Source: Thermoanaerobacter wiegelii Rt8.B1 (lineage in GTDB: Bacteria > Bacillota > Thermoanaerobacteria > Thermoanaerobacterales > Thermoanaerobacteraceae). Taken from it: a DNA stretch of 64,000 bases. Under the pieces are notes generated by a model that worked only from the letters and a program-made list of their open reading frames with translations, was not told the DNA's origin and ran no database searches. Location: assembly GCF_000147695.2 (NCBI RefSeq), contig NC_015958.1:288501-352500 (forward strand), in the 5' to 3' direction. The position numbers and the translations under genes are program-made. Below, in pieces: positions 1 to 64,000 of this stretch (its first letter is position 1; each line of letters begins with the position of its first letter).

Positions 1-196
1 ATTCTTTAAAGTCATTAGCTTTCCTTGCAAATTCTACAAATTCTGTTGTGCAAACTGGTGTAAAGTCTGCTGGGTGGCTAAAAAGCACAAACCATTTTCC
101 CGCGTAATCCTCAGGCAGTCTCTTTACTCCGTGAGTGGTCACTACTTCCATAGATGGGAATTTTTCTCCTAACAATTTCATCCTAATTTCTTCCAT
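1..196 (-). CDS. Peroxiredoxin (AhpC/TSA, 1-Cys Prx6-like), N-terminal part
   Basis: About 65 N-terminal codons are visible; the gene runs off the left edge of the window. The reading frame shows the peroxiredoxin active-site motif [14 protein letters not shown], with the peroxidatic cysteine in PVCTTEF. The motif form resembles the Prx6/1-Cys type of archaea and thermophilic clostridia, but the C-terminus needed to confirm this is outside the window. It reduces hydrogen peroxide and alkyl hydroperoxides in the cytoplasm. It starts 2 nt after the PerR-like gene stop, with an AAGGGGG ribosome binding site inside the end of that gene, so both are translated from one message driven from the promoter near 877-905. 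Confidence 0.9.
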
Positions 197-198
197 TT

Positions 199-633
199 TT
201 AAACCCCCTTAATTTTTTCATTACATTTTTTGCATATGCCATAAACATTTATGTCAACATTTCTAATTACAAAGCCTTTTAATTCTTCTACATTTATAAT
301 TTCCTCTGATACGGGAAAATCGTATACGTTGCCACATATTTCACATTTAAGGTGTCCGTGAAAGTAAGTGTTTATATCATATCGCAATTCTTTTTCTTTC
401 AAAGATAAAGCATTTACAACTCCTTTTTCCATAAACAATTCCAATGTGTTGTAAACACTGGTTTTTGAAAGGGTTGGTATTTCGCTTATCAAGTATTGAT
501 AAATGTCATCAGCTGTTGGGTGTATTCTATTGTTTAAAAGGTATTCTAATACTTTTATCCTTATGGTAGAAGGCTTTATATCATGTCTCTTTAAATAATC
601 TTTTAATTGCTCTATTGTATAAGTCATTTTCAT
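199..633 (-). CDS. Fur-family regulator, PerR-like
   Basis: A 144-aa protein with the usual Fur length and layout: N-terminal winged helix (residues about 10-85, including the [10 protein letters not shown] recognition helix) and a C-terminal dimerisation/metal domain. The [11 protein letters not shown] segment and the terminal GICKKC give two CxxC pairs of a structural zinc site plus histidines of the sensing site. Coupling to a peroxiredoxin directly downstream points to peroxide sensing (PerR) rather than iron uptake control; this is inferred from context. The upstream small winged-helix gene ends 16 nt before it. It probably represses its own operon, but I could not find a convincing PerR box at the promoter. 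Confidence 0.88.
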
Positions 634-649
634 TACTTCTTTCTCACGA

Positions 650-826
650 TTATTTTGCTGCGTAGTAGCATCTTTTGGGAGACATTATCAAGTCCTCTTT
701 TTTTAGCTCTTTTATAGCTTTGTCTACTTCTTTTTTGTCTAAATTAGCTTTTTGAGCAATATCTCCTGGTCTTAAAGGTTCAGAGGATTCTTTTAAAGTT
801 TTTAGTACCAACTCTTTTACTTCCAT
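650..826 (-). CDS. Small winged-helix DNA-binding protein (58 aa)
   Basis: This is a short gene with a strong ribosome binding site (GAGGTGGG) upstream of its ATG. The protein starts MEVKELVLKTLKESSEPLRPG and continues as a lone helix-turn-helix/winged-helix domain (LRPGDIAQKANLDKKEVDKA followed by a basic C-terminus ending KRCYYAAK). It is the first gene of the operon with the PerR-like regulator and the peroxiredoxin, which suggests a role in redox or metal-dependent control. Two late tyrosines and one cysteine are the only notable residues. Function is not known to me; an ArsR/MarR-like mini-regulator is the best guess. Confidence 0.75.
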   Translation of the reverse strand: MEVKELVLKTLKESSEPLRPGDIAQKANLDKKEVDKAIKELKKEDLIMSPKRCYYAAK

Positions 827-876
827 TTATCCCACCTCGTTTGTATTAAATTTAATTTTGTATTAATTTCAATTTT

Positions 877-905
877 ATTATAATATTAATTTTTAGTTTT
901 GTCAA
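877..905 (-). promoter_or_regulatory. Sigma-A promoter of the wHTH-perR-prx operon
   Basis: Read on the minus strand there is a consensus -35 TTGACA (905-900) and a consensus -10 TATAAT (882-877) separated by 17 bp. It lies about 50 bp upstream of the first gene's start codon. The surrounding sequence is nearly pure A/T. Confidence 0.8.
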
Positions 906-962
906 CAGTTTTTTGTTTTATTTTTTCCTTCATGAGGAGAAATTATTTAAAAATGAATTAGT

Positions 963-971
963 AATCTTCAA
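963..971. repeat. Left 9-bp target duplication of ISLre2 copy 1
   Basis: AATCTTCAA occurs here and again at 2563-2571, immediately outside the two ends of the insertion sequence. A 9-bp duplication is typical for the ISLre2 family. Confidence 0.85.
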
Positions 972-1011
972 GATAGTGTAAAATTATCGTAGGATTTTTA
1001 AAGTGAAAAAA

Positions 1012-1078
1012 ACAAGAGACAACCCCTGTGATAAAATAGAAATAGGAAACAAAACATCACAGAAAGGGGTGTCTCTTG
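1012..1078 (+). promoter_or_regulatory. Hairpin masking the ISLre2 transposase ribosome binding site
   Basis: An inverted repeat pairs ACAAGAGACA..CCCC..TGTGAT (about 1012-1032) with ATCACA..GGGG..TGTCTCTTG (about 1056-1078). The 3' arm contains the AAGGGG ribosome binding site and the first base of the GTG start. Transcripts entering from outside the element would fold this and hide the start, as known for IS10 and IS50. The identical structure is in copy 2. Confidence 0.5.
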
Positions 1079-2481
1079 TGAAAAAATATATTTTTGAAGA
1101 TATTATACTACAAAATGCTCTAAATTTCACTAGAGAAGTGATAGAAATTTTTGGTGATTTATTAAACGAAGGAATGGATATTACAAGACTTGTAGCAAGA
1201 ATAAAGGAAATCACGGACAAACTAGGTAGTGAAGTAATAGAAGCAATTATTGAAGAGTTAGATAGGATAATAAAAGAAGACAAGAGAAGGAAAGAAAAAT
1301 GGATAGTAGAAAGAAAAGATAAAAAGAGGTTAACGACAATTCTTGGAGATATTGAATATGAGATGACATATTACAAATCTAGGCAGGATGGGAGATATAC
1401 ATATTTGGTGGATGATGCATTAGAGATAGGGCGGCACGATAGGATAGAAAAGGGAGTAAAGATAAAGTTAGTAGAAAACGCGATAGAAGAATCATATGAA
1501 AGAAGTAGTAAAAAAGCATGTCCAGAGGAGCTAAGTAAACAGACGGTATTAAACGCAATAAGGGAAATAGGAGAAGTAGAAGTAAAGAGAGAAATAAAAG
1601 AGAAGAAAGAAGTAAAGGTATTATACATAGAGGCAGATGAAGACCATGTACCTTTACAAGAGGGTGGAGATGAAACACCTCGATTGGTGTACATACATGA
1701 AGGGAGGGAAGAGAGAAACGGAAGAAACGTACTGAAAAATGTGTATTACAAGGCATACGTAGGAGAGAAAGCTGAAGACATATGGATAGATGTAGCAAAT
1801 TACATAGAAGAAAATTACAAGGAAGAGAAGATAGAGAAGATATACATAGCAGGAGATGGAGCGCCGTGGATAAAAGAGGGATTAGAGTGGATAGTAAAAT
1901 CAAGGTTTGTGTTAGACAGATATCATTTAAACAAATACGTATTAAAAGCTACATCGAAAGAGCCAAAATACAGGGATAAGATATGGAGAGCAATAAATGA
2001 AGGAGATAAAGAAGAACTAAAGAAGGTATTTAATGAACTAATAAAGGTAACAAAGGAAGAGAGAGAAAAAGAGAAGGTAAAAGAGGCCAAGAGGTACATA
2101 CTAAATAATTGGGAAGGAGTAGAGATATACAGTAAAGACAAAGATGTAATAGGGTGCAGTGCAGAAGGGCATATAAGTCATGTATTTTCTTCTAGATTAA
2201 GTAGGAATCCATTAGGATGGAGTAGAGAAGGATTAAAGTTAATGGCGAAATTAAGAGTATTCAGCAAGAATGGAGGAGATTTGAGAGAAATAGAATGGGG
2301 TAAGAAAGAGAATATAAATGAAGGGAGCTACAAATTAACGAAGAAGCAAATAAAAGAGGCGGTAAGGAGAGTTAAAACGTCTACAAATGAAAAAATAAAT
2401 AATATTACGGTTTTGAATATAGGGAAAGTAACACCAATATATAAGGTTTTAAGAGCAATAAAATATGCGCAAGTTATATAA
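1078..2481 (+). CDS. ISLre2 family transposase (UPF0236-like)
   Basis: A 467-aa protein from the GTG at 1078, which has an AAGGGGTG ribosome binding site; the frame stays open further upstream but only within the terminal region of the element. Motifs visible are [24 protein letters not shown] followed by [14 protein letters not shown], and [22 protein letters not shown]. These fit a DDE-type transposase of the ISLre2 family, which is related to the Mutator/IS256 fold. It differs from copy 2 at only two residues that I can see (EYEMTYY versus EYERTYY, and KEVKVLY versus KEVRVLY). Long antisense open frames over it are coding shadows. Confidence 0.9.
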
Positions 2482-2562
2482 AATGCATGATAAGTTGAAG
2501 GCGGAAATTAACTAAGTTTCAGGGGTTGTCTTAAAAAAATCCTACAGTATCTTGACACTATC

Positions 2563-2571
2563 AATCTTCAA
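2563..2571. repeat. Right 9-bp target duplication of ISLre2 copy 1
   Basis: AATCTTCAA, identical to 963-971, directly after the ACACTATC terminus. Confidence 0.85.
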
Positions 2572-2578
2572 AAAAACA

Positions 2579-2607
2579 TTGACAATTTTAAAGGAAAAGT
2601 ATATTAT
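2579..2607 (+). promoter_or_regulatory. Sigma-A promoter of the alpha-glucan operon
   Basis: TTGACA (2579-2584), a 17-bp spacer and TATTAT (2602-2607). The predicted start point falls just before the operator-like site at 2617. The ISLre2 copy ends 16 bp upstream, so the insertion narrowly spared this promoter. Confidence 0.65.
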
Positions 2608-2616
2608 AATAGTAGA

Positions 2617-2632
2617 ATGCATTCGGTTGCAT
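2617..2632 (+). promoter_or_regulatory. LacI-family operator-like site 1
   Basis: ATGCATTCGGTTGCAT is an inverted repeat (ATGCA/TGCAT arms) with a central CG, the signature of LacI/GalR-family operators such as MalR sites. It sits just downstream of the predicted transcription start, a position suited to repression. Its near twin lies at 2703-2718. No LacI-type regulator is encoded in this window. Confidence 0.6.
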
Positions 2633-2655
2633 AAAAGTTTTAGCATTTCTCCCCG

Positions 2656-2693
2656 ATTTGATTAATTTTCATAATTAATCAAATTCTTTTTTT
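2656..2693 (+). terminator. Leader hairpin with T-tract (possible attenuator)
   Basis: A perfect 12-bp AT-rich stem (2656-2667 with 2673-2684, loop TTCAT) is followed by TC and seven T. It lies in the 5' leader between the two operator-like sites, so it could terminate some transcripts before the first gene. It could also be simply an AT-rich palindrome. Confidence 0.4.
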
Positions 2694-2702
2694 AATCTGA
2701 CG

Positions 2703-2718
2703 ATGCATTCGATTGCAT
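2703..2718 (+). promoter_or_regulatory. LacI-family operator-like site 2
   Basis: ATGCATTCGATTGCAT, one base different from the site at 2617-2632, in the leader 30 bp before the start codon. The centre-to-centre distance is 86 bp, which would allow looping by a tetrameric or dimer-pair repressor. Confidence 0.6.
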
Positions 2719-2747
2719 TTACTAAAAAGAATAGGAGAGATTAAATA

Positions 2748-3716
2748 ATGTCTGAAATAAGATATGACATCATAACTGGTAAAATGGTGATTATAGCTAC
2801 GGAGAGGGGAAAGAGACCTCATGATTTTAAAATAGTTCATAGTGAAAAGAAAAACAACGTTTGTCCTTTTTGCCCAGGAAATGAAGAGATGACTCCTCCT
2901 ACTTTAGTTGAAATTAAGGATAAAAAAGGGAAGTGGTTAGTTAGAGGATTTGAAAATAAATTTGCAACAGTGAACACAGATTTAAAGAGTTTTGAGGTAC
3001 CATCCCTTTATAAAGCGGAATATGGTTATGGTGTAGCAGAGGTAATAGTAGAATCACCAGACCATAATGCAACTTTTGGGAGATTAACTTTAGAACAAAT
3101 GCAAAAAGTTTTTATAGCGATTATTGAGCGATACAAAAGAATTTCTCAAGACGATAAAATAAAATACATTCAAGTGTTTAAAAATTTTGGAGCAAGAGGA
3201 GGAGCTTCCTTAGAACACGGGCATTGGCAGATTATAGCTACTTCTTTTATTCCAGATGTAGTAGAAAAAGAGGTAACAGGTATACAAGAATATATTAAGA
3301 AGAAGGGCAAATGTCCTTATTGTGAAATTGTCAAATGTGAAAAAGAAGAAGGTAAAAGGATAATAGGTGAAAATGAGAATTTCATTGTTATCGCTCCTTA
3401 TGCATCTCAATATCCTTATGAGTCATGGATAATACCCAAAGAGCATCAAGAGCGATTTGAAGAGTTAAAAGAAGAAAATATTGCAAATTTGACCGAAATT
3501 TTGAAGCCTCTTATAGAAAAGTACGAGAGAGAATTTAACTTTCCGCCATATAATATTGTGGTTCATACAGTACCAATTTCTGATATAAGAAATTATCATT
3601 GGCATATTGAAATTATTCCAAGGCTTACTGTGGCAGCTGGTTTCGAGTTAGGGACAGGAGTTTATATAAATCCTGTGCCACCAGAATTGGCAGCATCAGT
3701 TTTAAGAATAGAATGA
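2748..3716 (+). CDS. galT: GalT-like HIT-superfamily nucleotidyltransferase (hexose-1-P uridylyltransferase or ADP-glucose phosphorylase)
   Basis: A 322-aa protein with the GalT fold: N-terminal zinc motif CPFCPGNEEMTPP (about residues 39-51), nucleotidyl-transfer motif FKNFGARGGASLEHGHWQ (about 144-161, the HGHWQ being HxHxQ), a second CxxC (KCPYC) and a C-terminal HWHIEIIPRL. It moves a nucleotidyl group between sugar 1-phosphates through a histidine intermediate. From memory, the layout, including IQVFKN-GA-GAS and the ending GFELGTG-YINPV, is closer to plant-type ADP-glucose:phosphate adenylyltransferase than to E. coli GalT. There is no galK or galE here; the neighbours are a maltokinase and a glycogen synthase-like enzyme. 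A role on ADP-glucose or UDP-glucose in alpha-glucan turnover is therefore as likely as the Leloir pathway. Confidence 0.8.
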   Translation: MSEIRYDIITGKMVIIATERGKRPHDFKIVHSEKKNNVCPFCPGNEEMTPPTLVEIKDKKGKWLVRGFENKFATVNTDLKSFEVPSLYKAEYGYGVAEVIVESPDHNATFGRLTLEQMQKVFIAIIERYKRISQDDKIKYIQVFKNFGARGGASLEHGHWQIIATSFIPDVVEKEVTGIQEYIKKKGKCPYCEIVKCEKEEGKRIIGENENFIVIAPYASQYPYESWIIPKEHQERFEELKEENIANLTEILKPLIEKYEREFNFPPYNIVVHTVPISDIRNYHWHIEIIPRLTVAAGFELGTGVYINPVPPELAASVLRIE

Positions 3717-3740
3717 AATTCTATTGAAAGAAGTGGTCAA

Positions 3741-5318
3741 ATGTATATTGGTAAAACCTTCAACTTTGAAGATATACCTACAAAACTGAAAGATATAATT
3801 AAAAATATAGATAAAGACAATTTTAAAAAGTTTAGATGGTTTCAGGAGAAGGCTTATAATATTTTAGATATATTTTTATTTGATTATGCAATATTGTCTA
3901 AAAAGGAAGCTGAGATTATAATTGCAGCTATTATAGCTTTTGTGGTGAAAGCTCCAACGAGTAAGAAAGAGATTACTTTGCTTTATTATGTGCCTTTAAT
4001 TATAACTCCTTATTTTAGGAATAATGATTTAATAGATATTATTGAGAGTCCAAATTTAAAAGCTTTTATATACGATGGAATTGACGATATAAATTATGTT
4101 AAGTTTTTAAATAAAGCGTTAAGTGAAGAAACAGTTATAAAATTTGAGTCTGGTGCCCAATTAATTCCTTATAATCTTAAAAAAGACGATATATACAGTT
4201 CACGAAGGCTGAGCAATAAGTCCAGTAATAGTTTAACATTTTTACAAAAAGATGAAATAATAAAGACTTATAGAAAATTTGTAAAAGGAGTTAATCCTGA
4301 CCTTGAAATGACTTTTGAACTTAAAAATGCAGGTTTTGGAAATGTTCAGGATATAAGAGGTTATTTTTTATATGAAGACAGTAGCGGAGATAGGTATACT
4401 GTTGCTATAATAGTGGAACACATTAAAAACATGGGAGACATGTGGCAATATACGCAAGAGTATCTGTCTTCTGTAATTTCTACTTTATCCGATTATGAGG
4501 AAATTGAAGAAAGTTACGTAGAAGGATACTTGAGCAATTACTTTGAAGAGGTAAGAGAGATAGCAAGGATAATTGCCGATATGCATATTAAATTGTCTTA
4601 TATTGATAAAGAAGATTTTGCGAAAAGAAATGTTGAAATATCAGATGTTGAAGAAGTGTTGAAGAGCATAAAAAATAATTTCGCTAAACTTTTAAATTTT
4701 ATAAAATTGTCTACTTTTGATGAACAAATAACTTCAATGATAGAAGAGATTGTAAGGCAACAAGAGTTTTTAATGAGCAAATTAGAAGAATTTAAAGATA
4801 CTGCTGTTTTTGGCAAATATATAAGATGTCATGGAGACCTACACTTAGAGCAAATTTTAAAGACTGAAGAGGGATATGTGATAATAGATTTTGAAGGGGA
4901 ACCGACAAAACCTATTGAGGTGAGGAGAAAAAAAATATCTCCCTTAAAAGATGTGGCAGGCATGGTACGTTCTTTTAGTTATGCTGCTTATGCTGCTTAT
5001 TTTAATTATCTTAATGCAAAAGGTAAGTTGCAGGATGAAAAAATAGAAAAAGTGCTGTCAGTGTGGGAAGAAGCTGTCACGGAGACTTTTGTAGAAAACT
5101 ATTTGGAATTGGTGACAAGGGAAGCACCAGACATTATACCAGAAGGTGAAAATTTCGATAAGGCTTTAGCTATTTTTAAATTAGATAAAGCTCTTTTTGA
5201 AGGAATTTATGAGGTAAATAATAGACCTTCTTGGTTTAAAATACCTTTAAAAGGTATTTTAGGGTGTATTGAGGATTTGAAATTAGAAAAACACGGATCG
5301 GAGGTAAACTATGGATAA
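3741..5318 (+). CDS. Maltokinase-like sugar kinase (Mak/Pep2 family)
   Basis: A 525-aa protein whose C-terminal half has the aminoglycoside-phosphotransferase-like kinase core: catalytic loop CHGDLHLEQIL (about residues 363-373) and metal-binding IIDFEGEPTKPIEVRRKKIS followed by SPLKDVAGMVRSFSYAAYAA (about 379-415). This pattern is characteristic of maltokinases, which make maltose 1-phosphate from maltose and ATP, and of the C-terminal domain of trehalose synthase fusions. The N-terminal part is weakly conserved, as in known Mak. It overlaps the next gene by 8 nt, so the two are translationally coupled. No glgE gene is in the window. Confidence 0.8.
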   Translation: MYIGKTFNFEDIPTKLKDIIKNIDKDNFKKFRWFQEKAYNILDIFLFDYAILSKKEAEIIIAAIIAFVVKAPTSKKEITLLYYVPLIITPYFRNNDLIDIIESPNLKAFIYDGIDDINYVKFLNKALSEETVIKFESGAQLIPYNLKKDDIYSSRRLSNKSSNSLTFLQKDEIIKTYRKFVKGVNPDLEMTFELKNAGFGNVQDIRGYFLYEDSSGDRYTVAIIVEHIKNMGDMWQYTQEYLSSVISTLSDYEEIEESYVEGYLSNYFEEVREIARIIADMHIKLSYIDKEDFAKRNVEISDVEEVLKSIKNNFAKLLNFIKLSTFDEQITSMIEEIVRQQEFLMSKLEEFKDTAVFGKYIRCHGDLHLEQILKTEEGYVIIDFEGEPTKPIEVRRKKISPLKDVAGMVRSFSYAAYAAYFNYLNAKGKLQDEKIEKVLSVWEEAVTETFVENYLELVTREAPDIIPEGENFDKALAIFKLDKALFEGIYEVNNRPSWFKIPLKGILGCIEDLKLEKHGSEVNYG

Positions 5319-6477
5319 GTTAAAAGTTACAATGTTTACAAATGAATACCCTCCTAATATTTACGGTGGAGCTGGTGTTCATGTAGATTATCTTGTTAGG
5401 GAACTGTCTAAACTGATGGAAGTAGATGTGAGATGCTTTGGTGACCAAGATTATACGGCTGATAATCTAAAAGTCCGTGGATATAAACAGTGGGATAAGT
5501 TAAAGGAAAATTCAGATCCAAGATATCAGAAAGTTTTGGGGCCTTTTTCCATTGATTTGGCAATGGTGAAGGATGAGATAGACTCAGATATTTTACACTG
5601 CCATACCTGGTATACTTTTATGGCGGGCTTTTTAGCTAAAAAATTGTATGATAAACCTCTTGTGGTTACAATTCACAGCCTTGAGCCTTTAAGGCCATGG
5701 AAAGAAGAACAGTTAGGCAATGGATATAAGCTAAGTTCTTGGATGGAAAGAACAGGAATTGAAGCCGCCGATAGGGTTATAGCAGTTTCCAAGGGGTCGA
5801 AAGAAGATATATTGAAGTATTACAATATTCCAGAAGAAAAAGTTGAAGTTATATATAACGGCATAGATTTGAACCAATACCAGAAAACAGATAGAAATAT
5901 TGCTCGCAAAAAATATGGAATTGAGGGTAAATACATTCTCTTTGTAGGAAGAATATCAAGGCAAAAGGGCATTACTCATTTAATAGATGCAGTAAAGTAT
6001 CTACCTAAGGATATAAAGGTTGTATTATGCGCTAGTTCTCCAGATACCCAAGAGGTTTTAGAAGAAGTAGAGCAAAAAGTTAAACTTTACGACAATATTA
6101 TTTGGATAAATAAAATGGTGGAAAAAGAAGAAATTATAGAGTTATACAGCAATGCGGAAGTTTTTGCATGCCCTTCTGTTTATGAGCCTTTTGGCATAAT
6201 AAACTTAGAAGCAATGGCTTGTAAAACTCCTGTTGTGGCAAGTGCTACAGGAGGAATTAAAGAGGTTGTAGTTCATGAAGAGACAGGATTCCTTGTAGAA
6301 CCAGGCAATCCTGAAGAATTAGCAAAATATATAAACATACTTTTAAATAACAAAGATTTAGCTATAAAATTTGGAGAAAATGGGAGAAAACGTGTTGAAG
6401 AGATGTTTAGTTGGGAAAGCATTGCTAAAAAGACTTATGAGATGTACAAGGATGTAATAGAGAAATATAAAAAATAA
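5311..6477 (+). CDS. GT4 glycosyltransferase, GlgA/GlgM type (glycogen synthase, actinobacterial form)
   Basis: A 388-aa GT-B enzyme. The N-terminal EYPPNIYGGAGVHVDYLVREL is the sugar-nucleotide synthase start seen in actinobacterial-type glycogen synthases, and the GT4 donor-site motif EPFGIINLEAMACKTPVVAS lies at about residue 292. In mycobacteria this family (GlgM) joins ADP-glucose to glucose 1-phosphate to give maltose 1-phosphate; other members elongate glycogen. Its coupling to a maltokinase-like gene supports a maltose 1-phosphate context. The start ATG has a GGAGG site inside the end of the upstream gene. Confidence 0.8.
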   Translation: MDKLKVTMFTNEYPPNIYGGAGVHVDYLVRELSKLMEVDVRCFGDQDYTADNLKVRGYKQWDKLKENSDPRYQKVLGPFSIDLAMVKDEIDSDILHCHTWYTFMAGFLAKKLYDKPLVVTIHSLEPLRPWKEEQLGNGYKLSSWMERTGIEAADRVIAVSKGSKEDILKYYNIPEEKVEVIYNGIDLNQYQKTDRNIARKKYGIEGKYILFVGRISRQKGITHLIDAVKYLPKDIKVVLCASSPDTQEVLEEVEQKVKLYDNIIWINKMVEKEEIIELYSNAEVFACPSVYEPFGIINLEAMACKTPVVASATGGIKEVVVHEETGFLVEPGNPEELAKYINILLNNKDLAIKFGENGRKRVEEMFSWESIAKKTYEMYKDVIEKYKK

Positions 6478-6487
6478 ATGCGCTAAG

Positions 6488-6520
6488 GCAGGGGTGACAA
6501 TTGCCCTGCTTTGTTTATTT
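6488..6520 (+). terminator. Rho-independent terminator of the alpha-glucan operon
   Basis: GCAGGG (6488-6493) pairs with CCCTGC (6504-6509) and is followed by TTTGTTTATTT. It lies 10 bp after the glycosyltransferase stop codon. Confidence 0.6.
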
Positions 6521-6530
6521 GTGCTATAAT
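6501..6530 (+). promoter_or_regulatory. Possible promoter of the DedA gene
   Basis: TTGCCC (6501-6506), an 18-bp spacer and TATAAT (6525-6530). It overlaps the 3' arm of the preceding terminator, a compact arrangement that would let the DedA gene start its own transcript. Confidence 0.45.
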
Positions 6531-6558
6531 AAATTTAAAAATAATGGATGGTGTGGCG

Positions 6559-7179
6559 ATGGAAGGACAATCTTTTCTTTATAATGCAATAATAAATTAT
6601 GGATATATAGCGCTTTTTATAGGGCTTATGATTGAAGGAACGGGAATGCCAGGCCCTGTAGAAATATTATTTTTTGCGGCAGCGTATTTAGTCACAAAAG
6701 GGGATATGAACCTTTTTTATGTTATAGTCATCGCTGCTTTAGGAAATGTGACAGGAAATGTGATAGCTTATTTGGTAGGCTATTATAAAGGTAGGCCTGT
6801 TGTTGAAAAATACGGTAAATATTTAAAAATAACAGTAAAAGACCTTGAAGCTATGGATAAATGGTTTGCTAAATATGGAGGATTTACGGTTTTATTAGGT
6901 AGGCTTGTAGGTCTTCCAAGGACGCCGGCTATTTGGGCTTCAGGTATAACCCGTATGAATTTTACTGTGTATGTGATATTTTCTGCTATTGCTGATTTTA
7001 TATGGTCTACTTTTTGGGCAGTAGTGTCTTATCTTGCTGCTATGCAATTGATTAAAATAGACTTTTTTGCGAAAAGTCAACCGCCTTGGGTATATTTTGC
7101 TTCTACAATAGGCTTTATGATATTTTTATATATAGTTTGGAGGGTACTTCTTTGGATGAAAGAAAAGTATCTAACGTAA
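6559..7179 (+). CDS. DedA-family membrane protein
   Basis: A 206-aa protein from the ATG at 6559; two in-frame starts lie further upstream (ATG 6544 is the nearest). The DedA/SNARE-associated signature is clear: FIGLMIEGTGMPGPVEILFFAAAYL near the N-terminus, then GNVTGNVIAYLVGYYKGR, then the conserved LLGRLVGLPRTPAIWASGITRM, with about five hydrophobic segments. DedA proteins are inner-membrane proteins linked to undecaprenyl-phosphate or phospholipid flipping and proton-motive-force maintenance. The gene overlaps the next one by 28 nt, which suggests coupled translation. Confidence 0.88.
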   Translation: MEGQSFLYNAIINYGYIALFIGLMIEGTGMPGPVEILFFAAAYLVTKGDMNLFYVIVIAALGNVTGNVIAYLVGYYKGRPVVEKYGKYLKITVKDLEAMDKWFAKYGGFTVLLGRLVGLPRTPAIWASGITRMNFTVYVIFSAIADFIWSTFWAVVSYLAAMQLIKIDFFAKSQPPWVYFASTIGFMIFLYIVWRVLLWMKEKYLT

Positions 7180-8261
7180 TTTTTGAGAAGATAACAAATG
7201 TTTCTGAACTTTTAGATATAGAGGATATATGGCATGAGTTAGAGAATGTGGCGGAAATTTATCCTTTTAATACTTTTGAATGGGTGTTAAACTGGTGGAA
7301 ACATTTTGGATATGGTAAAAAAATGTTGGTATTACTGGTTTATGAAGAAAATATGCCCATTGGAATTGCGCCTTTTATGATAACATATTTTGAAAAAGGA
7401 CTTTTGGTTAAAAGGATAAAATTTATAGGTTCTAACAATAGTGATTATCTTGATTTTATCGTGAGAAAAGGACATGAAAATGAATTTTATACAAGCTTAG
7501 TAAATTTTTTGGAAAGATATATAGATGCTTTTACTGTTTTAGATTTGGAACATATTCCTGAAAAGAGTGAGTTTTTCCCCTATATAATGGGTAGTAACCT
7601 TTATTACGATTATGATGTGCAAGATGTATGTCCTTATGTGGAATTACCTCAAAGCTGGGAAGAATATTTAAATAGTTTAGATGGAAAATTTAGACGAAAT
7701 CTCAATTATGAAATCAGAAGATTTTTTAAGGAATATGACGGAAGTTTTTCAATGGTGAAGGATATAGAATCGATAGATAGAGCAATGGATAATTTAATAG
7801 TTCTTCATCAAAGGCGATGGAGACAAAGGCACATGCCTGGAGCTTTTTATTCTAAGAGGATAAGGGAGTTCCACAAGGATGTGGCAAAAGACATGTTATC
7901 AAAAGGAGAATTGAGTCTTTTTGAATTAAAAGACGGGGGAAAAACAGTTGCTAGTCTTTTAAGTTATCATGTAGGGGGTAAAAGGTATTATTATATAAGC
8001 GGTTATGACTTGGATTATAGCAAAAGAAGTGTTGGCACTATAACTTTAGGTCTTGCTATAAAGCAGTCTATTGAAGAAGGAGATAGAATATTTGACTTTT
8101 TAAGAGGAGATGAAGAGTACAAAAAAAACTGGACTTCTTCAAAAAAGCGAAATATGCGATTTGTGGCGGCAAGGCCCACAATGGCAGGCAAATTTTTCTG
8201 CTACTACATAATTGCGGAAAACAAAATTATCAAAAAAATTAAAGACAGGTTTAGTGGATAG
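7152..8261 (+). CDS. GNAT/FemAB-like acetyltransferase (BioF2-like domain)
   Basis: A 369-aa protein from a TTG start at 7152 preceded by GGAGGG (7139-7144) at a 7-nt spacing; longer in-frame extensions would sit wholly inside the DedA gene. The central part (SWEEYLNSLDGKFRRNLNYEIRRF) and the C-terminal part (YYYISGYDLDYSKRSVGTITLGLAI, then FDFLRGDEEYKKNW) match the Acetyltransf_6 domain found in cellulose/polysaccharide biosynthesis proteins such as BcsL/CelD-like enzymes. The substrate is unknown. Overlap with dedA suggests an envelope role. Confidence 0.8.
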   Translation: MDERKVSNVIFEKITNVSELLDIEDIWHELENVAEIYPFNTFEWVLNWWKHFGYGKKMLVLLVYEENMPIGIAPFMITYFEKGLLVKRIKFIGSNNSDYLDFIVRKGHENEFYTSLVNFLERYIDAFTVLDLEHIPEKSEFFPYIMGSNLYYDYDVQDVCPYVELPQSWEEYLNSLDGKFRRNLNYEIRRFFKEYDGSFSMVKDIESIDRAMDNLIVLHQRRWRQRHMPGAFYSKRIREFHKDVAKDMLSKGELSLFELKDGGKTVASLLSYHVGGKRYYYISGYDLDYSKRSVGTITLGLAIKQSIEEGDRIFDFLRGDEEYKKNWTSSKKRNMRFVAARPTMAGKFFCYYIIAENKIIKKIKDRFSG

Positions 8262-8272
8262 AACCTGTCTTT
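8241..8272. terminator. Bidirectional terminator between convergent genes
   Basis: AAAGACAGGTT (8241-8251) pairs perfectly with AACCTGTCTTT (8262-8272). The stem overlaps the last codons of the GNAT gene and separates it from the convergent DUF881 gene. Confidence 0.7.
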
Positions 8273-8296
8273 CCTATATTAAGAAGGTAAGAGGGT

Positions 8297-9043
8297 TTAG
8301 GGAGTCACAGGTTTAGCGTAAAAGAATTTAATAGGGTCACTGTATTTAGGCACTACTATTTTATCAGAAGTTTGTATATCTACTTTGATACCATAAAATC
8401 TTAAAGTATCTACTATTCCGCCTTTTAAATTAATGGCTGCTTGTAATGTGTCAGGGTCTCCTATTGCTTTTATTACGTAAGGAGGAGCGTACCTTGTAGA
8501 GTTTATGTTTATTGTGGGGCCTACACATCGTATCTCAGACATTGCAATTATTCTTTGGTCATTTATAGCTATTGCTTCAGCACCACCCGCTTTCAATTCA
8601 TTTACAATATTTAATAAATCTTCATCGTGGACTAAGTACAAATTAGGGTCTTCGCCGTCTCGAGGCTGTAAGTCGCTGTCATTTACCGTTACTATAACTC
8701 CTGGGCCTACCATATCTGTAAGTCCTGCTAAAATTTTATATTTTTCAACATCCTGCTGTAGATTTTTTAAAGCGGCATCATCTTTTGATGCAGCATCTTC
8801 GTACTCTTTAAATCTTTTAGTGAGTTCTTCTAATTGCTGTTCTAAATTTGCCTTTTCTTCTTGAGCTTTTTTGAGCTGCTGAGTAAGTTCTTCTAATCTT
8901 GCATAATTTGTAGCTGAAATAGAGGTAGGAGGTCTATTGCCGCCTTGTACAGTTTTAAATTGCATAGAAATCATGAGACCCATTGCAATAAATACAAGCA
9001 TCAAGGATAAAGTTTGTAATGTCTTTCCTTTCAATTTCTCCAC
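8297..9043 (-). CDS. DUF881 family protein (YlxW/YlxX-like)
   Basis: A 248-aa protein with one N-terminal transmembrane helix (about residues 8-28), a coiled coil (about 47-100, LEELTQQLKKAQEEKANLEQ) and a DUF881 domain carrying GLTDMVGPGVIVTVNDSD, VNELKAGGAEAIAINDQRI and YAPPYVIKAIGDPDTL. Members sit near division and sporulation genes in Firmicutes; their biochemical role is unsettled. The protein is predicted to be anchored in the membrane with its bulk outside the cell. The gene stands alone. Confidence 0.85.
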   Translation of the reverse strand: MEKLKGKTLQTLSLMLVFIAMGLMISMQFKTVQGGNRPPTSISATNYARLEELTQQLKKAQEEKANLEQQLEELTKRFKEYEDAASKDDAALKNLQQDVEKYKILAGLTDMVGPGVIVTVNDSDLQPRDGEDPNLYLVHDEDLLNIVNELKAGGAEAIAINDQRIIAMSEIRCVGPTININSTRYAPPYVIKAIGDPDTLQAAINLKGGIVDTLRFYGIKVDIQTSDKIVVPKYSDPIKFFYAKPVTP

Positions 9044-9200
9044 ATCCTTTCTCTATATAAAAAGACGCATTCATCTTGCTTTTGGTTTCAGCTTATATAC
9101 ATTTCTATAAATAACTGTAACACTCTATAAATACTATAACACGGAAAATATTAAAATTTATTAAGAAATTATTAAGTTTTTATTACAAAAAGGTTACAAA

Positions 9201-9229
9201 AAACTCTGATACTTTTCATATCAGAGTTT
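9201..9229 (-). terminator. Terminator of the coiled-coil gene
   Basis: AAACTCTGATA (9201-9211) pairs with TATCAGAGTTT (9219-9229). On the minus strand the stem is followed by TTTTTTG. The hairpin overlaps the stop codon of the gene ending at 9216. Confidence 0.75.
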
Positions 9230-9752
9230 CAGGAGAGTCTTCTTTTATTGCGTTTTCTATGGAGTTTTTAAGGGATAATATTTCCTCTAATTCTTTATTG
9301 TATTTATCTATTTTAAACATGGTACTTTTGTATATGCGTATATCTTCTTCATTTTTTTGTATACATTTTTTAAGAGAGTTTTTTACGGTTTCAAAAAGCG
9401 CATCATAAGTGATGTAATTATGTATTTCAAGGTCGGAGATTGGAACTGCGATTAATTCCTCACTTTCTATTTTATAGTGATAAAAAATGTTGTCAGGTTT
9501 TAAAACTATTTTTTCATCTATGCTTTTATCGTAGATTATTATACCTTCTCCTATTTCAAAGGTTTTTCCGCTATAACTTCTAAGTTTTATATTTTCGACT
9601 CCTATGTATTTTTTTATTGCCAAAAATATACTTTTTATTTCTGATATAGACTTTTCAAGCACCTCTTGCATTTTTTTACTTGCCATTTCTTTATCTTTTT
9701 CGCTTTTTATGAGTTCTTCCATCAAAGACTTTATTTCTTGTATATCTCCCAT
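9216..9752 (-). CDS. Hypothetical coiled-coil protein (178 aa)
   Basis: The start ATG has a good ribosome binding site (AAAGAGGTGAT). The protein is mainly helical and charged: an N-terminal helix (EIKSLMEELIKSEKDKEMASKK up to about residue 45), a central beta-rich part (GKTFEIGEGIIIYDK to about residue 108) and a C-terminal helix rich in E and K. It has no signal peptide, membrane segment or motif that I recognise. It is divergent from L-lactate dehydrogenase with about 150 bp between them. Confidence 0.65.
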   Translation of the reverse strand: MGDIQEIKSLMEELIKSEKDKEMASKKMQEVLEKSISEIKSIFLAIKKYIGVENIKLRSYSGKTFEIGEGIIIYDKSIDEKIVLKPDNIFYHYKIESEELIAVPISDLEIHNYITYDALFETVKNSLKKCIQKNEEDIRIYKSTMFKIDKYNKELEEILSLKNSIENAIKEDSPETLI

Positions 9753-9903
9753 AAAATATCACCTCTTTCTTAATATTCCACAGAGGAATTATTTTAAACG
9801 TTGAATACATTAAATTATTGGAGGAAAAAATAGAATTGACTATTTTTTAAAGTTTGATAGACTTTTATTAATGGAAAATTAATGTTGAAAAGGAGAAGAT
9901 ATT

Positions 9904-10839
9904 ATGAGCAAAATATCTGTAATAGGCTCTGGATTTGTCGGTGCTACTACTGCATACACACTGGCTTTGAGTGGTATTGCCAAAACTATTGTATTAATAG
10001 ATATTAATAAAGACAAAGCGGAAGGTGATGCTCTTGATATAAGCCACGGTGTACCGTTTATTAGTCCAGTTGAAGTGTACGCGGGAGATTATGGTGATGC
10101 TGCAGGTTCTGACATAATAATTATTACAGCGGGAGCAGCACAAAAACCGGGGGAAACCAGACTTGACTTAGTGAAGAAAAACACAATGATTTTTAAAGAC
10201 ATAGTGGCAAAACTTATTAAAGTAAATGACACAGCAATATACCTTATAGTTACAAATCCTGTAGATATTCTTACATACGTTACCTATAAAATATCTGGTT
10301 TGCCATACGGAAGAGTATTGGGGTCTGGCACAGTTCTTGACAGTGCGAGATTCAGATATCTTTTAAGCAAACATTGTAACATAGATCCGAGGAATATACA
10401 CGGATATATAATTGGGGAGCATGGCGATTCTGAGCTTGCAGCTTGGAGCATTACAAACATAGCAGGCATACCAATTGATAATTATTGCAATTTATGTGGA
10501 AGAGTATGTGAAAAAGATTTTAGAGAGGAGATTTTTAATAATGTTGTAAGAGCCGCTTATACGATAATAGAAAAAAAGGGTGCGACATATTATGCGGTTG
10601 CTCTCGCAGTAAGAAGAATTGTGGAAGCTATTTTCAGAGATGAAAATTCCATTTTGACTGTGTCATCTCCGCTAACCGGCCAATATGGTGTTACAGATGT
10701 GGCTTTGAGCCTTCCCTCCGTTGTTGGACGAAATGGAATCGTGAATATACTTGAATTACCACTTTCACAGGAAGAAATTGCTGCTTTTAGAAGGTCAGCC
10801 GAAATTATAAAAAGTGAAATACAAGAGCTTGATATATAA
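9904..10839 (+). CDS. ldh: L-lactate dehydrogenase
   Basis: A 311-aa LDH/MDH-superfamily enzyme that reduces pyruvate to L-lactate with NADH. Visible are the Rossmann glycine motif VIGSGFVGATTA (residues 6-17), the mobile-loop GAAQKPGETRLDL with substrate arginines, the TNPVDILTYV segment, and the active-site IIGEHGDSELAAWS with the proton-relay histidine. The glutamine of AAQKPGE is the form typical of lactate, not malate, dehydrogenases. Thermoanaerobacter LDHs are usually activated by fructose 1,6-bisphosphate. The gene is monocistronic with its own terminator. Confidence 0.95.
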   Translation: MSKISVIGSGFVGATTAYTLALSGIAKTIVLIDINKDKAEGDALDISHGVPFISPVEVYAGDYGDAAGSDIIIITAGAAQKPGETRLDLVKKNTMIFKDIVAKLIKVNDTAIYLIVTNPVDILTYVTYKISGLPYGRVLGSGTVLDSARFRYLLSKHCNIDPRNIHGYIIGEHGDSELAAWSITNIAGIPIDNYCNLCGRVCEKDFREEIFNNVVRAAYTIIEKKGATYYAVALAVRRIVEAIFRDENSILTVSSPLTGQYGVTDVALSLPSVVGRNGIVNILELPLSQEEIAAFRRSAEIIKSEIQELDI

Positions 10840-10859
10840 GAGGGGAAACCCTCTTTTTT
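10838..10859 (+). terminator. Terminator of ldh
   Basis: AAGAGGG-GAAA-CCCTCTT with a tetraloop, followed by TTTTT. It begins inside the stop codon. Confidence 0.8.
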
Positions 10860-10919
10860 GCATATAAAAAGTCACAGTGTGAAAATATAATAATTAAAAC
10901 AATGATTTTTTAGGATGTG

Positions 10920-11384
10920 ATGGCTGTGCAAAAGATAACACAACAAGAGATTATACTAAGTTCTTTTGTTGAAGTTCAAAATTTGGAAAAAATATTATTG
11001 GACAAAGTGAGAGAATATGGGAAAGAAGTGATGGACAATCAAACAAAAGCATTGCTAAAACAAATTGAAATAATGGTCAAAAACCACAAAGAGGATATAA
11101 AGAAAGCAGAAAAAACTATGCATATTGGCTCGCTTTCCAAAAAGAACATGTCTCAAGAGCCTTTAGACATGCTTCAAGATTTACTAAAAAATTTAGTCAA
11201 TATTCAGGCTTTTTACAACGAAAGTGTCGTAAATATAACTAATCCATATGTAAGGCAATTGTTTACTCAAATGAGAGATGATGTTATGAGATTTATTTCT
11301 ATTCTTCAAATGGAGATTGAAAGTCTGGAATCGAAACCTTCTATTCCAAATAACACAGTTTTAAATACACCGGAGATGAGTTAA
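10920..11384 (+). CDS. Hypothetical helical protein (154 aa)
   Basis: GTG at 10917 or ATG at 10920 can start it; the ATG gives 154 aa. The sequence is alpha-helical with heptad-like spacing (KILLDKVREYGKEVMDNQTKALLKQIEIMVK) and a Ser/Pro/Asn-rich tail. It looks like a four-helix bundle of the ferritin-like or spore-coat CotF-like kind, but no metal-binding ExxH set is evident, so no function is assigned. Its stop is 1 nt before the first of two flavoprotein genes, so the three genes form one operon. Confidence 0.65.
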   Translation: MAVQKITQQEIILSSFVEVQNLEKILLDKVREYGKEVMDNQTKALLKQIEIMVKNHKEDIKKAEKTMHIGSLSKKNMSQEPLDMLQDLLKNLVNIQAFYNESVVNITNPYVRQLFTQMRDDVMRFISILQMEIESLESKPSIPNNTVLNTPEMS

Positions 11385-11385
11385 C

Positions 11386-12486
11386 ATGAAAGTGGCTATT
11401 ATTGGCGCTGGTGTTTCAGGGCTGGCTGCGGCGATTACTTTTCAAAGATATGGTATTACACCAGATATTTTCGAAAAAAAGTGCAAAATAGGTGAATTAT
11501 TTAACCATGTTGCGGGGTTATTAAAAGTGATAAATAGGCCTATAAAGGATCCGCTTCATCATCTTAAAAATGTTTATGGAATAGAGGTTAAGCCAATTAA
11601 CACAATTGACAAAATAGTTATGAAGGGGCCAACTGTAACGGCTTCTGTTACTGGGAGTAATCTTGGGTATATGATTTTAAGAGGGCAGGACGCAAACTCT
11701 CTTGAAAATCAATTGTATAATAAGTTAGAAATACCAGTTAATTTCAATATAGAAGCTGATTATAAAAAGTTAAAAAATAATTACGATTATGTCATTATTG
11801 CTACGGGAAGTTCGCAAATTCCAAAAGAATTGGGGTGTTGGCAAGAGCTGGTGACGACCTGGGTGAGAGTTGCAAATGTATTAGGAAATTTTGATACAAA
11901 AACTCTTATAATGTTGATAAATACTTTATACACTAAGAGCGGCTATGTGTATTTGATTCCTTACAATGAAAAAAGAGCTGTTTTAGCTATGGTTATACCT
12001 TACATTTCAAAAGAAGAGCTGCAGTATTATTGGGATACCTTTCTAAAGGTAGAGAAAATGAATGTAGATATTGTCAATATGGTGGATTTGCAGCATACTT
12101 CGGGTAATTGTTTTCCACAGCAATATGAAAACTTGCTTTTTGTTGGGAATGCAGGAGGGGCGATAGAGCCTTTTTTAGGATTTGGAACTTTTAACTCTAT
12201 TATGAGTGGGGCAATAGCTGCTAAAAGCATAGCAGAGGGAATTGACTTTGAAAAAGAAATTAGTTTTTTGTCAAATGCTAATATAAAAATGTTGGAGTTT
12301 AGAAAAGCTTTAGACCTTATGGACAATGATAAATTGGACAAGTTTATAAAAATTCTTACTTTTCCTCCTGTGAAAAAACTTGTTTACAATACTAATTTCA
12401 ATGCGATAAAATACGGTTCACTTTTTATGGAATATACAGTAAACAAGCTACACAATAAGCCTTATGAACATAGAAAGAGGGTATAA
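11386..12486 (+). CDS. FAD-dependent oxidoreductase (geranylgeranyl-reductase-like), paralogue 1
   Basis: A 366-aa protein with the N-terminal dinucleotide-binding motif VAIIGAGVSGLAAA, a second FAD-contact YDYVIIATGSSQ near residue 145, and the C-terminal FAD motif LLFVGNAGGAIEPFLGFGTFNS at about residue 250. This combination is the geranylgeranyl reductase/halogenase-like (GG-red, PHBH-fold) architecture. The substrate is unknown. The next gene encodes a clear paralogue 2 nt downstream, so a tandem duplication produced the pair, possibly a heterodimer. It may act on a lipid or quinone, but nothing in the sequence proves this. Confidence 0.78.
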   Translation: MKVAIIGAGVSGLAAAITFQRYGITPDIFEKKCKIGELFNHVAGLLKVINRPIKDPLHHLKNVYGIEVKPINTIDKIVMKGPTVTASVTGSNLGYMILRGQDANSLENQLYNKLEIPVNFNIEADYKKLKNNYDYVIIATGSSQIPKELGCWQELVTTWVRVANVLGNFDTKTLIMLINTLYTKSGYVYLIPYNEKRAVLAMVIPYISKEELQYYWDTFLKVEKMNVDIVNMVDLQHTSGNCFPQQYENLLFVGNAGGAIEPFLGFGTFNSIMSGAIAAKSIAEGIDFEKEISFLSNANIKMLEFRKALDLMDNDKLDKFIKILTFPPVKKLVYNTNFNAIKYGSLFMEYTVNKLHNKPYEHRKRV

Positions 12487-12488
12487 AA

Positions 12489-13556
12489 ATGAAAGTGGCA
12501 ATAATCGGCGCAGGAGTATCAGGCTTATGCTGCGCTTACATTCTTGAAAAATTAGGTGTACAGTGTGATATTTATGAAAGGAAGCATACAATTGGAAGCC
12601 TCTATTCTTTTGGAGAATTGCTGTTGCAAATTGTTCATAGGCCTCACAAAGATCCTCTTAAGTTTATGGAGAGTCAGTTTAGAATTTCTATTATACCTTT
12701 GACCAAAGTGAAAAAAATAATTATCAAATCTCCAAAAAACATAACAGTTATTAAGGGAGAAAATCTTGGATATATTGTGCAAAGAGGTCAAGAGCAAGAA
12801 AGTGTAGAAAACCAATTGGCAAAAAAAATAAATGCAAAGATAAATTTTAATATTAATGCGGATTACAAGGAATTAGCCAAATCTTACGATTATGTGGTAG
12901 TTGCTACAGGAAATAGTATGATAGCAAAACAACTTACAGAAGTTGAAAATATAGTTTCTTCAAGGATCAAAGGAGGAATTGCTTTAGGAGATTTTGAGCC
13001 TCATACTGTGTACTTATGGCTTAACACAATGTACGCGAGGTCAGGGTTTGGATATCTTGTACCTCTTAGTCAAAATAAAGCGTCAATAATTCTTGTGGCT
13101 ACTTATACGCAAAAAGAAGAGATTGAAAATATGTGGTACACCTTTTTGTATCAAGAAAAACTAAATTATGAGATGATAGAAACTTTTGAGACGGAATTAG
13201 ACATAAGTATAACAGATAGACACCAAATAGACAATATATATCTAATAGGAAATGCAGGAGGTTTTTTAGATCCTTTTTTAGGATTTGGACTTTTAAACGC
13301 TGTAGAAAGTGCGGTTTATTCAGCTGAATCAATAAAACATGGCGAAGATTATGAGAAAAAAGTAAAGAAAATAACAGATAAAGTTGATAAACTTGTAGAT
13401 TTTAGGAAGATGATGGATAGTATAAAAAATGAAGACTATGATAGAATAGTAAAAGTGATTGGAAATCCTATAGTTAAAAGAGTGATGTACAAAACTAATT
13501 TAGATGTGATAAAATATTTACATTTTCTTGTGAAAATAACAAACAGGACCCAGTGA
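12489..13556 (+). CDS. FAD-dependent oxidoreductase (geranylgeranyl-reductase-like), paralogue 2
   Basis: A 355-aa paralogue of the preceding protein with the same block order: VAIIGAGVSGLCCAYILEKL, VHRPHKDPLKFMESQF (compare INRPIKDPLHHLKNVY upstream), YDYVVVATGNS and IYLIGNAGGFLDPFLGFGLLNA. The two proteins align along their full length but have diverged strongly, so the duplication is old. A CC pair in the FAD helix (SGLCCA) is specific to this copy. Start ATG with an AAAGAGGG site. Confidence 0.78.
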   Translation: MKVAIIGAGVSGLCCAYILEKLGVQCDIYERKHTIGSLYSFGELLLQIVHRPHKDPLKFMESQFRISIIPLTKVKKIIIKSPKNITVIKGENLGYIVQRGQEQESVENQLAKKINAKINFNINADYKELAKSYDYVVVATGNSMIAKQLTEVENIVSSRIKGGIALGDFEPHTVYLWLNTMYARSGFGYLVPLSQNKASIILVATYTQKEEIENMWYTFLYQEKLNYEMIETFETELDISITDRHQIDNIYLIGNAGGFLDPFLGFGLLNAVESAVYSAESIKHGEDYEKKVKKITDKVDKLVDFRKMMDSIKNEDYDRIVKVIGNPIVKRVMYKTNLDVIKYLHFLVKITNRTQ

Positions 13557-13568
13557 TTAAACTGGGCC
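13546..13568. terminator. Hairpin between convergent genes
   Basis: GG-A-CCCAGT (13546-13554) pairs with ACTGGG-CC (13561-13568), loop GATTAA. It lacks a long T tract on the plus strand. It overlaps the stop codon of the second flavoprotein. Confidence 0.5.
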
Positions 13569-13997
13569 TTAAATATTCCACAATTGAAGTCCTGTTGTTT
13601 CATCGTAAACTCTTTCCAAATTATTGTCACCGTAATCTGTTATTACGAATTCTGCAGCAAATATTATAGTCCCTTCCATTAAATGACCGCCAAAAGCGTT
13701 TCCGTTTTTATCTGCTAATGTTATGTGGACATGAGCAAAGGGCTTGCCATCTTTTACTGAAATATTTCCTATGGCATTTAGTATTTCCATGTGTTCGTCT
13801 TTTGATATGTAGATGTAGTTTTTGCTTTGTGCATCATAGTAGCCAAATACTGCTTTTGATACAGCACCTATTATGCGTACTTCACCAGAACGTATATTTT
13901 CACTGGTGATGACTTTATTAATTTCTTCTAAAAGGTCTTTTCCGTATGGAAATTTTCCCATAAACCTTCTTTCAATTAATACACTTTTATACCCCAT
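13569..13997 (-). CDS. PPC domain protein (DUF296, AT-hook-associated fold)
   Basis: A 142-aa protein with the PCC/PPC (DUF296) domain: GEVRIIGAVSKAVFGYYD, then the conserved HVHITLADKNGNAFGGHLMEG with histidines that in solved bacterial members bind a metal. The ending EFVITDYGDNNLERVYDETTGLQLW is also typical. It is a stand-alone trimeric domain; the bacterial function is unknown. Monocistronic, with an AAGGATGTG ribosome binding site. Confidence 0.85.
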   Translation of the reverse strand: MGYKSVLIERRFMGKFPYGKDLLEEINKVITSENIRSGEVRIIGAVSKAVFGYYDAQSKNYIYISKDEHMEILNAIGNISVKDGKPFAHVHITLADKNGNAFGGHLMEGTIIFAAEFVITDYGDNNLERVYDETTGLQLWNI

Positions 13998-14104
13998 AAA
14001 ACCACATCCTTCTAATTTTTATTTTTTACACTATAATTATATCACAAAAAGCAACCCTTCAACTTTTGCTTATTTAATTAACTCAAGAGGAGTGAGTTTA
14101 ATTT

Positions 14105-14131
14105 AAAAAAGGCGGGTTTTCCGCCTTTTTT
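14105..14131. terminator. Bidirectional terminator downstream of hppA
   Basis: AAAAAAGGCGG (14105-14115) pairs perfectly with CCGCCTTTTTT (14121-14131), loop GTTTT. It directly follows the hppA stop on the minus strand. Confidence 0.8.
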
Positions 14132-14132
14132 A

Positions 14133-16268
14133 TTATCTAAATAGAGCCACAAAGACAAGGGTTATTGTGCTTATGAGCTTTATGAGAACGTGCAGTGAAG
14201 GACCGGCTGTATCTTTAAATGGATCACCTACAGTGTCTCCTACAACTCCAGCTTTATGAGCTTCAGACTTTTTACCACCGTAATTGCCAAGTTCTATAAA
14301 TTTCTTTGCGTTATCCCACGCACCGCCGCCGTTGTTTAAGAATAAAGCCAGTATTACACCTGAAATAGTACCTATCATTAAGAAAGCTGCTGCGGCTTCC
14401 TTACCGAGGATTACACCTACTAATATTGGTGTTACTACTACGATAAGTCCCGGAATCACCATTTCTTTTAAAGCGCCTTTAGTTACAATATCTACTGTTT
14501 TAGCATAGTCCGGCTTTGCAGTACCTTCCATTATGCCGGGAATTTCTCTAAATTGCCTTCTTACCTCCAGAATTACATATTGTGCCGCTTTACCAACAGC
14601 TCTTATTGCAGTTGAACTAAAGAGATATACAATCATTGCTCCTATAAATGCTCCTATGAAAACTTCGGGTTTTCCTATATCTACAGCAAACCAAGAATCA
14701 ATGGGTTTACCTAATATCTTTTTGACTTCATCCAGATATGCTGAGAAAAGCAGGAAAGTTGCAAGAGCGGCTGAACCTACTGCGTATCCTTTTGTCAAAG
14801 CTTTTGTAGTGTTTCCACAAGCGTCTAACCTGTCTGTCACATGTCTTACTGGCTCTGGTGCACCTGACATTTCAGTAATTCCACCAGCATTATCAGTAAT
14901 AGGTCCAAAAGTATCCATTGCAAGTATATAGGCGGTTGTTGATAGCATGCCCATTGTTGCAATAGCTGTGCCGTAAAGTCCAGAAGTCCCTATATGAGGA
15001 AGTGCTAATTCACCAAGTTTATAAGCTATAAATATTGCTGCAGATATAAATATAACTGGAAGGGCAGTAGATTCCATACCCACAGAAATACCTGTAATTA
15101 TGTTTGTAGCAGCTCCCGTTGTGGAAGCTTTGGCAATTTCCTGTACAGGACGTTTATTTACAGAAGTATAATAGTCTGTCAAGAATACAAAGATGTAACT
15201 TAGTACAACACCTGTTACTACTGCACCATACAGTAACCAATAATTAACTTCACTGCCATCAGGCAAATGGCCAGAAAGCATTATTTTTACTGCAAAGAAA
15301 AGAGCAATTAAATTTACAATTGTAGTGACAAAGTAACCTTTATTTAAAGCTATCATTGGGTCTTTTGATTCATCTTTTGCATTGACGAAAAAGATGCCTA
15401 TGATAGAGGCAATTATACCTATTGCACGAGCTACTAATGGGAAAAGTATTCCTTTCCACCCGAATACAGGATAAAGACCTACTCCTAATATCATAGCGCC
15501 AATATTTTCAGCAGCGGTTGATTCAAAGAGGTCAGCTCCTCTTCCTGCACAGTCTCCTACATTATCTCCAACAAGGTCAGCTATAACTGCAGGATTTCTA
15601 GGGTCATCTTCTGGAATTCCAGCTTCTACTTTACCCACAAGGTCAGCACCTACATCGGCAGCTTTGGTATATATACCACCGCCTAGCTGGGCAAATAATG
15701 CTACAAAAGAAGCACCAAAACCAAAACCGACGATTAGAGAAGGAGCTTCTTTTATCAAGTCTTCTTGACCTGACAAACCACCATATGTCAAAAACAAGGT
15801 AGCAACCCCAAAGAGGGACAAGGCGGTTACAGCCAGACCTGTCACAGCTCCTCCTTTTAAAGCAATTTGCAGAGCTCTATTAAGACCAGATTTTGCACCA
15901 GCAGCAGCCCTTACATTCGAATTTACCGCCATATACATTCCAATGTAACCCGACAGAGCTGAACAAAAAGCACCTGTAATAAAAGCGAGTCCTACATGCC
16001 ATGCAAAACTTAACGCAGTACTTGTTCCTTCAGATAGATGTCCATAATAATTAGCTACAATAATTATTACAGCTACAATTAAGGCTAAAAACGCAATTGT
16101 TTTATATTGCCTGTTTAGAAAAGCCATAGCTCCTTCTTTTATAGCATCTGAAATTTGTTGCATTTTTTCATCGCCTTTATCTTGTGAAAATATAAATTTA
16201 ATTAAACCAATTATGACAAGGGCTGCAATGACTATGACCCCGTAAATTAAAGCAAGATAGGAACCCAA
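14133..16268 (-). CDS. hppA: Membrane-bound proton-translocating pyrophosphatase, K+-independent type
   Basis: A 711-aa integral membrane enzyme with about 16 hydrophobic segments that hydrolyses cytoplasmic pyrophosphate and pumps H+. The signature DVGADLVGKVEAGIPEDDPR, then NPAVIADLVGDNVGDCAGRGADLFES (about residues 205-250), is intact, as is the C-terminal GDTVGDPFKDTAGPS. The segment GNTTKALTKG has lysine where K+-dependent enzymes have alanine (GNTTAA), and threonine three residues on, which marks the K+-independent subclass. Start is a TTG with an AAGGGATGAT site. It recovers energy from biosynthetic pyrophosphate. Confidence 0.93.
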   Translation of the reverse strand: MGSYLALIYGVIVIAALVIIGLIKFIFSQDKGDEKMQQISDAIKEGAMAFLNRQYKTIAFLALIVAVIIIVANYYGHLSEGTSTALSFAWHVGLAFITGAFCSALSGYIGMYMAVNSNVRAAAGAKSGLNRALQIALKGGAVTGLAVTALSLFGVATLFLTYGGLSGQEDLIKEAPSLIVGFGFGASFVALFAQLGGGIYTKAADVGADLVGKVEAGIPEDDPRNPAVIADLVGDNVGDCAGRGADLFESTAAENIGAMILGVGLYPVFGWKGILFPLVARAIGIIASIIGIFFVNAKDESKDPMIALNKGYFVTTIVNLIALFFAVKIMLSGHLPDGSEVNYWLLYGAVVTGVVLSYIFVFLTDYYTSVNKRPVQEIAKASTTGAATNIITGISVGMESTALPVIFISAAIFIAYKLGELALPHIGTSGLYGTAIATMGMLSTTAYILAMDTFGPITDNAGGITEMSGAPEPVRHVTDRLDACGNTTKALTKGYAVGSAALATFLLFSAYLDEVKKILGKPIDSWFAVDIGKPEVFIGAFIGAMIVYLFSSTAIRAVGKAAQYVILEVRRQFREIPGIMEGTAKPDYAKTVDIVTKGALKEMVIPGLIVVVTPILVGVILGKEAAAAFLMIGTISGVILALFLNNGGGAWDNAKKFIELGNYGGKKSEAHKAGVVGDTVGDPFKDTAGPSLHVLIKLISTITLVFVALFR

Positions 16269-16539
16269 TTTATATCATCCCTTTCTATGTATTTTTACCA
16301 CTATTCATTACTATTTCGACAAACTTTTAAAAATTCCTTCAATTATTTTTGAAATTAATTTTTAAAATAAATGAATAACTAAGATATTCTTTAGGGTCTG
16401 AGACCCTATCTAACTCAATAAGAACAAAAAATAGGACATACTGTTGAAAAAATATGTATAATAATTTAAAATATAAACATAAATAGTATAACATTATTAA
16501 TATAATATAACATACTAAACTAAGAAGGAGGAAGATTTT
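16269..16539. other. Intergenic region between divergent hppA and fbp
   Basis: 270 bp of mostly A/T sequence between divergent genes. A GGGTCTGAGACCC palindrome lies near 16393-16405. No clear consensus promoter pair could be assigned, although TATAAT-like boxes are abundant just before fbp. Confidence 0.4.
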
Positions 16540-17628
16540 ATGCCAAAAATAACATTAACAGTAATTAAAGCAGATGTTGGTGGCTTTGTAGGGCATACAG
16601 ACGTACATCCTGAACTTCTTGAAATCGCTAAGAAACATTTAAAAGAAAAAGGGAAAATGCTCATTGACTTTCATGTGACTAGAGTAGGAGATGACATTGA
16701 ACTTATAATGACTCATAGAGAAGGAATAGATAACGAAGAAGTTCATAAACTTGCATGGGATGCACTTTGGTCTTGTGGTGAGAAAGCTAAAGAACTTAAA
16801 TTGTACGGTGCAGGACAAGATTTGTTGAAAGATTCATTTTCAGGCAATATAAAGGGGTTAGGACCGGGAGTTGCAGAGATGGAATTTGAAGAAAGAAAAA
16901 GTGAACCTGTCATAATCTTTATGGCTGACAAAACAGAGCCCGGAGCGTGGAATTTACCACTTTATAAGATGTTTGCGGACCCTTTCAATACAGTAGGACT
17001 GGTAATTGACCCTAATATGCACCAGGGATTTAGATTTGAAGTTTACGATATGATTGAACACAAAAAGATAATATTTGATACTCCGCAGGATATCTATGAT
17101 ATGTTGGTATTCATTGGAGCTACAGGGAGATACTCTATACGAAAAGTGTATACAAAAAACAATGAAATTGCAGCAGTGTCATCTACTCAAAGGATGAATT
17201 TTATGGCGGGGAAATATATAGGAAAGGATGACCCTGTACTTATTGTGAGGTGCCAAAATGGTCTTCCAGCAGTAGGTGAAGCATTGGAACCTTTTGCTAA
17301 TCCCTATCTTGTTGCTGGCTGGATGAGGGGGTCTCATAATGGGCCTATGATACCTGTTTCATTGGAAAACGCTGTGCCTACCAGATTTGATGGGCCACCA
17401 AGAGTATGCGCCCTTGGCTTTCAATTAGCAGAGGGTAAGCTTATTGGTCCGCAGGATTTCTTTAAAGATGTCGCTTTTGATAATGCAAGGAAAAAAGCGT
17501 TAGAAATAGCCGATTACATAAGAAAGATGGGACCCTTTGAGCCTCACAGGTTGCCTTTGGAAGAATTAGAATACACTACCCTTCCTCATGTTGTTGAAAA
17601 ACTTCGAGAGAGATGGGAGAAAGAATGA
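16540..17628 (+). CDS. fbp: Fructose-1,6-bisphosphate aldolase/phosphatase (class V FBPase, bifunctional)
   Basis: A 362-aa enzyme of the archaeal-type FBP aldolase/phosphatase family. It condenses DHAP and GAP to fructose 1,6-bisphosphate and dephosphorylates it to F6P in one protein, making it a one-way gluconeogenic enzyme. Metal-binding blocks are visible: KADVGGFVGHTDVHP near the N-terminus, YGAGQDLLKDSFSGN, IIFMADKTEPGAWNLPLYKMFADPFNT and DPNMHQGFRFEV. The aldolase lysine/tyrosine region is MAGKYIGKDDP at about residues 221-231. It is found in archaea and deeply branching or thermophilic bacteria. The gene is monocistronic with a strong terminator. Confidence 0.93.
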   Translation: MPKITLTVIKADVGGFVGHTDVHPELLEIAKKHLKEKGKMLIDFHVTRVGDDIELIMTHREGIDNEEVHKLAWDALWSCGEKAKELKLYGAGQDLLKDSFSGNIKGLGPGVAEMEFEERKSEPVIIFMADKTEPGAWNLPLYKMFADPFNTVGLVIDPNMHQGFRFEVYDMIEHKKIIFDTPQDIYDMLVFIGATGRYSIRKVYTKNNEIAAVSSTQRMNFMAGKYIGKDDPVLIVRCQNGLPAVGEALEPFANPYLVAGWMRGSHNGPMIPVSLENAVPTRFDGPPRVCALGFQLAEGKLIGPQDFFKDVAFDNARKKALEIADYIRKMGPFEPHRLPLEELEYTTLPHVVEKLRERWEKE

Positions 17629-17650
17629 GGTGCAAATTGCGCCTCATTCT
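17622..17650 (+). terminator. Terminator of fbp
   Basis: AGAATGAGGTGC (17622-17633) pairs with GCGCCTCATTCT (17639-17650), followed by TAAATTTTTTT. The stem overlaps the last codon of fbp. Confidence 0.8.
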
Positions 17651-17810
17651 TAAATTTTTTTAACAAAGGATTTTCGAAAAATTTAACGAATAAATATAAA
17701 AGATTAGACAATTTTTGTGTGACAACTATTTAATAATTTTAAGTTGATATTTGATCGTCAATATTTTATTATTAGTGTAAAAGGGACATAGGGAGGAAAT
17801 AATAAGCTTT

Positions 17811-18818
17811 ATGAAAACGTTAAATGAGAAATTTTTTAAGTTAATGGACAAGGTCATTTTAATTTTGGTCATTTTGATAGCAGCATTGAGCATTTTTTTA
17901 TATAAGCTTCAAAAGGTAGAAGAACCTATTTTTGCAAAAACGCCGCAATATCACTTTTACATGGTAGCCCAAAATTCTGTAGACCCTTTTTGGAAAGAGG
18001 TAAAAATGGGTGCTATGGATGCTGCAAAACGTTACAATGTCGCAATTGAATTTAATGCCCCCAAATTTAATAACATCCAAGAGGAACTTCAGTATTTGGA
18101 TATTGCTATACTGTCTAAAGTTGATGGCATAATAACTCATGTTTCCAACAGTAAAGAGTTTGTAGATTTGATTGAAGAAGCCTATAAAGAAGGAATACCC
18201 GTAATTACAATGGAAAATGACGCAAAAGACAGCAAAAGACAGGCCTTTATAGGTACAAACAGTTTTCAATTAGGAGAAGAAGCCGGAAAGCTTATGATTA
18301 AGGCTACCAAAGGAAAAGCTAACATTGCTATAATCGTTAGCAATGATTACCAATTGGATTCTGTAAACCAAAATTTAAAAATCAATGGTTTTTTAGATGC
18401 CATAAAAGATTATCCTCAAATGAAAGTTGTAAAGGTTTATACTTCCAAGTTAGGTACTTTAAGTGCAGAAGAGATTACTCAGTCAATTATAAGCAGTAAA
18501 CAAAACATAAGTGCTATTTACACTACAGATTCTGTAGATACCATTGGTACTGCACAAGTAATAGTTGATTTTAACAAAGTGGGAGACATAGCGATTGTAG
18601 GTTATGGAGATACTGCGGATATTTTGAGGTATATAGACAAAGGAATAATATACGGCACAGTTATGAGTGACCCTTACAGAGTAGGATATGAAAGTGTAAA
18701 ATCCATGGTGGAAATTAAAGAAAAAAATAATGTCTCTACATTTGTTGATATAGGAGTAAATGTTATTACTAAGGACAATGTCAAAGAATATTTCAAAAGA
18801 ATACAATCAATGGAGTAA
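17811..18818 (+). CDS. Membrane-anchored sugar-binding sensor protein (XylFII-like)
   Basis: A 335-aa periplasmic-binding-protein fold (Peripla_BP_4/LacI-like) behind an uncleaved N-terminal membrane helix (residues about 12-29, VILILVILIAALSIFLYKL). The ligand domain starts HFYMVAQNSVDPFWKEVKMGAMDAA. It lies directly before a LytS/YesM-type sensor kinase and a YesN-type regulator. This order matches the XylFII-LytS-YesN system of clostridia, in which a membrane-held binding protein detects xylose and signals through the kinase. It is therefore inferred to be a sensory, not a transport, binding protein. The ribosome binding site (GGGAGG) lies about 14 nt from the ATG, unusually far. Confidence 0.8.
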   Translation: MKTLNEKFFKLMDKVILILVILIAALSIFLYKLQKVEEPIFAKTPQYHFYMVAQNSVDPFWKEVKMGAMDAAKRYNVAIEFNAPKFNNIQEELQYLDIAILSKVDGIITHVSNSKEFVDLIEEAYKEGIPVITMENDAKDSKRQAFIGTNSFQLGEEAGKLMIKATKGKANIAIIVSNDYQLDSVNQNLKINGFLDAIKDYPQMKVVKVYTSKLGTLSAEEITQSIISSKQNISAIYTTDSVDTIGTAQVIVDFNKVGDIAIVGYGDTADILRYIDKGIIYGTVMSDPYRVGYESVKSMVEIKEKNNVSTFVDIGVNVITKDNVKEYFKRIQSME

Positions 18819-18827
18819 GGTGATGGC

Positions 18828-20336
18828 ATGAAAAAAGATATGTGGAGATTTACAGGCATAAGGCGAAAATTGATAGTTTATTATCTCCTAATCACTGTTT
18901 TGATGGGTATCACAAGTTTTTATTCATATTATAATGCAAAATCAGTTATAAATCGTTTAAAATCAGTTTTTGTGGATTATATATACCTTAACAATTTAAA
19001 TACCGATGTAAACACGCTGGAAACAGAAGTGGAGAAGTATTTATCTACCAAATCCTCAGACGCTCTTTTAAATTATTATACCCTCAATAACAAACTTCAA
19101 GAACAAGCTTCAGTTATTTTAAATGAAAAAAACTATGACCAGGATGGTTTAATGTTAAAGGATATAGGGAATATGATTGAAAGCCTTTTGAATGAAACTG
19201 ACGCAGCAATAAATGCTAAAAGAGGCAGGATAAGCAGCGAGTACATTGCACATTTTACGAGGTCCAATAAAATAAGTGAATATATAAAACTTTACATTAA
19301 TAATCTTCTCAACAGTAAATTGCAAGAGGGCTCTTTAAAATATGCATCTATAACAAAAAACATGGAGTTTATAAGCTATTTGAATGTGTTTTTGATAATA
19401 GGTTCTATTCTTTTTAACATATTTCTTGCAATATTTTTTACCTATCGAATTACAAAACCTCTTATAGACCTTTCCCATTTGGCAGTGAGAGTTTCAAAAG
19501 GAGATTTTGATGTAAGACCGCTTTCTATAAAGACAAACGATGAGATAAATATACTTGCAGAAGCTTTTAATAAAATGGTAGTAAGCATAAAAAATTATAT
19601 AGGGGAAATCAAAAATCAGGCAGAAGTAGAGAAAAAATTAAAAGAACAAGAGATGCAAAATCTCAAAATGAGAAATATTTTAAAAGAGGCAGAACTTAAG
19701 GCTTTGCAGTCTCAAATAAATCCACATTTTCTCTTTAATACCTTAAATGCAGCTGCACAATTAGCGATGATGGAAGGGGCAGATAAATCTTCGGAGTTTA
19801 TAGAAAACGTTGCAAACCTATTTAGATATAATCTAAAAAAATTGGATACTACAGTTACTTTGCAAGACGAGATAAACAATGTAAAGACATATATGTACAT
19901 TTTGAAAACGAGATTTGGCGACAGAGTAGATTTTAAAGTAGATGTAGACGAAGGGGTTTTAGATATAGAAATGCCTTGTACAATAATTCAGCCTGTAGTT
20001 GAAAATGCTTTTATTCACGGATTAGAAGATACAGAAAAAGGAGGTTTTATTAAACTTACGGTAAAGAAGGATAATGATAAAGTTTTAATAGAGGTTATTG
20101 ACAATGGGATAGGAATGAGTGAAGAAAAAGTAAGGGCAATATTATCAGCAGACAATGAGGATTTATCTAAAAGGCATGTTACGGGTATTGGCATGCACAA
20201 TATCATAAACAGACTAAGACTTTTTTATAACACTTCTGCTATAGAAGATGTAATTGAGATAGATAGCAAAATAGGAGAAGGAACAAAAGTTACTTTAAAA
20301 ATTCCTTTAATGAAGGGTGATAAAGAAAATGATTAA
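18828..20336 (+). CDS. LytS/YesM-type sensor histidine kinase
   Basis: A 502-aa membrane kinase. An N-terminal helix (about residues 14-34) and a second at about 185-208 (FLIIGSILFNIFLAIFFTYRI) flank an extracytoplasmic helical sensor region. Then follow HAMP (ITKPLIDLSHLAVRVSKGDFDV), a coiled coil, the His_kinase domain with phospho-acceptor QINPHFLFNTLNA (about residue 303) and a HATPase_c domain (VENAFIHG, IEVIDNGIGMSEEK, GIGMHNIINRL). It is expected to autophosphorylate when the neighbouring binding protein contacts its outer domain with sugar bound. It overlaps the response-regulator gene by 8 nt. Confidence 0.9.
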   Translation: MKKDMWRFTGIRRKLIVYYLLITVLMGITSFYSYYNAKSVINRLKSVFVDYIYLNNLNTDVNTLETEVEKYLSTKSSDALLNYYTLNNKLQEQASVILNEKNYDQDGLMLKDIGNMIESLLNETDAAINAKRGRISSEYIAHFTRSNKISEYIKLYINNLLNSKLQEGSLKYASITKNMEFISYLNVFLIIGSILFNIFLAIFFTYRITKPLIDLSHLAVRVSKGDFDVRPLSIKTNDEINILAEAFNKMVVSIKNYIGEIKNQAEVEKKLKEQEMQNLKMRNILKEAELKALQSQINPHFLFNTLNAAAQLAMMEGADKSSEFIENVANLFRYNLKKLDTTVTLQDEINNVKTYMYILKTRFGDRVDFKVDVDEGVLDIEMPCTIIQPVVENAFIHGLEDTEKGGFIKLTVKKDNDKVLIEVIDNGIGMSEEKVRAILSADNEDLSKRHVTGIGMHNIINRLRLFYNTSAIEDVIEIDSKIGEGTKVTLKIPLMKGDKEND

Positions 20337-21942
20337 ATTGTTTATTGCGGACGATGAGCAAATAGTTATAGATTCAATTAAATTTATCATAGAAAAGAAT
20401 GATGTAAAAGCTGATATAATTGGTTTTGCTAAATCTGGAAGAGAAGCCATTGAAAAAGTGGAAATTTTAAAACCTGATGTAGTTTTTATGGATATAAAGA
20501 TGCCAGGAATAGATGGAATTGAAGCCATAAAGCAAATTAAAGAAAGGCATAAGGACATAATTTTTGTTATTATTACCGCTTACGAGTATTTTAATTATGC
20601 AAAAGAGGCAATAGACCTTGGAGTGTTAGATTATCTTTTAAAGCCTCTTAATAGAAATAAAGTCGTAGAAACTATAAAAAAAGCTTCAGAAGTAATTGAA
20701 AAAAGAAGAGAGGCAATGTTAAAAGAGTTAGAGCTAAAGGAGAAACTCAATAAGATTATTCCTTATTTGGAAGGGCAATTTTTGTATACTATTCTTTTTA
20801 GTGGTATAACCTATGAGGACGTGTCCTTTTATGAAGATATATTTGGAATTAAATTGAAACGTGGTTATGCTATGATAGTAACAGTGGAGGATGTTGATAA
20901 CAATTTCAAAGGTCAAAATCTAAAATTAAGCATAGAGAAACAGAATTTTTATGATTATTTTAAAACAATTGTAAAAAATATTAAAAAATGTTTAGTAGGT
21001 TTATCCTTTATTGACAAAGTATTTGTATACTTTCCTGTTGAGGAGGAAAATTCCTTTGAGATTAAAAATAATTCTATAGAAACAGCGCAAAGGTTAAGAG
21101 AAGCTATGAACCAAAAAGTGAAAATTCCTTACAGGATTGGAATAGGTAGAGTTTACAATTTCGAAAATATTTTGAAATCTTATTATGAAGCAGAAATGGC
21201 ATTAAAAATGGCAAAAAATGAAATGATTGCACATTTTGATGATATCGCAATGCCACAAGATAGATTTAAGCCTTATCCTATTAATAAAGAAAGACTTTTT
21301 ATTGATAGACTTATGACTGGAGACCTTCAAGGATCTTTCAGTATATTTAATGAAATTTATGAATGGATGGTTTTGGAATACCAAGAGGATGTAGACAAAA
21401 TAAAGTCCAAACTTATAGAAATAATCGGTGTTATTAAAAGGAATCTTTCCTATTATGCTGAGGAAGAAAATTTTATTGAAAACAGAGAACTAGAAGAAAT
21501 TTTAAAAATAAACGATGTTGACAAAATAAAGTTTATATTTATCAATACTCTGAAAAATCTATTTGACAGCATAAAAACCATCAACAAAGAAAAAATGGAT
21601 ACCCTTTTAGCCAAAATAATTAGATTTATGGAGGACAATTTTAATAAAGATATTACACTGGATGACGTTGCAAAAGAAGTTAATATGAGTTACCACTATT
21701 TCAGCAAATTTTTCAAGGATCAAACTGGGAAAAATTTTATTGATTACTTGACAAATTTGAGAGTAACTAAAGCCAAAGAACTTTTAGAGGATGAGAGTGT
21801 AAGCATAAAAGAAGTGTGTTACAAGGTTGGCTACAGCGACCCAAATTATTTTAGCAAGATATTCAAAAAAGCCACGGGGATGACACCTACAGAATATAGG
21901 TTAGCTATTTACAAAGGAAGGGGTGTGGTTGGTGGAGAGTAA
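20329..21942 (+). CDS. YesN-type response regulator (REC + AraC HTH)
   Basis: A 537-aa protein starting at the ATG at 20329 (AAGGGTG site; an in-frame GTG at 20317 is less likely). The receiver domain (about residues 1-120) shows LFIADDEQ, phospho-acceptor VVFMDIKMPGIDGIEA and the conserved lysine in YLLKPLNR. A long linker follows, then two AraC HTHs (DDVAKEVNMSYHYFSKFFKDQTG and KEVCYKVGYSDPNYFSKIFKKATG). It probably activates the downstream binding protein and xylFGH genes. Its last 11 nt overlap the next gene. Confidence 0.9.
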   Translation: MIKLFIADDEQIVIDSIKFIIEKNDVKADIIGFAKSGREAIEKVEILKPDVVFMDIKMPGIDGIEAIKQIKERHKDIIFVIITAYEYFNYAKEAIDLGVLDYLLKPLNRNKVVETIKKASEVIEKRREAMLKELELKEKLNKIIPYLEGQFLYTILFSGITYEDVSFYEDIFGIKLKRGYAMIVTVEDVDNNFKGQNLKLSIEKQNFYDYFKTIVKNIKKCLVGLSFIDKVFVYFPVEEENSFEIKNNSIETAQRLREAMNQKVKIPYRIGIGRVYNFENILKSYYEAEMALKMAKNEMIAHFDDIAMPQDRFKPYPINKERLFIDRLMTGDLQGSFSIFNEIYEWMVLEYQEDVDKIKSKLIEIIGVIKRNLSYYAEEENFIENRELEEILKINDVDKIKFIFINTLKNLFDSIKTINKEKMDTLLAKIIRFMEDNFNKDITLDDVAKEVNMSYHYFSKFFKDQTGKNFIDYLTNLRVTKAKELLEDESVSIKEVCYKVGYSDPNYFSKIFKKATGMTPTEYRLAIYKGRGVVGGE

Positions 21943-23014
21943 AAATGTAATCAAAGTGATAGTGGCAATTGTCCTTATGATTATTTTTGGTGTTTTAGTT
22001 TTTTTGACTGTTAAGCATGTAATAGCATATAGAGAAATAAAAAATATAAGCTCTAACGCATTAAACAGCAAAGAGCACAAAATTAAAATTGGTTTTTCTC
22101 TTGGTACCTTAAAAGAAGAAAGATGGATTAAAGACAGAGATATAGTAATGGCAAAATTACGGGAATTAGGAGCAGAAGTTTTAGTACAAAATGCTAACAA
22201 CGATGACCAAGACCAATTAAAACAGGTGAGATATCTTTTGGACCAAAAAATCGACGTACTTATCATTGTTCCAAATGACCTTGAAAAAGCGTCTTATGCG
22301 GTATCATTGGCACAAAAAGAAGGGGTAAAAGTGATATCCTATGACAGACTTGTTACAAAATCAAATGTAGACCTTTATATATCCTTTGACAACGTAAAAG
22401 TTGGAAAACTCATGGCGGAATATCTAGTGAAAAGAGTACCGAGAGGAAATTATTTAATAATAAATGGTGCTACGACGGATAATAACACAAAAATGATAAA
22501 GGAAGGGTATGACAGTGTCCTAAAACCCAGGATTGAAAGTGGAAATATAAAAATTGTAAAAGAAGATTGGGCACCTAATTGGATGACGGAATACGCTTTT
22601 AATTCTACTGATGAATTGTTGCAAAAGGGTGTAAAAATTGATGCCGTAATAGCAGGGGATGATGCTTTAGCGGGAGGAATTATAGAGGCTTTATCAGAGC
22701 ACAGATTGGCGGGGAAAGTATTGGTTGCAGCTCAGGATGCTGACCTTGCTGCATGTCAAAGGATAGTGGAAGGAACTCAGGCTATGACAGTGTACAAACC
22801 AATTGATAAATTGGCTGAAGCCACCGCAAAAATGGCTATGAAACTTGCAAAGGGAGAAAAATTAAACGTGAAAAATACCATATATGACGGGAAATATTAC
22901 GTTCCTTATTATGTTCTTGAACCAATTGCTGTTGATAAAACCAACATAGACGATACCGTAATAAAAGATGGTTTTCATACCCGCGATGAGGTATACAGAA
23001 ATGTCTCTAAATGA
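21932..23014 (+). CDS. Second membrane-anchored sugar-binding protein (xylose-type, Peripla_BP_4)
   Basis: A 360-aa protein from GTG 21932 (AGGAAGGGG site; TTG 21929 or GTG 21923 are possible). An N-terminal hydrophobic anchor (VIKVIVAIVLMIIFGVLVFL) without a lipobox cysteine precedes a xylose-type binding domain: IKIGFSLGTLKEERWIKDRDIV, then VKVISYDRLV, ISFDNVKVGKLMAEYLV, ILDAVIAGDDALAGGI-like and AAQDADLAACQRIVEGTQAMTVYKPI. Residue pattern is close to XylF/ChvE. As an uncleaved protein after the regulator it may be a second sensor or an auxiliary binding protein; whether this or the protein at 17811 is the true XylFII cannot be settled here. Confidence 0.8.
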   Translation: MESKNVIKVIVAIVLMIIFGVLVFLTVKHVIAYREIKNISSNALNSKEHKIKIGFSLGTLKEERWIKDRDIVMAKLRELGAEVLVQNANNDDQDQLKQVRYLLDQKIDVLIIVPNDLEKASYAVSLAQKEGVKVISYDRLVTKSNVDLYISFDNVKVGKLMAEYLVKRVPRGNYLIINGATTDNNTKMIKEGYDSVLKPRIESGNIKIVKEDWAPNWMTEYAFNSTDELLQKGVKIDAVIAGDDALAGGIIEALSEHRLAGKVLVAAQDADLAACQRIVEGTQAMTVYKPIDKLAEATAKMAMKLAKGEKLNVKNTIYDGKYYVPYYVLEPIAVDKTNIDDTVIKDGFHTRDEVYRNVSK

Positions 23015-23019
23015 TTATT

Positions 23020-23044
23020 CAGGCTTTAAGCCTGTATTTTTTTG
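23020..23044 (+). terminator. Terminator between the sensor operon and xylF
   Basis: CAGGCT-TTA-AGCCTG followed by TATTTTTTTGT. It would separate, fully or in part, the sensory operon from the highly expressed transporter operon. Confidence 0.6.
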
Positions 23045-23188
23045 TCTTAAAAAAATACAGATTGATAAGTTAAAAAATTTAAATCGCCAAAAAAGTAAAG
23101 GATATCAAAAAAAGTTCCAGAGGCATTTTGAGGGGGGAAGTAGAATTAATTATTAAAATAAAATTTTAGAAAGGAGAGGTAATGTACA

Positions 23189-24349
23189 ATGAGTAACAAG
23201 CGCAGACTTGTAGTGGTAGTAATAGCAGTCCTGTTGTTAGTATCTGCTTTTCTAGGTGGTTGTTCTTCTTCCTCAAAACAAACTTCTAATTCGTCTTCTA
23301 ATTCATCTTCTTCAAACCAGGCTTCTAATAACAAAATAGCTGTTGGTATTGTATTACCAACAAAAGATGAGCCAAGATGGATTCAAGACGAGACTCGCTT
23401 TCAGGATGCATTAAAAAATACCCCTTATTCTGCTGAAGTTCTTTTCAGCCAAGGCGATCCTGCTAAGGAGAAAGCCAATGTAGAAACTTTGATAAGTAAA
23501 GGTATAAAGGTACTTATCCTATGTCCTCAAGATGCAAATGCAGCAGCCGCTTCTGCAGAGGAGGCTAAAAAAGCAGGTGTAAAGGTTATATCTTATGATA
23601 GGTTAATACTTAATACAGATGCAGTAGATTATTATGTCACTTTTGATAGTGTACAGGTAGGTAAAGAACAAGGTCAGTATTTAGTTGATCATGCAACAGG
23701 TAAAGGCAATCCTCTATATCTCTATGCTGGTGCTTTATCTGATAATAACTCTTTCTTATTCTTCCAAGGAGCATGGGAAGTTTTACAGCCAAAGATCGCT
23801 GATGGTACTTTTGTAATTGCAAATTCTGACAAAGCAGTTGCATTAAAAGATAAAAAAGACTTAACTCGTGATGAAATGGCAAGTATTATAGGACAAATTA
23901 CTACAAATTGGGATTTCAATACTGCTAAAAACCTTGCTCAGGCAAACCTTGCTAAGGCGCCAAAAAATTTAAAGGGTAATGTATTTATACTTGCTCCTAA
24001 TGACGGTACCGCAAGGTCAATAGCAGATACTTTTAAAGCAGATCCGGACATTAAAAGTTATGTAATTACTGGACAAGATGCTGAAAAACCATCTATTCAA
24101 TACATTATTGATGGCAAACAATCCATGACTGTCTTCAAAGATGTTAGGATTCTTGTTAAGGATGCAATAAATGCTGCTTTGACATATTTAGACGGAAAAA
24201 CACCAGAAGCTACGAAAACTTATAATAATGGTGTAAAAGATGTTCCTTCTAAACCATCTCCTGTACAAGTAGTGGATAAGAATAATGTAAAACAAGTTCT
24301 AATAGATTCTGGATATTACCAAGAAAGCGATTTTACTTGGCCTAAATAA
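23189..24349 (+). CDS. xylF: Xylose ABC transporter, substrate-binding lipoprotein
   Basis: A 386-aa lipoprotein. The signal peptide (about residues 1-25) ends in the lipobox LGGC, followed by a serine/asparagine-rich linker (about 26-47). The binding domain shows IAVGIVLPTKDEPRWIQDETRF, VKVISYDRLI, VTFDSVQVGKEQGQYLV, and near the C-terminus ITGQDAEKPSIQYIIDGKQSMTVFKDV, matching XylF/ChvE-type sugar-binding proteins. It delivers xylose (possibly other monosaccharides) to XylGH. A xylFGH operon of this form has been described in Thermoanaerobacter ethanolicus. Confidence 0.92.
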   Translation: MSNKRRLVVVVIAVLLLVSAFLGGCSSSSKQTSNSSSNSSSSNQASNNKIAVGIVLPTKDEPRWIQDETRFQDALKNTPYSAEVLFSQGDPAKEKANVETLISKGIKVLILCPQDANAAAASAEEAKKAGVKVISYDRLILNTDAVDYYVTFDSVQVGKEQGQYLVDHATGKGNPLYLYAGALSDNNSFLFFQGAWEVLQPKIADGTFVIANSDKAVALKDKKDLTRDEMASIIGQITTNWDFNTAKNLAQANLAKAPKNLKGNVFILAPNDGTARSIADTFKADPDIKSYVITGQDAEKPSIQYIIDGKQSMTVFKDVRILVKDAINAALTYLDGKTPEATKTYNNGVKDVPSKPSPVQVVDKNNVKQVLIDSGYYQESDFTWPK

Positions 24350-24366
24350 TGTTGGAGGTGTGAAGA

Positions 24367-25890
24367 ATGGGTACCCCGCTTATAGAGCTTGTAAACGTAA
24401 GTAAAAGTTTTTCAGGTGTACAAGTATTATTTGGTGTAAATTTTAAAGTTCAACCAAGGGAGATACATTGTTTAGTTGGAGAAAATGGAGCCGGCAAAAG
24501 TACTTTAATGAAAATCTTAAGCGGGGTATACCCTTATGGTGAATACGAAGGAGAGATAAGACTTGAGGGATACCCTGTAAGATTTTTTAGCATAAAAGAC
24601 AGTGAAAAAGCCGGAATTTCCATTATCCATCAAGAACTTTCTTTAGTTCCAGAGATGACAGTATATGAGAATATCTTTTTGGGAAATGAAATTAAAAAGG
24701 GAAGTATAGTAGATACTTTTGAGGAAATAGAAAGAGCACGACAACTTTTATTAAAAGTCAAAGGTGAAAATATTAATCCTACTGCAAAGGTTAAAGACCT
24801 TAGCGTGAGTATGCAGCAGCTTGTTGAAATAGCAAAAGCACTTTCAAAAAATCCCAAAGTGCTAATTCTGGATGAGCCAACTTCTGCTTTAAGTGAAACT
24901 GAAAGTGAAAATCTCCTTATTCTTTTAAAAGAACTTAAAGAACAAGGAGTTACAATTATTCTTATAAGTCATAGATTAAAAGAAGTTTTGAAAGTGGCGG
25001 ATTCTATAACTGTTTTACGAGATGGGCAAACAGTAGCCTATTTTAATTGCAAAACTGAAGAAATAGATGAAAAAAAGATAATAAAACATATGGTTGGAAG
25101 AGAGATTACAAATCTTTATCCAATGCCTATAGCCAAACCTCTAGATGAACCTATAATGGAAACTAAAAATTGGAATGTAATTGAACCCAGTACAGGCCGC
25201 TATTTAGTAAAAGATGCAAACATTGTATTAAAAAAAGGAGAAATAGTAGGGTTATTTGGATTAGTTGGTGCTGGACGTACAGAATTTGGACTTAGCCTTT
25301 TTGGGAACCCATATGGCTACATTATTTCTGGAGATATAATATTAAAGGGCAGAAAAGTAAAGTTCAAGACTCCGGAAGATGCAATTAAGCAGGGAGTGCT
25401 TTATTTAACGGAGGATCGAAAAGAAAAAGGGCTGATTTTGATAAACAGCATAAAGGAAAATATAAGTTTGGCGAATTTAAAAGCTTTGAAGAAAGGAATT
25501 ACAGTTGATGAAGCCAAAGAGATAGAAATAGCCCAAGGCTTTCAGAAAAGACTTAATATAAAAGCTCGTAATGTTGAAGTTAATGTTTCTACTTTGAGCG
25601 GAGGGACTCAGCAAAAAGTTTTGGTAGCTAAAGGCCTTTTTGCTGAACCAGATGTCATTATTTTGGATGAACCTACAAGAGGTATAGATGTTGGCGCAAA
25701 ATATGAAATATACACATTAATAAGAGAATTAGCAAGTGAAGGCAAAGCCATTCTCCTTATATCCTCTGAATTACCGGAAATATTGGGAATGAGTGATAGA
25801 ATATATATAATGAGCAAAGGTAAAATTACAGGGGAATTGAAATCAGAAGAAGCCAATCAAGAAATCGTAATGGCTTATGCCGTGAGCTAA
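24367..25890 (+). CDS. xylG: Xylose ABC transporter, ATPase with two nucleotide-binding domains
   Basis: A 507-aa tandem ABC ATPase of the monosaccharide (CUT2) class. The first domain has Walker A GENGAGKST, signature LSVSMQQLVEIAKAL and Walker B VLILDEPTSAL. The second has the usual degenerate Walker A (GLVGAGRTE) but intact signature LSGGTQQKVLVAKGL and Walker B VIILDEPTRGIDVG. It powers uptake through the permease encoded 14 nt downstream. Confidence 0.95.
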   Translation: MGTPLIELVNVSKSFSGVQVLFGVNFKVQPREIHCLVGENGAGKSTLMKILSGVYPYGEYEGEIRLEGYPVRFFSIKDSEKAGISIIHQELSLVPEMTVYENIFLGNEIKKGSIVDTFEEIERARQLLLKVKGENINPTAKVKDLSVSMQQLVEIAKALSKNPKVLILDEPTSALSETESENLLILLKELKEQGVTIILISHRLKEVLKVADSITVLRDGQTVAYFNCKTEEIDEKKIIKHMVGREITNLYPMPIAKPLDEPIMETKNWNVIEPSTGRYLVKDANIVLKKGEIVGLFGLVGAGRTEFGLSLFGNPYGYIISGDIILKGRKVKFKTPEDAIKQGVLYLTEDRKEKGLILINSIKENISLANLKALKKGITVDEAKEIEIAQGFQKRLNIKARNVEVNVSTLSGGTQQKVLVAKGLFAEPDVIILDEPTRGIDVGAKYEIYTLIRELASEGKAILLISSELPEILGMSDRIYIMSKGKITGELKSEEANQEIVMAYAVS

Positions 25891-25904
25891 AGGAGGGTTT
25901 AAGA

Positions 25905-27095
25905 TTGAAGGAATTTATTCGCCATTTAAAAGAATTTTTGAAAGATCATGTAAGAGATTATGCTATGTTTATAGCACTTTTTGCAATAATGGCTGTTTTT
26001 GCGGCCCTCTCTGGCGGCGATTTTTTATCACCTGTTAATATTAGTAATCTTGTGGATCAGACGGGATATATAGCTGTTCTTGCAATTGGAGAAACTTTAA
26101 TTATTGTTATACGACATATTGACCTTTCTGTAGGATTTTTGTCTGGATTTTTAGGAGCAATTGCAGCTATATTGATGCAATTTTATCACTTTTCTGCTTT
26201 ATCAGCCATTATAATAGTGCTAGGATTAGGAACATTAGCTGGATTACTAAACGGTTCGCTAGTAACCTACTTAAGAATCCCATCTTTTGTTGCTACTTTA
26301 GCAGGTTGGTTAGCTTATCGTGGCGCTCTTTTGTTGGCTACAAAAGGATCTGGAACTATTATAATTACCAATAAAACTTTTAATGCTATAGGCAATGGTT
26401 TTATTCCAGACTTGCCTTTTATAAATAATATTTTACCTAATTATCATAAGCTTACATTGTTAGTGGGTATTGTAGCAGCAGTGCTAATTGTTTATTTTTC
26501 TCTTAAGAATAGAGCCCAACAAATAAAAAGAGGATTTGATGTACTTCCACTAGACATTTTCCTTATCGAATTGCTTTTTATTGATGCTTTATTGTTATAT
26601 ATAACTTTTATTTTAGCAGCTCATCGAGGGATTTCATGGACCCTTGTAATTATGATAATTACCACAGTTATTTATAGTTTTATTACTAATAGAACCGTTT
26701 TGGGAAGACATATTTATGCAGTAGGTGGTAATCCAGAAGCGGCTGCTTTAAGTGGAATTAATGTGAAAAAAATTACCCTTATTGTCTTTGCTTCGATGGG
26801 TTTTCTTTCAGGTTTATCAGGAATATTGTTTGCTTCCAGACTTCAATCAGCTACAACTACTGCTGGTACTCTTTTTGAACTTTATGCTATTGCTGGAGCT
26901 TATATAGGAGGAGTATCTGCAGCAGGCGGAGTGGGAAAAGTAATCAACTCATTGATTGGAGCATTTGTTATGTCAACTTTGACTAATGGAATGAATCTTC
27001 TAGGGGTGGATATTTCGCTTCAATATATAATTCTTGGAATAGTTTTGGCTGCCGCTGTCATATTTGATGTAGCAACTCGCAGCAAGGAAAGATAA
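25905..27095 (+). CDS. xylH: Xylose ABC transporter, permease
   Basis: A 396-aa CUT2 permease with about ten hydrophobic segments. Family blocks include GETLIIVIRHIDLSVGFLSGFLGA, YLRIPSFVATLAGWLAYRG, the TVLGRHIYAVGGNPEAAALSGINV loop that contacts the ATPase, and GGVSAAGGVGKVINSLIGAFVMSTL. It starts with a TTG codon after AGGAGGG. A strong terminator ends the operon. Confidence 0.94.
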   Translation: MKEFIRHLKEFLKDHVRDYAMFIALFAIMAVFAALSGGDFLSPVNISNLVDQTGYIAVLAIGETLIIVIRHIDLSVGFLSGFLGAIAAILMQFYHFSALSAIIIVLGLGTLAGLLNGSLVTYLRIPSFVATLAGWLAYRGALLLATKGSGTIIITNKTFNAIGNGFIPDLPFINNILPNYHKLTLLVGIVAAVLIVYFSLKNRAQQIKRGFDVLPLDIFLIELLFIDALLLYITFILAAHRGISWTLVIMIITTVIYSFITNRTVLGRHIYAVGGNPEAAALSGINVKKITLIVFASMGFLSGLSGILFASRLQSATTTAGTLFELYAIAGAYIGGVSAAGGVGKVINSLIGAFVMSTLTNGMNLLGVDISLQYIILGIVLAAAVIFDVATRSKER

Positions 27096-27122
27096 AAAAG
27101 ACGGGTATGTCCCGTCTTTTTT
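27094..27122. terminator. Bidirectional terminator between xylH and gcvPB
   Basis: AAAAAAGACGGG (27094-27105) pairs with CCCGTCTTTTTT (27111-27122), loop TATGT. It serves the convergent xylFGH and gcv operons. Confidence 0.82.
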
Positions 27123-27149
27123 ATCCCCCGCTTTTTCAATGGTCCCCCT

Positions 27150-28106
27150 CTATTTGCTCCACTTTAAAACAGGATTTCTTGCAGCCAGTACCTCATCAAC
27201 CCTTCTTACAGGCGTGTTGTGTGGAGCTTCTTTTAAAAGTTGCGGATTTTCTTTTGCTTCCTCTGCTATTTTAATCATTGCTTCAATGAAAGCGTCTAAT
27301 GTTTCTTTACTTTCTGTTTCAGTAGGCTCTACCATTATGGCGCTGTCAACAATTAATGGAAAATATATTGTGGGTGGATGGAAACCGTAGTCTATAAGTC
27401 TTTTAGCTACATCTAATGTTGTGATATCATTGACTTTTTCTAAAAGACCAGCTAAAACAAATTCATGCATGCATACTTTGTCAATAGCGACTTTGTAGTG
27501 ATTTTTGAGTTTTTCTTTAAGATAATTAGCATTTAAAACTGCCATTTCGCTGGCTCTCTTAAGTCCTTCAGCTCCCATAGTTAAAATGTAGGAATAAGCC
27601 TTTATAAGCACATTGAAGTTGCCATAAAAGCTTCTCACTTTTCCAATAGAAAGCGGCCTATCATAGTTTAAGCTATATATGCCGTCTTTAAATTCTATTA
27701 CAGGCACTGGCAAAAAGTCGGCAAGCTCTTTTTTGACACCTACAGGTCCAGAACCCGGGCCACCACCGCCATGAGGTGTAGAGAAGGTCTTGTGAAGATT
27801 TAGATGTACAACGTCAAATCCCATGTCTCCAGGACGCGTAATTCCCATTATAGCATTTAGATTTGCACCATCGTAGTATAGAAGACCTCCTGCTTCGTGT
27901 ATTAATCTTGCGATTTCTACTATGTTCTCTTCAAAAAGCCCCAAAGTACTTGGGTTTGTCAGCATAAGTCCTGCTACTTCATCATTTAAAACAGCCTTTA
28001 AGGCTTCTAAATCTATAGCCCCTTCTTTGTTGGATTTAATTTCAATTACGTCAAAACCTGCAACTGCTGCACTAGCGGGGTTAGTACCATGAGCAGAGTC
28101 TGGCAC
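27150..28106 (-). CDS. gcvPB: Glycine dehydrogenase (decarboxylating) subunit 2, C-terminal frame
   Basis: This frame holds the C-terminal 318 residues of GcvPB, starting at GTG in [20 protein letters not shown], the block immediately before the PLP pocket. The PLP-lysine region [23 protein letters not shown] is intact, as is the C-terminal [21 protein letters not shown]. It is separated from the N-terminal part (28109-28603) by one missing A in a poly-A run (28113-28118). With one more A, or a -1 slip, the frames join as [13 protein letters not shown], the expected family sequence. A sequencing error, a real mutation or slippage could all explain it. Confidence 0.85.
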
Positions 28107-28108
28107 GA

Positions 28109-28603
28109 TTATTTTTTACGTTTTTTGTCATTTCTGTGTTCGTGATAGGCCTTAATTATCATGAGTCCCGTCAATTCTCCGTGGGCACCTGCAGCAGGCT
28201 GTAATGAAAATTTGTCCATTCCAGTTATTTCAGAGAGCATGTTTTCTAATTCATACATGAGTTTCAAAGCGCCTTGCACAGTTTCTACTGGTTGATAGGG
28301 ATGTAGAGCTGTAAAACCGATAAGGGATGCCATGTCTTCATTTATTTTAGGATTGTACTTCATAGTACAAGAACCTAATGGATAAAAACCCGTATCGACG
28401 CCGTAGTTTTTATTTGACAAAAGGGTGTAATGTCTTATTATGTCTACTTCACTTACTTCGGGAAGCTCTATTTCTTCTTTTCTCATCATTTGTTGCGGAA
28501 GTATGTCTTCTAAAGGTTTTTCTTCTATATCCAACTTAGGGAGAGTGTAGGCTTTTCTTCCTTCCTTTGACAATTCAAATATCAATTTATTGTACTCTTT
28601 CAC
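28109..28603 (-). CDS. gcvPB: Glycine dehydrogenase (decarboxylating) subunit 2, N-terminal frame
   Basis: The first 164 codons of Gcv[19 protein letters not shown] and [26 protein letters not shown] are standard GcvPB blocks. The frame ends at a TAA right after KKRKK, created by a one-base shortage in the A run at 28113-28118. Its start overlaps the stop of gcvPA by 4 nt (ATGA). The complete subunit would span 27150-28603, about 483 residues, the normal family length. Confidence 0.85.
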
Positions 28604-29943
28604 ACTATCACCTCCAACAGAGCTTTTAACTCATCAATTTCTTCTTTTGTCCTTTTTTCTGTAAAGGCTAGTAACATTGTATTTTTGTATTTGTCGTAAT
28701 CTCTGTGGAGGTTGTATCCGCCTAATATGCCCTTTTCTAAAAGTTTTTTATTAATTAAGTCTACATCTACATCAGTCTTTAATGCAAATTCCATAAAGAA
28801 GGGCTTGTTAAAAGCAGGTTTATATTTTCCTGATGCGGTAAGCATTGAAAAAGCGTAATGAGCCTTTTGAGTACACTGATAAGCCACTTCTTTTATACCT
28901 TTTTTGCCCATAGTTGCTAGATACACTGCAGCTGTTAAGGCATTTAATGAGTGGTTTGAGCATATATTCGAAGTGGCTTTTTCTCTTCTTATGTGTTGCT
29001 CTCTTGCTTGCAAAGTAAGCACAAAAGCACGTCTACCATCTACGTCTTTTGTCTGGCCTACTATTCTTCCTGGCATTTTCCGCACAAGCTTTTGTGTTGT
29101 AGCTAAAAAACCAAGATAAGGACCACCAAAATTTAATCCATTGCCAAGAGACTGACCGTCTCCTACAGCTATATCTGCGCCAATTTCTCCTGGCGATTTA
29201 AGTATGCCGAGAGGTATTGGATGTACGTAAGTAATGAGCATTGCTTTATTTTCATGGGTTATTTTCTCAATTTCTTGCAGGTCTTCGATGATTCCCATGA
29301 AATTAGGATACTGTACAATTACTGCCGCAGTGTTAGTCCCAATTTCCGCTTTTAATTTTTCTAAATCTGTTACTCCTTCATTATCGTCTATTTCAATTAC
29401 TTGGATATCTCTAAAATGCATATAAGTCTTTAAAACTTTTCGCGTTTCTGGATTTACGGTTTTTGAAACTATTATAGACTTCCTTTTGGTGTTTTCACAA
29501 GCCATAATTGCAGCTTCTGCGCAGGCTGTTGCTCCGTCGTACATTGAAGCGTTTGTGACTTCCATTCCTGTAAGGTTTGTAATCATTGTCTGGTACTCAA
29601 AGATAGCTTGTAGTGTTCCTTGGCTTATTTCTGGCTGGTAAGGAGTGTAGGCTGTGTAGAATTCAGAACGAGATATTATGTGCTTTACCACAGAAGGAAT
29701 GTAATGGTCATATACTCCAGCGCCTAAAAAACTTGTCAGCTCTTCAAGGCTTTTATTTTCTTTTACGTATTTCTTTATGTGAGCTGTAAGCTCTATTTCT
29801 GACATGGGCTTACCTAAATTTAAAGGCCTTTTTAAGCGAACTTCTTGAGGTATGTTTTCAAACAGTTCTTCTATAGAATTTTTTCCTATTGTTTTTAGCA
29901 TTTCTTTTTCGTCATTGGAGGAGGCAGGAAGGTAAGGAAACAT
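28600..29943 (-). CDS. gcvPA: Glycine dehydrogenase (decarboxylating) subunit 1
   Basis: A 447-aa P-protein alpha subunit, the normal length when started at ATG 29943 (GAGGAG site overlapping the gcvH stop region). Blocks include [62 protein letters not shown], and [20 protein letters not shown]. With GcvPB it decarboxylates glycine and passes the aminomethyl group to lipoylated GcvH. It is the third gene of gcvT-gcvH-gcvPA-gcvPB. Confidence 0.94.
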
Positions 29944-29947
29944 GCTC

Positions 29948-30328
29948 TCACTCCTCATCTAAAAATTTTTTATATTCTTCGGCTGTCATCAAATTATCAA
30001 GCTGTGACTTGTCTTTGAGTTCTACTAATGCCATCCAACTGCCATAGGGGTCATTGTTTACTAAAGAGGGGTCGTCAACGATAGCATTGTTTACTTCAAG
30101 TACTTTTCCATCTACAGGTGTGTAAACATCAGATGCAGCTTTTACAGATTCTACAACTCCAAGTACATCGCCAGCCGAGAGTTCTGCACCTACTTCTGGA
30201 AGCTCAATGTACACTATGTTTCCTAAGGAATGCTGTGCATAGTCAGTTATTCCTATGTATGCTTTATCTCCTTCTACTTTGACCCATTCGTGGTCTTTTG
30301 AGTAATACAAGCCTTCTAAAACTTCCAT
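29948..30328 (-). CDS. gcvH: Glycine cleavage system H protein
   Basis: A 126-aa lipoyl carrier. The lipoylated lysine lies in [18 protein letters not shown] (about residue 64), with upstream [24 protein letters not shown] typical of GcvH. It shuttles the aminomethyl group from P to T protein and is re-oxidised by dihydrolipoamide dehydrogenase, encoded across the divergent promoter region at 32965. It follows gcvT by 12 nt with an AGGAGG site. Confidence 0.95.
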
Positions 30329-30340
30329 ACCAAAAACCTC

Positions 30341-31447
30341 CTATTTTTTATAATTTTTCTTGTAAAAGTTTTTGCTTATGATTAAAGCCTTAAGTGGCTT
30401 ATTTCTTATCACAATTTCAATTTGATTTCCTAATTGGGCATATTTTGAATCAATCAATGCAAGACCTATATTTTTCTTTAGTGTAGGAGAGAAATACCCT
30501 GTTGTTACATAGCCGATTTTTTGATTGTGAGCACGCACTTCATAACCATGTCTTGGAATTCCATTGTCTATCATTTCAAATCCTACGATTTTACGCTTAA
30601 GCCCTTCTTCTTTTTGCTTTAGTAGAGCATCTTTTCCGATAAAATTGCCCTTGTCAAATTTGACGAAAAACTCAAAACCTGCTTCTAAAGGAGTTATTTC
30701 TTCTGAAAGTTCATTTCCGTATAGAGGTAAACCTGCTTCAAATCTCAAAGTATCTCTTGCACCTAATCCTGCCGGTTTAAGTCCATATTCTTTTCCAACT
30801 TCCACTATTTTTTCCCACAATTCTACTGCGTATTTATTAGGCATGTAAATTTCAAAGCCATCTTCACCCGTATATCCTGTTCTTGATACCAGGCATTCAA
30901 TTCCAGCTATTTTTACATTGTCTTTAAAGCAGAAAAATTTAATTTCTGAAAGATCAGTATCTGTAAGTTTTTGAAGTATTTCTTCTGCTTTTGGGCCTTG
31001 TATGGCAAGTTCTGCTACTTCATCTGAAATGTTTTCTATTTCTACCTCATATACGCCTTTATTGTCTTTCATCCATTTGTAATCCTTTTCTATATTAGCC
31101 GCATTTACAACCAAGTAGAAGTGTTCATCAGAATATTTGTAGACTAATAAGTCATCTACAACGCCGCCATTATAATTGCACATAAAAGTATAAAGGACTT
31201 GATTGCCTTTTAGTTTTGACAAATCATTTGTTATGAGATTTTGCAAAAAGTTAAAAGCTTCTCTTCCTTTTACAGTTATTTCTCCCATGTGAGAAACATC
31301 AAAGAGTCCTGCAGCATTTCTCACTGCTTCGTGTTCAGAGATTATACTTTCAAACTGAACAGGGAGAGCCCATCCTGCAAAGTCAATGATTTTTCCATTA
31401 TATTTTTTGTAAAGTTCAAAAAGAGGTGTTTTTTTGAGGTTATCCAA
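30341..31447 (-). CDS. gcvT: Aminomethyltransferase (glycine cleavage T protein)
   Basis: The first gene of the gcv operon, 368 aa when started at TTG 31447; GTG 31456 would add three residues but sits only 1 nt from the AAAGGG site. Blocks are [56 protein letters not shown] and [20 protein letters not shown], all standard GcvT. It releases ammonia and transfers the methylene group to tetrahydrofolate. Transcription is gated by the upstream glycine riboswitch. Confidence 0.93.
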
Positions 31448-31473
31448 ACATACCACACCCTTTCATAAAATTT

Positions 31474-31526
31474 AAAAGAGGAGTTATGATGAGCACAACA
31501 AGAGAATATGCCATCACAACTCCTCT
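31474..31526 (-). terminator. Expression-platform terminator of the glycine riboswitch
   Basis: On the minus strand, the 15-nt arm at 31526-31512 (starting AGAGGAGTTGTGATG) pairs with 31491-31477 (CATCATAACTCCTCT), followed by TTTTAAATTTT. The 5' arm lies immediately after the second aptamer, so ligand-bound aptamers can prevent its folding. Confidence 0.75.
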
Positions 31527-31705
31527 GTTTTTTGACCTGAGAGCTTCTACTTATGTATTGCTCCTTCGGTGCTCTTGCGAGACTTTCCAGAGGTCTATCC
31601 GATAGCGATACTTTTGCCTGAGAGCTTCTATAAAGGCTTGGCGGGCCTTTATATTTCCCCTTCGGCTATCTTTTTACAAAGATATCTCTCGCTATCTTCA
31701 TCTAG
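31527..31705 (-). promoter_or_regulatory. Tandem glycine riboswitch (two aptamers)
   Basis: Read on the minus strand, aptamer 1 (about 31703-31614) contains GCGAGAGATATC, GCCGAAGGGG and GAAGCTCTCAGGCAAAAG. Aptamer 2 (about 31595-31534) contains CTCTGGAAAGTCTCGCAAGA, CACCGAAGGAG and GAAGCTCTCAGGTCAAAA. The repeated CCGAAGG and CTCTCAGG elements are the conserved cores of glycine aptamers, and two in a row are the usual cooperative form. Followed by a terminator hairpin, it should be a transcriptional on-switch that opens gcvTHPAPB when glycine is high. Confidence 0.93.
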
Positions 31706-31741
31706 AACAGTATTAAATTTTTTTAAATATGCTATACTTTT

Positions 31742-31769
31742 ATTATATTATATTCCCTGTAATAGTCAA
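31742..31769 (-). promoter_or_regulatory. Sigma-A promoter of the gcv operon
   Basis: Minus-strand TTGACT (31769-31764), 16-bp spacer, TATAAT (31747-31742). The predicted start is about 30 nt upstream of the first aptamer. It lies back to back with the lipoate ligase start. Confidence 0.7.
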
Positions 31770-31793
31770 TAATCAAAACGAGGAGAGGTGGAT

Positions 31794-32774
31794 ATGTTAT
31801 ATATTTACAATAAGAACACAAATCCCTATTTTAATTTAGCTGCTGAAGAGTACGTTTTAAAAGAATTCCAAGAAGAATGTTTCATGTTATGGAGAAATGA
31901 ACCTAGCATTATAGTAGGCAAAAATCAAAACACATTAGCGGAAATAAATTTGGATTATGTGCGACAACATAAAATTCCAGTTGTCAGAAGATTATCGGGT
32001 GGAGGAGCGGTTTTTCACGACCTCGGCAATTTAAATTTTACTTTTATAGTAAATGAGGATGTCAGCAGTTTCAGTGATTTTAAAAGATTTACACAGCCAA
32101 TTATAGATGTGCTTAGAAAACTTTCTGTTAATGCTGAGTTTTCAGGGAGAAATGACATAACAATTGACGGCAAGAAAATTTCAGGAAATGCGCAGTATTA
32201 TTACAAAAATAGAATATTACACCATGGAACACTTTTGTTTTCTTCCAGCATTACAGATTTGTCAGCAGCACTGAAAGTGCGACCTGTAAAATTTGAAGAT
32301 AAAGGTGTAAAATCTGTGTCTAAAAGAGTTACAAACATAAGTGAGCATCTAAAAGAGCCTATTACAATAGAACAGTTTATAGACCTCGTTATGAATCACA
32401 TTAGAGAACAAACCGGTGGAAGTGAAATGTATGAATTTACGCAGGAAGACATAAAAAAAATAGAGAAATTGGTTAAAGAAAAGTATAGCACATGGGAATG
32501 GAATTTTGGAACATCGCCAGATTACAGTTTTAAAAATGAGAAAAAATTTACTGGTGGCACTGTAGAAATAAATTTAAATGTAGAAAAGGGAATAATAAAA
32601 GATATAAAAATTTATGGAGACTTTTTTGGAAAATACGATGTTTCAGAGGTAGAAAACCTTTTAAAAGGAGTAAAGCATTCAGAAGAAGAGATAAGAAAAG
32701 TGCTTTCAAATATTGACATGAATGATTATTTTGCCAACATAACTGTTGACAATTTAATAGAAGTGATGTTCTGA
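31794..32774 (+). CDS. lplA: Lipoate-protein ligase A
   Basis: A 326-aa protein from ATG 31794 (AGGAGAGG site; in-frame GTG 31788 is too close). Family motifs: YNKNTNPYFNLAAEEYVL, LWRNEPSIIVGKNQN, VVRRLSGGGAVFHDLGNLNFTF (lipoate pocket) and DITIDGKKISGNAQYYYKNRILHHGTLLF, plus a C-terminal accessory domain. It attaches lipoate to GcvH and to the lipoyl domain of the dehydrogenase downstream. Its position between the gcv operon and lpdA shows a dedicated lipoylation module. Confidence 0.93.
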   Translation: MLYIYNKNTNPYFNLAAEEYVLKEFQEECFMLWRNEPSIIVGKNQNTLAEINLDYVRQHKIPVVRRLSGGGAVFHDLGNLNFTFIVNEDVSSFSDFKRFTQPIIDVLRKLSVNAEFSGRNDITIDGKKISGNAQYYYKNRILHHGTLLFSSSITDLSAALKVRPVKFEDKGVKSVSKRVTNISEHLKEPITIEQFIDLVMNHIREQTGGSEMYEFTQEDIKKIEKLVKEKYSTWEWNFGTSPDYSFKNEKKFTGGTVEINLNVEKGIIKDIKIYGDFFGKYDVSEVENLLKGVKHSEEEIRKVLSNIDMNDYFANITVDNLIEVMF

Positions 32775-32799
32775 GAGGTTAAAAATATTTTTAGGTTGT

Positions 32800-32828
32800 T
32801 GAACTCTTAACGGAAAAGTGGTAAAATA
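32800..32828 (+). promoter_or_regulatory. Sigma-A promoter of lpdA
   Basis: TTGAAC (32800-32805), 17-bp spacer, TAAAAT (32823-32828). It leaves a leader of about 130 nt before the lpdA start codon. Confidence 0.55.
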
Positions 32829-32964
32829 TATACAAACGAAATTGTTAAATAATTATCGTTTTTATTTTATCAAATTTAATCCCCTCCCACCAGGGTACAG
32901 TTTGCCAAATGAGATATTGTTAGTGGTCAAAATTACTAAGAAAGACGGAAGTGGAGGTATATTG

Positions 32965-34620
32965 ATGGATATAGAAATAAAGATGCCTGCTTTGTCAGAT
33001 ACCATGAAAAGCGGGCGAATCACAAAATGGTATGTTGAAGAAGGGCAATATGTAGAAAAAGGAGCTTGTTTGTGTGATATAGCAGTAAATAAAATGAGTT
33101 TTGAAGTGTACAGTGATTATGAAGGCATTATTTCAAAAATTGTTTGTCCTGCTGGAACTACAGTCGAGCCAGGGAATATTATTGCAATTATTACACAGTC
33201 TGAAGAAGTCAAGCCTTCCGAGACGCAAAAAGAAATTAAGTATGAATACAAGGAATATGATTTAGCTGTAATAGGGGCAGGTCCTGGAGGATATGTTGCT
33301 GCTATTAAAGCTGCTAAAAAAGGTGCAAAAGTAGCTTTATTTGAAAAAGATAAATTAGGTGGTACCTGTTTAAACAGAGGATGTATACCGACAAAAGCTT
33401 ATGCAAGAATTGCAGAAGTGTATGACATTTTAAAACGAGCTGGAGAATTTGGATTTGATGTAAAAGTAAACTCTTTTGATTATACTCAAGTTGTAAAGAG
33501 AAAAGATGGTATTGTAGGAGAGCTTGTTGAAGGCATTAATGCTTTGCTGAAGGCTAATGGAGTGGACTTGTTTTACGCTGAAGCAAAAGTTGACAAAGAA
33601 AAGAATGTACTATTTGGAGAAAATAAAATTAAAGCGAAAAACATTATTATTGCAACTGGGTCATCACCTGCTGAACTTCCTATTGAAGGCATTAATTCTA
33701 AAAATGTCATGAATAGTGATACTATTCTTGAAATGACCTCTTTGCCACAAAGTTTATGCATTATAGGTGGCGGAGTAATAGGCATGGAATTTGCTTTTAT
33801 AATGAATCAATTTGGAGTAAAAGTGTCAGTTGTTGAAATGATGCCTAATATTCTTCCTACACTTGATAAAAAGATAAGTTCCTCTATTAAATTCGTTGCA
33901 CAAAAAAGAGGAATCAAGATATATACTTCTTCAACAGTTGAGAGAATAGATGAAGAAGAAAACGGTGGGAGTATAGTAACAATTAAGAGTGGAGAGAATA
34001 TAAAACGCATATATACAGACAAGGTATTTGTGTCAATAGGAAGGAAATTAAACACAGATATTGGACCAATTACTGAATTATTAGAATTTGAAGGAAAAGC
34101 TATTAAAGTTGATGAGCACATGAAGACAAATATAGAAGGAGTTTATGCAGTAGGTGATGTCACAGGCAAAATGATGCTGGCTCATGTTGCTTCAGCACAA
34201 GCAGAAGTTGCGGTAGATAATATTTTTGGCGAATCATCTACTTTAGATTATATGAAAATACCTGCAGCAGTGTTTACGGAGCCAGAGATTGGATATTTTG
34301 GTTATACCGAAGAAGAAGCGAGAAAGAAATTTAAAGAAATAAAAGTAGGAAGATTTGATTTCAAACACAATGGAAGAGCTAAAACTTATGGAGAAACAGA
34401 GGGCTTTGCAAAGATAATTTCAAATGAAAATGGAGAAGTAGTTGGTGCATGGGTAGTAGGCAGTGGAGCTTCTGAACTTATTCACATACTTTCAACGGCT
34501 TGTCAGGCGGGAGCAAAAGTAGAAGACCTGAAAAAAGCAGTTTATGCTCACCCAACTAAAAGTGAAACTATTATGGAAGCTGTGAAGGATATTTTTGGTG
34601 AGTCTGTACACAAAGTGTAA
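32965..34620 (+). CDS. lpdA: Dihydrolipoamide dehydrogenase with N-terminal lipoyl domain
   Basis: A 551-aa protein from ATG 32965 (GGAGG at 7 nt); the open frame extends upstream but only through the leader. Residues 1-80 form a lipoyl domain (MPALSDTMKSGRITKWYVEEG) whose modified lysine is in VNKMSFEV. Residues about 95-551 are the E3 flavoenzyme: VIGAGPGGYVAA, redox disulfide GGTCLNRGCIPTKA, NAD site CIIGGGVIGMEFA, FAD site GVYAVGDVTGKMMLAH and catalytic AVYAHPTKSETI with His and Glu. It reoxidises the dihydrolipoyl arm of GcvH, giving NADH. The built-in lipoyl arm may also serve a 2-oxoacid dehydrogenase. Confidence 0.94.
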   Translation: MDIEIKMPALSDTMKSGRITKWYVEEGQYVEKGACLCDIAVNKMSFEVYSDYEGIISKIVCPAGTTVEPGNIIAIITQSEEVKPSETQKEIKYEYKEYDLAVIGAGPGGYVAAIKAAKKGAKVALFEKDKLGGTCLNRGCIPTKAYARIAEVYDILKRAGEFGFDVKVNSFDYTQVVKRKDGIVGELVEGINALLKANGVDLFYAEAKVDKEKNVLFGENKIKAKNIIIATGSSPAELPIEGINSKNVMNSDTILEMTSLPQSLCIIGGGVIGMEFAFIMNQFGVKVSVVEMMPNILPTLDKKISSSIKFVAQKRGIKIYTSSTVERIDEEENGGSIVTIKSGENIKRIYTDKVFVSIGRKLNTDIGPITELLEFEGKAIKVDEHMKTNIEGVYAVGDVTGKMMLAHVASAQAEVAVDNIFGESSTLDYMKIPAAVFTEPEIGYFGYTEEEARKKFKEIKVGRFDFKHNGRAKTYGETEGFAKIISNENGEVVGAWVVGSGASELIHILSTACQAGAKVEDLKKAVYAHPTKSETIMEAVKDIFGESVHKV

Positions 34621-34644
34621 TTTTAACGTCATTTATCTATATGC

Positions 34645-34672
34645 TTTCGAAGCTCTTATAGAGCTTTCGAAA
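34645..34672 (+). terminator. Hairpin downstream of lpdA
   Basis: TTTCGAAGCTCT pairs with AGAGCTTTCGAAA (one bulged T). No long T tract follows, so its termination strength is uncertain. Confidence 0.4.
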
Positions 34673-34707
34673 TACATAAAATTGAAAAATAAAAGGAGGA
34701 GTTTGAA

Positions 34708-35151
34708 ATGGCAATTGAAACCTTTAAAGCAGTTTCAAGAAAATTACCAGAAGGTTTAGCAGTTGAAAGCGAGGTAAGAGGCTTTAAAATAATCTTAGAT
34801 GAGCCTAAAGAATTAGGCGGTACGAATAAAGGAATGAATCCTGTAGAGGCTTTGCTTTGCGCTTTAGGTTCTTGCCAGACGATTGTTGCAGCTGCTTTTG
34901 CAAAGGCAAAAGGTATAGACCTACAAGGCTTTTGGGTTGAATTAGAAGGGGATCTTGATGTAGACGGATTCATGGGAAAAGCTGGTGTAAGACCAGGTTT
35001 TCAAGAGATAAGATTTAAAATGCACATAAAGACAGATGCACCGAAAGAAAAAGTAGAAGAGTTTGCAAAGTTTATAGAAAAGACTTGCCCAGTAGGAGAT
35101 TCTTTAGCAAATCCAGTAAAATTAGTTTTGTCAGATGTGGTCGTTGAATAA
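34708..35151 (+). CDS. OsmC/Ohr-family peroxide-reducing protein
   Basis: A 147-aa protein. The two conserved redox cysteines are present, in LLCALGSCQTIVAAAFAKA and in FIEKTCPVGDSLANP, along with an N-terminal glutamate/arginine region. OsmC-family enzymes reduce organic hydroperoxides by a cysteine pair and are recycled by lipoyl proteins and dihydrolipoamide dehydrogenase. That makes its place directly after lpdA suggestive. The gene has a strong AAAGGAGGAG site and its own terminator. Confidence 0.88.
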   Translation: MAIETFKAVSRKLPEGLAVESEVRGFKIILDEPKELGGTNKGMNPVEALLCALGSCQTIVAAAFAKAKGIDLQGFWVELEGDLDVDGFMGKAGVRPGFQEIRFKMHIKTDAPKEKVEEFAKFIEKTCPVGDSLANPVKLVLSDVVVE

Positions 35152-35152
35152 T

Positions 35153-35195
35153 AATCAAAAGCACTCCACCTTTTTGCGGTGGAGTGCTTTTGATT
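35153..35195 (+). terminator. Strong terminator after osmC
   Basis: An 18-bp perfect stem (35153-35170 with 35178-35195, arms AATCAAAAGCACTCCACC and its complement) with a 7-nt loop. Confidence 0.8.
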
Positions 35196-35260
35196 ATAGA
35201 GGATTTTTAAGATTTTTGTAGAACTATAATAATAAAACTATTGTTTTAGGGGGATTAGAG

Positions 35261-36427
35261 ATGAACTTTGAAGACAGAGTGGCAAAAAGAGCAAAGTCCA
35301 TAGAAATATCTACCATAAGATATTTCTTTAACATGGCTAGAGAGGTACCGGGAGCAATATCCCTTGCTATTGGAGAGCCAGATTTTGTAACGCCTCAGCA
35401 CATAAGGGAAGCAGCGAAAAAAGCCCTCGATGAAGGTAAAACAGGATATACTGTAAATCCAGGGCTTATTGAACTAAGGCAGGAAATTTCAAATTATCTC
35501 AAAAGAAGGTATAACCTTTCTTACAATTCGGAAACTGAAATTTTAGTCACAATTGGTGCTACAGAAGCAATATACGTCGCTTTAAATACTTTGGTAGAGG
35601 AAGGAGACGAAGTATTAATTCCAGAGCCTTCATTTGTGGCATACCATCCTTGTACAATACTCGCAGGTGCCAAATCTGTTTTTGTGCCAACATATGAAGA
35701 AGATGACTTTGTACTAAGGGCAGATGTTTTAGAAAAATACATTACAGACAAATCAAAAGTATTAATTTTACCATATCCTAACAATCCAACTGGGGCAGTA
35801 ATGCCAAAAGAGGCGATGGAAAAGATAGCTGAAGTGGTCAAAAAGTATGACCTCATTGTAGTTACTGATGAAATTTATTCTGAGCTAATATATAGTGGTT
35901 TTGAACACGTAAGCTTTGCTTCTTTAAAAGACATGTGGGAAAGAACAGTTACTATAAATGGTTTCTCGAAGTCATATGCGATGACAGGATGGCGTCTCGG
36001 ATATATAGCTGCACCGGAATATTTTGTAAAACACATGACAAAAGTTCACCAATATAGTGTAACAGCGGCGGCTACAATGTGCCAGTATGCCGGAATTGAG
36101 GCTATAAAAAATGGGGATGAAGATATTTTAAGGATGAGAGAAGAATACGACAGAAGAAGAAAGTATTTACTTCAAAGTGTGAGAGAAATGGGGCTTGATT
36201 GTTTTGAACCAAAAGGTGCTTTTTATATATTCCCATCAATAAAAAAGACAGGTCTTACCTCAGAAGAATTTGCTAAGAGACTCCTTTACGAAGCAAAAGT
36301 TGCAGTTGTGCCGGGAAATGCTTTTGGAGAAAATGGCGAAGGATATGTTCGCATGGCTTATGCAACATCTATGGAAAACTTAGAAGAAGCAGTAAAAAGA
36401 ATGAAAGAATTTATGTCAAAGTTTTAA
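35261..36427 (+). CDS. Class I/II aminotransferase (aspartate/aromatic type)
   Basis: A 388-aa PLP enzyme of fold type I, subgroup I-gamma. PLP lysine in NGFSKSYAMTGWRLGYIAAP (about residue 236), PYPNNPTGAVMPKEAMEKIA and TDEIYSELIY are the standard blocks. The C-terminal GEGYVRMAYATSMENLEEAVKRM carries the substrate-carboxylate arginine. It is likely an aspartate or aromatic aminotransferase (AspC/AraT/PatA group); the exact amino acid cannot be read from the sequence. Monocistronic between two terminators. Confidence 0.88.
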   Translation: MNFEDRVAKRAKSIEISTIRYFFNMAREVPGAISLAIGEPDFVTPQHIREAAKKALDEGKTGYTVNPGLIELRQEISNYLKRRYNLSYNSETEILVTIGATEAIYVALNTLVEEGDEVLIPEPSFVAYHPCTILAGAKSVFVPTYEEDDFVLRADVLEKYITDKSKVLILPYPNNPTGAVMPKEAMEKIAEVVKKYDLIVVTDEIYSELIYSGFEHVSFASLKDMWERTVTINGFSKSYAMTGWRLGYIAAPEYFVKHMTKVHQYSVTAAATMCQYAGIEAIKNGDEDILRMREEYDRRRKYLLQSVREMGLDCFEPKGAFYIFPSIKKTGLTSEEFAKRLLYEAKVAVVPGNAFGENGEGYVRMAYATSMENLEEAVKRMKEFMSKF

Positions 36428-36475
36428 AAAATAAAATGCGGAGGGTGAATAGCATACCTTCTGCATTTTATTTTT
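36427..36475 (+). terminator. Terminator of the aminotransferase gene
   Basis: A 13-nt arm AAAAATAAAATGC (36427-36439) pairs with GCATTTTATTTTT (36463-36475). Confidence 0.65.
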
Positions 36476-36511
36476 ATTATTATTATTTAGTTTACTTTTG
36501 CCACATTTACA

Positions 36512-36540
36512 TTGAAAAATGTTAAGCTTTTCATTATAGT
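36512..36540 (+). promoter_or_regulatory. Sigma-A promoter of the PTS/transketolase operon
   Basis: TTGAAA (36512-36517), 17-bp spacer, TATAGT (36535-36540). The predicted start is about 15 nt before the regulator ATG. Confidence 0.5.
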
Positions 36541-36561
36541 ATAAATAGAATATAATTTAAA

Positions 36562-38709
36562 ATGAAAGAGGTGATAATTATCACACTCAATGAAAGATGT
36601 ACTCAAATTCTTATTAAACTTATTAATTCTAATGCGCCTATTAAAATTTCTGACCTTGCAAAAATATTCAATGTAAGCAGTAGAACTATAAGATATGACC
36701 TTGATACAATTGATGAGTTTTTAAAGTACAATAATTTGCCACAATTGATTCGCAAACCGAATGTAGGTATGAAATTTTCTGAACTATTGGAACACAGAAA
36801 TAAAGTTTTATCTCTTCTTGATAATCTTAATATTTATTATTACAACTTATCTCAAAAAGAAAGAGTAAATATCATATTAAGTGAACTTATACAGCAAAAG
36901 GACTATATCACTATCAATAGCATTGCAGATAAATTGATGGTGTCAAGAAGTACCATTATAAAAGATTTAAAAGATGTGAGAGAGTGGCTTACACGTCATG
37001 GACTTCAGTTAAAGTCTGCACCGAAATATGGAATCAAAGTTGTGGGGGATGAAAAACAATTAAGACGAGCCGCTATAGAACTTTTAACAGAGGTAATTGA
37101 TACTGATAAGGCATTGGATATTGTAAAATCTCCGATTTATACTCGTTCTAGTGTAGGAATTGATAAACAAATTACCAAGCTGTTTGAGGATATAGACATA
37201 CCTTATATCGAAGAATGTATACAAATAGCAGAAAGAGAACTGGAAACTGTTTTTTCTGATGCTGCATTTTCTGGCCTTGTAATACACATAGCAATAGCAA
37301 TTAAAAGGATACAACTTGGGAAAGACATAATTATGCCAAAAGAAGAATTAAAAGCTTTGGAAATTACAAAGGAATTTGCTGTTGCATCAAATATTGCAAA
37401 AATGTTGGAGGACCATTTTAAGGTTTATATTCCTCTTGATGAAATTGGGTATATTACAGTTCATTTCTTGGGGAGTAATCTAACAAAAACGCGACCTTAT
37501 GGTAATGAAAATTGGGTTGGTTATCAGCTATTAACAGAAAAAATTATTAGAAATGTCAGCAACAAAATACATCAAGATTTGTCAGGAGATAGACAGCTTT
37601 TTGAAGGGCTTTTGGACCATTTGAGACCGACAGTATACCGGTTAAGACACGGCCTTAAATTAAAAAATCCTATTTTGGATGAGATTAAAACGAATTATAA
37701 AGAATTGTTTGAAATAGTCAAAGAAAGTTTAAAACCTTTAGAAGATTATACAGGCAAAGCATTAAATGACGAAGAAATAGGTTATTTTACAATACATTTT
37801 GGTGCTGCGATTGAAAGATTAAAAGTTACTAAAGCACCTAAGCCTAATATCCTCGTTGTATGTGGTACAGGAATAGGTACGGCGAAACTTCTTTCTTCGA
37901 GATTACAATCAGTTTTTGATGTAAATATAATAGATACTGTTGCATATCATCAGGTAAAAGAAATATTGAAAGAAAAAGATATAGATTTGATAGTATCTAC
38001 TGTCCCAATTCCTTATGAAGATATTAAAACTATTGAAGTAAATCCCCTTCTTACAGAAAAAGACATAGAATTATTAAAAAATCTTGTTATTAAACCTAAA
38101 GTACAACATACAGTTATTGACGATTTGATAAAAATAATAGAAAAGCATTGTGTCATAAACAATAGTGAAAAATTGATGGAAGATTTATCAAAATTTTTAA
38201 ATATAGCATCATATGAAAATGCGAGAGGAGTTGTGCAACCAGTGTTAAAAGACCTTTTGACTGAGGATACTATAAAACTGAATGTTGAAGCAAAAGATTG
38301 GGAAGAAGCAGTGAGGATAGGAGGTGAGTTATTAGAGAAAAGCGGAGCAATTGAGCCAAGATATATTGATGCAATGATAAACACTGTAAAAGAGATAGGC
38401 CCTTATATTGTCATTGCACCAGGAATAGCAATGCCTCACGCAAGGCCAGAAGCAGGGGCAAAAAAAATAGGCATGAGCTTAATCACACTAAAAAATCCTG
38501 TTAAATTTGGAAACAAAGAAAACGATCCAGTAAAAATTGTAGTTTCTCTTTGTGCAATTGACCATTCTTCACACCTTAAAGCATTATCCGAACTGGTAGA
38601 ACTTTTGGGGGATGAGAAATTTGTGTCTTTATTAGAAAAAGCCGAAGGAAAGGAGGAGGTTTTGGAATATATTGGAAAATATAAAAAAGGAGGCGAGGAA
38701 ATTGCTTGA
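36562..38709 (+). CDS. PRD-containing PTS regulator with EIIB-like and EIIA domains (MtlR/ManR type)
   Basis: A 715-aa transcription factor. Order: HTH_11 (ISDLAKIFNVSSRTIRYDLDTID), second HTH (ITINSIADKLMVSRSTIIKDLK), PRD1 (with FSGLVIHIAIAIKRI), PRD2 (with GYITVHFLG and GYFTIHFGAAIERL), a Gat-type EIIB-like domain (ILVVCGTGIGTAKLLSSRL, about residue 435) and a C-terminal PTS EIIA type-2 domain with phospho-histidine in PGIAMPHARPEAG (about residue 628). It should activate this operon depending on PTS phosphorylation. No other EIIA is in the operon, so its EIIA may also phosphorylate the transporter. ATG 36562 lacks a good ribosome binding site; a GAGGTG at 36568 would suit a rare ATT/ATC start. 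Confidence 0.88.
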   Translation: MKEVIIITLNERCTQILIKLINSNAPIKISDLAKIFNVSSRTIRYDLDTIDEFLKYNNLPQLIRKPNVGMKFSELLEHRNKVLSLLDNLNIYYYNLSQKERVNIILSELIQQKDYITINSIADKLMVSRSTIIKDLKDVREWLTRHGLQLKSAPKYGIKVVGDEKQLRRAAIELLTEVIDTDKALDIVKSPIYTRSSVGIDKQITKLFEDIDIPYIEECIQIAERELETVFSDAAFSGLVIHIAIAIKRIQLGKDIIMPKEELKALEITKEFAVASNIAKMLEDHFKVYIPLDEIGYITVHFLGSNLTKTRPYGNENWVGYQLLTEKIIRNVSNKIHQDLSGDRQLFEGLLDHLRPTVYRLRHGLKLKNPILDEIKTNYKELFEIVKESLKPLEDYTGKALNDEEIGYFTIHFGAAIERLKVTKAPKPNILVVCGTGIGTAKLLSSRLQSVFDVNIIDTVAYHQVKEILKEKDIDLIVSTVPIPYEDIKTIEVNPLLTEKDIELLKNLVIKPKVQHTVIDDLIKIIEKHCVINNSEKLMEDLSKFLNIASYENARGVVQPVLKDLLTEDTIKLNVEAKDWEEAVRIGGELLEKSGAIEPRYIDAMINTVKEIGPYIVIAPGIAMPHARPEAGAKKIGMSLITLKNPVKFGNKENDPVKIVVSLCAIDHSSHLKALSELVELLGDEKFVSLLEKAEGKEEVLEYIGKYKKGGEEIA

Positions 38710-39292
38710 TGCAAGAGAGGCTATAAAAAAGAGAATAAGAGTTTTGAATTATGTTGACAATGAAATGATAGCCAAGATTCATTTAATTAGCTCAGAAATA
38801 GTAGAATGTATTAAAAATGGAAATAAAGTTTTAACATGTGGCAATGGTGGAAGTGCAGCTAATGCCCAACATATTACAGGAGATATAGTTGGTAGATTTA
38901 AGAGAGAGAGGAGAGGGTTTGCAGGGGTAGCTTTAACTGTAGATACAAGTACTTTAACAGCGATAGGAAATGATTACGATTATAGTGTAGTTTTTGAAAG
39001 GCAATTAGAGGGAATAGGTAAACGGGGGGATATACTTATCGCGCTTAGTTCAAGTGGTAATTCTCTAAATGTTATAAAAGCAGTCGAGAAAGCAAAAAGA
39101 ATGGATATTAAGACAATAGGTTTTTTAGGAAATAATGGAGGAAAATTAGGTGAACTAGTAGATATAAGTATTACGATACCTGATAAAGAGTCTGATCTCT
39201 GTGAAGAATTTGCAATGGCTCTTAGCCATATAATATTGGAAGAAGCTGAGGCAAAATTGTGTGAGCTAATTGATAAAGGAGTGATGGTATGA
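38702..39292 (+). CDS. SIS-domain sugar-phosphate isomerase (GmhA-like)
   Basis: A 196-aa protein from TTG 38702, which has an ideal AAGGAGG 8 nt upstream inside the regulator gene. The SIS fold shows VLTCGNGGSAANAQHITGDIVGRFK, LTAIGNDYDYSVVFERQLEGIGKRGDILIALSSSGNSLNVI and DLCEEFAMALSHIILEE. These resemble GmhA, the sedoheptulose-7-phosphate isomerase, more than KdsD-type arabinose-5-phosphate isomerase. In this operon it probably converts the incoming PTS aldose phosphate to a ketose phosphate or the reverse. It overlaps the EIIB start by 4 nt. Confidence 0.85.
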   Translation: MLDAREAIKKRIRVLNYVDNEMIAKIHLISSEIVECIKNGNKVLTCGNGGSAANAQHITGDIVGRFKRERRGFAGVALTVDTSTLTAIGNDYDYSVVFERQLEGIGKRGDILIALSSSGNSLNVIKAVEKAKRMDIKTIGFLGNNGGKLGELVDISITIPDKESDLCEEFAMALSHIILEEAEAKLCELIDKGVMV

Positions 39293-39563
39293 ATATTGTA
39301 ACGGTTTGTGGGATGGGATTTGGCACTAGTTTAATTCTCAAGATGGCTGTTGATGAAATTTTAAAAAAAATGGAATTGCTGCTAATGTAGAGGCGTGTGA
39401 CCTTGGTTCTGTAAAAGGGAAAGTAGCGGATTTAGTTGTTTCAACTTCCGAATTAGAATCCGAGTTAAAAAATTTGAATTTTAATATAGTATTTGTAAAA
39501 AATGCAATTGACAAAAAAGATATTGAAGAAAAAGTGTTAGAAGCAATAAAAAAATTAAAATAA
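39289..39563 (+). pseudogene. PTS EIIB component (ascorbate/galactitol type), frameshifted
   Basis: The frame starts MNIVTVCGMGFGTSLILKMA, with the phospho-cysteine in VCGMGFGTS, but meets a stop after 33 codons. If one A is added to the A8 run at 39363-39370 the frame continues NGIAANVEACDLGSVKGKV to the stop at 39561-39563, giving a normal 91-aa EIIB. The second half shows no other damage, so the break is recent, a sequencing error, or bypassed by slippage. It should pass phosphate from EIIA to the sugar carried by the UlaA-type EIIC downstream. Confidence 0.82.
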
Positions 39564-39575
39564 AGGAGGATAAGT

Positions 39576-40922
39576 ATGGAATTTATAGTCAGTTTATTTA
39601 GTCAACCAGCAATAATGGTTGGCATAATGGCCCTAATAGGTTTAATTGCTTTGAAAAAATCTGTGCAAGAAATTATTAATGGTACTTTAAAAACAATAAT
39701 TGGTTTTATTATTTTACAGATTGGCGCTGGAGCAATTGTTAATTCACTTAATGTATTAGGTCCATTGTTCCAAAATGCTTTCCATTTACAAGGAGTTATT
39801 CCAACAAACGAAGCGGTAATTGGACTAGCACAAAAAATGTTTGGAACAGAAATGGCTTTAATGATGGCATTTGGATTTTTAGTAAACCTAATTATAGCAA
39901 GACTTACACCTCTTAAGTATGTATTTTTAACAGGGCACCATATATTATTTATGTCAGGTCTTTTGGCTGCAGTATTGAGTACAGCTGGTTTTAGAGGAAC
40001 TGAATTAGTTATAGTTGGTTCATTAATTTTAGGTTCTACAATGGTGCTTACACCAGCAATTGTGCAACCTTATTATAGAAAAGTTACAGGAAATGATAGT
40101 GTTGCAATGGGTCATTATAATGCTTTGACATATTTTATTTCCGCATATATCAGTGGTTTGGTTGGAGACAAAAAACGGTCAACAGAAGATATTAAGGTAC
40201 CACAAGGATTAAGCTTTTTCAAAGATAATACTATATCAACAGCAATAATTATGATGATAATTTTCTTAGTAACGCTATACTCCGCAGATAGAAAACTAGT
40301 TTTAGAAGCATCGGGAAATCAAAACATTTTTATATTTGCTATTATTCAAGCATTAACATTTACAGCAGGTTTTGTAGTTGTTCTCCAAGGTGTTAGAATG
40401 ATGCTTGCCGAAATTGTGCCTGCTTTTAAAGGTATTGCAGAAAAGATAGTTCCAGATGCCATACCTGCTCTTGACTGTCCTGTAATTTTCCCATTTGCTC
40501 CTAATGCAGTAATTGTTGGTTTCTTATCATCTCTTGTAGGTGGAATAGTAATGTTCCTTATATTACCCCATATAGGATTACCAGTTATTATTCCTGGTTT
40601 GATACCGTTGTTTTTTGTAGGTGCAGCTGCCGGCGTATTGTCTAATGCAACAGGAGGTTTAAGGGGAACAATTATAGGAGGTTTTGTCAATGGCTTAATC
40701 TTGACTTTCCTTCCTGCAATTTTATTACCAGTTATGGGTCAACTTGGATTTGCAAACACGACTTTTGGTGATGCCGATTTTGCAGTAACTGGAATTATTG
40801 TAGGATATGCGGCAAAGCTTTTTTCTAAGACGGGTGTGTATGTTTTGATTGGAATACTGATATTACTGTTTATTATAATTTCTCTTGTTGCTAAACCTCA
40901 AAAAATAGCAAATGCAAAGTAA
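39576..40922 (+). CDS. PTS EIIC transporter, UlaA/SgaT (ascorbate-type) family
   Basis: A 448-aa membrane protein with about 11 hydrophobic segments and the UlaA blocks IIGFIILQIGAGAIVNSLNVLGPLF, LTPLKYVFLTGHHILFMSGLLAAVLS, VLTPAIVQPYYRKVTGNDSVAMGH and ALDCPVIFPFAPNAVIVGF. Family members carry ascorbate, but several carry pentitols or pentoses. There are no UlaG, UlaD, UlaE or UlaF ascorbate enzymes here, so ascorbate is unlikely; the neighbours suggest a pentose, pentitol or heptose. Confidence 0.9.
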   Translation: MEFIVSLFSQPAIMVGIMALIGLIALKKSVQEIINGTLKTIIGFIILQIGAGAIVNSLNVLGPLFQNAFHLQGVIPTNEAVIGLAQKMFGTEMALMMAFGFLVNLIIARLTPLKYVFLTGHHILFMSGLLAAVLSTAGFRGTELVIVGSLILGSTMVLTPAIVQPYYRKVTGNDSVAMGHYNALTYFISAYISGLVGDKKRSTEDIKVPQGLSFFKDNTISTAIIMMIIFLVTLYSADRKLVLEASGNQNIFIFAIIQALTFTAGFVVVLQGVRMMLAEIVPAFKGIAEKIVPDAIPALDCPVIFPFAPNAVIVGFLSSLVGGIVMFLILPHIGLPVIIPGLIPLFFVGAAAGVLSNATGGLRGTIIGGFVNGLILTFLPAILLPVMGQLGFANTTFGDADFAVTGIIVGYAAKLFSKTGVYVLIGILILLFIIISLVAKPQKIANAK

Positions 40923-40939
40923 ATTAATCTAATTTTTAC

Positions 40940-40974
40940 AAAATTGGCCAAGGAAATGTTCCTTGGTCAATTTT
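40940..40974 (+). terminator. Intercistronic hairpin between EIIC and transketolase
   Basis: A 16-nt arm AAAATTGGCCAAGGAA (40940-40955) pairs with 40959-40974 (one G-T pair), followed by CAATAAATTTTT. It may give partial termination or mRNA processing, lowering expression of the metabolic genes relative to the PTS or protecting the upstream mRNA. Confidence 0.55.
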
Positions 40975-41018
40975 CAATAAATTTTTAAAATTAAAGTGGA
41001 AGGGAAGATATTTTTAAC

Positions 41019-41843
41019 ATGAATAAAAAAGAAAATTTAAAAAGAATAGCAAAGGAAATACGATTAGCTATAATTAATATGATTTCAGAAGCGGCTCATG
41101 GACATCCTGGAGGTTCGCTCTCTTGTGTAGATATTTTAACAACACTCTATTTTGACAAAATGAATGTAAAACCAGACAATCCTAAATGGGAAGACAGAGA
41201 TAGAATTGTACTGTCAAAAGGTCATGCGGCACCTGCACTTTATGCTACTCTTGCTAAAAAAGGTTATTTTTCAGAAAAGATTTTATCTACTTTAGATAAG
41301 CTCGGTTCAATACTTCAAGGGCATCCCGATATGAAATCCACACCGGGACTTGATATGACCACAGGGTCATTAGGGCAAGGGCTTTCCGCTGCAAATGGAA
41401 TGGCATTAGCAGGTAAATTAGATAAAAAGGGCTATAGAGTCTATGTAATATTAGGAGATGGAGAATTACAAGAAGGGCAAATATGGGAAGCAGCTATGAC
41501 AGCAGCCCATTACAAACTCGACAACTTGACTGCAATACTTGACTTTAACGGCTTACAAATAGATGGCCCAAACAGAGAAGTAAAAAACATAGAACCAGTA
41601 AATGAAAAATTCAAAGCTTTTGGATGGCACGTAATAGAAATAGACGGCCACGACTTTGACCAAATAGACAAAGCCATAGAAGAAGCAAAAGCTACAAAAG
41701 GAAAACCTACATTGATAATAGCTCATACAATAAAAGGGAAAGGCGTATCCTTTATGGAAAATCAAGTAGGATGGCATGGCAGTGCGCCTAATGAAGAACA
41801 AAGACAAAAAGCTATACAAGAACTCGAAGGGGGTGGAGTATAA
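41019..41843 (+). CDS. Transketolase, N-terminal subunit
   Basis: A 274-aa subunit holding the thiamin diphosphate-binding domain: LINMISEAAHGHPGGSLSCVDILTTLYF, RIVLSKGHAAPALYA, the GDG-N motif VILGDGELQEGQIWEAAM..LDFNGLQ and AHTIKGKGVSFMENQVGWHG. The enzyme is split into two genes, as is common in archaea and clostridia. It moves two-carbon units between ketose and aldose phosphates, joining pentose phosphates with S7P and GAP. The stop and the next ATG are adjacent. Confidence 0.93.
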   Translation: MNKKENLKRIAKEIRLAIINMISEAAHGHPGGSLSCVDILTTLYFDKMNVKPDNPKWEDRDRIVLSKGHAAPALYATLAKKGYFSEKILSTLDKLGSILQGHPDMKSTPGLDMTTGSLGQGLSAANGMALAGKLDKKGYRVYVILGDGELQEGQIWEAAMTAAHYKLDNLTAILDFNGLQIDGPNREVKNIEPVNEKFKAFGWHVIEIDGHDFDQIDKAIEEAKATKGKPTLIIAHTIKGKGVSFMENQVGWHGSAPNEEQRQKAIQELEGGGV

Positions 41844-42776
41844 ATGGCTATGGCGACAAGAGAAGCCTATGGGAAAGCCTTAGTAGAATTAGGCGCAAAA
41901 AATAAAAATGTAGTGGTATTAGACGCAGACTTATCAAAATCTACAAAGACGGCAGATTTTCAAAAAGTATATCCAGATAGATTTTTTAACATGGGAATAT
42001 CAGAGCAAGACATGATGGTAACAGCAGCAGGACTTGCTACCTGTGGGAAAATTCCTTTTGCCAGCACTTTTGCCATATTTGCAACAGGAAGAGCTTATGA
42101 GCAAGTGAGAAACTCCATAGGTTATCCACACTTAAACGTAAAAATAGCAGCTACCCATGCTGGCATAACAGTAGGAGAAGACGGGGCCACACACCAATCA
42201 ATAGAGGATATATCCCTTATGAGAGGAATACCTGGGATGGTGGTAATAAACCCAGCCGATGCAGAAGAGACGAGACAAGCCATATTTGCGGCTGCAGAAC
42301 ACTATGGGCCAGTATACATAAGGTTGGGGAGGATGGCAGTACCAGATATACACGATCAAAACTACAAATTTGAATTAGGAAAAGGTGAAGTAATAAGAGA
42401 AGGGAAAGACGTAGCGATAATAGCGACAGGGATAATGGTAGCCATAGCGATTGAAGCAGCAGATAAACTAAAAGAAGAGGGAATAGAAGCGACAGTTGTC
42501 AATATCCACACAATAAAGCCGATAGACAAAGATTTAATAGTAGAAGTAGCTAAAAAGACGGGCAAAGTTATAACAGCAGAAGAGCACAACATAATAGGAG
42601 GACTTGGGTCTGCTGTGGCAGAAGTTTTTTCAGAAGAATGCCCAGTAAAGATAAAGAGAATAGGTATAAAAGACCAATTTGGCCAATCAGGTTCACCTAA
42701 AGAGCTTTTAAAGTATTATGGATTGACAGCGGAGGATATTGTTAAAAACTCCAAAGCTATTCTTAAAATATCTTAA
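41844..42776 (+). CDS. Transketolase, C-terminal subunit
   Basis: A 310-aa partner with the pyrimidine-binding domain (VVVLDADLSKSTKT, FPDRFFNMGISEQDMMVTAAGLA-like block at about residues 42-66, FATGRAYEQVRNSI, HAGITVGEDGATHQSIEDISLMR) and the C-terminal domain (ATGIMVAIAIEAADKL, EEHNIIGGLGSAVAEV, FGQSGSPKELLKYYGLT). The gene begins at the base following the stop of the N-terminal subunit, which secures equal synthesis. Confidence 0.93.
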   Translation: MAMATREAYGKALVELGAKNKNVVVLDADLSKSTKTADFQKVYPDRFFNMGISEQDMMVTAAGLATCGKIPFASTFAIFATGRAYEQVRNSIGYPHLNVKIAATHAGITVGEDGATHQSIEDISLMRGIPGMVVINPADAEETRQAIFAAAEHYGPVYIRLGRMAVPDIHDQNYKFELGKGEVIREGKDVAIIATGIMVAIAIEAADKLKEEGIEATVVNIHTIKPIDKDLIVEVAKKTGKVITAEEHNIIGGLGSAVAEVFSEECPVKIKRIGIKDQFGQSGSPKELLKYYGLTAEDIVKNSKAILKIS

Positions 42777-42831
42777 CGAATAAATTTAGGAAGTAGAAAT
42801 TAGAAAAATTGCGAAAAAGGGGGCCCATAAT

Positions 42832-43662
42832 TTGAATGATTTACTTATAGCGGCGAGAAAGAATAAGTATGCTATTGGAGGTTTTAATTTTAATTTTTAT
42901 GATGATGCATTAGGCATAGTTTTAGGAGCATATGAATTGAGTTCTCCTGTATTTTTGATGGCTAGTGAGGGAACAGTTAAATTTTTAGGAGTTAAAAAAA
43001 TAGTTAATTATGTAAAACAGCTAAAAGAAGATTTTAATATTCCTATTGTTTTACATCTTGATCACGGTAAAAATATAGAAATAATAAAAGAGTGTATAAA
43101 AGATGGATTTGATTCTATAATGTACGATGGCTCACTGCTTGATTTTGAAAATAATATTAAAAATACCAGAATGATAGCTGAATTATGCCATGACAGAGGA
43201 ATACCATTAGAAGGTGAATTAGGCAGAATATCAGGAATAGAAGAAAATGTTGAAAATATTGATGATGTATTAACCGACCCGGATAGTGTAGTGGAATTCA
43301 TAGAAAGGAGTAAAGTAGACTCTTTGGCAATAGCTATTGGGAATGCACATGGATTATATAAAGACAAACCTAAGTTAGATTTTGAAAGACTCTCAAAAAT
43401 TAATGATATTTCATCAGTGTCTTTAGTTTTACATGGAGGCACAGGTATACCTTTAGAAGATATAAAAAAAGCTATAAAATTAGGTATAAGTAAAGTAAAT
43501 ATTGGAACTGAAATAAAAATAACATATTTTAAAACTATAAAAAGATATATTGGAACTATTAATAAAAATGATGTAAGACATTTAATTTCTACTATTCAGA
43601 ATGATATCAAAGAACTTGTAAAACAATATATTGAGATATTTGGTAGTTTTAATAGGATATAA
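42832..43662 (+). CDS. Class II ketose-bisphosphate aldolase
   Basis: A 276-aa class II aldolase from a TTG start (GGGGG site). Zinc ligands and catalytic residues are visible: VLHLDHGKN, LEGELGRISG, AIGNAHGLYKDKP, LVLHGGTGIPLEDI and ISKVNIGTEIK. The NIGTE ending resembles tagatose-bisphosphate aldolases (GatY/KbaY) as much as FbaA (NVAT/D). Possible substrates are fructose, tagatose or sedoheptulose 1,x-bisphosphates. Given the transketolase and PFK neighbours, sedoheptulose 1,7-bisphosphate cleavage to erythrose 4-phosphate and DHAP is attractive. Confidence 0.88.
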   Translation: MNDLLIAARKNKYAIGGFNFNFYDDALGIVLGAYELSSPVFLMASEGTVKFLGVKKIVNYVKQLKEDFNIPIVLHLDHGKNIEIIKECIKDGFDSIMYDGSLLDFENNIKNTRMIAELCHDRGIPLEGELGRISGIEENVENIDDVLTDPDSVVEFIERSKVDSLAIAIGNAHGLYKDKPKLDFERLSKINDISSVSLVLHGGTGIPLEDIKKAIKLGISKVNIGTEIKITYFKTIKRYIGTINKNDVRHLISTIQNDIKELVKQYIEIFGSFNRI

Positions 43663-43688
43663 TTATCGATATCTCCGAGGTGAATTTC

Positions 43689-44597
43689 ATGAAGATAGGT
43701 GTAGTAACAAGTGGAGGGGATTGCCCCGGAATGAATGCGTTTATATTGGAATTAGCAAAATTATGTAGCAAAACGGATTGTGATTTGATTGGATATATTG
43801 GAGGGTATAAAGGGGTAGAGGAAAATAATTTTATCGATCTTAATTTCAATAGTATAAGTGGTATGTCATTAGGGAAAAGAGGAGGAAGTATATTATTCAC
43901 AGGTCGATATGAAAATTTAAAAGATGACAAAAAAATGATTTATTTAAAGCAAAATTTGAACAAGAGTGGAGTAGATTGGCTGGTGGTATTAGGCGGAGAT
44001 GGCTCTTTAAGAGCTGCTAAAAAATTGTCTGATTTAGGAATAAAGGTAGTTGGAGTCCCAGCCACGATAGATAATGATGTCAAAGGTACAGATTATACAC
44101 TAGGTTTTGATACCGCTATTAATAAAACGCTGGAGGTTATAAATGATATTGAAGATACTGCTACTGCTATGCCTGGCAAAATATACATAGTGGAAACATT
44201 AGGAGGCGATTCTGGAAATATAGCAAAGGCTGCATTTGATCAAGGTGCAGCAGATATAGCAATGATACCTGAAATGCCAATTAGTGATGAAGAACTTGTT
44301 AATATGGTAAAGGAAAAATTTAGTAATGGCAATAAATACATAATAATAACAATCTGTGAAGGACTAAAAAGAACAATGCATTATAGCGAATTGTTACAAC
44401 AAGCTTTAAACAGAAAAGTACATGTAACAATCATAGGACATAAACAAAGAGGAGGAAGTCCCACTGCATATGATAGATATATGGCAAAACAATTTGCAAA
44501 GCAAGCCTTTGATTTAATTAAAAAAATGATTATGGGAAAATGGTTTGCTATACATTGGGTAAAATTGGGAATTGCAATTTATAATTATTTCCAATAG
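43689..44597 (+). CDS. 6-Phosphofructokinase-like enzyme (C-terminus shifted)
   Basis: 302 aa as it reads. The PFK core is intact: GVVTSGGDCPGMNAFI, GGDGSLRAAKKLSDLG (GGDGS is the ATP-type form, not GGDDT), catalytic GVPATIDNDVKGTDYTLGFDTA, ETLGGDSGNIAKAA and GHKQRGGSPTAYDRYMA. The last about 25 residues do not resemble the family. If one A is added to the A7 run at 44520-44526 the frame reads KKNDYGKMVCYTLGKIGNCNL, a PFK-like end stopping near 44580. This copy is divergent from housekeeping PFKs and may phosphorylate S7P, F6P or tagatose 6-phosphate. Confidence 0.85.
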   Translation: MKIGVVTSGGDCPGMNAFILELAKLCSKTDCDLIGYIGGYKGVEENNFIDLNFNSISGMSLGKRGGSILFTGRYENLKDDKKMIYLKQNLNKSGVDWLVVLGGDGSLRAAKKLSDLGIKVVGVPATIDNDVKGTDYTLGFDTAINKTLEVINDIEDTATAMPGKIYIVETLGGDSGNIAKAAFDQGAADIAMIPEMPISDEELVNMVKEKFSNGNKYIIITICEGLKRTMHYSELLQQALNRKVHVTIIGHKQRGGSPTAYDRYMAKQFAKQAFDLIKKMIMGKWFAIHWVKLGIAIYNYFQ

Positions 44598-44795
44598 TTT
44601 ATTTTTCGTACTTTTGTACTATATTTTAGGTTATATACTAATATATTGAGGGCAGGTAGAAGTGACCTTGTTTGAAGTATAGAGCACTTATTTTGAATGT
44701 CTATTATATATATATATTGTTTAGATGCTAAAATTTAGGCATACAGAATAAGTGCATTAAATACATATTTTATCATTTACAAAAACATACTAACA
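44598..44795. other. Non-coding stretch after the PFK gene
   Basis: About 200 bp of A/T-rich sequence with a run of TA repeats near 44705-44720. I see no gene or convincing terminator in it; IS1182-derived sequence begins at about 44796. Confidence 0.4.
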
Positions 44796-45077
44796 ATAGA
44801 AATACAAACACATGTGACCTACAGATGGTTTTGAGGATATGGATTAAACGAAGAAATACCCCACTTTTCTACCTTTGGGAAAAACTATGAAAGAAAATTC
44901 AAAAACACAGATATATTCGAAAAAATATTTACGAGGATACTAGAAGAAGCAATAAAACACAAATTCATAATTTGCATGTTTTTATCCAATATTCATCAGA
45001 TTATATACAATTATATCCAAATATAAAGCAAACCCCACTTTTTACATGTATAAAAAGTGGGGTTTGTCAACAAACTG
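44796..45077 (+). mobile_element. IS1182-family remnant A (plus orientation)
   Basis: 44796-44970 is a decayed version of the transposase segment found intact at about 50715-50880 (for example GAAGAAATACC, AAAAATATTTACGAGGAT, AGAAGAAGCAATAA) with stops and frameshifts. After a deletion comes the end-proximal hairpin (CCCCACTTTTT 45033-45043 with AAAAAGTGGGG 45052-45062) and the right terminus TTTGTCAACAAACTG (45063-45077), identical to the terminus of the intact copy. Confidence 0.8.
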
Positions 45078-45112
45078 AATATCACTTTATATACAAAGTG
45101 TAAAGTGATATT
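45078..45112. repeat. Palindromic hairpin between two IS1182 remnant ends
   Basis: AATATCACTTTA (45078-45089) pairs perfectly with TAAAGTGATATT (45101-45112). The right ends of two oppositely oriented IS1182 remnants abut it on both sides, so this hairpin is most likely the element's target. Confidence 0.7.
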
Positions 45113-45318
45113 CAGTTTGTTGACAAAATTAATTTTAAGCCCCACTTTCGGAACGTAGAAAGTGGGGCTATTGCTTTTGGTGTTCCTACTCTCTTTTCAA
45201 CTTCTTCTAATACTTCTTCAAACATCACGCTGTCATGCACATTTGCTGCTGTTATTTTTACTCCTAATACAAATCCATTTTTATCGCAGGCTGTGTAAAA
45301 GGAATAGGCTTTGTAGTG
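45113..45318 (-). mobile_element. IS1182-family remnant B (minus orientation)
   Basis: It begins at the right terminus CAGTTTGTTGACAAAA (45113), then the end-proximal hairpin GCCCCACTTTC/GAAAGTGGGGC (45139-45168). From 45168 to about 45318 it holds a minus-strand transposase fragment reading AYSFYTACDKNGFVLGVK and AANVHDSVMFEEVLEEVEKR, matching residues about 220-270 of the intact transposase at 50473. The part between the fragment and the hairpin is deleted. Confidence 0.82.
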
Positions 45319-45423
45319 AATAAGAGATTGATAAGATTAATAAAAAATTTTTTATTATAAGCAGGAATTTTGAAATTTGTGGCGAATATATATAATGTAA
45401 GCTAAAGCACAAATTACATTATA

Positions 45424-45439
45424 TTGCACAAATGTGCAA
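45424..45439 (+). promoter_or_regulatory. Perfect 16-bp operator palindrome upstream of srlD
   Basis: TTGCACAAATGTGCAA is a perfect inverted repeat (7-bp arms). A TATAAT box lies upstream at 45391-45396, so the site would be about 20-30 nt after a start point there. A related site overlaps the promoter of the SorC-type regulator at 46451, which makes both likely binding sites of that regulator. Confidence 0.6.
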
Positions 45440-45552
45440 AATTTAATTGAGATACGACTAAAGTATATCATTGCAGTAATAAGTTAGAAGAAGCAAAAAG
45501 ATAAATAAAAAGCTTGATGACAATTAAAATAATATAGTTGGAGGTAGATACG

Positions 45553-46377
45553 ATGGAAAATTCGTGGTTAAATCTAGAAAACAAGGTTGCGATAGTAACA
45601 GGAGGTGCTTCTGGCATAGGTAAAGAAATAGCAATTAAGTTAGCAGAACAAGGAGCATCAGTAGTTATAGCTGATATAAATGTTGATGGTGAAAAAGTCA
45701 GAAGTCAATTAAATGGGGAAAGGAAAAGACATCTATTTTTACAAACAGATGTTACTAAAAGAGATAGTGTTAGGAAGATGGTAGAGAATGTTATTAAAAT
45801 ATTTAGGAAAATTGATATATTGGTTAATAATGCTGGTATAAACATTCCAAGACTTTTAGTAGATCCTAAAGATCCAAATGGAAAATATGAGTTAAACGAA
45901 CGAGATTTTGATTTAATGATAGCAGTAAACCAAAAAGGTACTTTTTTCTGTACTCAGGAAGTAGCTCGAGAAATGATAAGAAATGGATATGGCGTCATAA
46001 TTAATATGAGCTCGGAAGCAGGTCTTGAAGGGTCAGAAGGTCAGAGTTGCTATGCAGGAACAAAAGGTGCTATTTATGCTTTTACAAGGTCATGGGCAAA
46101 GGAATTAGGTAAATACGGAATAAGAGTTGTAGGAGTTGCTCCAGGGATTATTGAAGATACAGGATTAAGAACTTTAGAATATGAAGAGGCTCTTGCTTAT
46201 ACTAGAGGTATTACTGTAGAAAAATTAAGAGAAAATTATGAAAATATGTCAATACCTCTTGGCAGAGCTGGTAGAGTAAGTGAGATAGCTGATTTGGTTT
46301 GTTATTTGTCTTCAGAAAGAGCAAGTTATATTCATGGAGTTACTTACAACATTTCAGGTGGAAAATCTCGTGGTTAA
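45553..46377 (+). CDS. srlD: Sorbitol-6-phosphate 2-dehydrogenase (SDR family)
   Basis: A 274-aa short-chain dehydrogenase from ATG 45553 (GGAGG site at 45540). NAD-binding VAIVTGGASGIGKEIA, NNAGINIPRLL, catalytic Ser region INMSSEAGLEGSEG and Tyr-Lys in SCYAGTKGAIYAFTRSWAKELGKYGI, then VAPGIIEDTGLRT, as in glucitol-6-phosphate dehydrogenases. It oxidises sorbitol 6-phosphate to fructose 6-phosphate. The assignment rests on linkage to gutM-srlA-srlE-srlB; SDR sequence alone would not fix the substrate. Confidence 0.85.
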   Translation: MENSWLNLENKVAIVTGGASGIGKEIAIKLAEQGASVVIADINVDGEKVRSQLNGERKRHLFLQTDVTKRDSVRKMVENVIKIFRKIDILVNNAGINIPRLLVDPKDPNGKYELNERDFDLMIAVNQKGTFFCTQEVAREMIRNGYGVIINMSSEAGLEGSEGQSCYAGTKGAIYAFTRSWAKELGKYGIRVVGVAPGIIEDTGLRTLEYEEALAYTRGITVEKLRENYENMSIPLGRAGRVSEIADLVCYLSSERASYIHGVTYNISGGKSRG

Positions 46378-46450
46378 GTTGCTCAACATATAATTTTCTA
46401 CTCTCATTGCCCCTCATGTTTTGCGTTTTTATAAATCAAATGTTACACTA

Positions 46451-46479
46451 TTGCACATTTGTGTTAAAAAGTTTATACT
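46451..46479 (+). promoter_or_regulatory. SorC-type regulator promoter overlapped by operator
   Basis: TTGCAC (46451-46456), 17-bp spacer and TATACT (46474-46479). The -35 hexamer is part of TTGCACATTTGTGTTA (46451-46466), an imperfect copy of the palindrome at 45424. Binding there would block RNA polymerase, consistent with autorepression. Confidence 0.6.
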
Positions 46480-46512
46480 AATAGAGTAGATTAAGAGATG
46501 AGGGGTGATATT

Positions 46513-47472
46513 ATGAGTAAGTGGGAAGAAACAAGACTTCTTGCTAAAATTGCTCAGATGTATTATATTGAAAACTTGACTCAAAGTGAGATATCCGAAA
46601 AATTAGGTATTTATCGAACAACTATAAGTAGACTTTTGAAAAGGGCAAGAGAAAAGGGAATAGTGGAAATCATGATTAAAAGTGATTTTGATGAGTGTCT
46701 AGAATTAGAAAAATTATTAGAAAGTACATTTTCTTTAAAAGAAGCAATTATTATACCATCTACTGATGAGCAAAACGAAATAATATTAAAACAAATGCTT
46801 GGTAAAGCAGGAGCAGAATATTTAAAAAGAATTGTTAAAGATGGAGACGTAATAGGGTTTGCATGGGGTACTACAATGGCTGCAGTTGCAAATGCATTGT
46901 CGGACTGTAATAGTATATCTGCTAATATTATTCCACTTGTAGGAGGACCAGGAAACATAGAAAGTGAATACCATGTTAATACAATAGTTTCAAAAGTTGC
47001 GTCTGCCTTTAAGGCTAAAGGACATTATCTCTATGCTCCGGCTATTACTGCAGAAAAAGAAACAAAAAAAGCTATTATGAATGATAATAATTTTAGATCA
47101 ATACTGGAATTATGGAATAAAGTTAATATTGCAGTGGTAGGAATAGGGGCACCTATTAAGTCTTCTAATCTAATATGGTCAGGTTATTTTGGAAATGAGG
47201 ATATTGAATTTTTGAAAAGGGTAAATGCAGTTGGTGATATATGTTCTAGATTTTACGACATAAATGGTAATATTATAAATTCGGATTTAAATGACAGAAC
47301 AATAGCGATAGATTTAGAAAAGCTGAGAAATATTGAATATTCAATAGGAGTTGCTGAATCTCTTGAAAAGGTTCCCTCAATATTAGGAGCGTTAAATGGT
47401 AGATTTATAAATGTGCTTATTACTACGGAAAGAACTGCAAAATTGTTAATTGAGTTAAATAGCAATATGTAG
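46513..47472 (+). CDS. SorC/DeoR-family sugar-binding transcriptional regulator
   Basis: A 319-aa protein from ATG 46513 (GAGGGGTG site; an in-frame ATG at 46498 is inside it). N-terminal HTH (ENLTQSEISEKLGIYRTTISRLLKRAREKGIVEI) and a C-terminal sugar-phosphate-binding domain (VIGFAWGTTMAAVANAL, IIPLVGGPGNIESEYHVNTIVSKVA, LYAPAI, VAVVGIGAP-like block). Such regulators respond to phosphorylated sugars or alditols. It sits between srlD and gutM, so it probably controls the sorbitol operon with GutM. Confidence 0.88.
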   Translation: MSKWEETRLLAKIAQMYYIENLTQSEISEKLGIYRTTISRLLKRAREKGIVEIMIKSDFDECLELEKLLESTFSLKEAIIIPSTDEQNEIILKQMLGKAGAEYLKRIVKDGDVIGFAWGTTMAAVANALSDCNSISANIIPLVGGPGNIESEYHVNTIVSKVASAFKAKGHYLYAPAITAEKETKKAIMNDNNFRSILELWNKVNIAVVGIGAPIKSSNLIWSGYFGNEDIEFLKRVNAVGDICSRFYDINGNIINSDLNDRTIAIDLEKLRNIEYSIGVAESLEKVPSILGALNGRFINVLITTERTAKLLIELNSNM

Positions 47473-47519
47473 AAAATGTATTATTAAATTTTAAAAACAG
47501 TTTCTAAAAGAGGGATTTT

Positions 47520-47903
47520 ATGGTTTGGTATATAGTTATATTACTTGGAATCACATGGTTTATACAGAGTATTTTAGGATATTTACAAATAAAACATTTT
47601 AATAAGCATTTTAAAAAAATGAGAGAATTAGGAAGAGTTGCAATAGGGAAGAACAAAGGCAAAATAAGAGCTGGGGTAGTTGTTCTAATTGCGGTCGACG
47701 GAAAGGGTAACATTATTCGAGTTGAAAAAATGAAAGGTGTTTCGGTCTTTGCCAGAATGAAACCTGTGAAAGGATTAGAAGACAAAAATATTCTCAGTAT
47801 AGATAATAACACACTAAAAAATTTTGACAAATTGACAGCTAAAGCTATAGAGAATGCAATAGAAAATTTTAAAAAATTTTCTGGTGAAGGAGGTGAGGAA
47901 TAG
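47520..47903 (+). CDS. gutM: Glucitol operon activator GutM
   Basis: A 127-aa protein with one N-terminal hydrophobic helix (WYIVILLGITWFIQSILGYLQI) and the GutM pattern HFNKHFKKMRELGRVAIGKNKGKIRAGVVVLIAVDGKGNI. GutM family proteins accompany glucitol PTS genes and modulate their expression; the mechanism is poorly known. Short intergenic gaps on both sides place it in the operon. Confidence 0.88.
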   Translation: MVWYIVILLGITWFIQSILGYLQIKHFNKHFKKMRELGRVAIGKNKGKIRAGVVVLIAVDGKGNIIRVEKMKGVSVFARMKPVKGLEDKNILSIDNNTLKNFDKLTAKAIENAIENFKKFSGEGGEE

Positions 47904-47973
47904 AAGAAATGTTTTAAATAGTTTATGAGTAGTTATGCAAAATTAAATAAAAGAACAAAAAGGAGGTAATTTT

Positions 47974-48522
47974 ATGGAAGTATTGACACATGCGGCGGAA
48001 GTTTTTATAGGTTTATTTCAAGAAGGTGGGAAAACATTTGTAAATATGCTTTCTGGGATAGTTCCCACATTAATAATGCTCCTTGTTGCGATGAATGCAT
48101 TAATAAAATTTGTTGGTCCTGAAAAGGTTGAAAAATTAGCAAAAGCTAGTTCAAGAAATGTATTTACAAGATATCTTATACTACCTGTGGTTGGAACATT
48201 CTTTTTCTGCAATCCCATGACATTATCATTAGGTAAATTTTTACCAGAAAAATACAAACCTAGCTATTATGCAGCAGCATCCTTTTCATGTCATACCATG
48301 AATGGACTGTTTCCGCATGTAAATCCAGCTGAACTCTTTGTGTTTTTAGGTATAGCGAATGGTATTACTCAACTAGGTTTGCCAACAAGTGACTTGGCTT
48401 TAAGATATTTTTTGGTAGGAGTTGTAACGAATTTCTTTAGAGGTTGGATAACAGATTTCACAACTTCTTGGGTTGAAAAGCAACAAAATGTTAAATTAAA
48501 GACGGTAATTTCTCTTAAATAA
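47974..48522 (+). CDS. srlA: PTS glucitol/sorbitol EIIC component
   Basis: A 182-aa membrane protein with several hydrophobic segments. Blocks [73 protein letters not shown] are typical of SrlA/GutA. With SrlE and SrlB it imports sorbitol and phosphorylates it at carbon 6. A good AAAGGAGG site precedes the ATG. Confidence 0.93.
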
Positions 48523-48671
48523 TCTTGAGTGATAAAAAATAAGTTATCTTAGATAAATTGCTTAACAGAAGAAATGAAGTTAAACAAAAATATTTATGAA
48601 GCCTTTACTAAGGAAATTTTTAGTTAAAATACTTTTAATAACACAAAATTTACAATAAAGGAGGATGAAAA

Positions 48672-49676
48672 ATGAGCAAATATAGGAGTATAAAGATAAC
48701 TGCGGGGCCAGGTGGATTTGGTGGACCTTTAATTATAACGCCTACAGAGAAAAGAAACAAAGTTGTGACGATTACAGGAGGAGATATTTCACCTGTTGCG
48801 AAAAGGATTGCTGAGTTAACGGGTTGTGAACTGATAGACGGTTTCAAAACTACAGTTCCAGATGATGAAATTGCATGCGTAATAATAGATTGTGGTGGAA
48901 CATTAAGGTGTGGTATATACCCTCAAAAAAATATACCAACAGTAAATTTGACACCTGCTGGCCCAAGCGGTCCGCTTTCACAATATATTAAACCTGATAT
49001 ATATGTCTCAGGAGTTAAAACGAACAACATAGAACTATTTAATGGGCCTATAGAAGAGATAAAAGCTAACATTGAAGAAGTTGCAGCAGCAACTCCAAAG
49101 CCAAAGTATGATACAAGTAAAAAAATTAGTGAACAATCAAATACAGGAAATATAATGGTTAAAATAGGTAAAGGCATGGGATACTTAGTTGGGGTACTAT
49201 ATCAAGCAGGGCGTGATACTATAGATACAGTATTAAGGACGATTCTTCCATTTATGGCTTTTGTATCTATGTTAATTGGCATAATATTAAAATCTGGAAT
49301 AGGCGATGCGTTGGCACATGTATTAACGCATCTTGCTGGTACATTACCTGGATTGTTACTGATATCAGCAATTTGTTCTTTTCCATTTCTTTCGCCGTTC
49401 TTGGGACCTGGCGCGGTAATAGCTCAGGTTATAGGTGTATTAGTTGGTGTTGAAATAGGCAAAGGCCATATTCCTCCACAATTATCTTTACCTGCTTTAT
49501 TTGCAATAAACTCACAGGCAGCATGTGATTTTATACCTGTGGGACTTGGACTTGCAGAAGCAGAACCGGAAACAGTAGAAGTTGGTGTACCATCTGTATT
49601 GTATAGTAGATTCTTGACTGGTCCTACCACTGTATTTATTGCATGGCTTGCAAGTTTTGGCCTTTATTCAAAATAA
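48672..49676 (+). CDS. srlE: PTS glucitol/sorbitol EIIBC component
   Basis: A 334-aa protein. The N-terminal EIIB domain has the phospho-cysteine region [22 protein letters not shown] (about residues 75-96). The C-terminal membrane part has [45 protein letters not shown] and [28 protein letters not shown]. It receives phosphate from SrlB. Its partner srlB is now 2.3 kb away because of the IS1182 and intron insertion. Confidence 0.93.
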
Positions 49677-49698
49677 AATGGTAAAATAATAAGGGAAT

Positions 49699-49721
49699 AG
49701 AAGATAGTACCACTATCTTCT
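49699..49721. repeat. Left 23-bp palindromic target duplication of IS1182
   Basis: A 23-bp near-palindrome (AGAAGATAGT-ACC-ACTATCTTCT arms) that occurs identically at 51946-51968, directly outside both ends of the IS1182 element. It was originally a single stem-loop between srlE and srlB. Confidence 0.85.
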
Positions 49722-49729
49722 CAGACTGT

Positions 49730-50387
49730 GTGCGCCCGGCATGGGCGATAGCTAGGCGGTGAAAGTCCGCTGTGGGCTTGGTAGTGGGAACCACTAGCCG
49801 AGAGCAAGGGTGTCCATCGTGAGGTGGAATCTGAAGGAAGCTTAAGGCAAAATCTCGGTCTGATGAACAAGAACCAGATAAGAGGCTGAATTGGGATGGA
49901 TGAGTTTGCACATCAAAACAAAGTCCAACACTACCCGAATCCCATACAGTAAATCTGGCAGATATATGAGATGAAAGCAATCGTTCTTACCCGGGGAGGT
50001 CTCAAGGATAAGTCATGGAAGTAAAATATGAAGTGACAACCCATACAGTGATGTATGGCTGAACCTTGAGAAGTCAGCAGAGGTCATAGTACTTATCTAG
50101 ACATGAATAGATAAGGAAGGACTGAACATTAGGAGGTTTCGGAAATCTTATGAACTCGAGAGATATGCGAAGACTGCAGACAACTCAACAAAGAGGCTAT
50201 CCGTTGGATAGAGAAAGGGAATTTCAAAAGACAACGGAAGTGCATAGTATATCATCGGCGTCAAGGGATGGAAGAAATGATGTACTAAGAATTGTACATA
50301 ATTCCTAATGAACCGCCGTATACCGAACGGTACGTACGGTGGTGTGAGAGGACGCTGAATAAAATAATTATTCAGCTCCTACTCGAT
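49730..50387 (+). mobile_element. ORF-deleted group II intron (658 bp)
   Basis: The 5' end GTGCGCCCGGC fits the GTGYG consensus. Domain I sequence (GGCGGTGAAAGTCCGCTGT and AGTGGGAACCACT) follows. Domain V is recognisable near 50309-50350 (ACCGCCGTA pairing with TACGGTGGT), and a domain VI stem (GCTGAATAA/TTATTCAGC, about 50354-50376) leads to the 3' end CTACTCGAT. Between them only the first 52 codons of the maturase remain. The exon joint was chosen because it restores the IS1182 terminal repeat. It can move or splice only with a maturase supplied from elsewhere. Confidence 0.85.
50150..50308 (+). pseudogene. Remnant of the group II intron reverse transcriptase/maturase
   Basis: A 52-codon frame starting MNSRDMRRLQTTQQRGYPLD, the usual N-terminus of intron-encoded LtrA-type proteins, with an AGGAGG site before it. 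It ends at a stop adjoining domain V, so all reverse transcriptase and maturase domains are deleted. Confidence 0.78.
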
Positions 50388-50400
50388 TGACAAAATATCG

Positions 50401-50438
50401 GGAACCCGTTATTATGAAAAGGGTTCCTTGTTTTTTTA
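50401..50438 (+). terminator. Terminator inside the IS1182 left end
   Basis: GGAACCC (50401-50407) pairs with GGGTTCC (50421-50427), followed by TTGTTTTTTT. It would stop transcripts entering from srlE before they reach the transposase gene, and adds polarity on srlB. Confidence 0.7.
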
Positions 50439-50472
50439 GTAGTATAAAGCAAAAGAGGAGAGGAAAAGGAAG

Positions 50473-51954
50473 ATGTTAACAAAGAAACAGGATGCAAGAC
50501 ATCAAATAGAATTTGTAAGCATAGATCAATTAGTACCAAAAGATCACCTTTTAAGAAAGATAGAAAGAGTTATAGACTTTAATTTCATATACGATTTAGT
50601 AAAAGACAAATATTCCGAAGATCACGGCAGACCAAGCATAGATCCAGTAGTATTGATAAAAATACTATTTATTCAATATCTTTTTGGTATACCGTCGATA
50701 AGAAGAACAATAGCAGAAATAAAAACAAACGTTGCATATAGATGGTTTTTAGGGTATGGGCTAACAGAAGAAATACCTCATTTTTCAACATTTAGCCAGA
50801 ACTACATAAGAAGATTCAAAGGGACAGACATATTTGAGAAAATATTTACGAAGATTTTAGAAGAAGCAATAAGGCATGGGTTAGTAAATGCAGAGGAAGT
50901 ATTCATAGATTCTACTCACGTAAAAGCAAGTGCCAACAAAAAGAAATACACCAAAGAAATAGTAGAACAAGAAGCCAGGACTTATCAAGAAAAACTAGAA
51001 GAAGAAATAAACAAAGATAGAGAAGCTCATGGAAAAAAGCCATTAAAGAAAATCAAGACAATAAAGACGAAAGAAGTAAAAGTAAGCAAAACAGACCCAG
51101 ATAGTGGAATGTTAAATAAAAATGGAAAAGAAAAATGTTTTGCATATTCTTTTCACACAGCCTGCGATAAAAACGGATTTGTATTAGGAGTAAAAGTTGA
51201 AGCTGCAAATGTCCACGACAGCGTAATGTTTGAAGAAGTATTAGAAGAAGTTGAAAAGAGAATAGGAAAACCGAAAGCAATAGCAGTAGATGCAGGATAC
51301 AAAAATCCGTACATATTAAAGACAATATTTGATAGAGAAATAATACCAGCAGTGCCATACACAAGACCAAAAACAAAAGACGGTTTTATGAAGAAACATG
51401 AGTTTGTGTATGATGAATATTATGACTGTTACATATGCCCACAAAATGAAATACTAACATATGTCACAACCAATAGAGAAGGATATAGAGAGTACAAATC
51501 AAATCCAGAAAAATGCAAGAATTGTCCTTTAAGAGAAAAGTGTACCCAAAGTAAAGACTACACAAAGAGGATATTCAGGCACATATGGGAAGGATATGTA
51601 GAAGAAGCAGAACACTTAAGACATACACCTTATTGTAAAGAAGTATATGAGAGAAGGAAAGAGACAATAGAGAGAGTGTTTGCGGATTTAAAGGAGAAGC
51701 ATGGTTTGCGATGGACAACATTAAGAGGGAAAGAAAAATTGTCCATGCAAGCGATGCTTGTTTTTGCTGCCATGAATTTAAAGAAAATGGCAACATGGTT
51801 ATGGAGGAGGGGTAAGAGCCCTTTTGGCACTTTAAATTTTTACCCATTATTTGGAACTTTAAAGAAAATTTTATCCAGATATATACAGCCCCTGTTTTCG
51901 GGACTAAGAAAACAGGGGCTTAAATTTCGTTTTGTCAACAAACTGAGAAGATAG
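50473..51954 (+). CDS. IS1182-family transposase
   Basis: A 493-aa DDE transposase: N-terminal DUF772 region (PKDHLLRKIERVIDFNFIYD), first Asp in VFIDSTHVKASANKK, second Asp in AIAVDAGYKNPYI, a Cys-rich insert (CPQNEILTY, KCKNCPLREKC) and Glu in RKETIERVFADLKEKHG. The stop TAG (51952-51954) lies 9 nt beyond the element's terminus, in the duplicated target, so the last residues RR and the stop are supplied by the host palindrome. Two decayed relatives lie upstream of srlD. Confidence 0.93.
   Translation: MLTKKQDARHQIEFVSIDQLVPKDHLLRKIERVIDFNFIYDLVKDKYSEDHGRPSIDPVVLIKILFIQYLFGIPSIRRTIAEIKTNVAYRWFLGYGLTEEIPHFSTFSQNYIRRFKGTDIFEKIFTKILEEAIRHGLVNAEEVFIDSTHVKASANKKKYTKEIVEQEARTYQEKLEEEINKDREAHGKKPLKKIKTIKTKEVKVSKTDPDSGMLNKNGKEKCFAYSFHTACDKNGFVLGVKVEAANVHDSVMFEEVLEEVEKRIGKPKAIAVDAGYKNPYILKTIFDREIIPAVPYTRPKTKDGFMKKHEFVYDEYYDCYICPQNEILTYVTTNREGYREYKSNPEKCKNCPLREKCTQSKDYTKRIFRHIWEGYVEEAEHLRHTPYCKEVYERRKETIERVFADLKEKHGLRWTTLRGKEKLSMQAMLVFAAMNLKKMATWLWRRGKSPFGTLNFYPLFGTLKKILSRYIQPLFSGLRKQGLKFRFVNKLRR
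51887..51920 (+). terminator. Hairpin near the IS1182 right end
   Basis: AGCCCCTGTTTTC (51887-51899) pairs perfectly with GAAAACAGGGGCT (51908-51920). It lies within the 3' coding end of the transposase. Remnants A and B keep hairpins in the same place but with different sequence, so the structure is conserved rather than the bases. Confidence 0.6.
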
Positions 51955-51968
51955 TACCACTATCTTCT
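51946..51968. repeat. Right 23-bp palindromic target duplication of IS1182
   Basis: Identical to 49699-49721. It contains the TAG stop of the transposase frame. The flanking TTCCTTATT here is complementary to AATAAGG before the left copy, so the original host stem-loop was longer than 23 bp. Confidence 0.85.
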
Positions 51969-52016
51969 TTCCTTATTATTAATTAATGTTAAGAATTTTA
52001 TTAGGAGGAGAGCAAA

Positions 52017-52397
52017 ATGAATACTATTTATGAAACGATAGTTACTAAAATAGGTGCAAAAGCACAAGATTTTTATTCAGAAAAAATTGTTATATTATTT
52101 GGAGATAATGTTCCGGATGAATTAATTGAGTATTGTGTACTACATAATAATAACATAGATAAAGCGCATATAGATTATAAAAATATAGAAGTTGGAGATA
52201 TACTTAAGATAAATGAAGAAAAATTTAAAATAACAGCAGTGGGTGAATTGGTCAATATTAACCTTAAAAATCTAGGACACATTACTATAAAATTTGACGG
52301 AAGTACGATAGCAGAACTACCCGGAACTTTACATGTAGAAAATAAAAATATACCAATTATAAATGTAGGGGATGCAATAGTAATTGTGAGGGAATAA
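52017..52397 (+). CDS. srlB: PTS glucitol/sorbitol EIIA component
   Basis: A 126-aa EIIA of the Gut family. TKIGAKAQDFYSEKIVILFGDNVPDELIEYCVLHNNN and ELVNINLKNLGHITIKFDGSTIAELPGTLHVE match SrlB. It takes phosphate from HPr and gives it to SrlE. Separated from srlE by the insertion, it must rely on read-through, a promoter within the IS end, or a weak one just upstream (TATTAATTAATGTTAAGAAT area). Confidence 0.88.
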   Translation: MNTIYETIVTKIGAKAQDFYSEKIVILFGDNVPDELIEYCVLHNNNIDKAHIDYKNIEVGDILKINEEKFKITAVGELVNINLKNLGHITIKFDGSTIAELPGTLHVENKNIPIINVGDAIVIVRE

Positions 52398-52533
52398 TAA
52401 TAATTAATTAACCATAAAACCAAGTAGAGATGTGTGTTTAACTTTGCTTTTCATAGATTTTCTCCGTTTCGTTTTGTTTAGTTTATGAAAAATTTAAGGT
52501 TATACAAGGACAAAAAAAGGGAGGAAAATTATT

Positions 52534-53202
52534 ATGTTATTATTAATGGATACAGCTAACATAAAAGAAATTAAACAAAGCATTGAAATGTATCCAATAG
52601 ATGGTGTAACGACAAATCCTTCTATAATAGCAAAAGAAAAAAGGGATTTTATTGAATTATTGAAGGAAATTAGAGATATAATAGGATATGATAAAATGCT
52701 TCATGTACAGGTTATTAGCCAGAAAGCAGATGAAATTGTAGAAGAAGCAAAATATATAAATAAAGAAATAGGAGGAAATTTATATATAAAAATACCCGTA
52801 ATACCTGAAGGAATAAAAGCCATAAAAATGCTTAAAGGAGAAATAAAAACAACGGCAACTGCTGTATTTACACCTCAACAGGCTCTTATAGCGGCTAAAT
52901 CTGGTGCCGATTTTGTTGCGCCTTATGTAAACAGATTAGATAATATATCCGCAAATGGCATTAAAGTTGTATCAAATATTGTAAAACTTATAAATATATA
53001 TAATTTTAATACTAAAGTTATTGCAGCAAGTTTTAAAAATGTCGAACAAATTTATGGAGTATGTATGGCTGGAGCTCATGCTATTACGGTTAATTATGAT
53101 ATGATAAATCAAATGATTTTCCATCCAATGACTGATTGGAGTGTGTTGCAATTTGTTAAAGATTGGGAAAATTTTTATGGTAATAAAAAAATACGAACAT
53201 AG
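52534..53202 (+). CDS. fsa: Fructose-6-phosphate aldolase / transaldolase-like protein (FSA/TalC family)
   Basis: A 222-aa protein. The Schiff-base lysine lies in GGNLYIKIPVIPEGIKAI (about residue 86), with MDTANIKEIKQSIEMYPIDGVTTNPSII at the start and FVAPYVNRLDNISANG and VIAASFKNVEQI further on. The glutamine in HVQVIS and tyrosine in PYVNR match the F6P aldolase rather than the transaldolase subset. In this operon it could split F6P from sorbitol into dihydroxyacetone and GAP; transaldolase activity cannot be excluded. Confidence 0.87.
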   Translation: MLLLMDTANIKEIKQSIEMYPIDGVTTNPSIIAKEKRDFIELLKEIRDIIGYDKMLHVQVISQKADEIVEEAKYINKEIGGNLYIKIPVIPEGIKAIKMLKGEIKTTATAVFTPQQALIAAKSGADFVAPYVNRLDNISANGIKVVSNIVKLINIYNFNTKVIAASFKNVEQIYGVCMAGAHAITVNYDMINQMIFHPMTDWSVLQFVKDWENFYGNKKIRT

Positions 53203-53679
53203 GAAATTATATTTAGAAGTAATTGCAAACAGGTAAAATTTGGGATAATACGAAAATATGAAATAACATAATTATAAATAAATTGAGATTGCGGCTTTAA
53301 AATATTGAAAGATGAAATTTGATGACTACATTGCAAAAGAGAGTTACTCTGTCAATATAGACTAAATAAGAGTTTTACCAATTGCTATGACAACGGGGCA
53401 AATGACAGAGACCGTCGCGAGTAGAGCAGCATGAGAAATATTTTATCAAAACAGGGAGCTTTTTAAAAAAGAGGCATCAGAATAGGTCAAGTCCAAATTT
53501 CTGTATAAAAATTCCGCTGGATACAACCAGATGCTCATATTACCGTTGCACGGCCTATTATACTGCCTCCGGACATGTAGGTGTCAAAGATACGCTATCG
53601 CCGGGCCTTGACAGCCCTTGACACCAAGAGCCTTCAGCAGTTATTAAAAGCTACCGGTGGTGATAATGGTTAACTATCT
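53203..53679. other. Scrambled region of mixed composition
   Basis: About 480 bp without an open gene. The second half (53390-53670) is clearly richer in G+C than the surroundings. In one plus-strand frame it ends with a protein-like segment (LDTKSLQQLLKATGGDNG then stop near 53670). I cannot identify the source; it looks like debris next to the IS256 relic. Confidence 0.45.
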
Positions 53680-54187
53680 TTTCTTGTTTTTTTGCCATTT
53701 AAAATACTCGGCCGTATCCAAGTACTTTTTGCCACAAGACCATTTTTTCATCTTGTTGTTCCATTAGTAAAGTTCCGATTAGGAGAATAGCAGATTCTCG
53801 ACTGGGGAATATCCTTATCACTCTTTCACGGCGGCAAATCACTTCATTTAGCCGCTATAACATATTAGTAGTGCGAAGTCTCCTTTGGTAAAGTTCAGCA
53901 AGTTCTAAAATCCGTATTGCATTTTCAAACCCCTCTTCTAAAACTTCCATTGCCATAGGTGCTTTATTTCTATATTCATCTAATACTTGTTTAGTACCAT
54001 TCTTGCTGTTTTGGCATATGGTGCTTCAAATATAGCTCTTACCTTGGCATGGATTTCTTTTTGTAAAACTTTCGGAGTTTTGTCAAGAATATTACGCATA
54101 AAGTGGGTTTGACATTCCTGCCAAGTAGCTCCTTGAAAATATCGACGAATAGAATAGCCTGTATAAGCTATTGCTATATGGTATACA
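53680..54187 (-). mobile_element. IS256-family transposase relic
   Basis: On the minus strand the conserved IS256 block YFQGATWQECQTHFMRNILDK, then TPKVLQKEIHAKVRAIFEAP (54140-54000), is followed out of frame by APMAMEVLEEGFENAIRILEL, RRLRTTNM-stop-RLNEVICRRERVIRIFPSRESA and a final LIGTLLMEQ. Several stops and shifts show it is dead. Its N-terminal third is missing, cut at about 54187 where PTS sequence begins. Confidence 0.85.
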
Positions 54188-54722
54188 CGCAGTATTAGCA
54201 GGTTTTGCATATTTTCTGACATATTTATTTAAAGTTAATATACCGGGCTCTACAGCTTTTGGTGGACCATTTTTAAGCTTTATATTCAATGGAATAATGC
54301 AGCAAGGTAAAGGTTCCAATTGGATCTACGGATTAATAATCGGTATTGTGTATTTCTTTGTATATTATTTCGTTTTTCGTTTATGATAGAAAGGTATAAT
54401 TTACAAACACCTGGCTGTGAAATCAGTATTATAGATACCCTTAATGACAATATACAATCGGTGCAAAAGAAATCAGTTTCAAATGACATTATTAATGAAA
54501 TAATAACAGCACTTGGTGGTGCTGAAAATATTTAATGTAGATGCTTGCTTCACGAGGCTGAGAGTAAAGGTAAAAGATGTAGCCCGCGTCAGCGATGAAA
54601 AAATATGGCGCGAACTTGGTGCTAGTGGATTTTTAAAAGTCGAAAATGGGGTACAGGTTATTTTTGGTACAAAAGCAGATGTCTACAAGAGTAAAATAAA
54701 AGATATTCTCGGACTTGAATAA
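54188..54722 (+). pseudogene. PTS EIICB (glucose/maltose type), C-terminal fragment, decayed
   Basis: The frame begins inside an EIIC (VLAGFAYFLTYLFKVNIPGSTAFGG, then WIYGLIIGIVYFFVYYFVFR), shifts near 54379, and continues FMIERYNLQTPGCE and NDIINEIITALGGAENI. A second shift near 54530 leads into the EIIB domain FNVDACFTRLRVKVKDV with the phospho-cysteine, ending DILGLE at 54722. The first two thirds of EIIC are absent, removed at the IS256 junction. The EIIB part still has good sequence, so decay is fairly recent. Confidence 0.82.
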
Positions 54723-54737
54723 AACGGGGTGTTCATT

Positions 54738-55241
54738 GTGTTTAGAAATTTATTTGGTAAAAAGAAAAGTGACAACCAGGAAAAAATAATTACATCTCCG
54801 ATGTCCGGCGATTTAGTTGATATTACAAATGTTCCCGAGCCGGTATTTTCACAAAAAATGATGGGAGACGGAATTGCTATAGTGCCGACCGATGGAGTGG
54901 TTGTATCACCTGTAGATGGTGTTGTCATAAATGTTTTTAGAACAAAGCACGCTATCGGCCTCCGTTCAAAATGTGGTGTCGAAATTATGATTCACATAGG
55001 CCTTGAGACTGTTGAATTAAACGGTGAAGGTTTTGAAATGTATGTAGAGGACGGTCAGGATGTTAAGAAAGGCGACAAATTGTTAACATTTGCTCTTGAA
55101 AAAATACATAGTAAATCATATAATCTGATATCGCCGGTAGTAATTACGAATATGGATGAAAAGGTAACGAAAATGAAAAAGTTAAATTTAGATAATACGG
55201 TTATTTGCGGTACACCAATTATGAGAGTTTTATTGAAATAA
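54738..55241 (+). CDS. PTS glucose-type EIIA component (Crr-like)
   Basis: A 167-aa EIIA-Glc domain from GTG 54738 (GGGG site; GTG 54729 is possible). ITSPMSGDLVDITNVPEPVFSQKMMGDGIAIVP, GVVVSPVDGVVINVF, TKHAIGLRSKCGVEIMIHIGLETVELNGEGF (phospho-histidine in HIGLET) and the ending CGTPIMRVLL are all standard. It is intact although its EIICB partner directly upstream is a pseudogene, so it could serve other glucose-family permeases. Confidence 0.9.
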   Translation: MFRNLFGKKKSDNQEKIITSPMSGDLVDITNVPEPVFSQKMMGDGIAIVPTDGVVVSPVDGVVINVFRTKHAIGLRSKCGVEIMIHIGLETVELNGEGFEMYVEDGQDVKKGDKLLTFALEKIHSKSYNLISPVVITNMDEKVTKMKKLNLDNTVICGTPIMRVLLK

Positions 55242-55270
55242 TTTTAAAGAGGAAGACATTTTAAGAATTT

Positions 55271-55313
55271 TGTCGGACTTACTCAGGACTTAAATTTCCG
55301 AGTAAGTCCGACA
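55271..55313. terminator. Bidirectional terminator between EIIA and aconitase X genes
   Basis: TGTCGGACTTACTC (55271-55284) pairs perfectly with GAGTAAGTCCGACA (55300-55313). Confidence 0.75.
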
Positions 55314-55336
55314 TTTCATCGTTGCTATCGTAGATT

Positions 55337-55780
55337 CTAACTTACAATCACAGTACCGTCTTCTCTTATTTCAATATGCTGCCCATCTTTTACAAATTCT
55401 AAAAATTCATCTCCTAATTGGTCAATAGTTACAATCTTTTTATTGTTCCATACATAACAAAGTATAATCCCAGCAGCTGCAAGAGAATCTATATGCTTTG
55501 AAAAAAGCATTGCTTTTGGACCTATACCCAGTTCTGTAACGCTCTGTAAAATCATACCTCCAGTGGTAGAACCAATAGTTTGCGGAAGACAAATAATTTT
55601 ACCTGCTAGATCCTTGTTGTAAAGATCTTTATTATTCTGATCAGAGCAAATTGCCTTTCCATTTCTATCATTAAGGCTTTTTAAATATGATGCGAGTATA
55701 TTTAACCCTTGACGAGTTACAATACTTTCTCCGCTTACATTTCCACCCAGAACAACCCTTCCCTTAAATGTCCTTGTCAA
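55337..55780 (-). CDS. Aconitase X small (swivel) subunit, DUF126
   Basis: 147 aa from TTG 55780, which has an AAGGGGGTG site 8 nt upstream; an in-frame ATG at 55807 would overlap the large-subunit gene by 14 nt and lacks its own site. TFKGRVVLGGNVSGESIVTRQGLNI, GKIICLPQTIGSTTGGMILQSV and AMLFSKHIDSLAAAGIILCY are DUF126 blocks. It closes over the active site of the large subunit. In bacteria aconitase X acts mainly as cis-3-hydroxy-L-proline dehydratase; archaeal forms dehydrate phosphomevalonate. Confidence 0.85.
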   Translation of the reverse strand: MTRTFKGRVVLGGNVSGESIVTRQGLNILASYLKSLNDRNGKAICSDQNNKDLYNKDLAGKIICLPQTIGSTTGGMILQSVTELGIGPKAMLFSKHIDSLAAAGIILCYVWNNKKIVTIDQLGDEFLEFVKDGQHIEIREDGTVIVS

Positions 55781-55793
55781 ATTCCACACCCCC

Positions 55794-57083
55794 TTATATA
55801 TTCCCATTTACTATTATGTCTAATATATCCTCGTCAAGGAAGAATCTAGCTGTAGAATAAGTTCTTAATTTATTTGAGTTTGTTACAATTGGTTGTTTTG
55901 CACACTCAGGATTACTCATGTACATAAGCGGGCATATATAAGTTAGATGCAATCCCATGTCAACCAATTTTTTATATGCCTCACTATCTAATTTAAACTT
56001 TGAAATAACGTCTGGAGCTGCGCATAATACAGTATTTATTGAAACCTTATCTTTTCCTGCTTTTGAAAGTCTATCAGAAATCTTTTCAACCCAATCATAA
56101 ATTTGCTCAAGTGATAGATGGGGACACCCTATAAAGCACATAGTAGGCCTTGCATTTAAATCTTTCCAGAGTATCGGGTACGAATCAATTACTCTTTTAA
56201 TCTCATTATCATCTATGGTATATATGCGGTAGTTTTCAACCAAAAGAGATCTACCTTGCTCAACCGCTTCTGGAGTTATATTTTCTACATGATATAAACC
56301 CACGGCACCATTTGATGCACTAGCAGCACCCATATCTTTAAGGTAATCTAAAGTAGCACTATTAATCCCTTTTCCAAGGAATCTATCAAGACCCACAATA
56401 TACGGTACATCCTCCATAACTTTCATACCTATTGCACTTCCTAAAACTTGCGCGTTTGGAAGTGTAGAAGTTTTGACTTCAACAAGCCATGTGGCCCGTC
56501 TTCCCTCATCTGTTACCAGGCCAAATTCTGGCACTTTGCCAATGATACCGCATAAAAGCTCTATAAGGGCAGACATTCGATTAGTTCGCGCACCTATTAT
56601 AGAATTTGCATATACTACAGCCGAAGATTCAGCCCACGAGAGGATCTGACCTTTTTTGGGAATGTTTCCGACTTCTGGCATGTAACATGTACAGGTAAAT
56701 GCATTACCATCCTTTAGGCCTAATTTTTTAAGCTGTATCTCATATTTTTCCTGATTTTCATACATAGCATTAAATATCTTTTTTTGTGCTTCGGTACATT
56801 CTACATTATCATAATCAATAGGTCTTGGATCTACCGTAAAAGGTTCTTTTGTTTTCAATCCTGCATTTATTAGTTCATCCATCATATCAAATACACTTTC
56901 TATCCCTGTCAGCGCAAATGATGTAACCAAATGTACTGGACCATCAATAGGGAGAAGCCTTCTAGCTTCAAAGGCTTCTCCGTAAAGAACTACAGACTCC
57001 AATACTTTTCGCATCACTTCGCCATGTTTACCTTCTAATATCTCCTTTTCTTCATCGGTAAGTTCCATCTTATACTGCTTCAT
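55794..57083 (-). CDS. Aconitase X catalytic subunit, DUF521
   Basis: A 429-aa large subunit. ELTDEEKEILEGKHGEVMRKVLESVVLYGEAF at the start, the Fe-S ligand regions AFTCTCYMPEVGN, CFIGCPHLSLEQIYDW and VLCAAPDVI, and the substrate loop WAESSAVVYANSIIGARTNRMSALIEL are typical of AcnX. The likely reaction is dehydration of cis-3-hydroxy-L-proline to pyrroline-2-carboxylate, but no proline-reducing or racemase gene is adjacent. It lies 15 nt after the reductase gene with an AGGAGGTG site. Confidence 0.9.
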   Translation of the reverse strand: MKQYKMELTDEEKEILEGKHGEVMRKVLESVVLYGEAFEARRLLPIDGPVHLVTSFALTGIESVFDMMDELINAGLKTKEPFTVDPRPIDYDNVECTEAQKKIFNAMYENQEKYEIQLKKLGLKDGNAFTCTCYMPEVGNIPKKGQILSWAESSAVVYANSIIGARTNRMSALIELLCGIIGKVPEFGLVTDEGRRATWLVEVKTSTLPNAQVLGSAIGMKVMEDVPYIVGLDRFLGKGINSATLDYLKDMGAASASNGAVGLYHVENITPEAVEQGRSLLVENYRIYTIDDNEIKRVIDSYPILWKDLNARPTMCFIGCPHLSLEQIYDWVEKISDRLSKAGKDKVSINTVLCAAPDVISKFKLDSEAYKKLVDMGLHLTYICPLMYMSNPECAKQPIVTNSNKLRTYSTARFFLDEDILDIIVNGNI

Positions 57084-57098
57084 GGCTTATTCACCTCC

Positions 57099-59102
57099 TC
57101 AAATGTTCCTGGCAACTTCATAAGCATCCCAGATTGCATTCATTATATTTTGTACTTTTCTTGCATCACCCAGAAGGTAAGTTTCGGCCTTATACGGTGC
57201 TATTTGTTTATATAATCTGTTATCAGAATCATAACCTATTGCCATAATGACACTGTCTGCTACTATAATCTCTTCGCCAGTTTCAGTCTTTACAACAGCT
57301 CCTGTATCATTTACTGCAGCTATAGAAGTATTGGTTCTTATTTCAACATTGTAGAATTTTAACAAGTCCTTCAACATTTCTGAATTCATATGCGGTATCG
57401 GCATTCCAGCTGATAATATGTCTTTCAATAGTTCCACAATAATAACTTTCTTGCCCTGTTTAGCAAGCCACAGCGCCAGTTCGCATCCTACAAGACCACC
57501 TCCGATCACAACTACTTTATCTCCTACTTTCTTTTTCCCAAGTAGTACATCTGTGGCTTGCAAAGTTCTTTCAATACCCGGCATATTTAGTTGTTTTGGA
57601 GTAGAGCCTGTGGCCACTATAACAGCATCTGGATTAATTTCATCCACCAGTTCTTTTGTAACTTCTGTATTCAAATGCACATCGACTTTAAGATCTTTAA
57701 GTTGCTTTTCATACCAGTGCACCAATCTTATGTCGTCCTTTTTAAAATCAGGCACACCCGCTGCTAAAAGTACTCCGCCTAAATTATCGCCTTTTTCGTA
57801 AAGACTCACTTTATGCCCTCTTAGTGCGCAAATTCTCGCAGCTTCCATGCCTGCTATTCCACCGCCAATAACCATTACCTTTTTTGTTTTTTCAGCAGGT
57901 TTTACCCCATATTCAGCTTCTCTGCCAACTTGTGGGTTAACAGCACAGCATAGTGGCTTTACCTGAGCTATTCTTCCCATGCAGCCGTCATGGCAGCCAA
58001 GACATGGGCGAATGTCGTCTACTTTTCCTGATTTTATCTTATTGGGCAATTGAGGATCTGCTAAAAGACCTCGCCCAATAACAATGGCATCAGCTTTTCC
58101 TTCCTCTAATGCACTGCTTGCTAACTCTGGATCCTCCATTCTTCCCGCCACTAATACCGGAACATTTACCACCTTCTTTAGTTTTTTGGTCAAAGGCAAA
58201 TAAAGTCCCTTCTTTTGATACATGGGCGGATGGTTCCAATACCAGGAATCATATGTCCCTGCATCAGCATTAAATGCATCATAGCCTGCTTCTTCAAGTA
58301 TTTTAGCGGCTTCAAGCCCTTCATCAATATCGCGACCAAGCTCAGTAAATTCCTCTTCAGCAAGTCCCCCTTGCCTTATACCCTTTATATAACTCTTTAC
58401 ACTATACCTCAATGATACAGGAAAATCGTCTCCACAGGCTTTTTTTATGGCCTGAACTATTTCTATAGGGAATCTCAATCTTCCCATTAAATCTCCACCA
58501 TATTTATCAGTCCTTTTGTTAAATAGTGCTATTGTAAACTGATCAAGTAAGTATCCTTCATGTACAGCATGAATCTCTACACCATCAAAGCCGGACATCT
58601 TAGCTATAACTGCAGCTTCAGCGAACTTTTTTACAATAGTCTCGACTTCTTCGGTGGTCAGTTCTCTGCACATTATTTTAGGATTCCAAAAGTTCTCAAT
58701 AGGCGACGGTGCTACGGCTTCACCTCTTAATATGGCTGGTATCGCCACCCTTCCAAATCCTGCAGTTAATTGCAAAAATATTTTTGAATCATAAGCATGT
58801 ACCCTTTCAGTCATTTGACTGGCGGTTTTAATAAAGCTTACAGGATTCAAGGTAGGACATGGCATTGTAGGCATGGCTTTTTTTTCAATTTCATTTTCCA
58901 CGTAGCATATGCCGGTAATTATAAGACCGGTGCCACCTTTAGCTCTCTCTACATAGTATTCAATGCCTTTCTCATTAAAAGCCCCATCAGGTGTTGACAA
59001 TCCACCCGGTCCCATTGGTGCCATCACAAACCTGTTTTTAATTTCAAGCTTTCCGATTTTAAAAGGTTCAAACAAGTTAGAATATCTTTTTTCCAACTTC
59101 AT
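57099..59102 (-). CDS. Old Yellow Enzyme-type reductase with Fe-S and FAD/NAD domains (2,4-dienoyl-CoA/enoate reductase family)
   Basis: A 667-aa multidomain flavoenzyme. Residues about 1-350 form the FMN TIM barrel (FVMAPMGPGGLSTPDG, DGVEIHAVHEGYLLDQFTIALFNKRTDKYGG, ADAIVIGRGLLADPQ). A 4Fe-4S cluster follows (CLGCHDGCMGRIAQVKPLCC), then an FAD/NAD(P)H domain (VMVIGGGIAGMEAARICALRGH and VVVIGGGLVGCELALWLAKQGK). Family members reduce enoates or dienoyl-CoA, or demethylate betaines such as stachydrine. Its pairing with aconitase X is unusual; a role in proline-related or unsaturated imino acid metabolism is a guess. First gene after the sigma-54 promoter. Confidence 0.88.
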   Translation of the reverse strand: MKLEKRYSNLFEPFKIGKLEIKNRFVMAPMGPGGLSTPDGAFNEKGIEYYVERAKGGTGLIITGICYVENEIEKKAMPTMPCPTLNPVSFIKTASQMTERVHAYDSKIFLQLTAGFGRVAIPAILRGEAVAPSPIENFWNPKIMCRELTTEEVETIVKKFAEAAVIAKMSGFDGVEIHAVHEGYLLDQFTIALFNKRTDKYGGDLMGRLRFPIEIVQAIKKACGDDFPVSLRYSVKSYIKGIRQGGLAEEEFTELGRDIDEGLEAAKILEEAGYDAFNADAGTYDSWYWNHPPMYQKKGLYLPLTKKLKKVVNVPVLVAGRMEDPELASSALEEGKADAIVIGRGLLADPQLPNKIKSGKVDDIRPCLGCHDGCMGRIAQVKPLCCAVNPQVGREAEYGVKPAEKTKKVMVIGGGIAGMEAARICALRGHKVSLYEKGDNLGGVLLAAGVPDFKKDDIRLVHWYEKQLKDLKVDVHLNTEVTKELVDEINPDAVIVATGSTPKQLNMPGIERTLQATDVLLGKKKVGDKVVVIGGGLVGCELALWLAKQGKKVIIVELLKDILSAGMPIPHMNSEMLKDLLKFYNVEIRTNTSIAAVNDTGAVVKTETGEEIIVADSVIMAIGYDSDNRLYKQIAPYKAETYLLGDARKVQNIMNAIWDAYEVARNI

Positions 59103-59348
59103 TACCCCCTCAAATTATTGATATAAATTTCCGTACAGCAAATACAAGTCAGTGTTGCCATTATTTCTCACGTGCTGCTTGTGGTAATGTTTGATTGTTA
59201 ATAAACAAACAAACTTGTTGTCTCTACTCCTTCAACAATTTTTAAGCATCAAATCACCTCCTTTTACGTAGTCATTACTTTTAACCTATTTATCCGTATA
59301 TAGCAAAGCATTTCTATTAATAAAAGGCATTTGTTATGTTAATATATT
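59103..59348 (-). other. Leader of the reductase-aconitase X operon
   Basis: About 235 nt between the predicted sigma-54 start point and the reductase ATG. It holds one very good ribosome binding site (minus strand AAAAGGAGGTGATTTG near 59272-59257) followed by an ATG with only five sense codons (MLKNC) before TGA. No hairpin of note was found. Confidence 0.4.
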
Positions 59349-59364
59349 AGCAATAAGCGTGCCA
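59349..59364 (-). promoter_or_regulatory. Sigma-54 (-24/-12) promoter
   Basis: On the minus strand TGGCACGCTTATTGCT matches the consensus TGGCACG-N4-TTGCW at every fixed position. It points toward the reductase and aconitase X genes, and a sigma-54 activator is encoded just upstream on the same strand. Confidence 0.9.
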
Positions 59365-59425
59365 AATTCATATACTATTTAATTTAACTTTAGTTATTAA
59401 ACTTTTTAAGAATTTAATAGTTAAA

Positions 59426-59473
59426 AAGAAGAGTCATATATGAACCATTCAAGGTTCATATATGACTCTTCTT
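59426..59473 (-). terminator. Long perfect hairpin between activator and sigma-54 promoter
   Basis: A 21-bp perfect stem (59426-59446 with 59453-59473, loop ATTCAA). On the minus strand it is followed by TTTTTAAC, so it can terminate the activator transcript. Its core TATATGAACC/GGTTCATATA, about 90-135 bp upstream of the sigma-54 start point, is also well placed to be the activator's binding site. Confidence 0.6.
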
Positions 59474-59541
59474 AAGTATAATACTTTAAATTTAGCGTTT
59501 TTATTGTGATTTATTAATGATCCAGTTGAAACATTTTTGGT

Positions 59542-60657
59542 TCAAGTCTCCAATTTTTCTCGTACCTTCTTATATTTTCTTACAATCGACGTTTGGCTAA
59601 TTTTTAAAGCTTTTGCAGCTTCCCTCGTGGAATGACAATGTTCCATCGCAAGTTTGATCAACTTCGTTTCAGCTTCCTCAATTAATTCTTTTAGTGGTAC
59701 AATGTCTCTAATTATAATCTGAAATTTATCATTGCTTAAGCTATCTATAAGTTCGGTTGGGAGATCTTTTTCAGTGATTACATCATTCTCAGTCATGACG
59801 ACTAATCTTTCAATAACATTTTTTAATTCTCTCACATTGCCTGGCCAATTATATGCTTCAAAATATTTAAATGTATTTATAGACAAATCTTTGTGAGAGT
59901 TATATTTATTATTGAAATACTGAAGGTAATGAAGCGCAAGGGGGATTATATCTTCTTTTCTTTGTCGAAGAGGTGGCAAAATTATAGGAACGGTATTTAC
60001 TCTAAAATATAAATCTTCCCTGAATAGTCCTTTATTAACCAATTCTTTTAAATCCTTATTAGTCGAGGCAATTAATCTAAAATTGATTTTTTTGGATTTT
60101 TCAGAACCTAATCTTGTTATTTCAAATGTCTCAATCACTCTCAAAAGTTTTCCCTGTAGACTGATCGGAAGAGAATTAAGTTCATCTAAAAAAAGTGTTC
60201 CTTCATCAGCCAGCTCTATTAGTCCTACTTTTCCTCCTTTTCTTGCGCCAGTAAAAGCACCTTCTTCATAGCCGAACAATTCAGCATCCAGCAATGACTC
60301 TGGTATCCCAGCACAATTTATAGAAATAAAAGGTGCTTTATTACGAGGACTCACTTCATGAATAAATCTTGCAATTACTTCTTTCCCTGTTCCTGATTCT
60401 CCTTCTAATAAAATATTAGAATCTACTTGTGCTACACGATATGCTAATTGCACTATTTTTTTCATTTCTTCACTTTCAGCAACTATCTTTCCTGAATAGC
60501 CCCTTTCTTTCATTAATTCTAAGTAATATTGTTTGGAAAGAGTCTCAGCTTTTTTGCATTCGTTTTCAAGATAAATTAAATCTGTCATATCTCTAACATT
60601 TGCAACAATATATTTTATTTTTCGGTTCCTGTCTAATATGGGCGTAGCTGTTACCAT
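59542..60657 (-). CDS. Sigma-54-dependent activator, AAA+ and DNA-binding part
   Basis: 371 aa covering the end of a PAS domain, the AAA+ module and a Fis-type HTH. Walker A ILLEGESGTGKEVIARFIHEVS, the sigma-54 contact loop ELFGYEEGAFTGARKGGK, Walker B GTLFLDELNSLP and NWPGNVRELKNVIERLV are intact; the HTH is STREAAKALKISQTSIVRKYKKV. It belongs to one gene with 60693-60944: adding one A to the A7 run (60709-60715) joins them as VIEKKERVTITQTLKGRTIKEIM. It should activate the sigma-54 promoter at 59349. Confidence 0.88.
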   Translation of the reverse strand: MVTATPILDRNRKIKYIVANVRDMTDLIYLENECKKAETLSKQYYLELMKERGYSGKIVAESEEMKKIVQLAYRVAQVDSNILLEGESGTGKEVIARFIHEVSPRNKAPFISINCAGIPESLLDAELFGYEEGAFTGARKGGKVGLIELADEGTLFLDELNSLPISLQGKLLRVIETFEITRLGSEKSKKINFRLIASTNKDLKELVNKGLFREDLYFRVNTVPIILPPLRQRKEDIIPLALHYLQYFNNKYNSHKDLSINTFKYFEAYNWPGNVRELKNVIERLVVMTENDVITEKDLPTELIDSLSNDKFQIIIRDIVPLKELIEEAETKLIKLAMEHCHSTREAAKALKISQTSIVRKYKKVREKLET

Positions 60658-60692
60658 AATTTCTTTTATGGTTCTACCCTTTAAAGTTTGAG

Positions 60693-60944
60693 TTATTGTA
60701 ACACGTTCTTTTTTTCTATAACCATTTCTATGATTGACTTATTAATTACTCCTGTTTTTACTAGATCTTGTGCCCGGGTTCCAATCACATCTTCTCTTCT
60801 ATATCCAGCCATTTCCAGCAATCTGCTGTTTATATTCAAAAATCGTCCTTCTCCATCAGTAATATAAATTCCATCATAGCTTGATTCCAGTATTGCATTA
60901 AGCTGTTCTTTTAGAAATTCTAATTCATTGTCATTATTAGTCAT
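60693..60944 (-). CDS. Sigma-54-dependent activator, N-terminal PAS part (frame broken)
   Basis: 83 codons: a short N-terminal helix and a PAS domain (LNAILESSYDGIYITDGEGRFLNINSRLLEMAGYRREDVIG). The frame then stops because one A is missing from the run at 60709-60715. PAS domains in this activator class sense a small molecule or redox state and gate the AAA+ domain. The start ATG has a TAGGAGGTA site. The intact protein would span 59542-60944, about 467 residues. Confidence 0.82.
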   Translation of the reverse strand: MTNNDNELEFLKEQLNAILESSYDGIYITDGEGRFLNINSRLLEMAGYRREDVIGTRAQDLVKTGVINKSIIEMVIEKKNVLQ

Positions 60945-61083
60945 AAAGTAATACCTCCTAGGAAACTATTTTCATTCCCTTATGCAGGGATTTTTCTGGA
61001 TTATCATACTACCTGTTTTTATCAATACATCTTCTTTTTTATTTTTATTATATCACAGCAAAAACTTTTCGTTAAAAGTTAAA

Positions 61084-61092
61084 CTTGAATTT
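61084..61092. repeat. Target duplication of ISLre2 copy 2 (left)
   Basis: CTTGAATTT, repeated at 62684-62692. Confidence 0.85.
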
Positions 61093-62683
61093 GATAGTGT
61101 CAAGATACTGTAGGATTTTTTTAAGACAACCCCTGAAACTTAGTTAATTTCCGCCTTCAACTTATCATGCATTTTATATAACTTGCGCATATTTTATTGC
61201 TCTTAAAACCTTATATATTGGTGTTACTTTCCCTATATTCAAAACCGTAATATTATTTATTTTTTCATTTGTAGACGTTTTAACTCTCCTTACCGCCTCT
61301 TTTATTTGCTTCTTCGTTAATTTGTAGCTCCCTTCATTTATATTCTCTTTCTTACCCCATTCTATTTCTCTCAAATCTCCTCCATTCTTGCTGAATACTC
61401 TTAATTTCGCCATTAACTTTAATCCTTCTCTACTCCATCCTAATGGATTCCTACTTAATCTAGAAGAAAATACATGACTTATATGCCCTTCTGCACTGCA
61501 CCCTATTACATCTTTGTCTTTACTGTATATCTCTACTCCTTCCCAATTATTTAGTATGTACCTCTTCGCCTCTTTTACCTTCTCTTTTTCTCTCTCTTCC
61601 TTTGTTACCTTTATTAGTTCATTAAATACCTTCTTTAGTTCTTCTTTATCTCCTTCATTTATTGCTCTCCATATCTTATCCCTGTATTTTGGCTCTTTCG
61701 ATGTAGCTTTTAATACGTATTTGTTTAAATGATATCTGTCTAACACAAACCTTGATTTTACTATCCACTCTAATCCCTCTTTTATCCACGGCGCTCCATC
61801 TCCTGCTATGTATATCTTCTCTATCTTCTCTTCCTTGTAATTTTCTTCTATGTAATTTGCTACATCTATCCATATGTCTTCAGCTTTCTCTCCTACGTAT
61901 GCCTTGTAATACACATTTTTCAGTACGTTTCTTCCGTTTCTCTCTTCCCTCCCTTCATGTATGTACACCAATCGAGGTGTTTCATCTCCACCCTCTTGTA
62001 AAGGTACATGGTCTTCATCTGCCTCTATGTATAATACCCTTACTTCTTTCTTCTCTTTTATTTCTCTCTTTACTTCTACTTCTCCTATTTCCCTTATTGC
62101 GTTTAATACCGTCTGTTTACTTAGCTCCTCTGGACATGCTTTTTTACTACTTCTTTCATATGATTCTTCTATCGCGTTTTCTACTAACTTTATCTTTACT
62201 CCCTTTTCTATCCTATCGTGCCGCCCTATCTCTAATGCATCATCCACCAAATATGTATATCTCCCATCCTGCCTAGATTTGTAATATGTCCTCTCATATT
62301 CAATATCTCCAAGAATTGTCGTTAACCTCTTTTTATCTTTTCTTTCTACTATCCATTTTTCTTTCCTTCTCTTGTCTTCTTTTATTATCCTATCTAACTC
62401 TTCAATAATTGCTTCTATTACTTCACTACCTAGTTTGTCCGTGATTTCCTTTATTCTTGCTACAAGTCTTGTAATATCCATTCCTTCGTTTAATAAATCA
62501 CCAAAAATTTCTATCACTTCTCTAGTGAAATTTAGAGCGTTTTGTAGTATAATATCTTCAAAAATATATTTTTTCACAAGAGACACCCCTTTCTGTGATG
62601 TTTTGTTTCCTATTTCTATTTTATCACAGGGGTTGTCTCTTGTTTTTTTCACTTTAAAAATCCTACGATAATTTTACACTATC
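61093..62683 (-). mobile_element. ISLre2-family insertion sequence, copy 2 (complete, 1591 bp)
   Basis: It has the same length and ends (GATAGTGT...ACACTATC) as the copy at 972-2562, in inverse orientation, and is flanked by its own 9-bp duplication CTTGAATTT. It lies about 150 bp upstream of the sigma-54 activator start, within what may have been that gene's promoter region. Near identity to copy 1 over the coding part implies very recent spread. Confidence 0.92.
61174..62577 (-). CDS. ISLre2 family transposase, copy 2
   Basis: 467 aa from the GTG at 62577, equivalent to 1078 in copy 1. The coding sequence is the same as copy 1 except for two residue changes that I can see (EYERTYY and KEVRVLY). 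The catalytic-type blocks [30 protein letters not shown] and [12 protein letters not shown] are intact, so it should be functional. Confidence 0.9.
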
Positions 62684-62692
62684 CTTGAATTT
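62684..62692. repeat. Target duplication of ISLre2 copy 2 (right)
   Basis: CTTGAATTT, identical to 61084-61092. Confidence 0.85.
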
Positions 62693-63142
62693 GGCAAGTG
62701 ACAAACAAATTAAATGTCCATCTGAAGGCTATTTAATATGGCAGATGATGTTGTTGGTCTTTCAATTGTAACTTTAAAATTTTTTTGGAGTACATCCGAG
62801 AGTCTTAGTATTATTAGAACTTCTATATATAGACTTTCCATAGTTAGGAACATTATAGTATTCAGAAATCCAAGATATTTATCGCAAAATTTTTTGTTTC
62901 TTGCTTTACTTTTTTCATTCTGCATCTATAATAACACAAAGTAGATGATAACATAATCATAATAAGTAAAATTGCATTAGTGTGTGTAAAATACGCCAAA
63001 CGAATAATTCCTGAAAATAGCCACTATACAAAATCATCTTGAAGAAATATTATTGTATCGACGAAGTGGATTTTATTATAAAACATTTAAAATTTCCGCA
63101 TTTATTATGGAAAAGTAATAAATTTTAATTTAGACACTTACT
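62693..63142. other. Non-coding stretch before the PRD regulator
   Basis: About 450 bp with no convincing gene. A 71-codon minus-strand frame (62710-62925) exists but has no ribosome binding site and a composition no different from chance. Nothing else is recognisable. Confidence 0.4.
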
Positions 63143-63151
63143 TGTTATAAT
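63143..63151 (+). promoter_or_regulatory. Extended -10 promoter of the PRD regulator
   Basis: TGTTATAAT (63143-63151) is an extended -10 element (TGnTATAAT), 45 bp before the start codon. No good -35 is seen, as is common for extended -10 promoters. Confidence 0.5.
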
Positions 63152-63195
63152 ACAACTGTAAACGATGGGTAAGCTCTTAAAAGGTTGATCATCAA

Positions 63196-64000
63196 ATGGA
63201 TGCGCGCAAAAAGAAGATTCTCAAGAAGCTACTTGAAAATAAAAAGCCGATTACAAGTGAATATCTATCAAAATTACTTGGTGTGTCTTCAAGAACAATA
63301 CGGAATGATATAAAAGAATTAAACGAAGAGCTGAAAGATAAATCAATAGAAAATAATTTCACTCCCGGGAGTAGGATATTTCATTAGATTCACTGGAGGT
63401 GATAAAGAAAAAGGTATTATAAAAGAAGTGATGGATGATGATAACTACGTCGTTCCTACCATGCCGGAAGAAAGGGTAAGGTGTATAATTAAGAAACTTT
63501 TATATAATGATTGCTTTATTACATTTGAGGAACTTGCGAGAGATCTTTATGTAAGTAAATCAACGATAGTAAATGATGTAAATAAAGCAGTAGAATGGCT
63601 TACAAAGCATAACCTTAAACTTTTTAGAAAGCCTAATGATGGCATTAAAATCGAATGGAATGAAATGAATCTAAGATTTGCAATATCTGACTACCTTAAT
63701 GAACAAAATAATAAATCGGCATTATATGATGTGTCTGCTTTTGAAGAGATGTTTAAAGATATTAGTCTTGAAAAAATGAAAAATATCATAATTGATGCTC
63801 AAAAAGAGATGGATTATAAACTTTCAGATATTGCATTTTATACCTTACTAATTCATATAGCAATTGCAATTAAGAGAATAAAGCAAAATAAAACAATAAA
63901 CGTTTCCAATGAAGCTTTTAAAAATATGAAAGATAAAAAAGAATATAAGATTGCACAAGGAATAGTTAAAGCCATAGAAAAGAGTTTTGATATAAATATG
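63196..64000 (+). pseudogene. PRD-containing PTS regulator (MtlR/LicR type), 5' part, frameshifted
   Basis: The gene starts ATGGATGCGCGC with an HTH_11 domain (ITSEYLSKLLGVSSRTIRNDIKELN). One extra G in CCCGGG (63364-63369) shifts the frame; in the next frame it continues TPGVGYFIRFTGGDKEKG, a second HTH (ITFEELARDLYVSKSTIVNDVNKA) and the start of PRD1 (IAFYTLLIHIAIAIKRIKQ), running out of the window. It resembles the regulator at 36562 in layout. The PTS genes it controls should follow outside the window. Confidence 0.82.

Follow-up and report, generated by a model that had tools for sequence, protein, structure and literature searches.

A possible maltose-splitting pathway through maltose 1-phosphate and ADP-glucose, predicted from a three-gene operon of Thermoanaerobacter wiegelii Rt8.B1

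Alpha-maltose 1-phosphate (M1P) is the central metabolite of the mycobacterial GlgE pathway (TreS-Mak/Pep2, GlgC-GlgM, GlgE, GlgB). The passages of PMC11046441 on this pathway present M1P as a precursor from which glucans are synthesised, and they link GlgM to GlgC. According to an excerpt of PMC4981310, GlgM is reversible, with an equilibrium of about 1:8 from 1 mM of each substrate (K about 64 in our conversion of the published ratio), and the mycobacterial enzyme barely uses glycogen. A maltokinase described in part of PMC4306142 did not run in reverse when given M1P and ADP. ADP-glucose phosphorylase is represented by the Arabidopsis enzyme At5g18200 (PDB 1z84); a passage in PMC11066809 states that its role in plants is unknown.

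The window analysed here is a stretch of 64,000 nucleotides of the Thermoanaerobacter wiegelii Rt8.B1 genome (NC_015958.1, positions 288,501 to 352,500). It contains members of all three enzyme families side by side. The features, in window positions, are:

2579 to 2607, plus strand: promoter TTGACA-17-TATTAT, 11 of 12 consensus matches
2617 to 2632, no strand: candidate operator O1, ATGCATTCGGTTGCAT, a 16-nt even palindrome with central CG, just past the -10 box
2703 to 2718, no strand: candidate operator O2, ATGCATTCGATTGCAT, a second copy 86 bp downstream of O1
2748 to 3716, plus strand: gene 1, predicted ADP-glucose phosphorylase-like protein with GalT fold, 322 aa (profile matches and tree)
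3741 to 5318, plus strand: gene 2, predicted maltokinase-like kinase, 525 aa (profile and alignment)
5311 to 6477, plus strand: gene 3, predicted GlgM-type GT4 maltose-1-phosphate synthase, 388 aa (profile and alignment)
about 6484 to 6513, plus strand: probable terminator, a hairpin followed by a T-rich stretch (sequence)

Genes 1 and 2 are 24 bp apart, and the start of gene 3 overlaps the stop of the kinase gene by 8 bp (a gap of -8 bp). With a promoter ahead of gene 1 and a hairpin and T-rich tail after gene 3, the transcription unit would consist of these three genes. All 18 related loci that were examined carry the exact TTGACA-N17-TATTAT string 5' of the operon. We suggest, at a probability of roughly 0.55, that the operon encodes a maltose-splitting pathway ending in glucose 1-phosphate (G1P), with substrates and direction as we infer them below.

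Gene 1 matches the N- and C-terminal Pfam GalP_UDP_transf domains. Its best match among solved structures is Arabidopsis 1z84 (232 bits; an archaeal GalT scores 124 and that of E. coli 105), to which it is 36% identical over 328 columns; identity to E. coli GalT is 28%. In a tree of 74 rows gene 1 falls within the Arabidopsis ADP-glucose phosphorylase clade, split from GalT with support of 100/98, although the plant row sits on a long branch. The GalT clade, which holds the gal-operon GalTs, does not include it. H157-G-H159 of gene 1 is aligned to the HSH of 1z84, and PDB 2h39 has Gly at the second His of this His-x-His motif. The nucleophile is probably H159. Gene 1 also scores above the curated cut-off of NCBIfam galT_1 (143.3 vs 102.1 bits), a model that does not separate the ADP-glucose phosphorylase and GalT clades, since gene 1 of locus L165 passes it as well. 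A separate galE-galK-galT2 set is found elsewhere in the genome, and neither galK nor galE was found within two genes of gene 1 relatives in the loci examined; in three of these loci (L012, L014 and L063) the relative has GT5 GlgA as its neighbour, which agrees with an ADP-glucose enzyme. Gene 1 as the genome's GalT was rejected in view of the tree and the separate gal operon. The tree placement and the separate gal genes bear out the sequence-only reading, in which the first gene had a GalT fold with ADP-glucose phosphorylase features. The assignment of gene 1 to the ADP-glucose phosphorylase kind is thus supported, with ADP-glucose as the predicted substrate.

The nearest solved relatives of the gene 2 kinase are mycobacterial maltokinases (E 6e-33). 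The motifs HGDLHL, DFEGEP and SPLKDVAGM, from which a maltokinase-like kinase had been proposed, are all present, with HGD at 364-366 and DFE at 383-385. The score against the NCBIfam TreS_Cterm model 'putative maltokinase' (TIGR02457) is 274.2 bits, under the cut-off of 375.05. The maltose-site residues of M. vanbaalenii Mak are K413, Y416 and Y420; the kinase keeps K483 and Y490, and Y416 is replaced by F486. Phe occupies this place in all family rows readable there, and Tyr in 20/20 non-family rows. In the M. vanbaalenii enzyme, the change of that Tyr to Phe drastically reduced activity, as stated in part of PMC4306142. Because of this replacement we call the protein maltokinase-like, not a proven member of Mak/Pep2. 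The Tyr-to-Phe change had not been seen in the earlier reading. A glucosamine kinase of the SjGlcNK type was considered and rejected: the signature Q-x2-RE-x2-YA-x3-LP-x-W is absent, and the kinase has K-x2-FE-x2-YE-x3-RP-x-W.

Gene 3 scores 622.5 bits against TIGR02149 (glgA_Coryne, cut-off 302.4). Among solved structures it is closest to M. smegmatis GlgM (6tvp), at 324 bits compared with 127 for the runner-up, and in the alignment with this enzyme the residues H, V, N, R, K, E, G and I were placed by motif. The sequence matches extended over the whole length of the proteins. A GlgM-type M1P synthase is thus supported, with the substrates predicted from its relatives, in agreement with the actinobacterial-type GT4 enzyme first proposed.

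GlgE (PF11896) was found in none of the 37 genomes of the class, including all 20 of the family and that of strain Rt8.B1; a C. glutamicum control was positive. The remark that no GlgE is nearby hence extends to the whole genome. GlgC is absent from 15 of the 20 family genomes, strain Rt8.B1 among them, and GlgC and GT5 GlgA are present in the same five; no GT5 GlgA was found in strain Rt8.B1. The five PF00128 matches of its genome (four genes) all lie below the cut-offs for GlgB and TreS, so that the proposed check for glgE, glgC and glgB returned no GlgE, no GlgC and no GlgB of the GH13 type covered by the search. A hidden GlgC was looked for and rejected, the best residual matches being mannose-1-phosphate guanylyltransferase types under the cut-off; the nearest of these stands beside a beta-1,2-mannobiose phosphorylase. 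Without GlgE or a PF00128 gene of GlgB or TreS grade, there is no known consumer of M1P other than GlgM, and without GlgC no known source of ADP-glucose other than GlgM in reverse. A parallel, mycobacterial-style supply of M1P then makes little sense, and a serial loop does. GH65 phosphorylases are encoded in 17 of the 20 family genomes, and a second maltose route may therefore exist.

In the proposed loop, the kinase would convert maltose and ATP to M1P and ADP. GlgM, running against its named direction, would move the glucose at the non-reducing end of M1P onto ADP, with ADP-glucose and G1P as products. ADP-glucose phosphorylase would then convert ADP-glucose and Pi to ADP and G1P. As this ADP would re-enter the second step, it would act as a catalytic shuttle, and the second and third steps would amount to phosphorolysis of M1P. 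The predicted net reaction is maltose + ATP + Pi -> 2 G1P + ADP. Its ATP cost would equal that of maltose phosphorylase plus glucokinase and would save one ATP relative to hydrolysis with two subsequent glucokinase reactions. Maltose could come from extracellular amylopullulanase, maltodextrin uptake or the leftovers of alpha-glucan phosphorylase. The published reversibility of GlgM and the one-way maltokinase allow the loop: the kinase would push and GlgM can yield. Against it stand F486, the kinase score under its model cut-off and the gene 1 score over the GalT cut-off. We see an even chance that the operon performs ATP-primed, ADP-catalysed phosphorolysis of maltose via M1P and ADP-glucose, with reversed GlgM as the disaccharide-splitting step and a defined role for ADP-glucose phosphorylase. 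No description of the loop was found in the open full-text papers searched.

The region upstream of gene 1 points in the same direction. O1 and O2 are even palindromes with a central CG in the promoter region, which is how a section of PMC4052901 describes LacI-family operators (16-22 nt). O1 is found in 19/19 triad genomes, namely the window and 18 related loci (17 exact copies and one with one mismatch to RTGCANNCGNNTGCAY); it should be noted that the pattern was chosen after the sites were seen and that the related genomes are not independent. O2 is present in 10/10 genomes of genus g1, and a weaker copy with two mismatches in 3/9 of g3; the O1-O2 spacing is 53 bp in a Caldanaerobacter-like genome vs 86 bp in the window. 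A sugar regulator of the LacI family probably controls the operon. A related site, TGCANNCNNTTGCA, which lacks the central CG, lies ahead of the alpha-glucan phosphorylase gene in strain Rt8.B1 and in 17/18 relatives; the exception, G016, also lacks gene 1, and apart from it the site is present in 18/18. The count of TGCANNCNNTTGCA in the single genome is not significant (3 found; mean 0.5 and largest 3 in 40 random runs), and the argument therefore rests on position and conservation. A further pattern, GMANNCGNTTGC, was found 7 times vs 0.85 expected, with sites before malEFG, an alpha-amylase/malE operon and amylopullulanase, all picked post hoc in the Rt8.B1 genome alone. O1 and the related site ahead of the alpha-glucan phosphorylase gene tie the operon to alpha-glucan use and support a catabolic role. 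The sequence-only reading had not seen this tie; it had an alpha-glucan made or degraded through M1P and ADP-glucose recovered. Degradation, of maltose, is the part we favour, and ADP-glucose would be a transient intermediate, consumed and not recovered.

The kinase and GlgM are present in all 20 family genomes and gene 1 in 19. The gene order of the triad is kept in 19/20 (in G030, it is split over two contigs), so the arrangement is not due to chance. The combination, first described as unusual in a Firmicute, is no isolated oddity: the triad is the rule in the family, and the pair of kinase and GlgM is common across the phylum. Outside the family, the genes of the pair are neighbours in 22 of the 23 genomes examined, as expected if their steps are in series. 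Gene 1 adjoins the pair in just 1/20 regions there, and the neighbours include no common third partner. The pair must therefore work without gene 1 in most of these genomes. In G016 it lies directly ahead of glgB-C-D-A-P. Elsewhere the pair alone may carry out the same reactions, with glycogen synthase taking up the ADP-glucose directly; the arrangement in G016 suggests as much.

The gene order of G016 would also agree with a link to the synthesis of glycogen. Kinase and GlgM could both make M1P for an unrecognised enzyme building a glucan or glycoconjugate, with gene 1 adjusting ADP-glucose, and synthesis is the role of both enzymes in mycobacteria in the relevant passages of PMC11046441. We consider this unlikely: GlgE is missing throughout the class and GlgC from most of the family, a branched glucan needs a branching enzyme and no GH13 GlgB was seen in the Rt8.B1 genome, and the operators link the operon to a degradative phosphorylase.

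Somewhat more doubtful is that gene 1 runs in reverse as a substitute for GlgC (ADP + G1P -> ADP-glucose + Pi) and that GlgM acts as a GT4 synthase of glycogen or maltodextrin, extending an acceptor. Relatives of gene 1 adjoin GT5 GlgA in loci L012, L014 and L063, and the many family genomes lacking GlgC would fit. The reaction ADP-glucose + Pi -> ADP + G1P is, however, favoured by roughly 10 kJ/mol, and Pi is presumably far more abundant in cells than G1P. Together with an ADP-glucose transferase of any kind, gene 1 would give the net reaction of alpha-glucan phosphorylase, which runs to G1P in cells. Moreover, gene 1 is retained in 4/5 of the family genomes that have GlgC, and mycobacterial GlgM makes poor use of glycogen.

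We find it improbable that the kinase acts on another sugar, whether in a loop for a different disaccharide or outside any loop. F486 in the family and the low model score would agree with this, but the K483/Y490/RPSW maltokinase pattern is kept, the glucosamine-kinase signature is absent, and the kinase stands beside GlgM, whose product is M1P, both within and outside the family. It is very improbable that gene 1 serves galactose use as an ordinary GalT with no relation to genes 2 and 3, since its galT_1 score is outweighed by the tree, the separate galE-galK-galT2 and the lack of gal genes near its relatives.

If the maltose-splitting pathway is real, enzymes of M1P-based synthesis would also run a degradative route, in a family of starch-fermenting thermophiles. 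The operon context would point to a function of ADP-glucose phosphorylase, and kinase and GlgM genes should be annotated as glycogen synthesis with caution. Compared with the mycobacterial GlgE pathway, the operon uses the same kinase and GlgM families, but in a genome that lacks GlgE and GlgC and in which neither TreS nor GH13 GlgB was found; the kinase and GlgM genes lie side by side and probably act in series, a phosphorylase is added, and the direction is probably degradative. Gene 1 shares with the Arabidopsis ADP-glucose phosphorylase its clade, the His-x-His site and the GFE-GTG-YINP end, but is bacterial and stands in an operon with M1P enzymes. The GH65 maltose phosphorylase route has an equal net ATP cost and also a phosphate-driven cleavage, whereas the proposed loop would take three enzymes, be primed by a kinase, use an ADP shuttle and yield alpha-G1P only, with no beta-G1P or free glucose. 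The Leloir pathway (galK-galT-galE) likewise combines a kinase with GalT-fold nucleotidyl transfer around a sugar 1-phosphate and cycles a nucleotide carrier; the loop would differ in using ADP in place of UMP/UDP-glucose, in having a glycosyltransferase in the middle and in having maltose as substrate.

The best reading of the three-gene operon is that it is degradative and carries out a kinase-primed phosphorolysis of maltose. The unit and its putative operators, O1 and O2, are arranged as follows.

2579-2607: operon promoter, 11 of 12 consensus matches
2617-2632: O1, 16-nt even palindrome with a central CG
2703-2718: O2, 16-nt even palindrome with a central CG
2748-3716, + strand: gene 1, ADP-glucose phosphorylase-like
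3741-5318, + strand: gene 2, maltokinase-like kinase
5311-6477, + strand: gene 3, GlgM-type GT4

With this promoter ahead of gene 1, and a hairpin ending in a T-rich tail 3' of gene 3, the operon boundaries drawn in the sequence-only reading match the transcription unit. The DedA and GNAT genes downstream are conserved neighbours with a promoter-like site of their own, and probably lie outside the three-gene unit. Spanning 6511-8261, they are found behind the operon in almost every family genome; one product is a membrane protein resembling DedA/UptA and the other a GNAT protein that is FemAB-like by eye. A 492-aa ORF is present in two copies on opposite strands, 1003-2481 and 61174-62652, with identical printed starts, and these are probably transposase genes. 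The first lies about 100 bp upstream of the operon promoter. Aligned related loci differ in sequence at this position, with promoter and operators intact all the same. Further along, at 17811-27095, genes for periplasmic binding proteins and a sugar ABC transporter cluster with those for a sensor kinase and a response regulator, as judged by eye.

The same reading had proposed a GalT-fold first enzyme with ADP-glucose phosphorylase features, a maltokinase-like kinase with signature motifs and an actinobacterial-type GT4 enzyme, and all three assignments held. Gene 1 scores 143.3 bits against NCBIfam galT_1 (cut-off 102.1) and would therefore be named GalT by NCBIfam. Its nearest named relatives are from Thermoanaerobacter sp. 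Among solved structures it matches Arabidopsis 1z84 best, at 232 bits compared with 105 bits for E. coli GalT, and this plant protein is described as an ADP-glucose phosphorylase and not a GalT (PMC6329318; PMC11066809). In a maximum-likelihood tree of 74 rows, from which 17 listed redundant or fragmentary names had been excluded beforehand, a GalT clade of six was split from the other 68 with support 100/98. The clade comprises E. coli, one archaeal GalT and four GalTs of the window's class encoded beside galK and galE. Gene 1 and the long-branched plant enzyme are both among the 68.

No galK or galE was found within two genes of the gene 1 relatives (loci L012-L068, three skipped), and galE-galK-galT2 is present elsewhere in the Rt8.B1 genome. 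A GT5 GlgA adjoins the gene 1 relative in L012, L014 and L063. In Methanothrix-type archaea (L033-L038, L042, L045, L047, L049, L051, L053, L055, L068) the relatives mostly adjoin GT4 genes, often one per side, with a protein of about 600 aa upstream that in L068 is GT3-glycogen-synthase-like. These loci may be a further setting for ADP-glucose phosphorylase.

The best solved relatives of gene 2 are mycobacterial maltokinases (E 6e-33; glucosamine kinase 2e-7), and its catalytic motifs are intact. A glucosamine kinase was rejected, as the signature described for that enzyme (PMC6520443) is absent. Three maltose-site residues of M. vanbaalenii Mak have been probed by mutation (PMC4306142). Gene 2 retains the Lys (K483) and the second Tyr (Y490); the first Tyr is Phe (F486), as in every family row readable there, and is Tyr in 20/20 non-family rows. 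Maltose is the likely substrate judging from sequence, but not a secure one, because Tyr to Phe at that site drastically lowered activity of M. vanbaalenii Mak (PMC4306142).

Gene 3 scores 622.5 bits against TIGR02149, the glgA_Coryne model, and its best solved relative is M. smegmatis GlgM (324 bits; next 127). All eight residues reported to bind ADP-glucose in that enzyme (PMC7137382), placed by motif, are retained.

We surveyed 37 class genomes, 20 of them in the window's family. The kinase and a GlgM homologue occur in the same 20 genomes, all of this family, and a close relative of gene 1 in 19 of these, G016 being the exception. Among the other 15 genomes with gene 1 matches, 14 score in the GalT range, and the four of these represented in the tree all belong to its GalT clade; G014 is the only one that sides with gene 1. 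Genes 1 and 3 are broken in G024, and in-frame stops interrupt the kinase gene in G018 and in G028; the breaks in G024 and G028, both draft genomes, may be decay or assembly error.

The sequence-only reading had noted no GlgE, the M1P (maltose 1-phosphate)-using maltosyltransferase of mycobacteria, nearby and suggested genome searches for glgE, glgC and glgB. GlgE is absent from all 37 class genomes, Rt8.B1 included. GlgC, the ADP-glucose source, is above cut-off in 18/37, yet in only 5/20 of the family and not in Rt8.B1; GT5 GlgA occurs in the same five. None of the four GH13 genes of Rt8.B1 reaches the GlgB or TreS cut-off. The alpha-glucosidase gene behind malE-malF-malG (L188 3898-5603, about 528-530 kb in Rt8.B1) appears to be in two pieces in different frames, so that this strain may have lost the usual hydrolysis of maltose, unless the split is a sequencing error. 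In L185 281-3646 (about 79.8-83.1 kb in Rt8.B1), a beta-1,2-mannobiose phosphorylase has as neighbours a possible glycosyltransferase and a gene resembling mannose-1-phosphate guanylyltransferase.

The kinase was found in 38/398 sampled phylum genomes. GlgM lies directly downstream of it in 22 of the 23 best-scoring among 31 non-family genomes with the kinase, GlgB adjoining in the remaining one, and the pair is therefore a module of its own. The full triad was found outside the family only in G233 (1/20 regions). In G016 (L102) the pair is directly upstream of glgB-glgC-glgD-glgA-glgP, no operator related to O1/O2 was found, and any ADP-glucose derived from M1P could be passed directly into glycogen.

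The operator pattern at two or fewer mismatches has two matches (0.25 expected), a number reached in 3/100 shuffles. O1 directly follows the -10 box in 19/19 triad genomes, despite flanks that differ between genera. At the alpha-glucan phosphorylase gene, the -35 region overlaps a related site, TGCANNCNNTTGCA, in Rt8.B1 and in 17 of 18 relatives fetched. The exception is G016, which is also alone in the family in lacking gene 1; G033 has no alpha-glucan phosphorylase gene of this kind. Searches with the same pattern gave no match in the 318 kb surrounding non-family kinase genes, two matches in 726 kb near other gene 1 relatives and one in gal regions totalling 62 kb. With a pattern chosen post hoc, similar sites were seen in Rt8.B1 before malEFG, amylopullulanase and an alpha-amylase/malE operon; GH65 and gal genes had none nearby. 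Even palindromes with a central CG, such as O1 and O2, are described as characteristic of the LacI family, in which nearly 90% of regulators control sugar utilisation locally (PMC4052901). CcpA, itself LacI-type, may also be the regulator acting at the predicted operators.

In mycobacteria the kinase and GlgM act in parallel, both feeding GlgE (PMC11046441), and M1P is reported to be highly toxic (PMC4306142). Because GlgE is missing, a parallel supply of M1P would lead nowhere here. A maltokinase supplied with M1P and ADP showed no reverse reaction (PMC4306142), and the GlgM reaction, begun with each substrate at 1 mM, came to rest at about 1:8 (PMC4981310). From this ratio we calculated a K of about 64, or about -11 kJ/mol. 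Phosphorolysis of ADP-glucose is downhill by about 10 kJ/mol (textbook free energies), so that under standard conditions the conversion of M1P + Pi to two glucose 1-phosphate (G1P) has a free-energy change close to zero.

We suggest that the kinase would load the system by converting maltose to M1P, and that GlgM would run back once ADP-glucose is removed, with phosphate, by the gene 1 product. A high cellular Pi:G1P ratio and phosphoglucomutase would pull the sum forward. The earlier idea of an alpha-glucan made or degraded via M1P was close; the best reading narrows it to degradation of maltose, with ADP-glucose consumed. The main doubts on maltose phosphorolysis are the kinase substrate and the enzyme steps, which we infer. 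The parts belong to known families; in the papers searched we found neither their combination nor this direction described. The proposal differs from the mycobacterial GlgE pathway in that kinase and GlgM would act in series rather than in parallel, with GlgE absent. The ATP cost of the proposed loop, maltose + ATP + Pi to 2 G1P + ADP, would equal that of the route by maltose phosphorylase and glucokinase.
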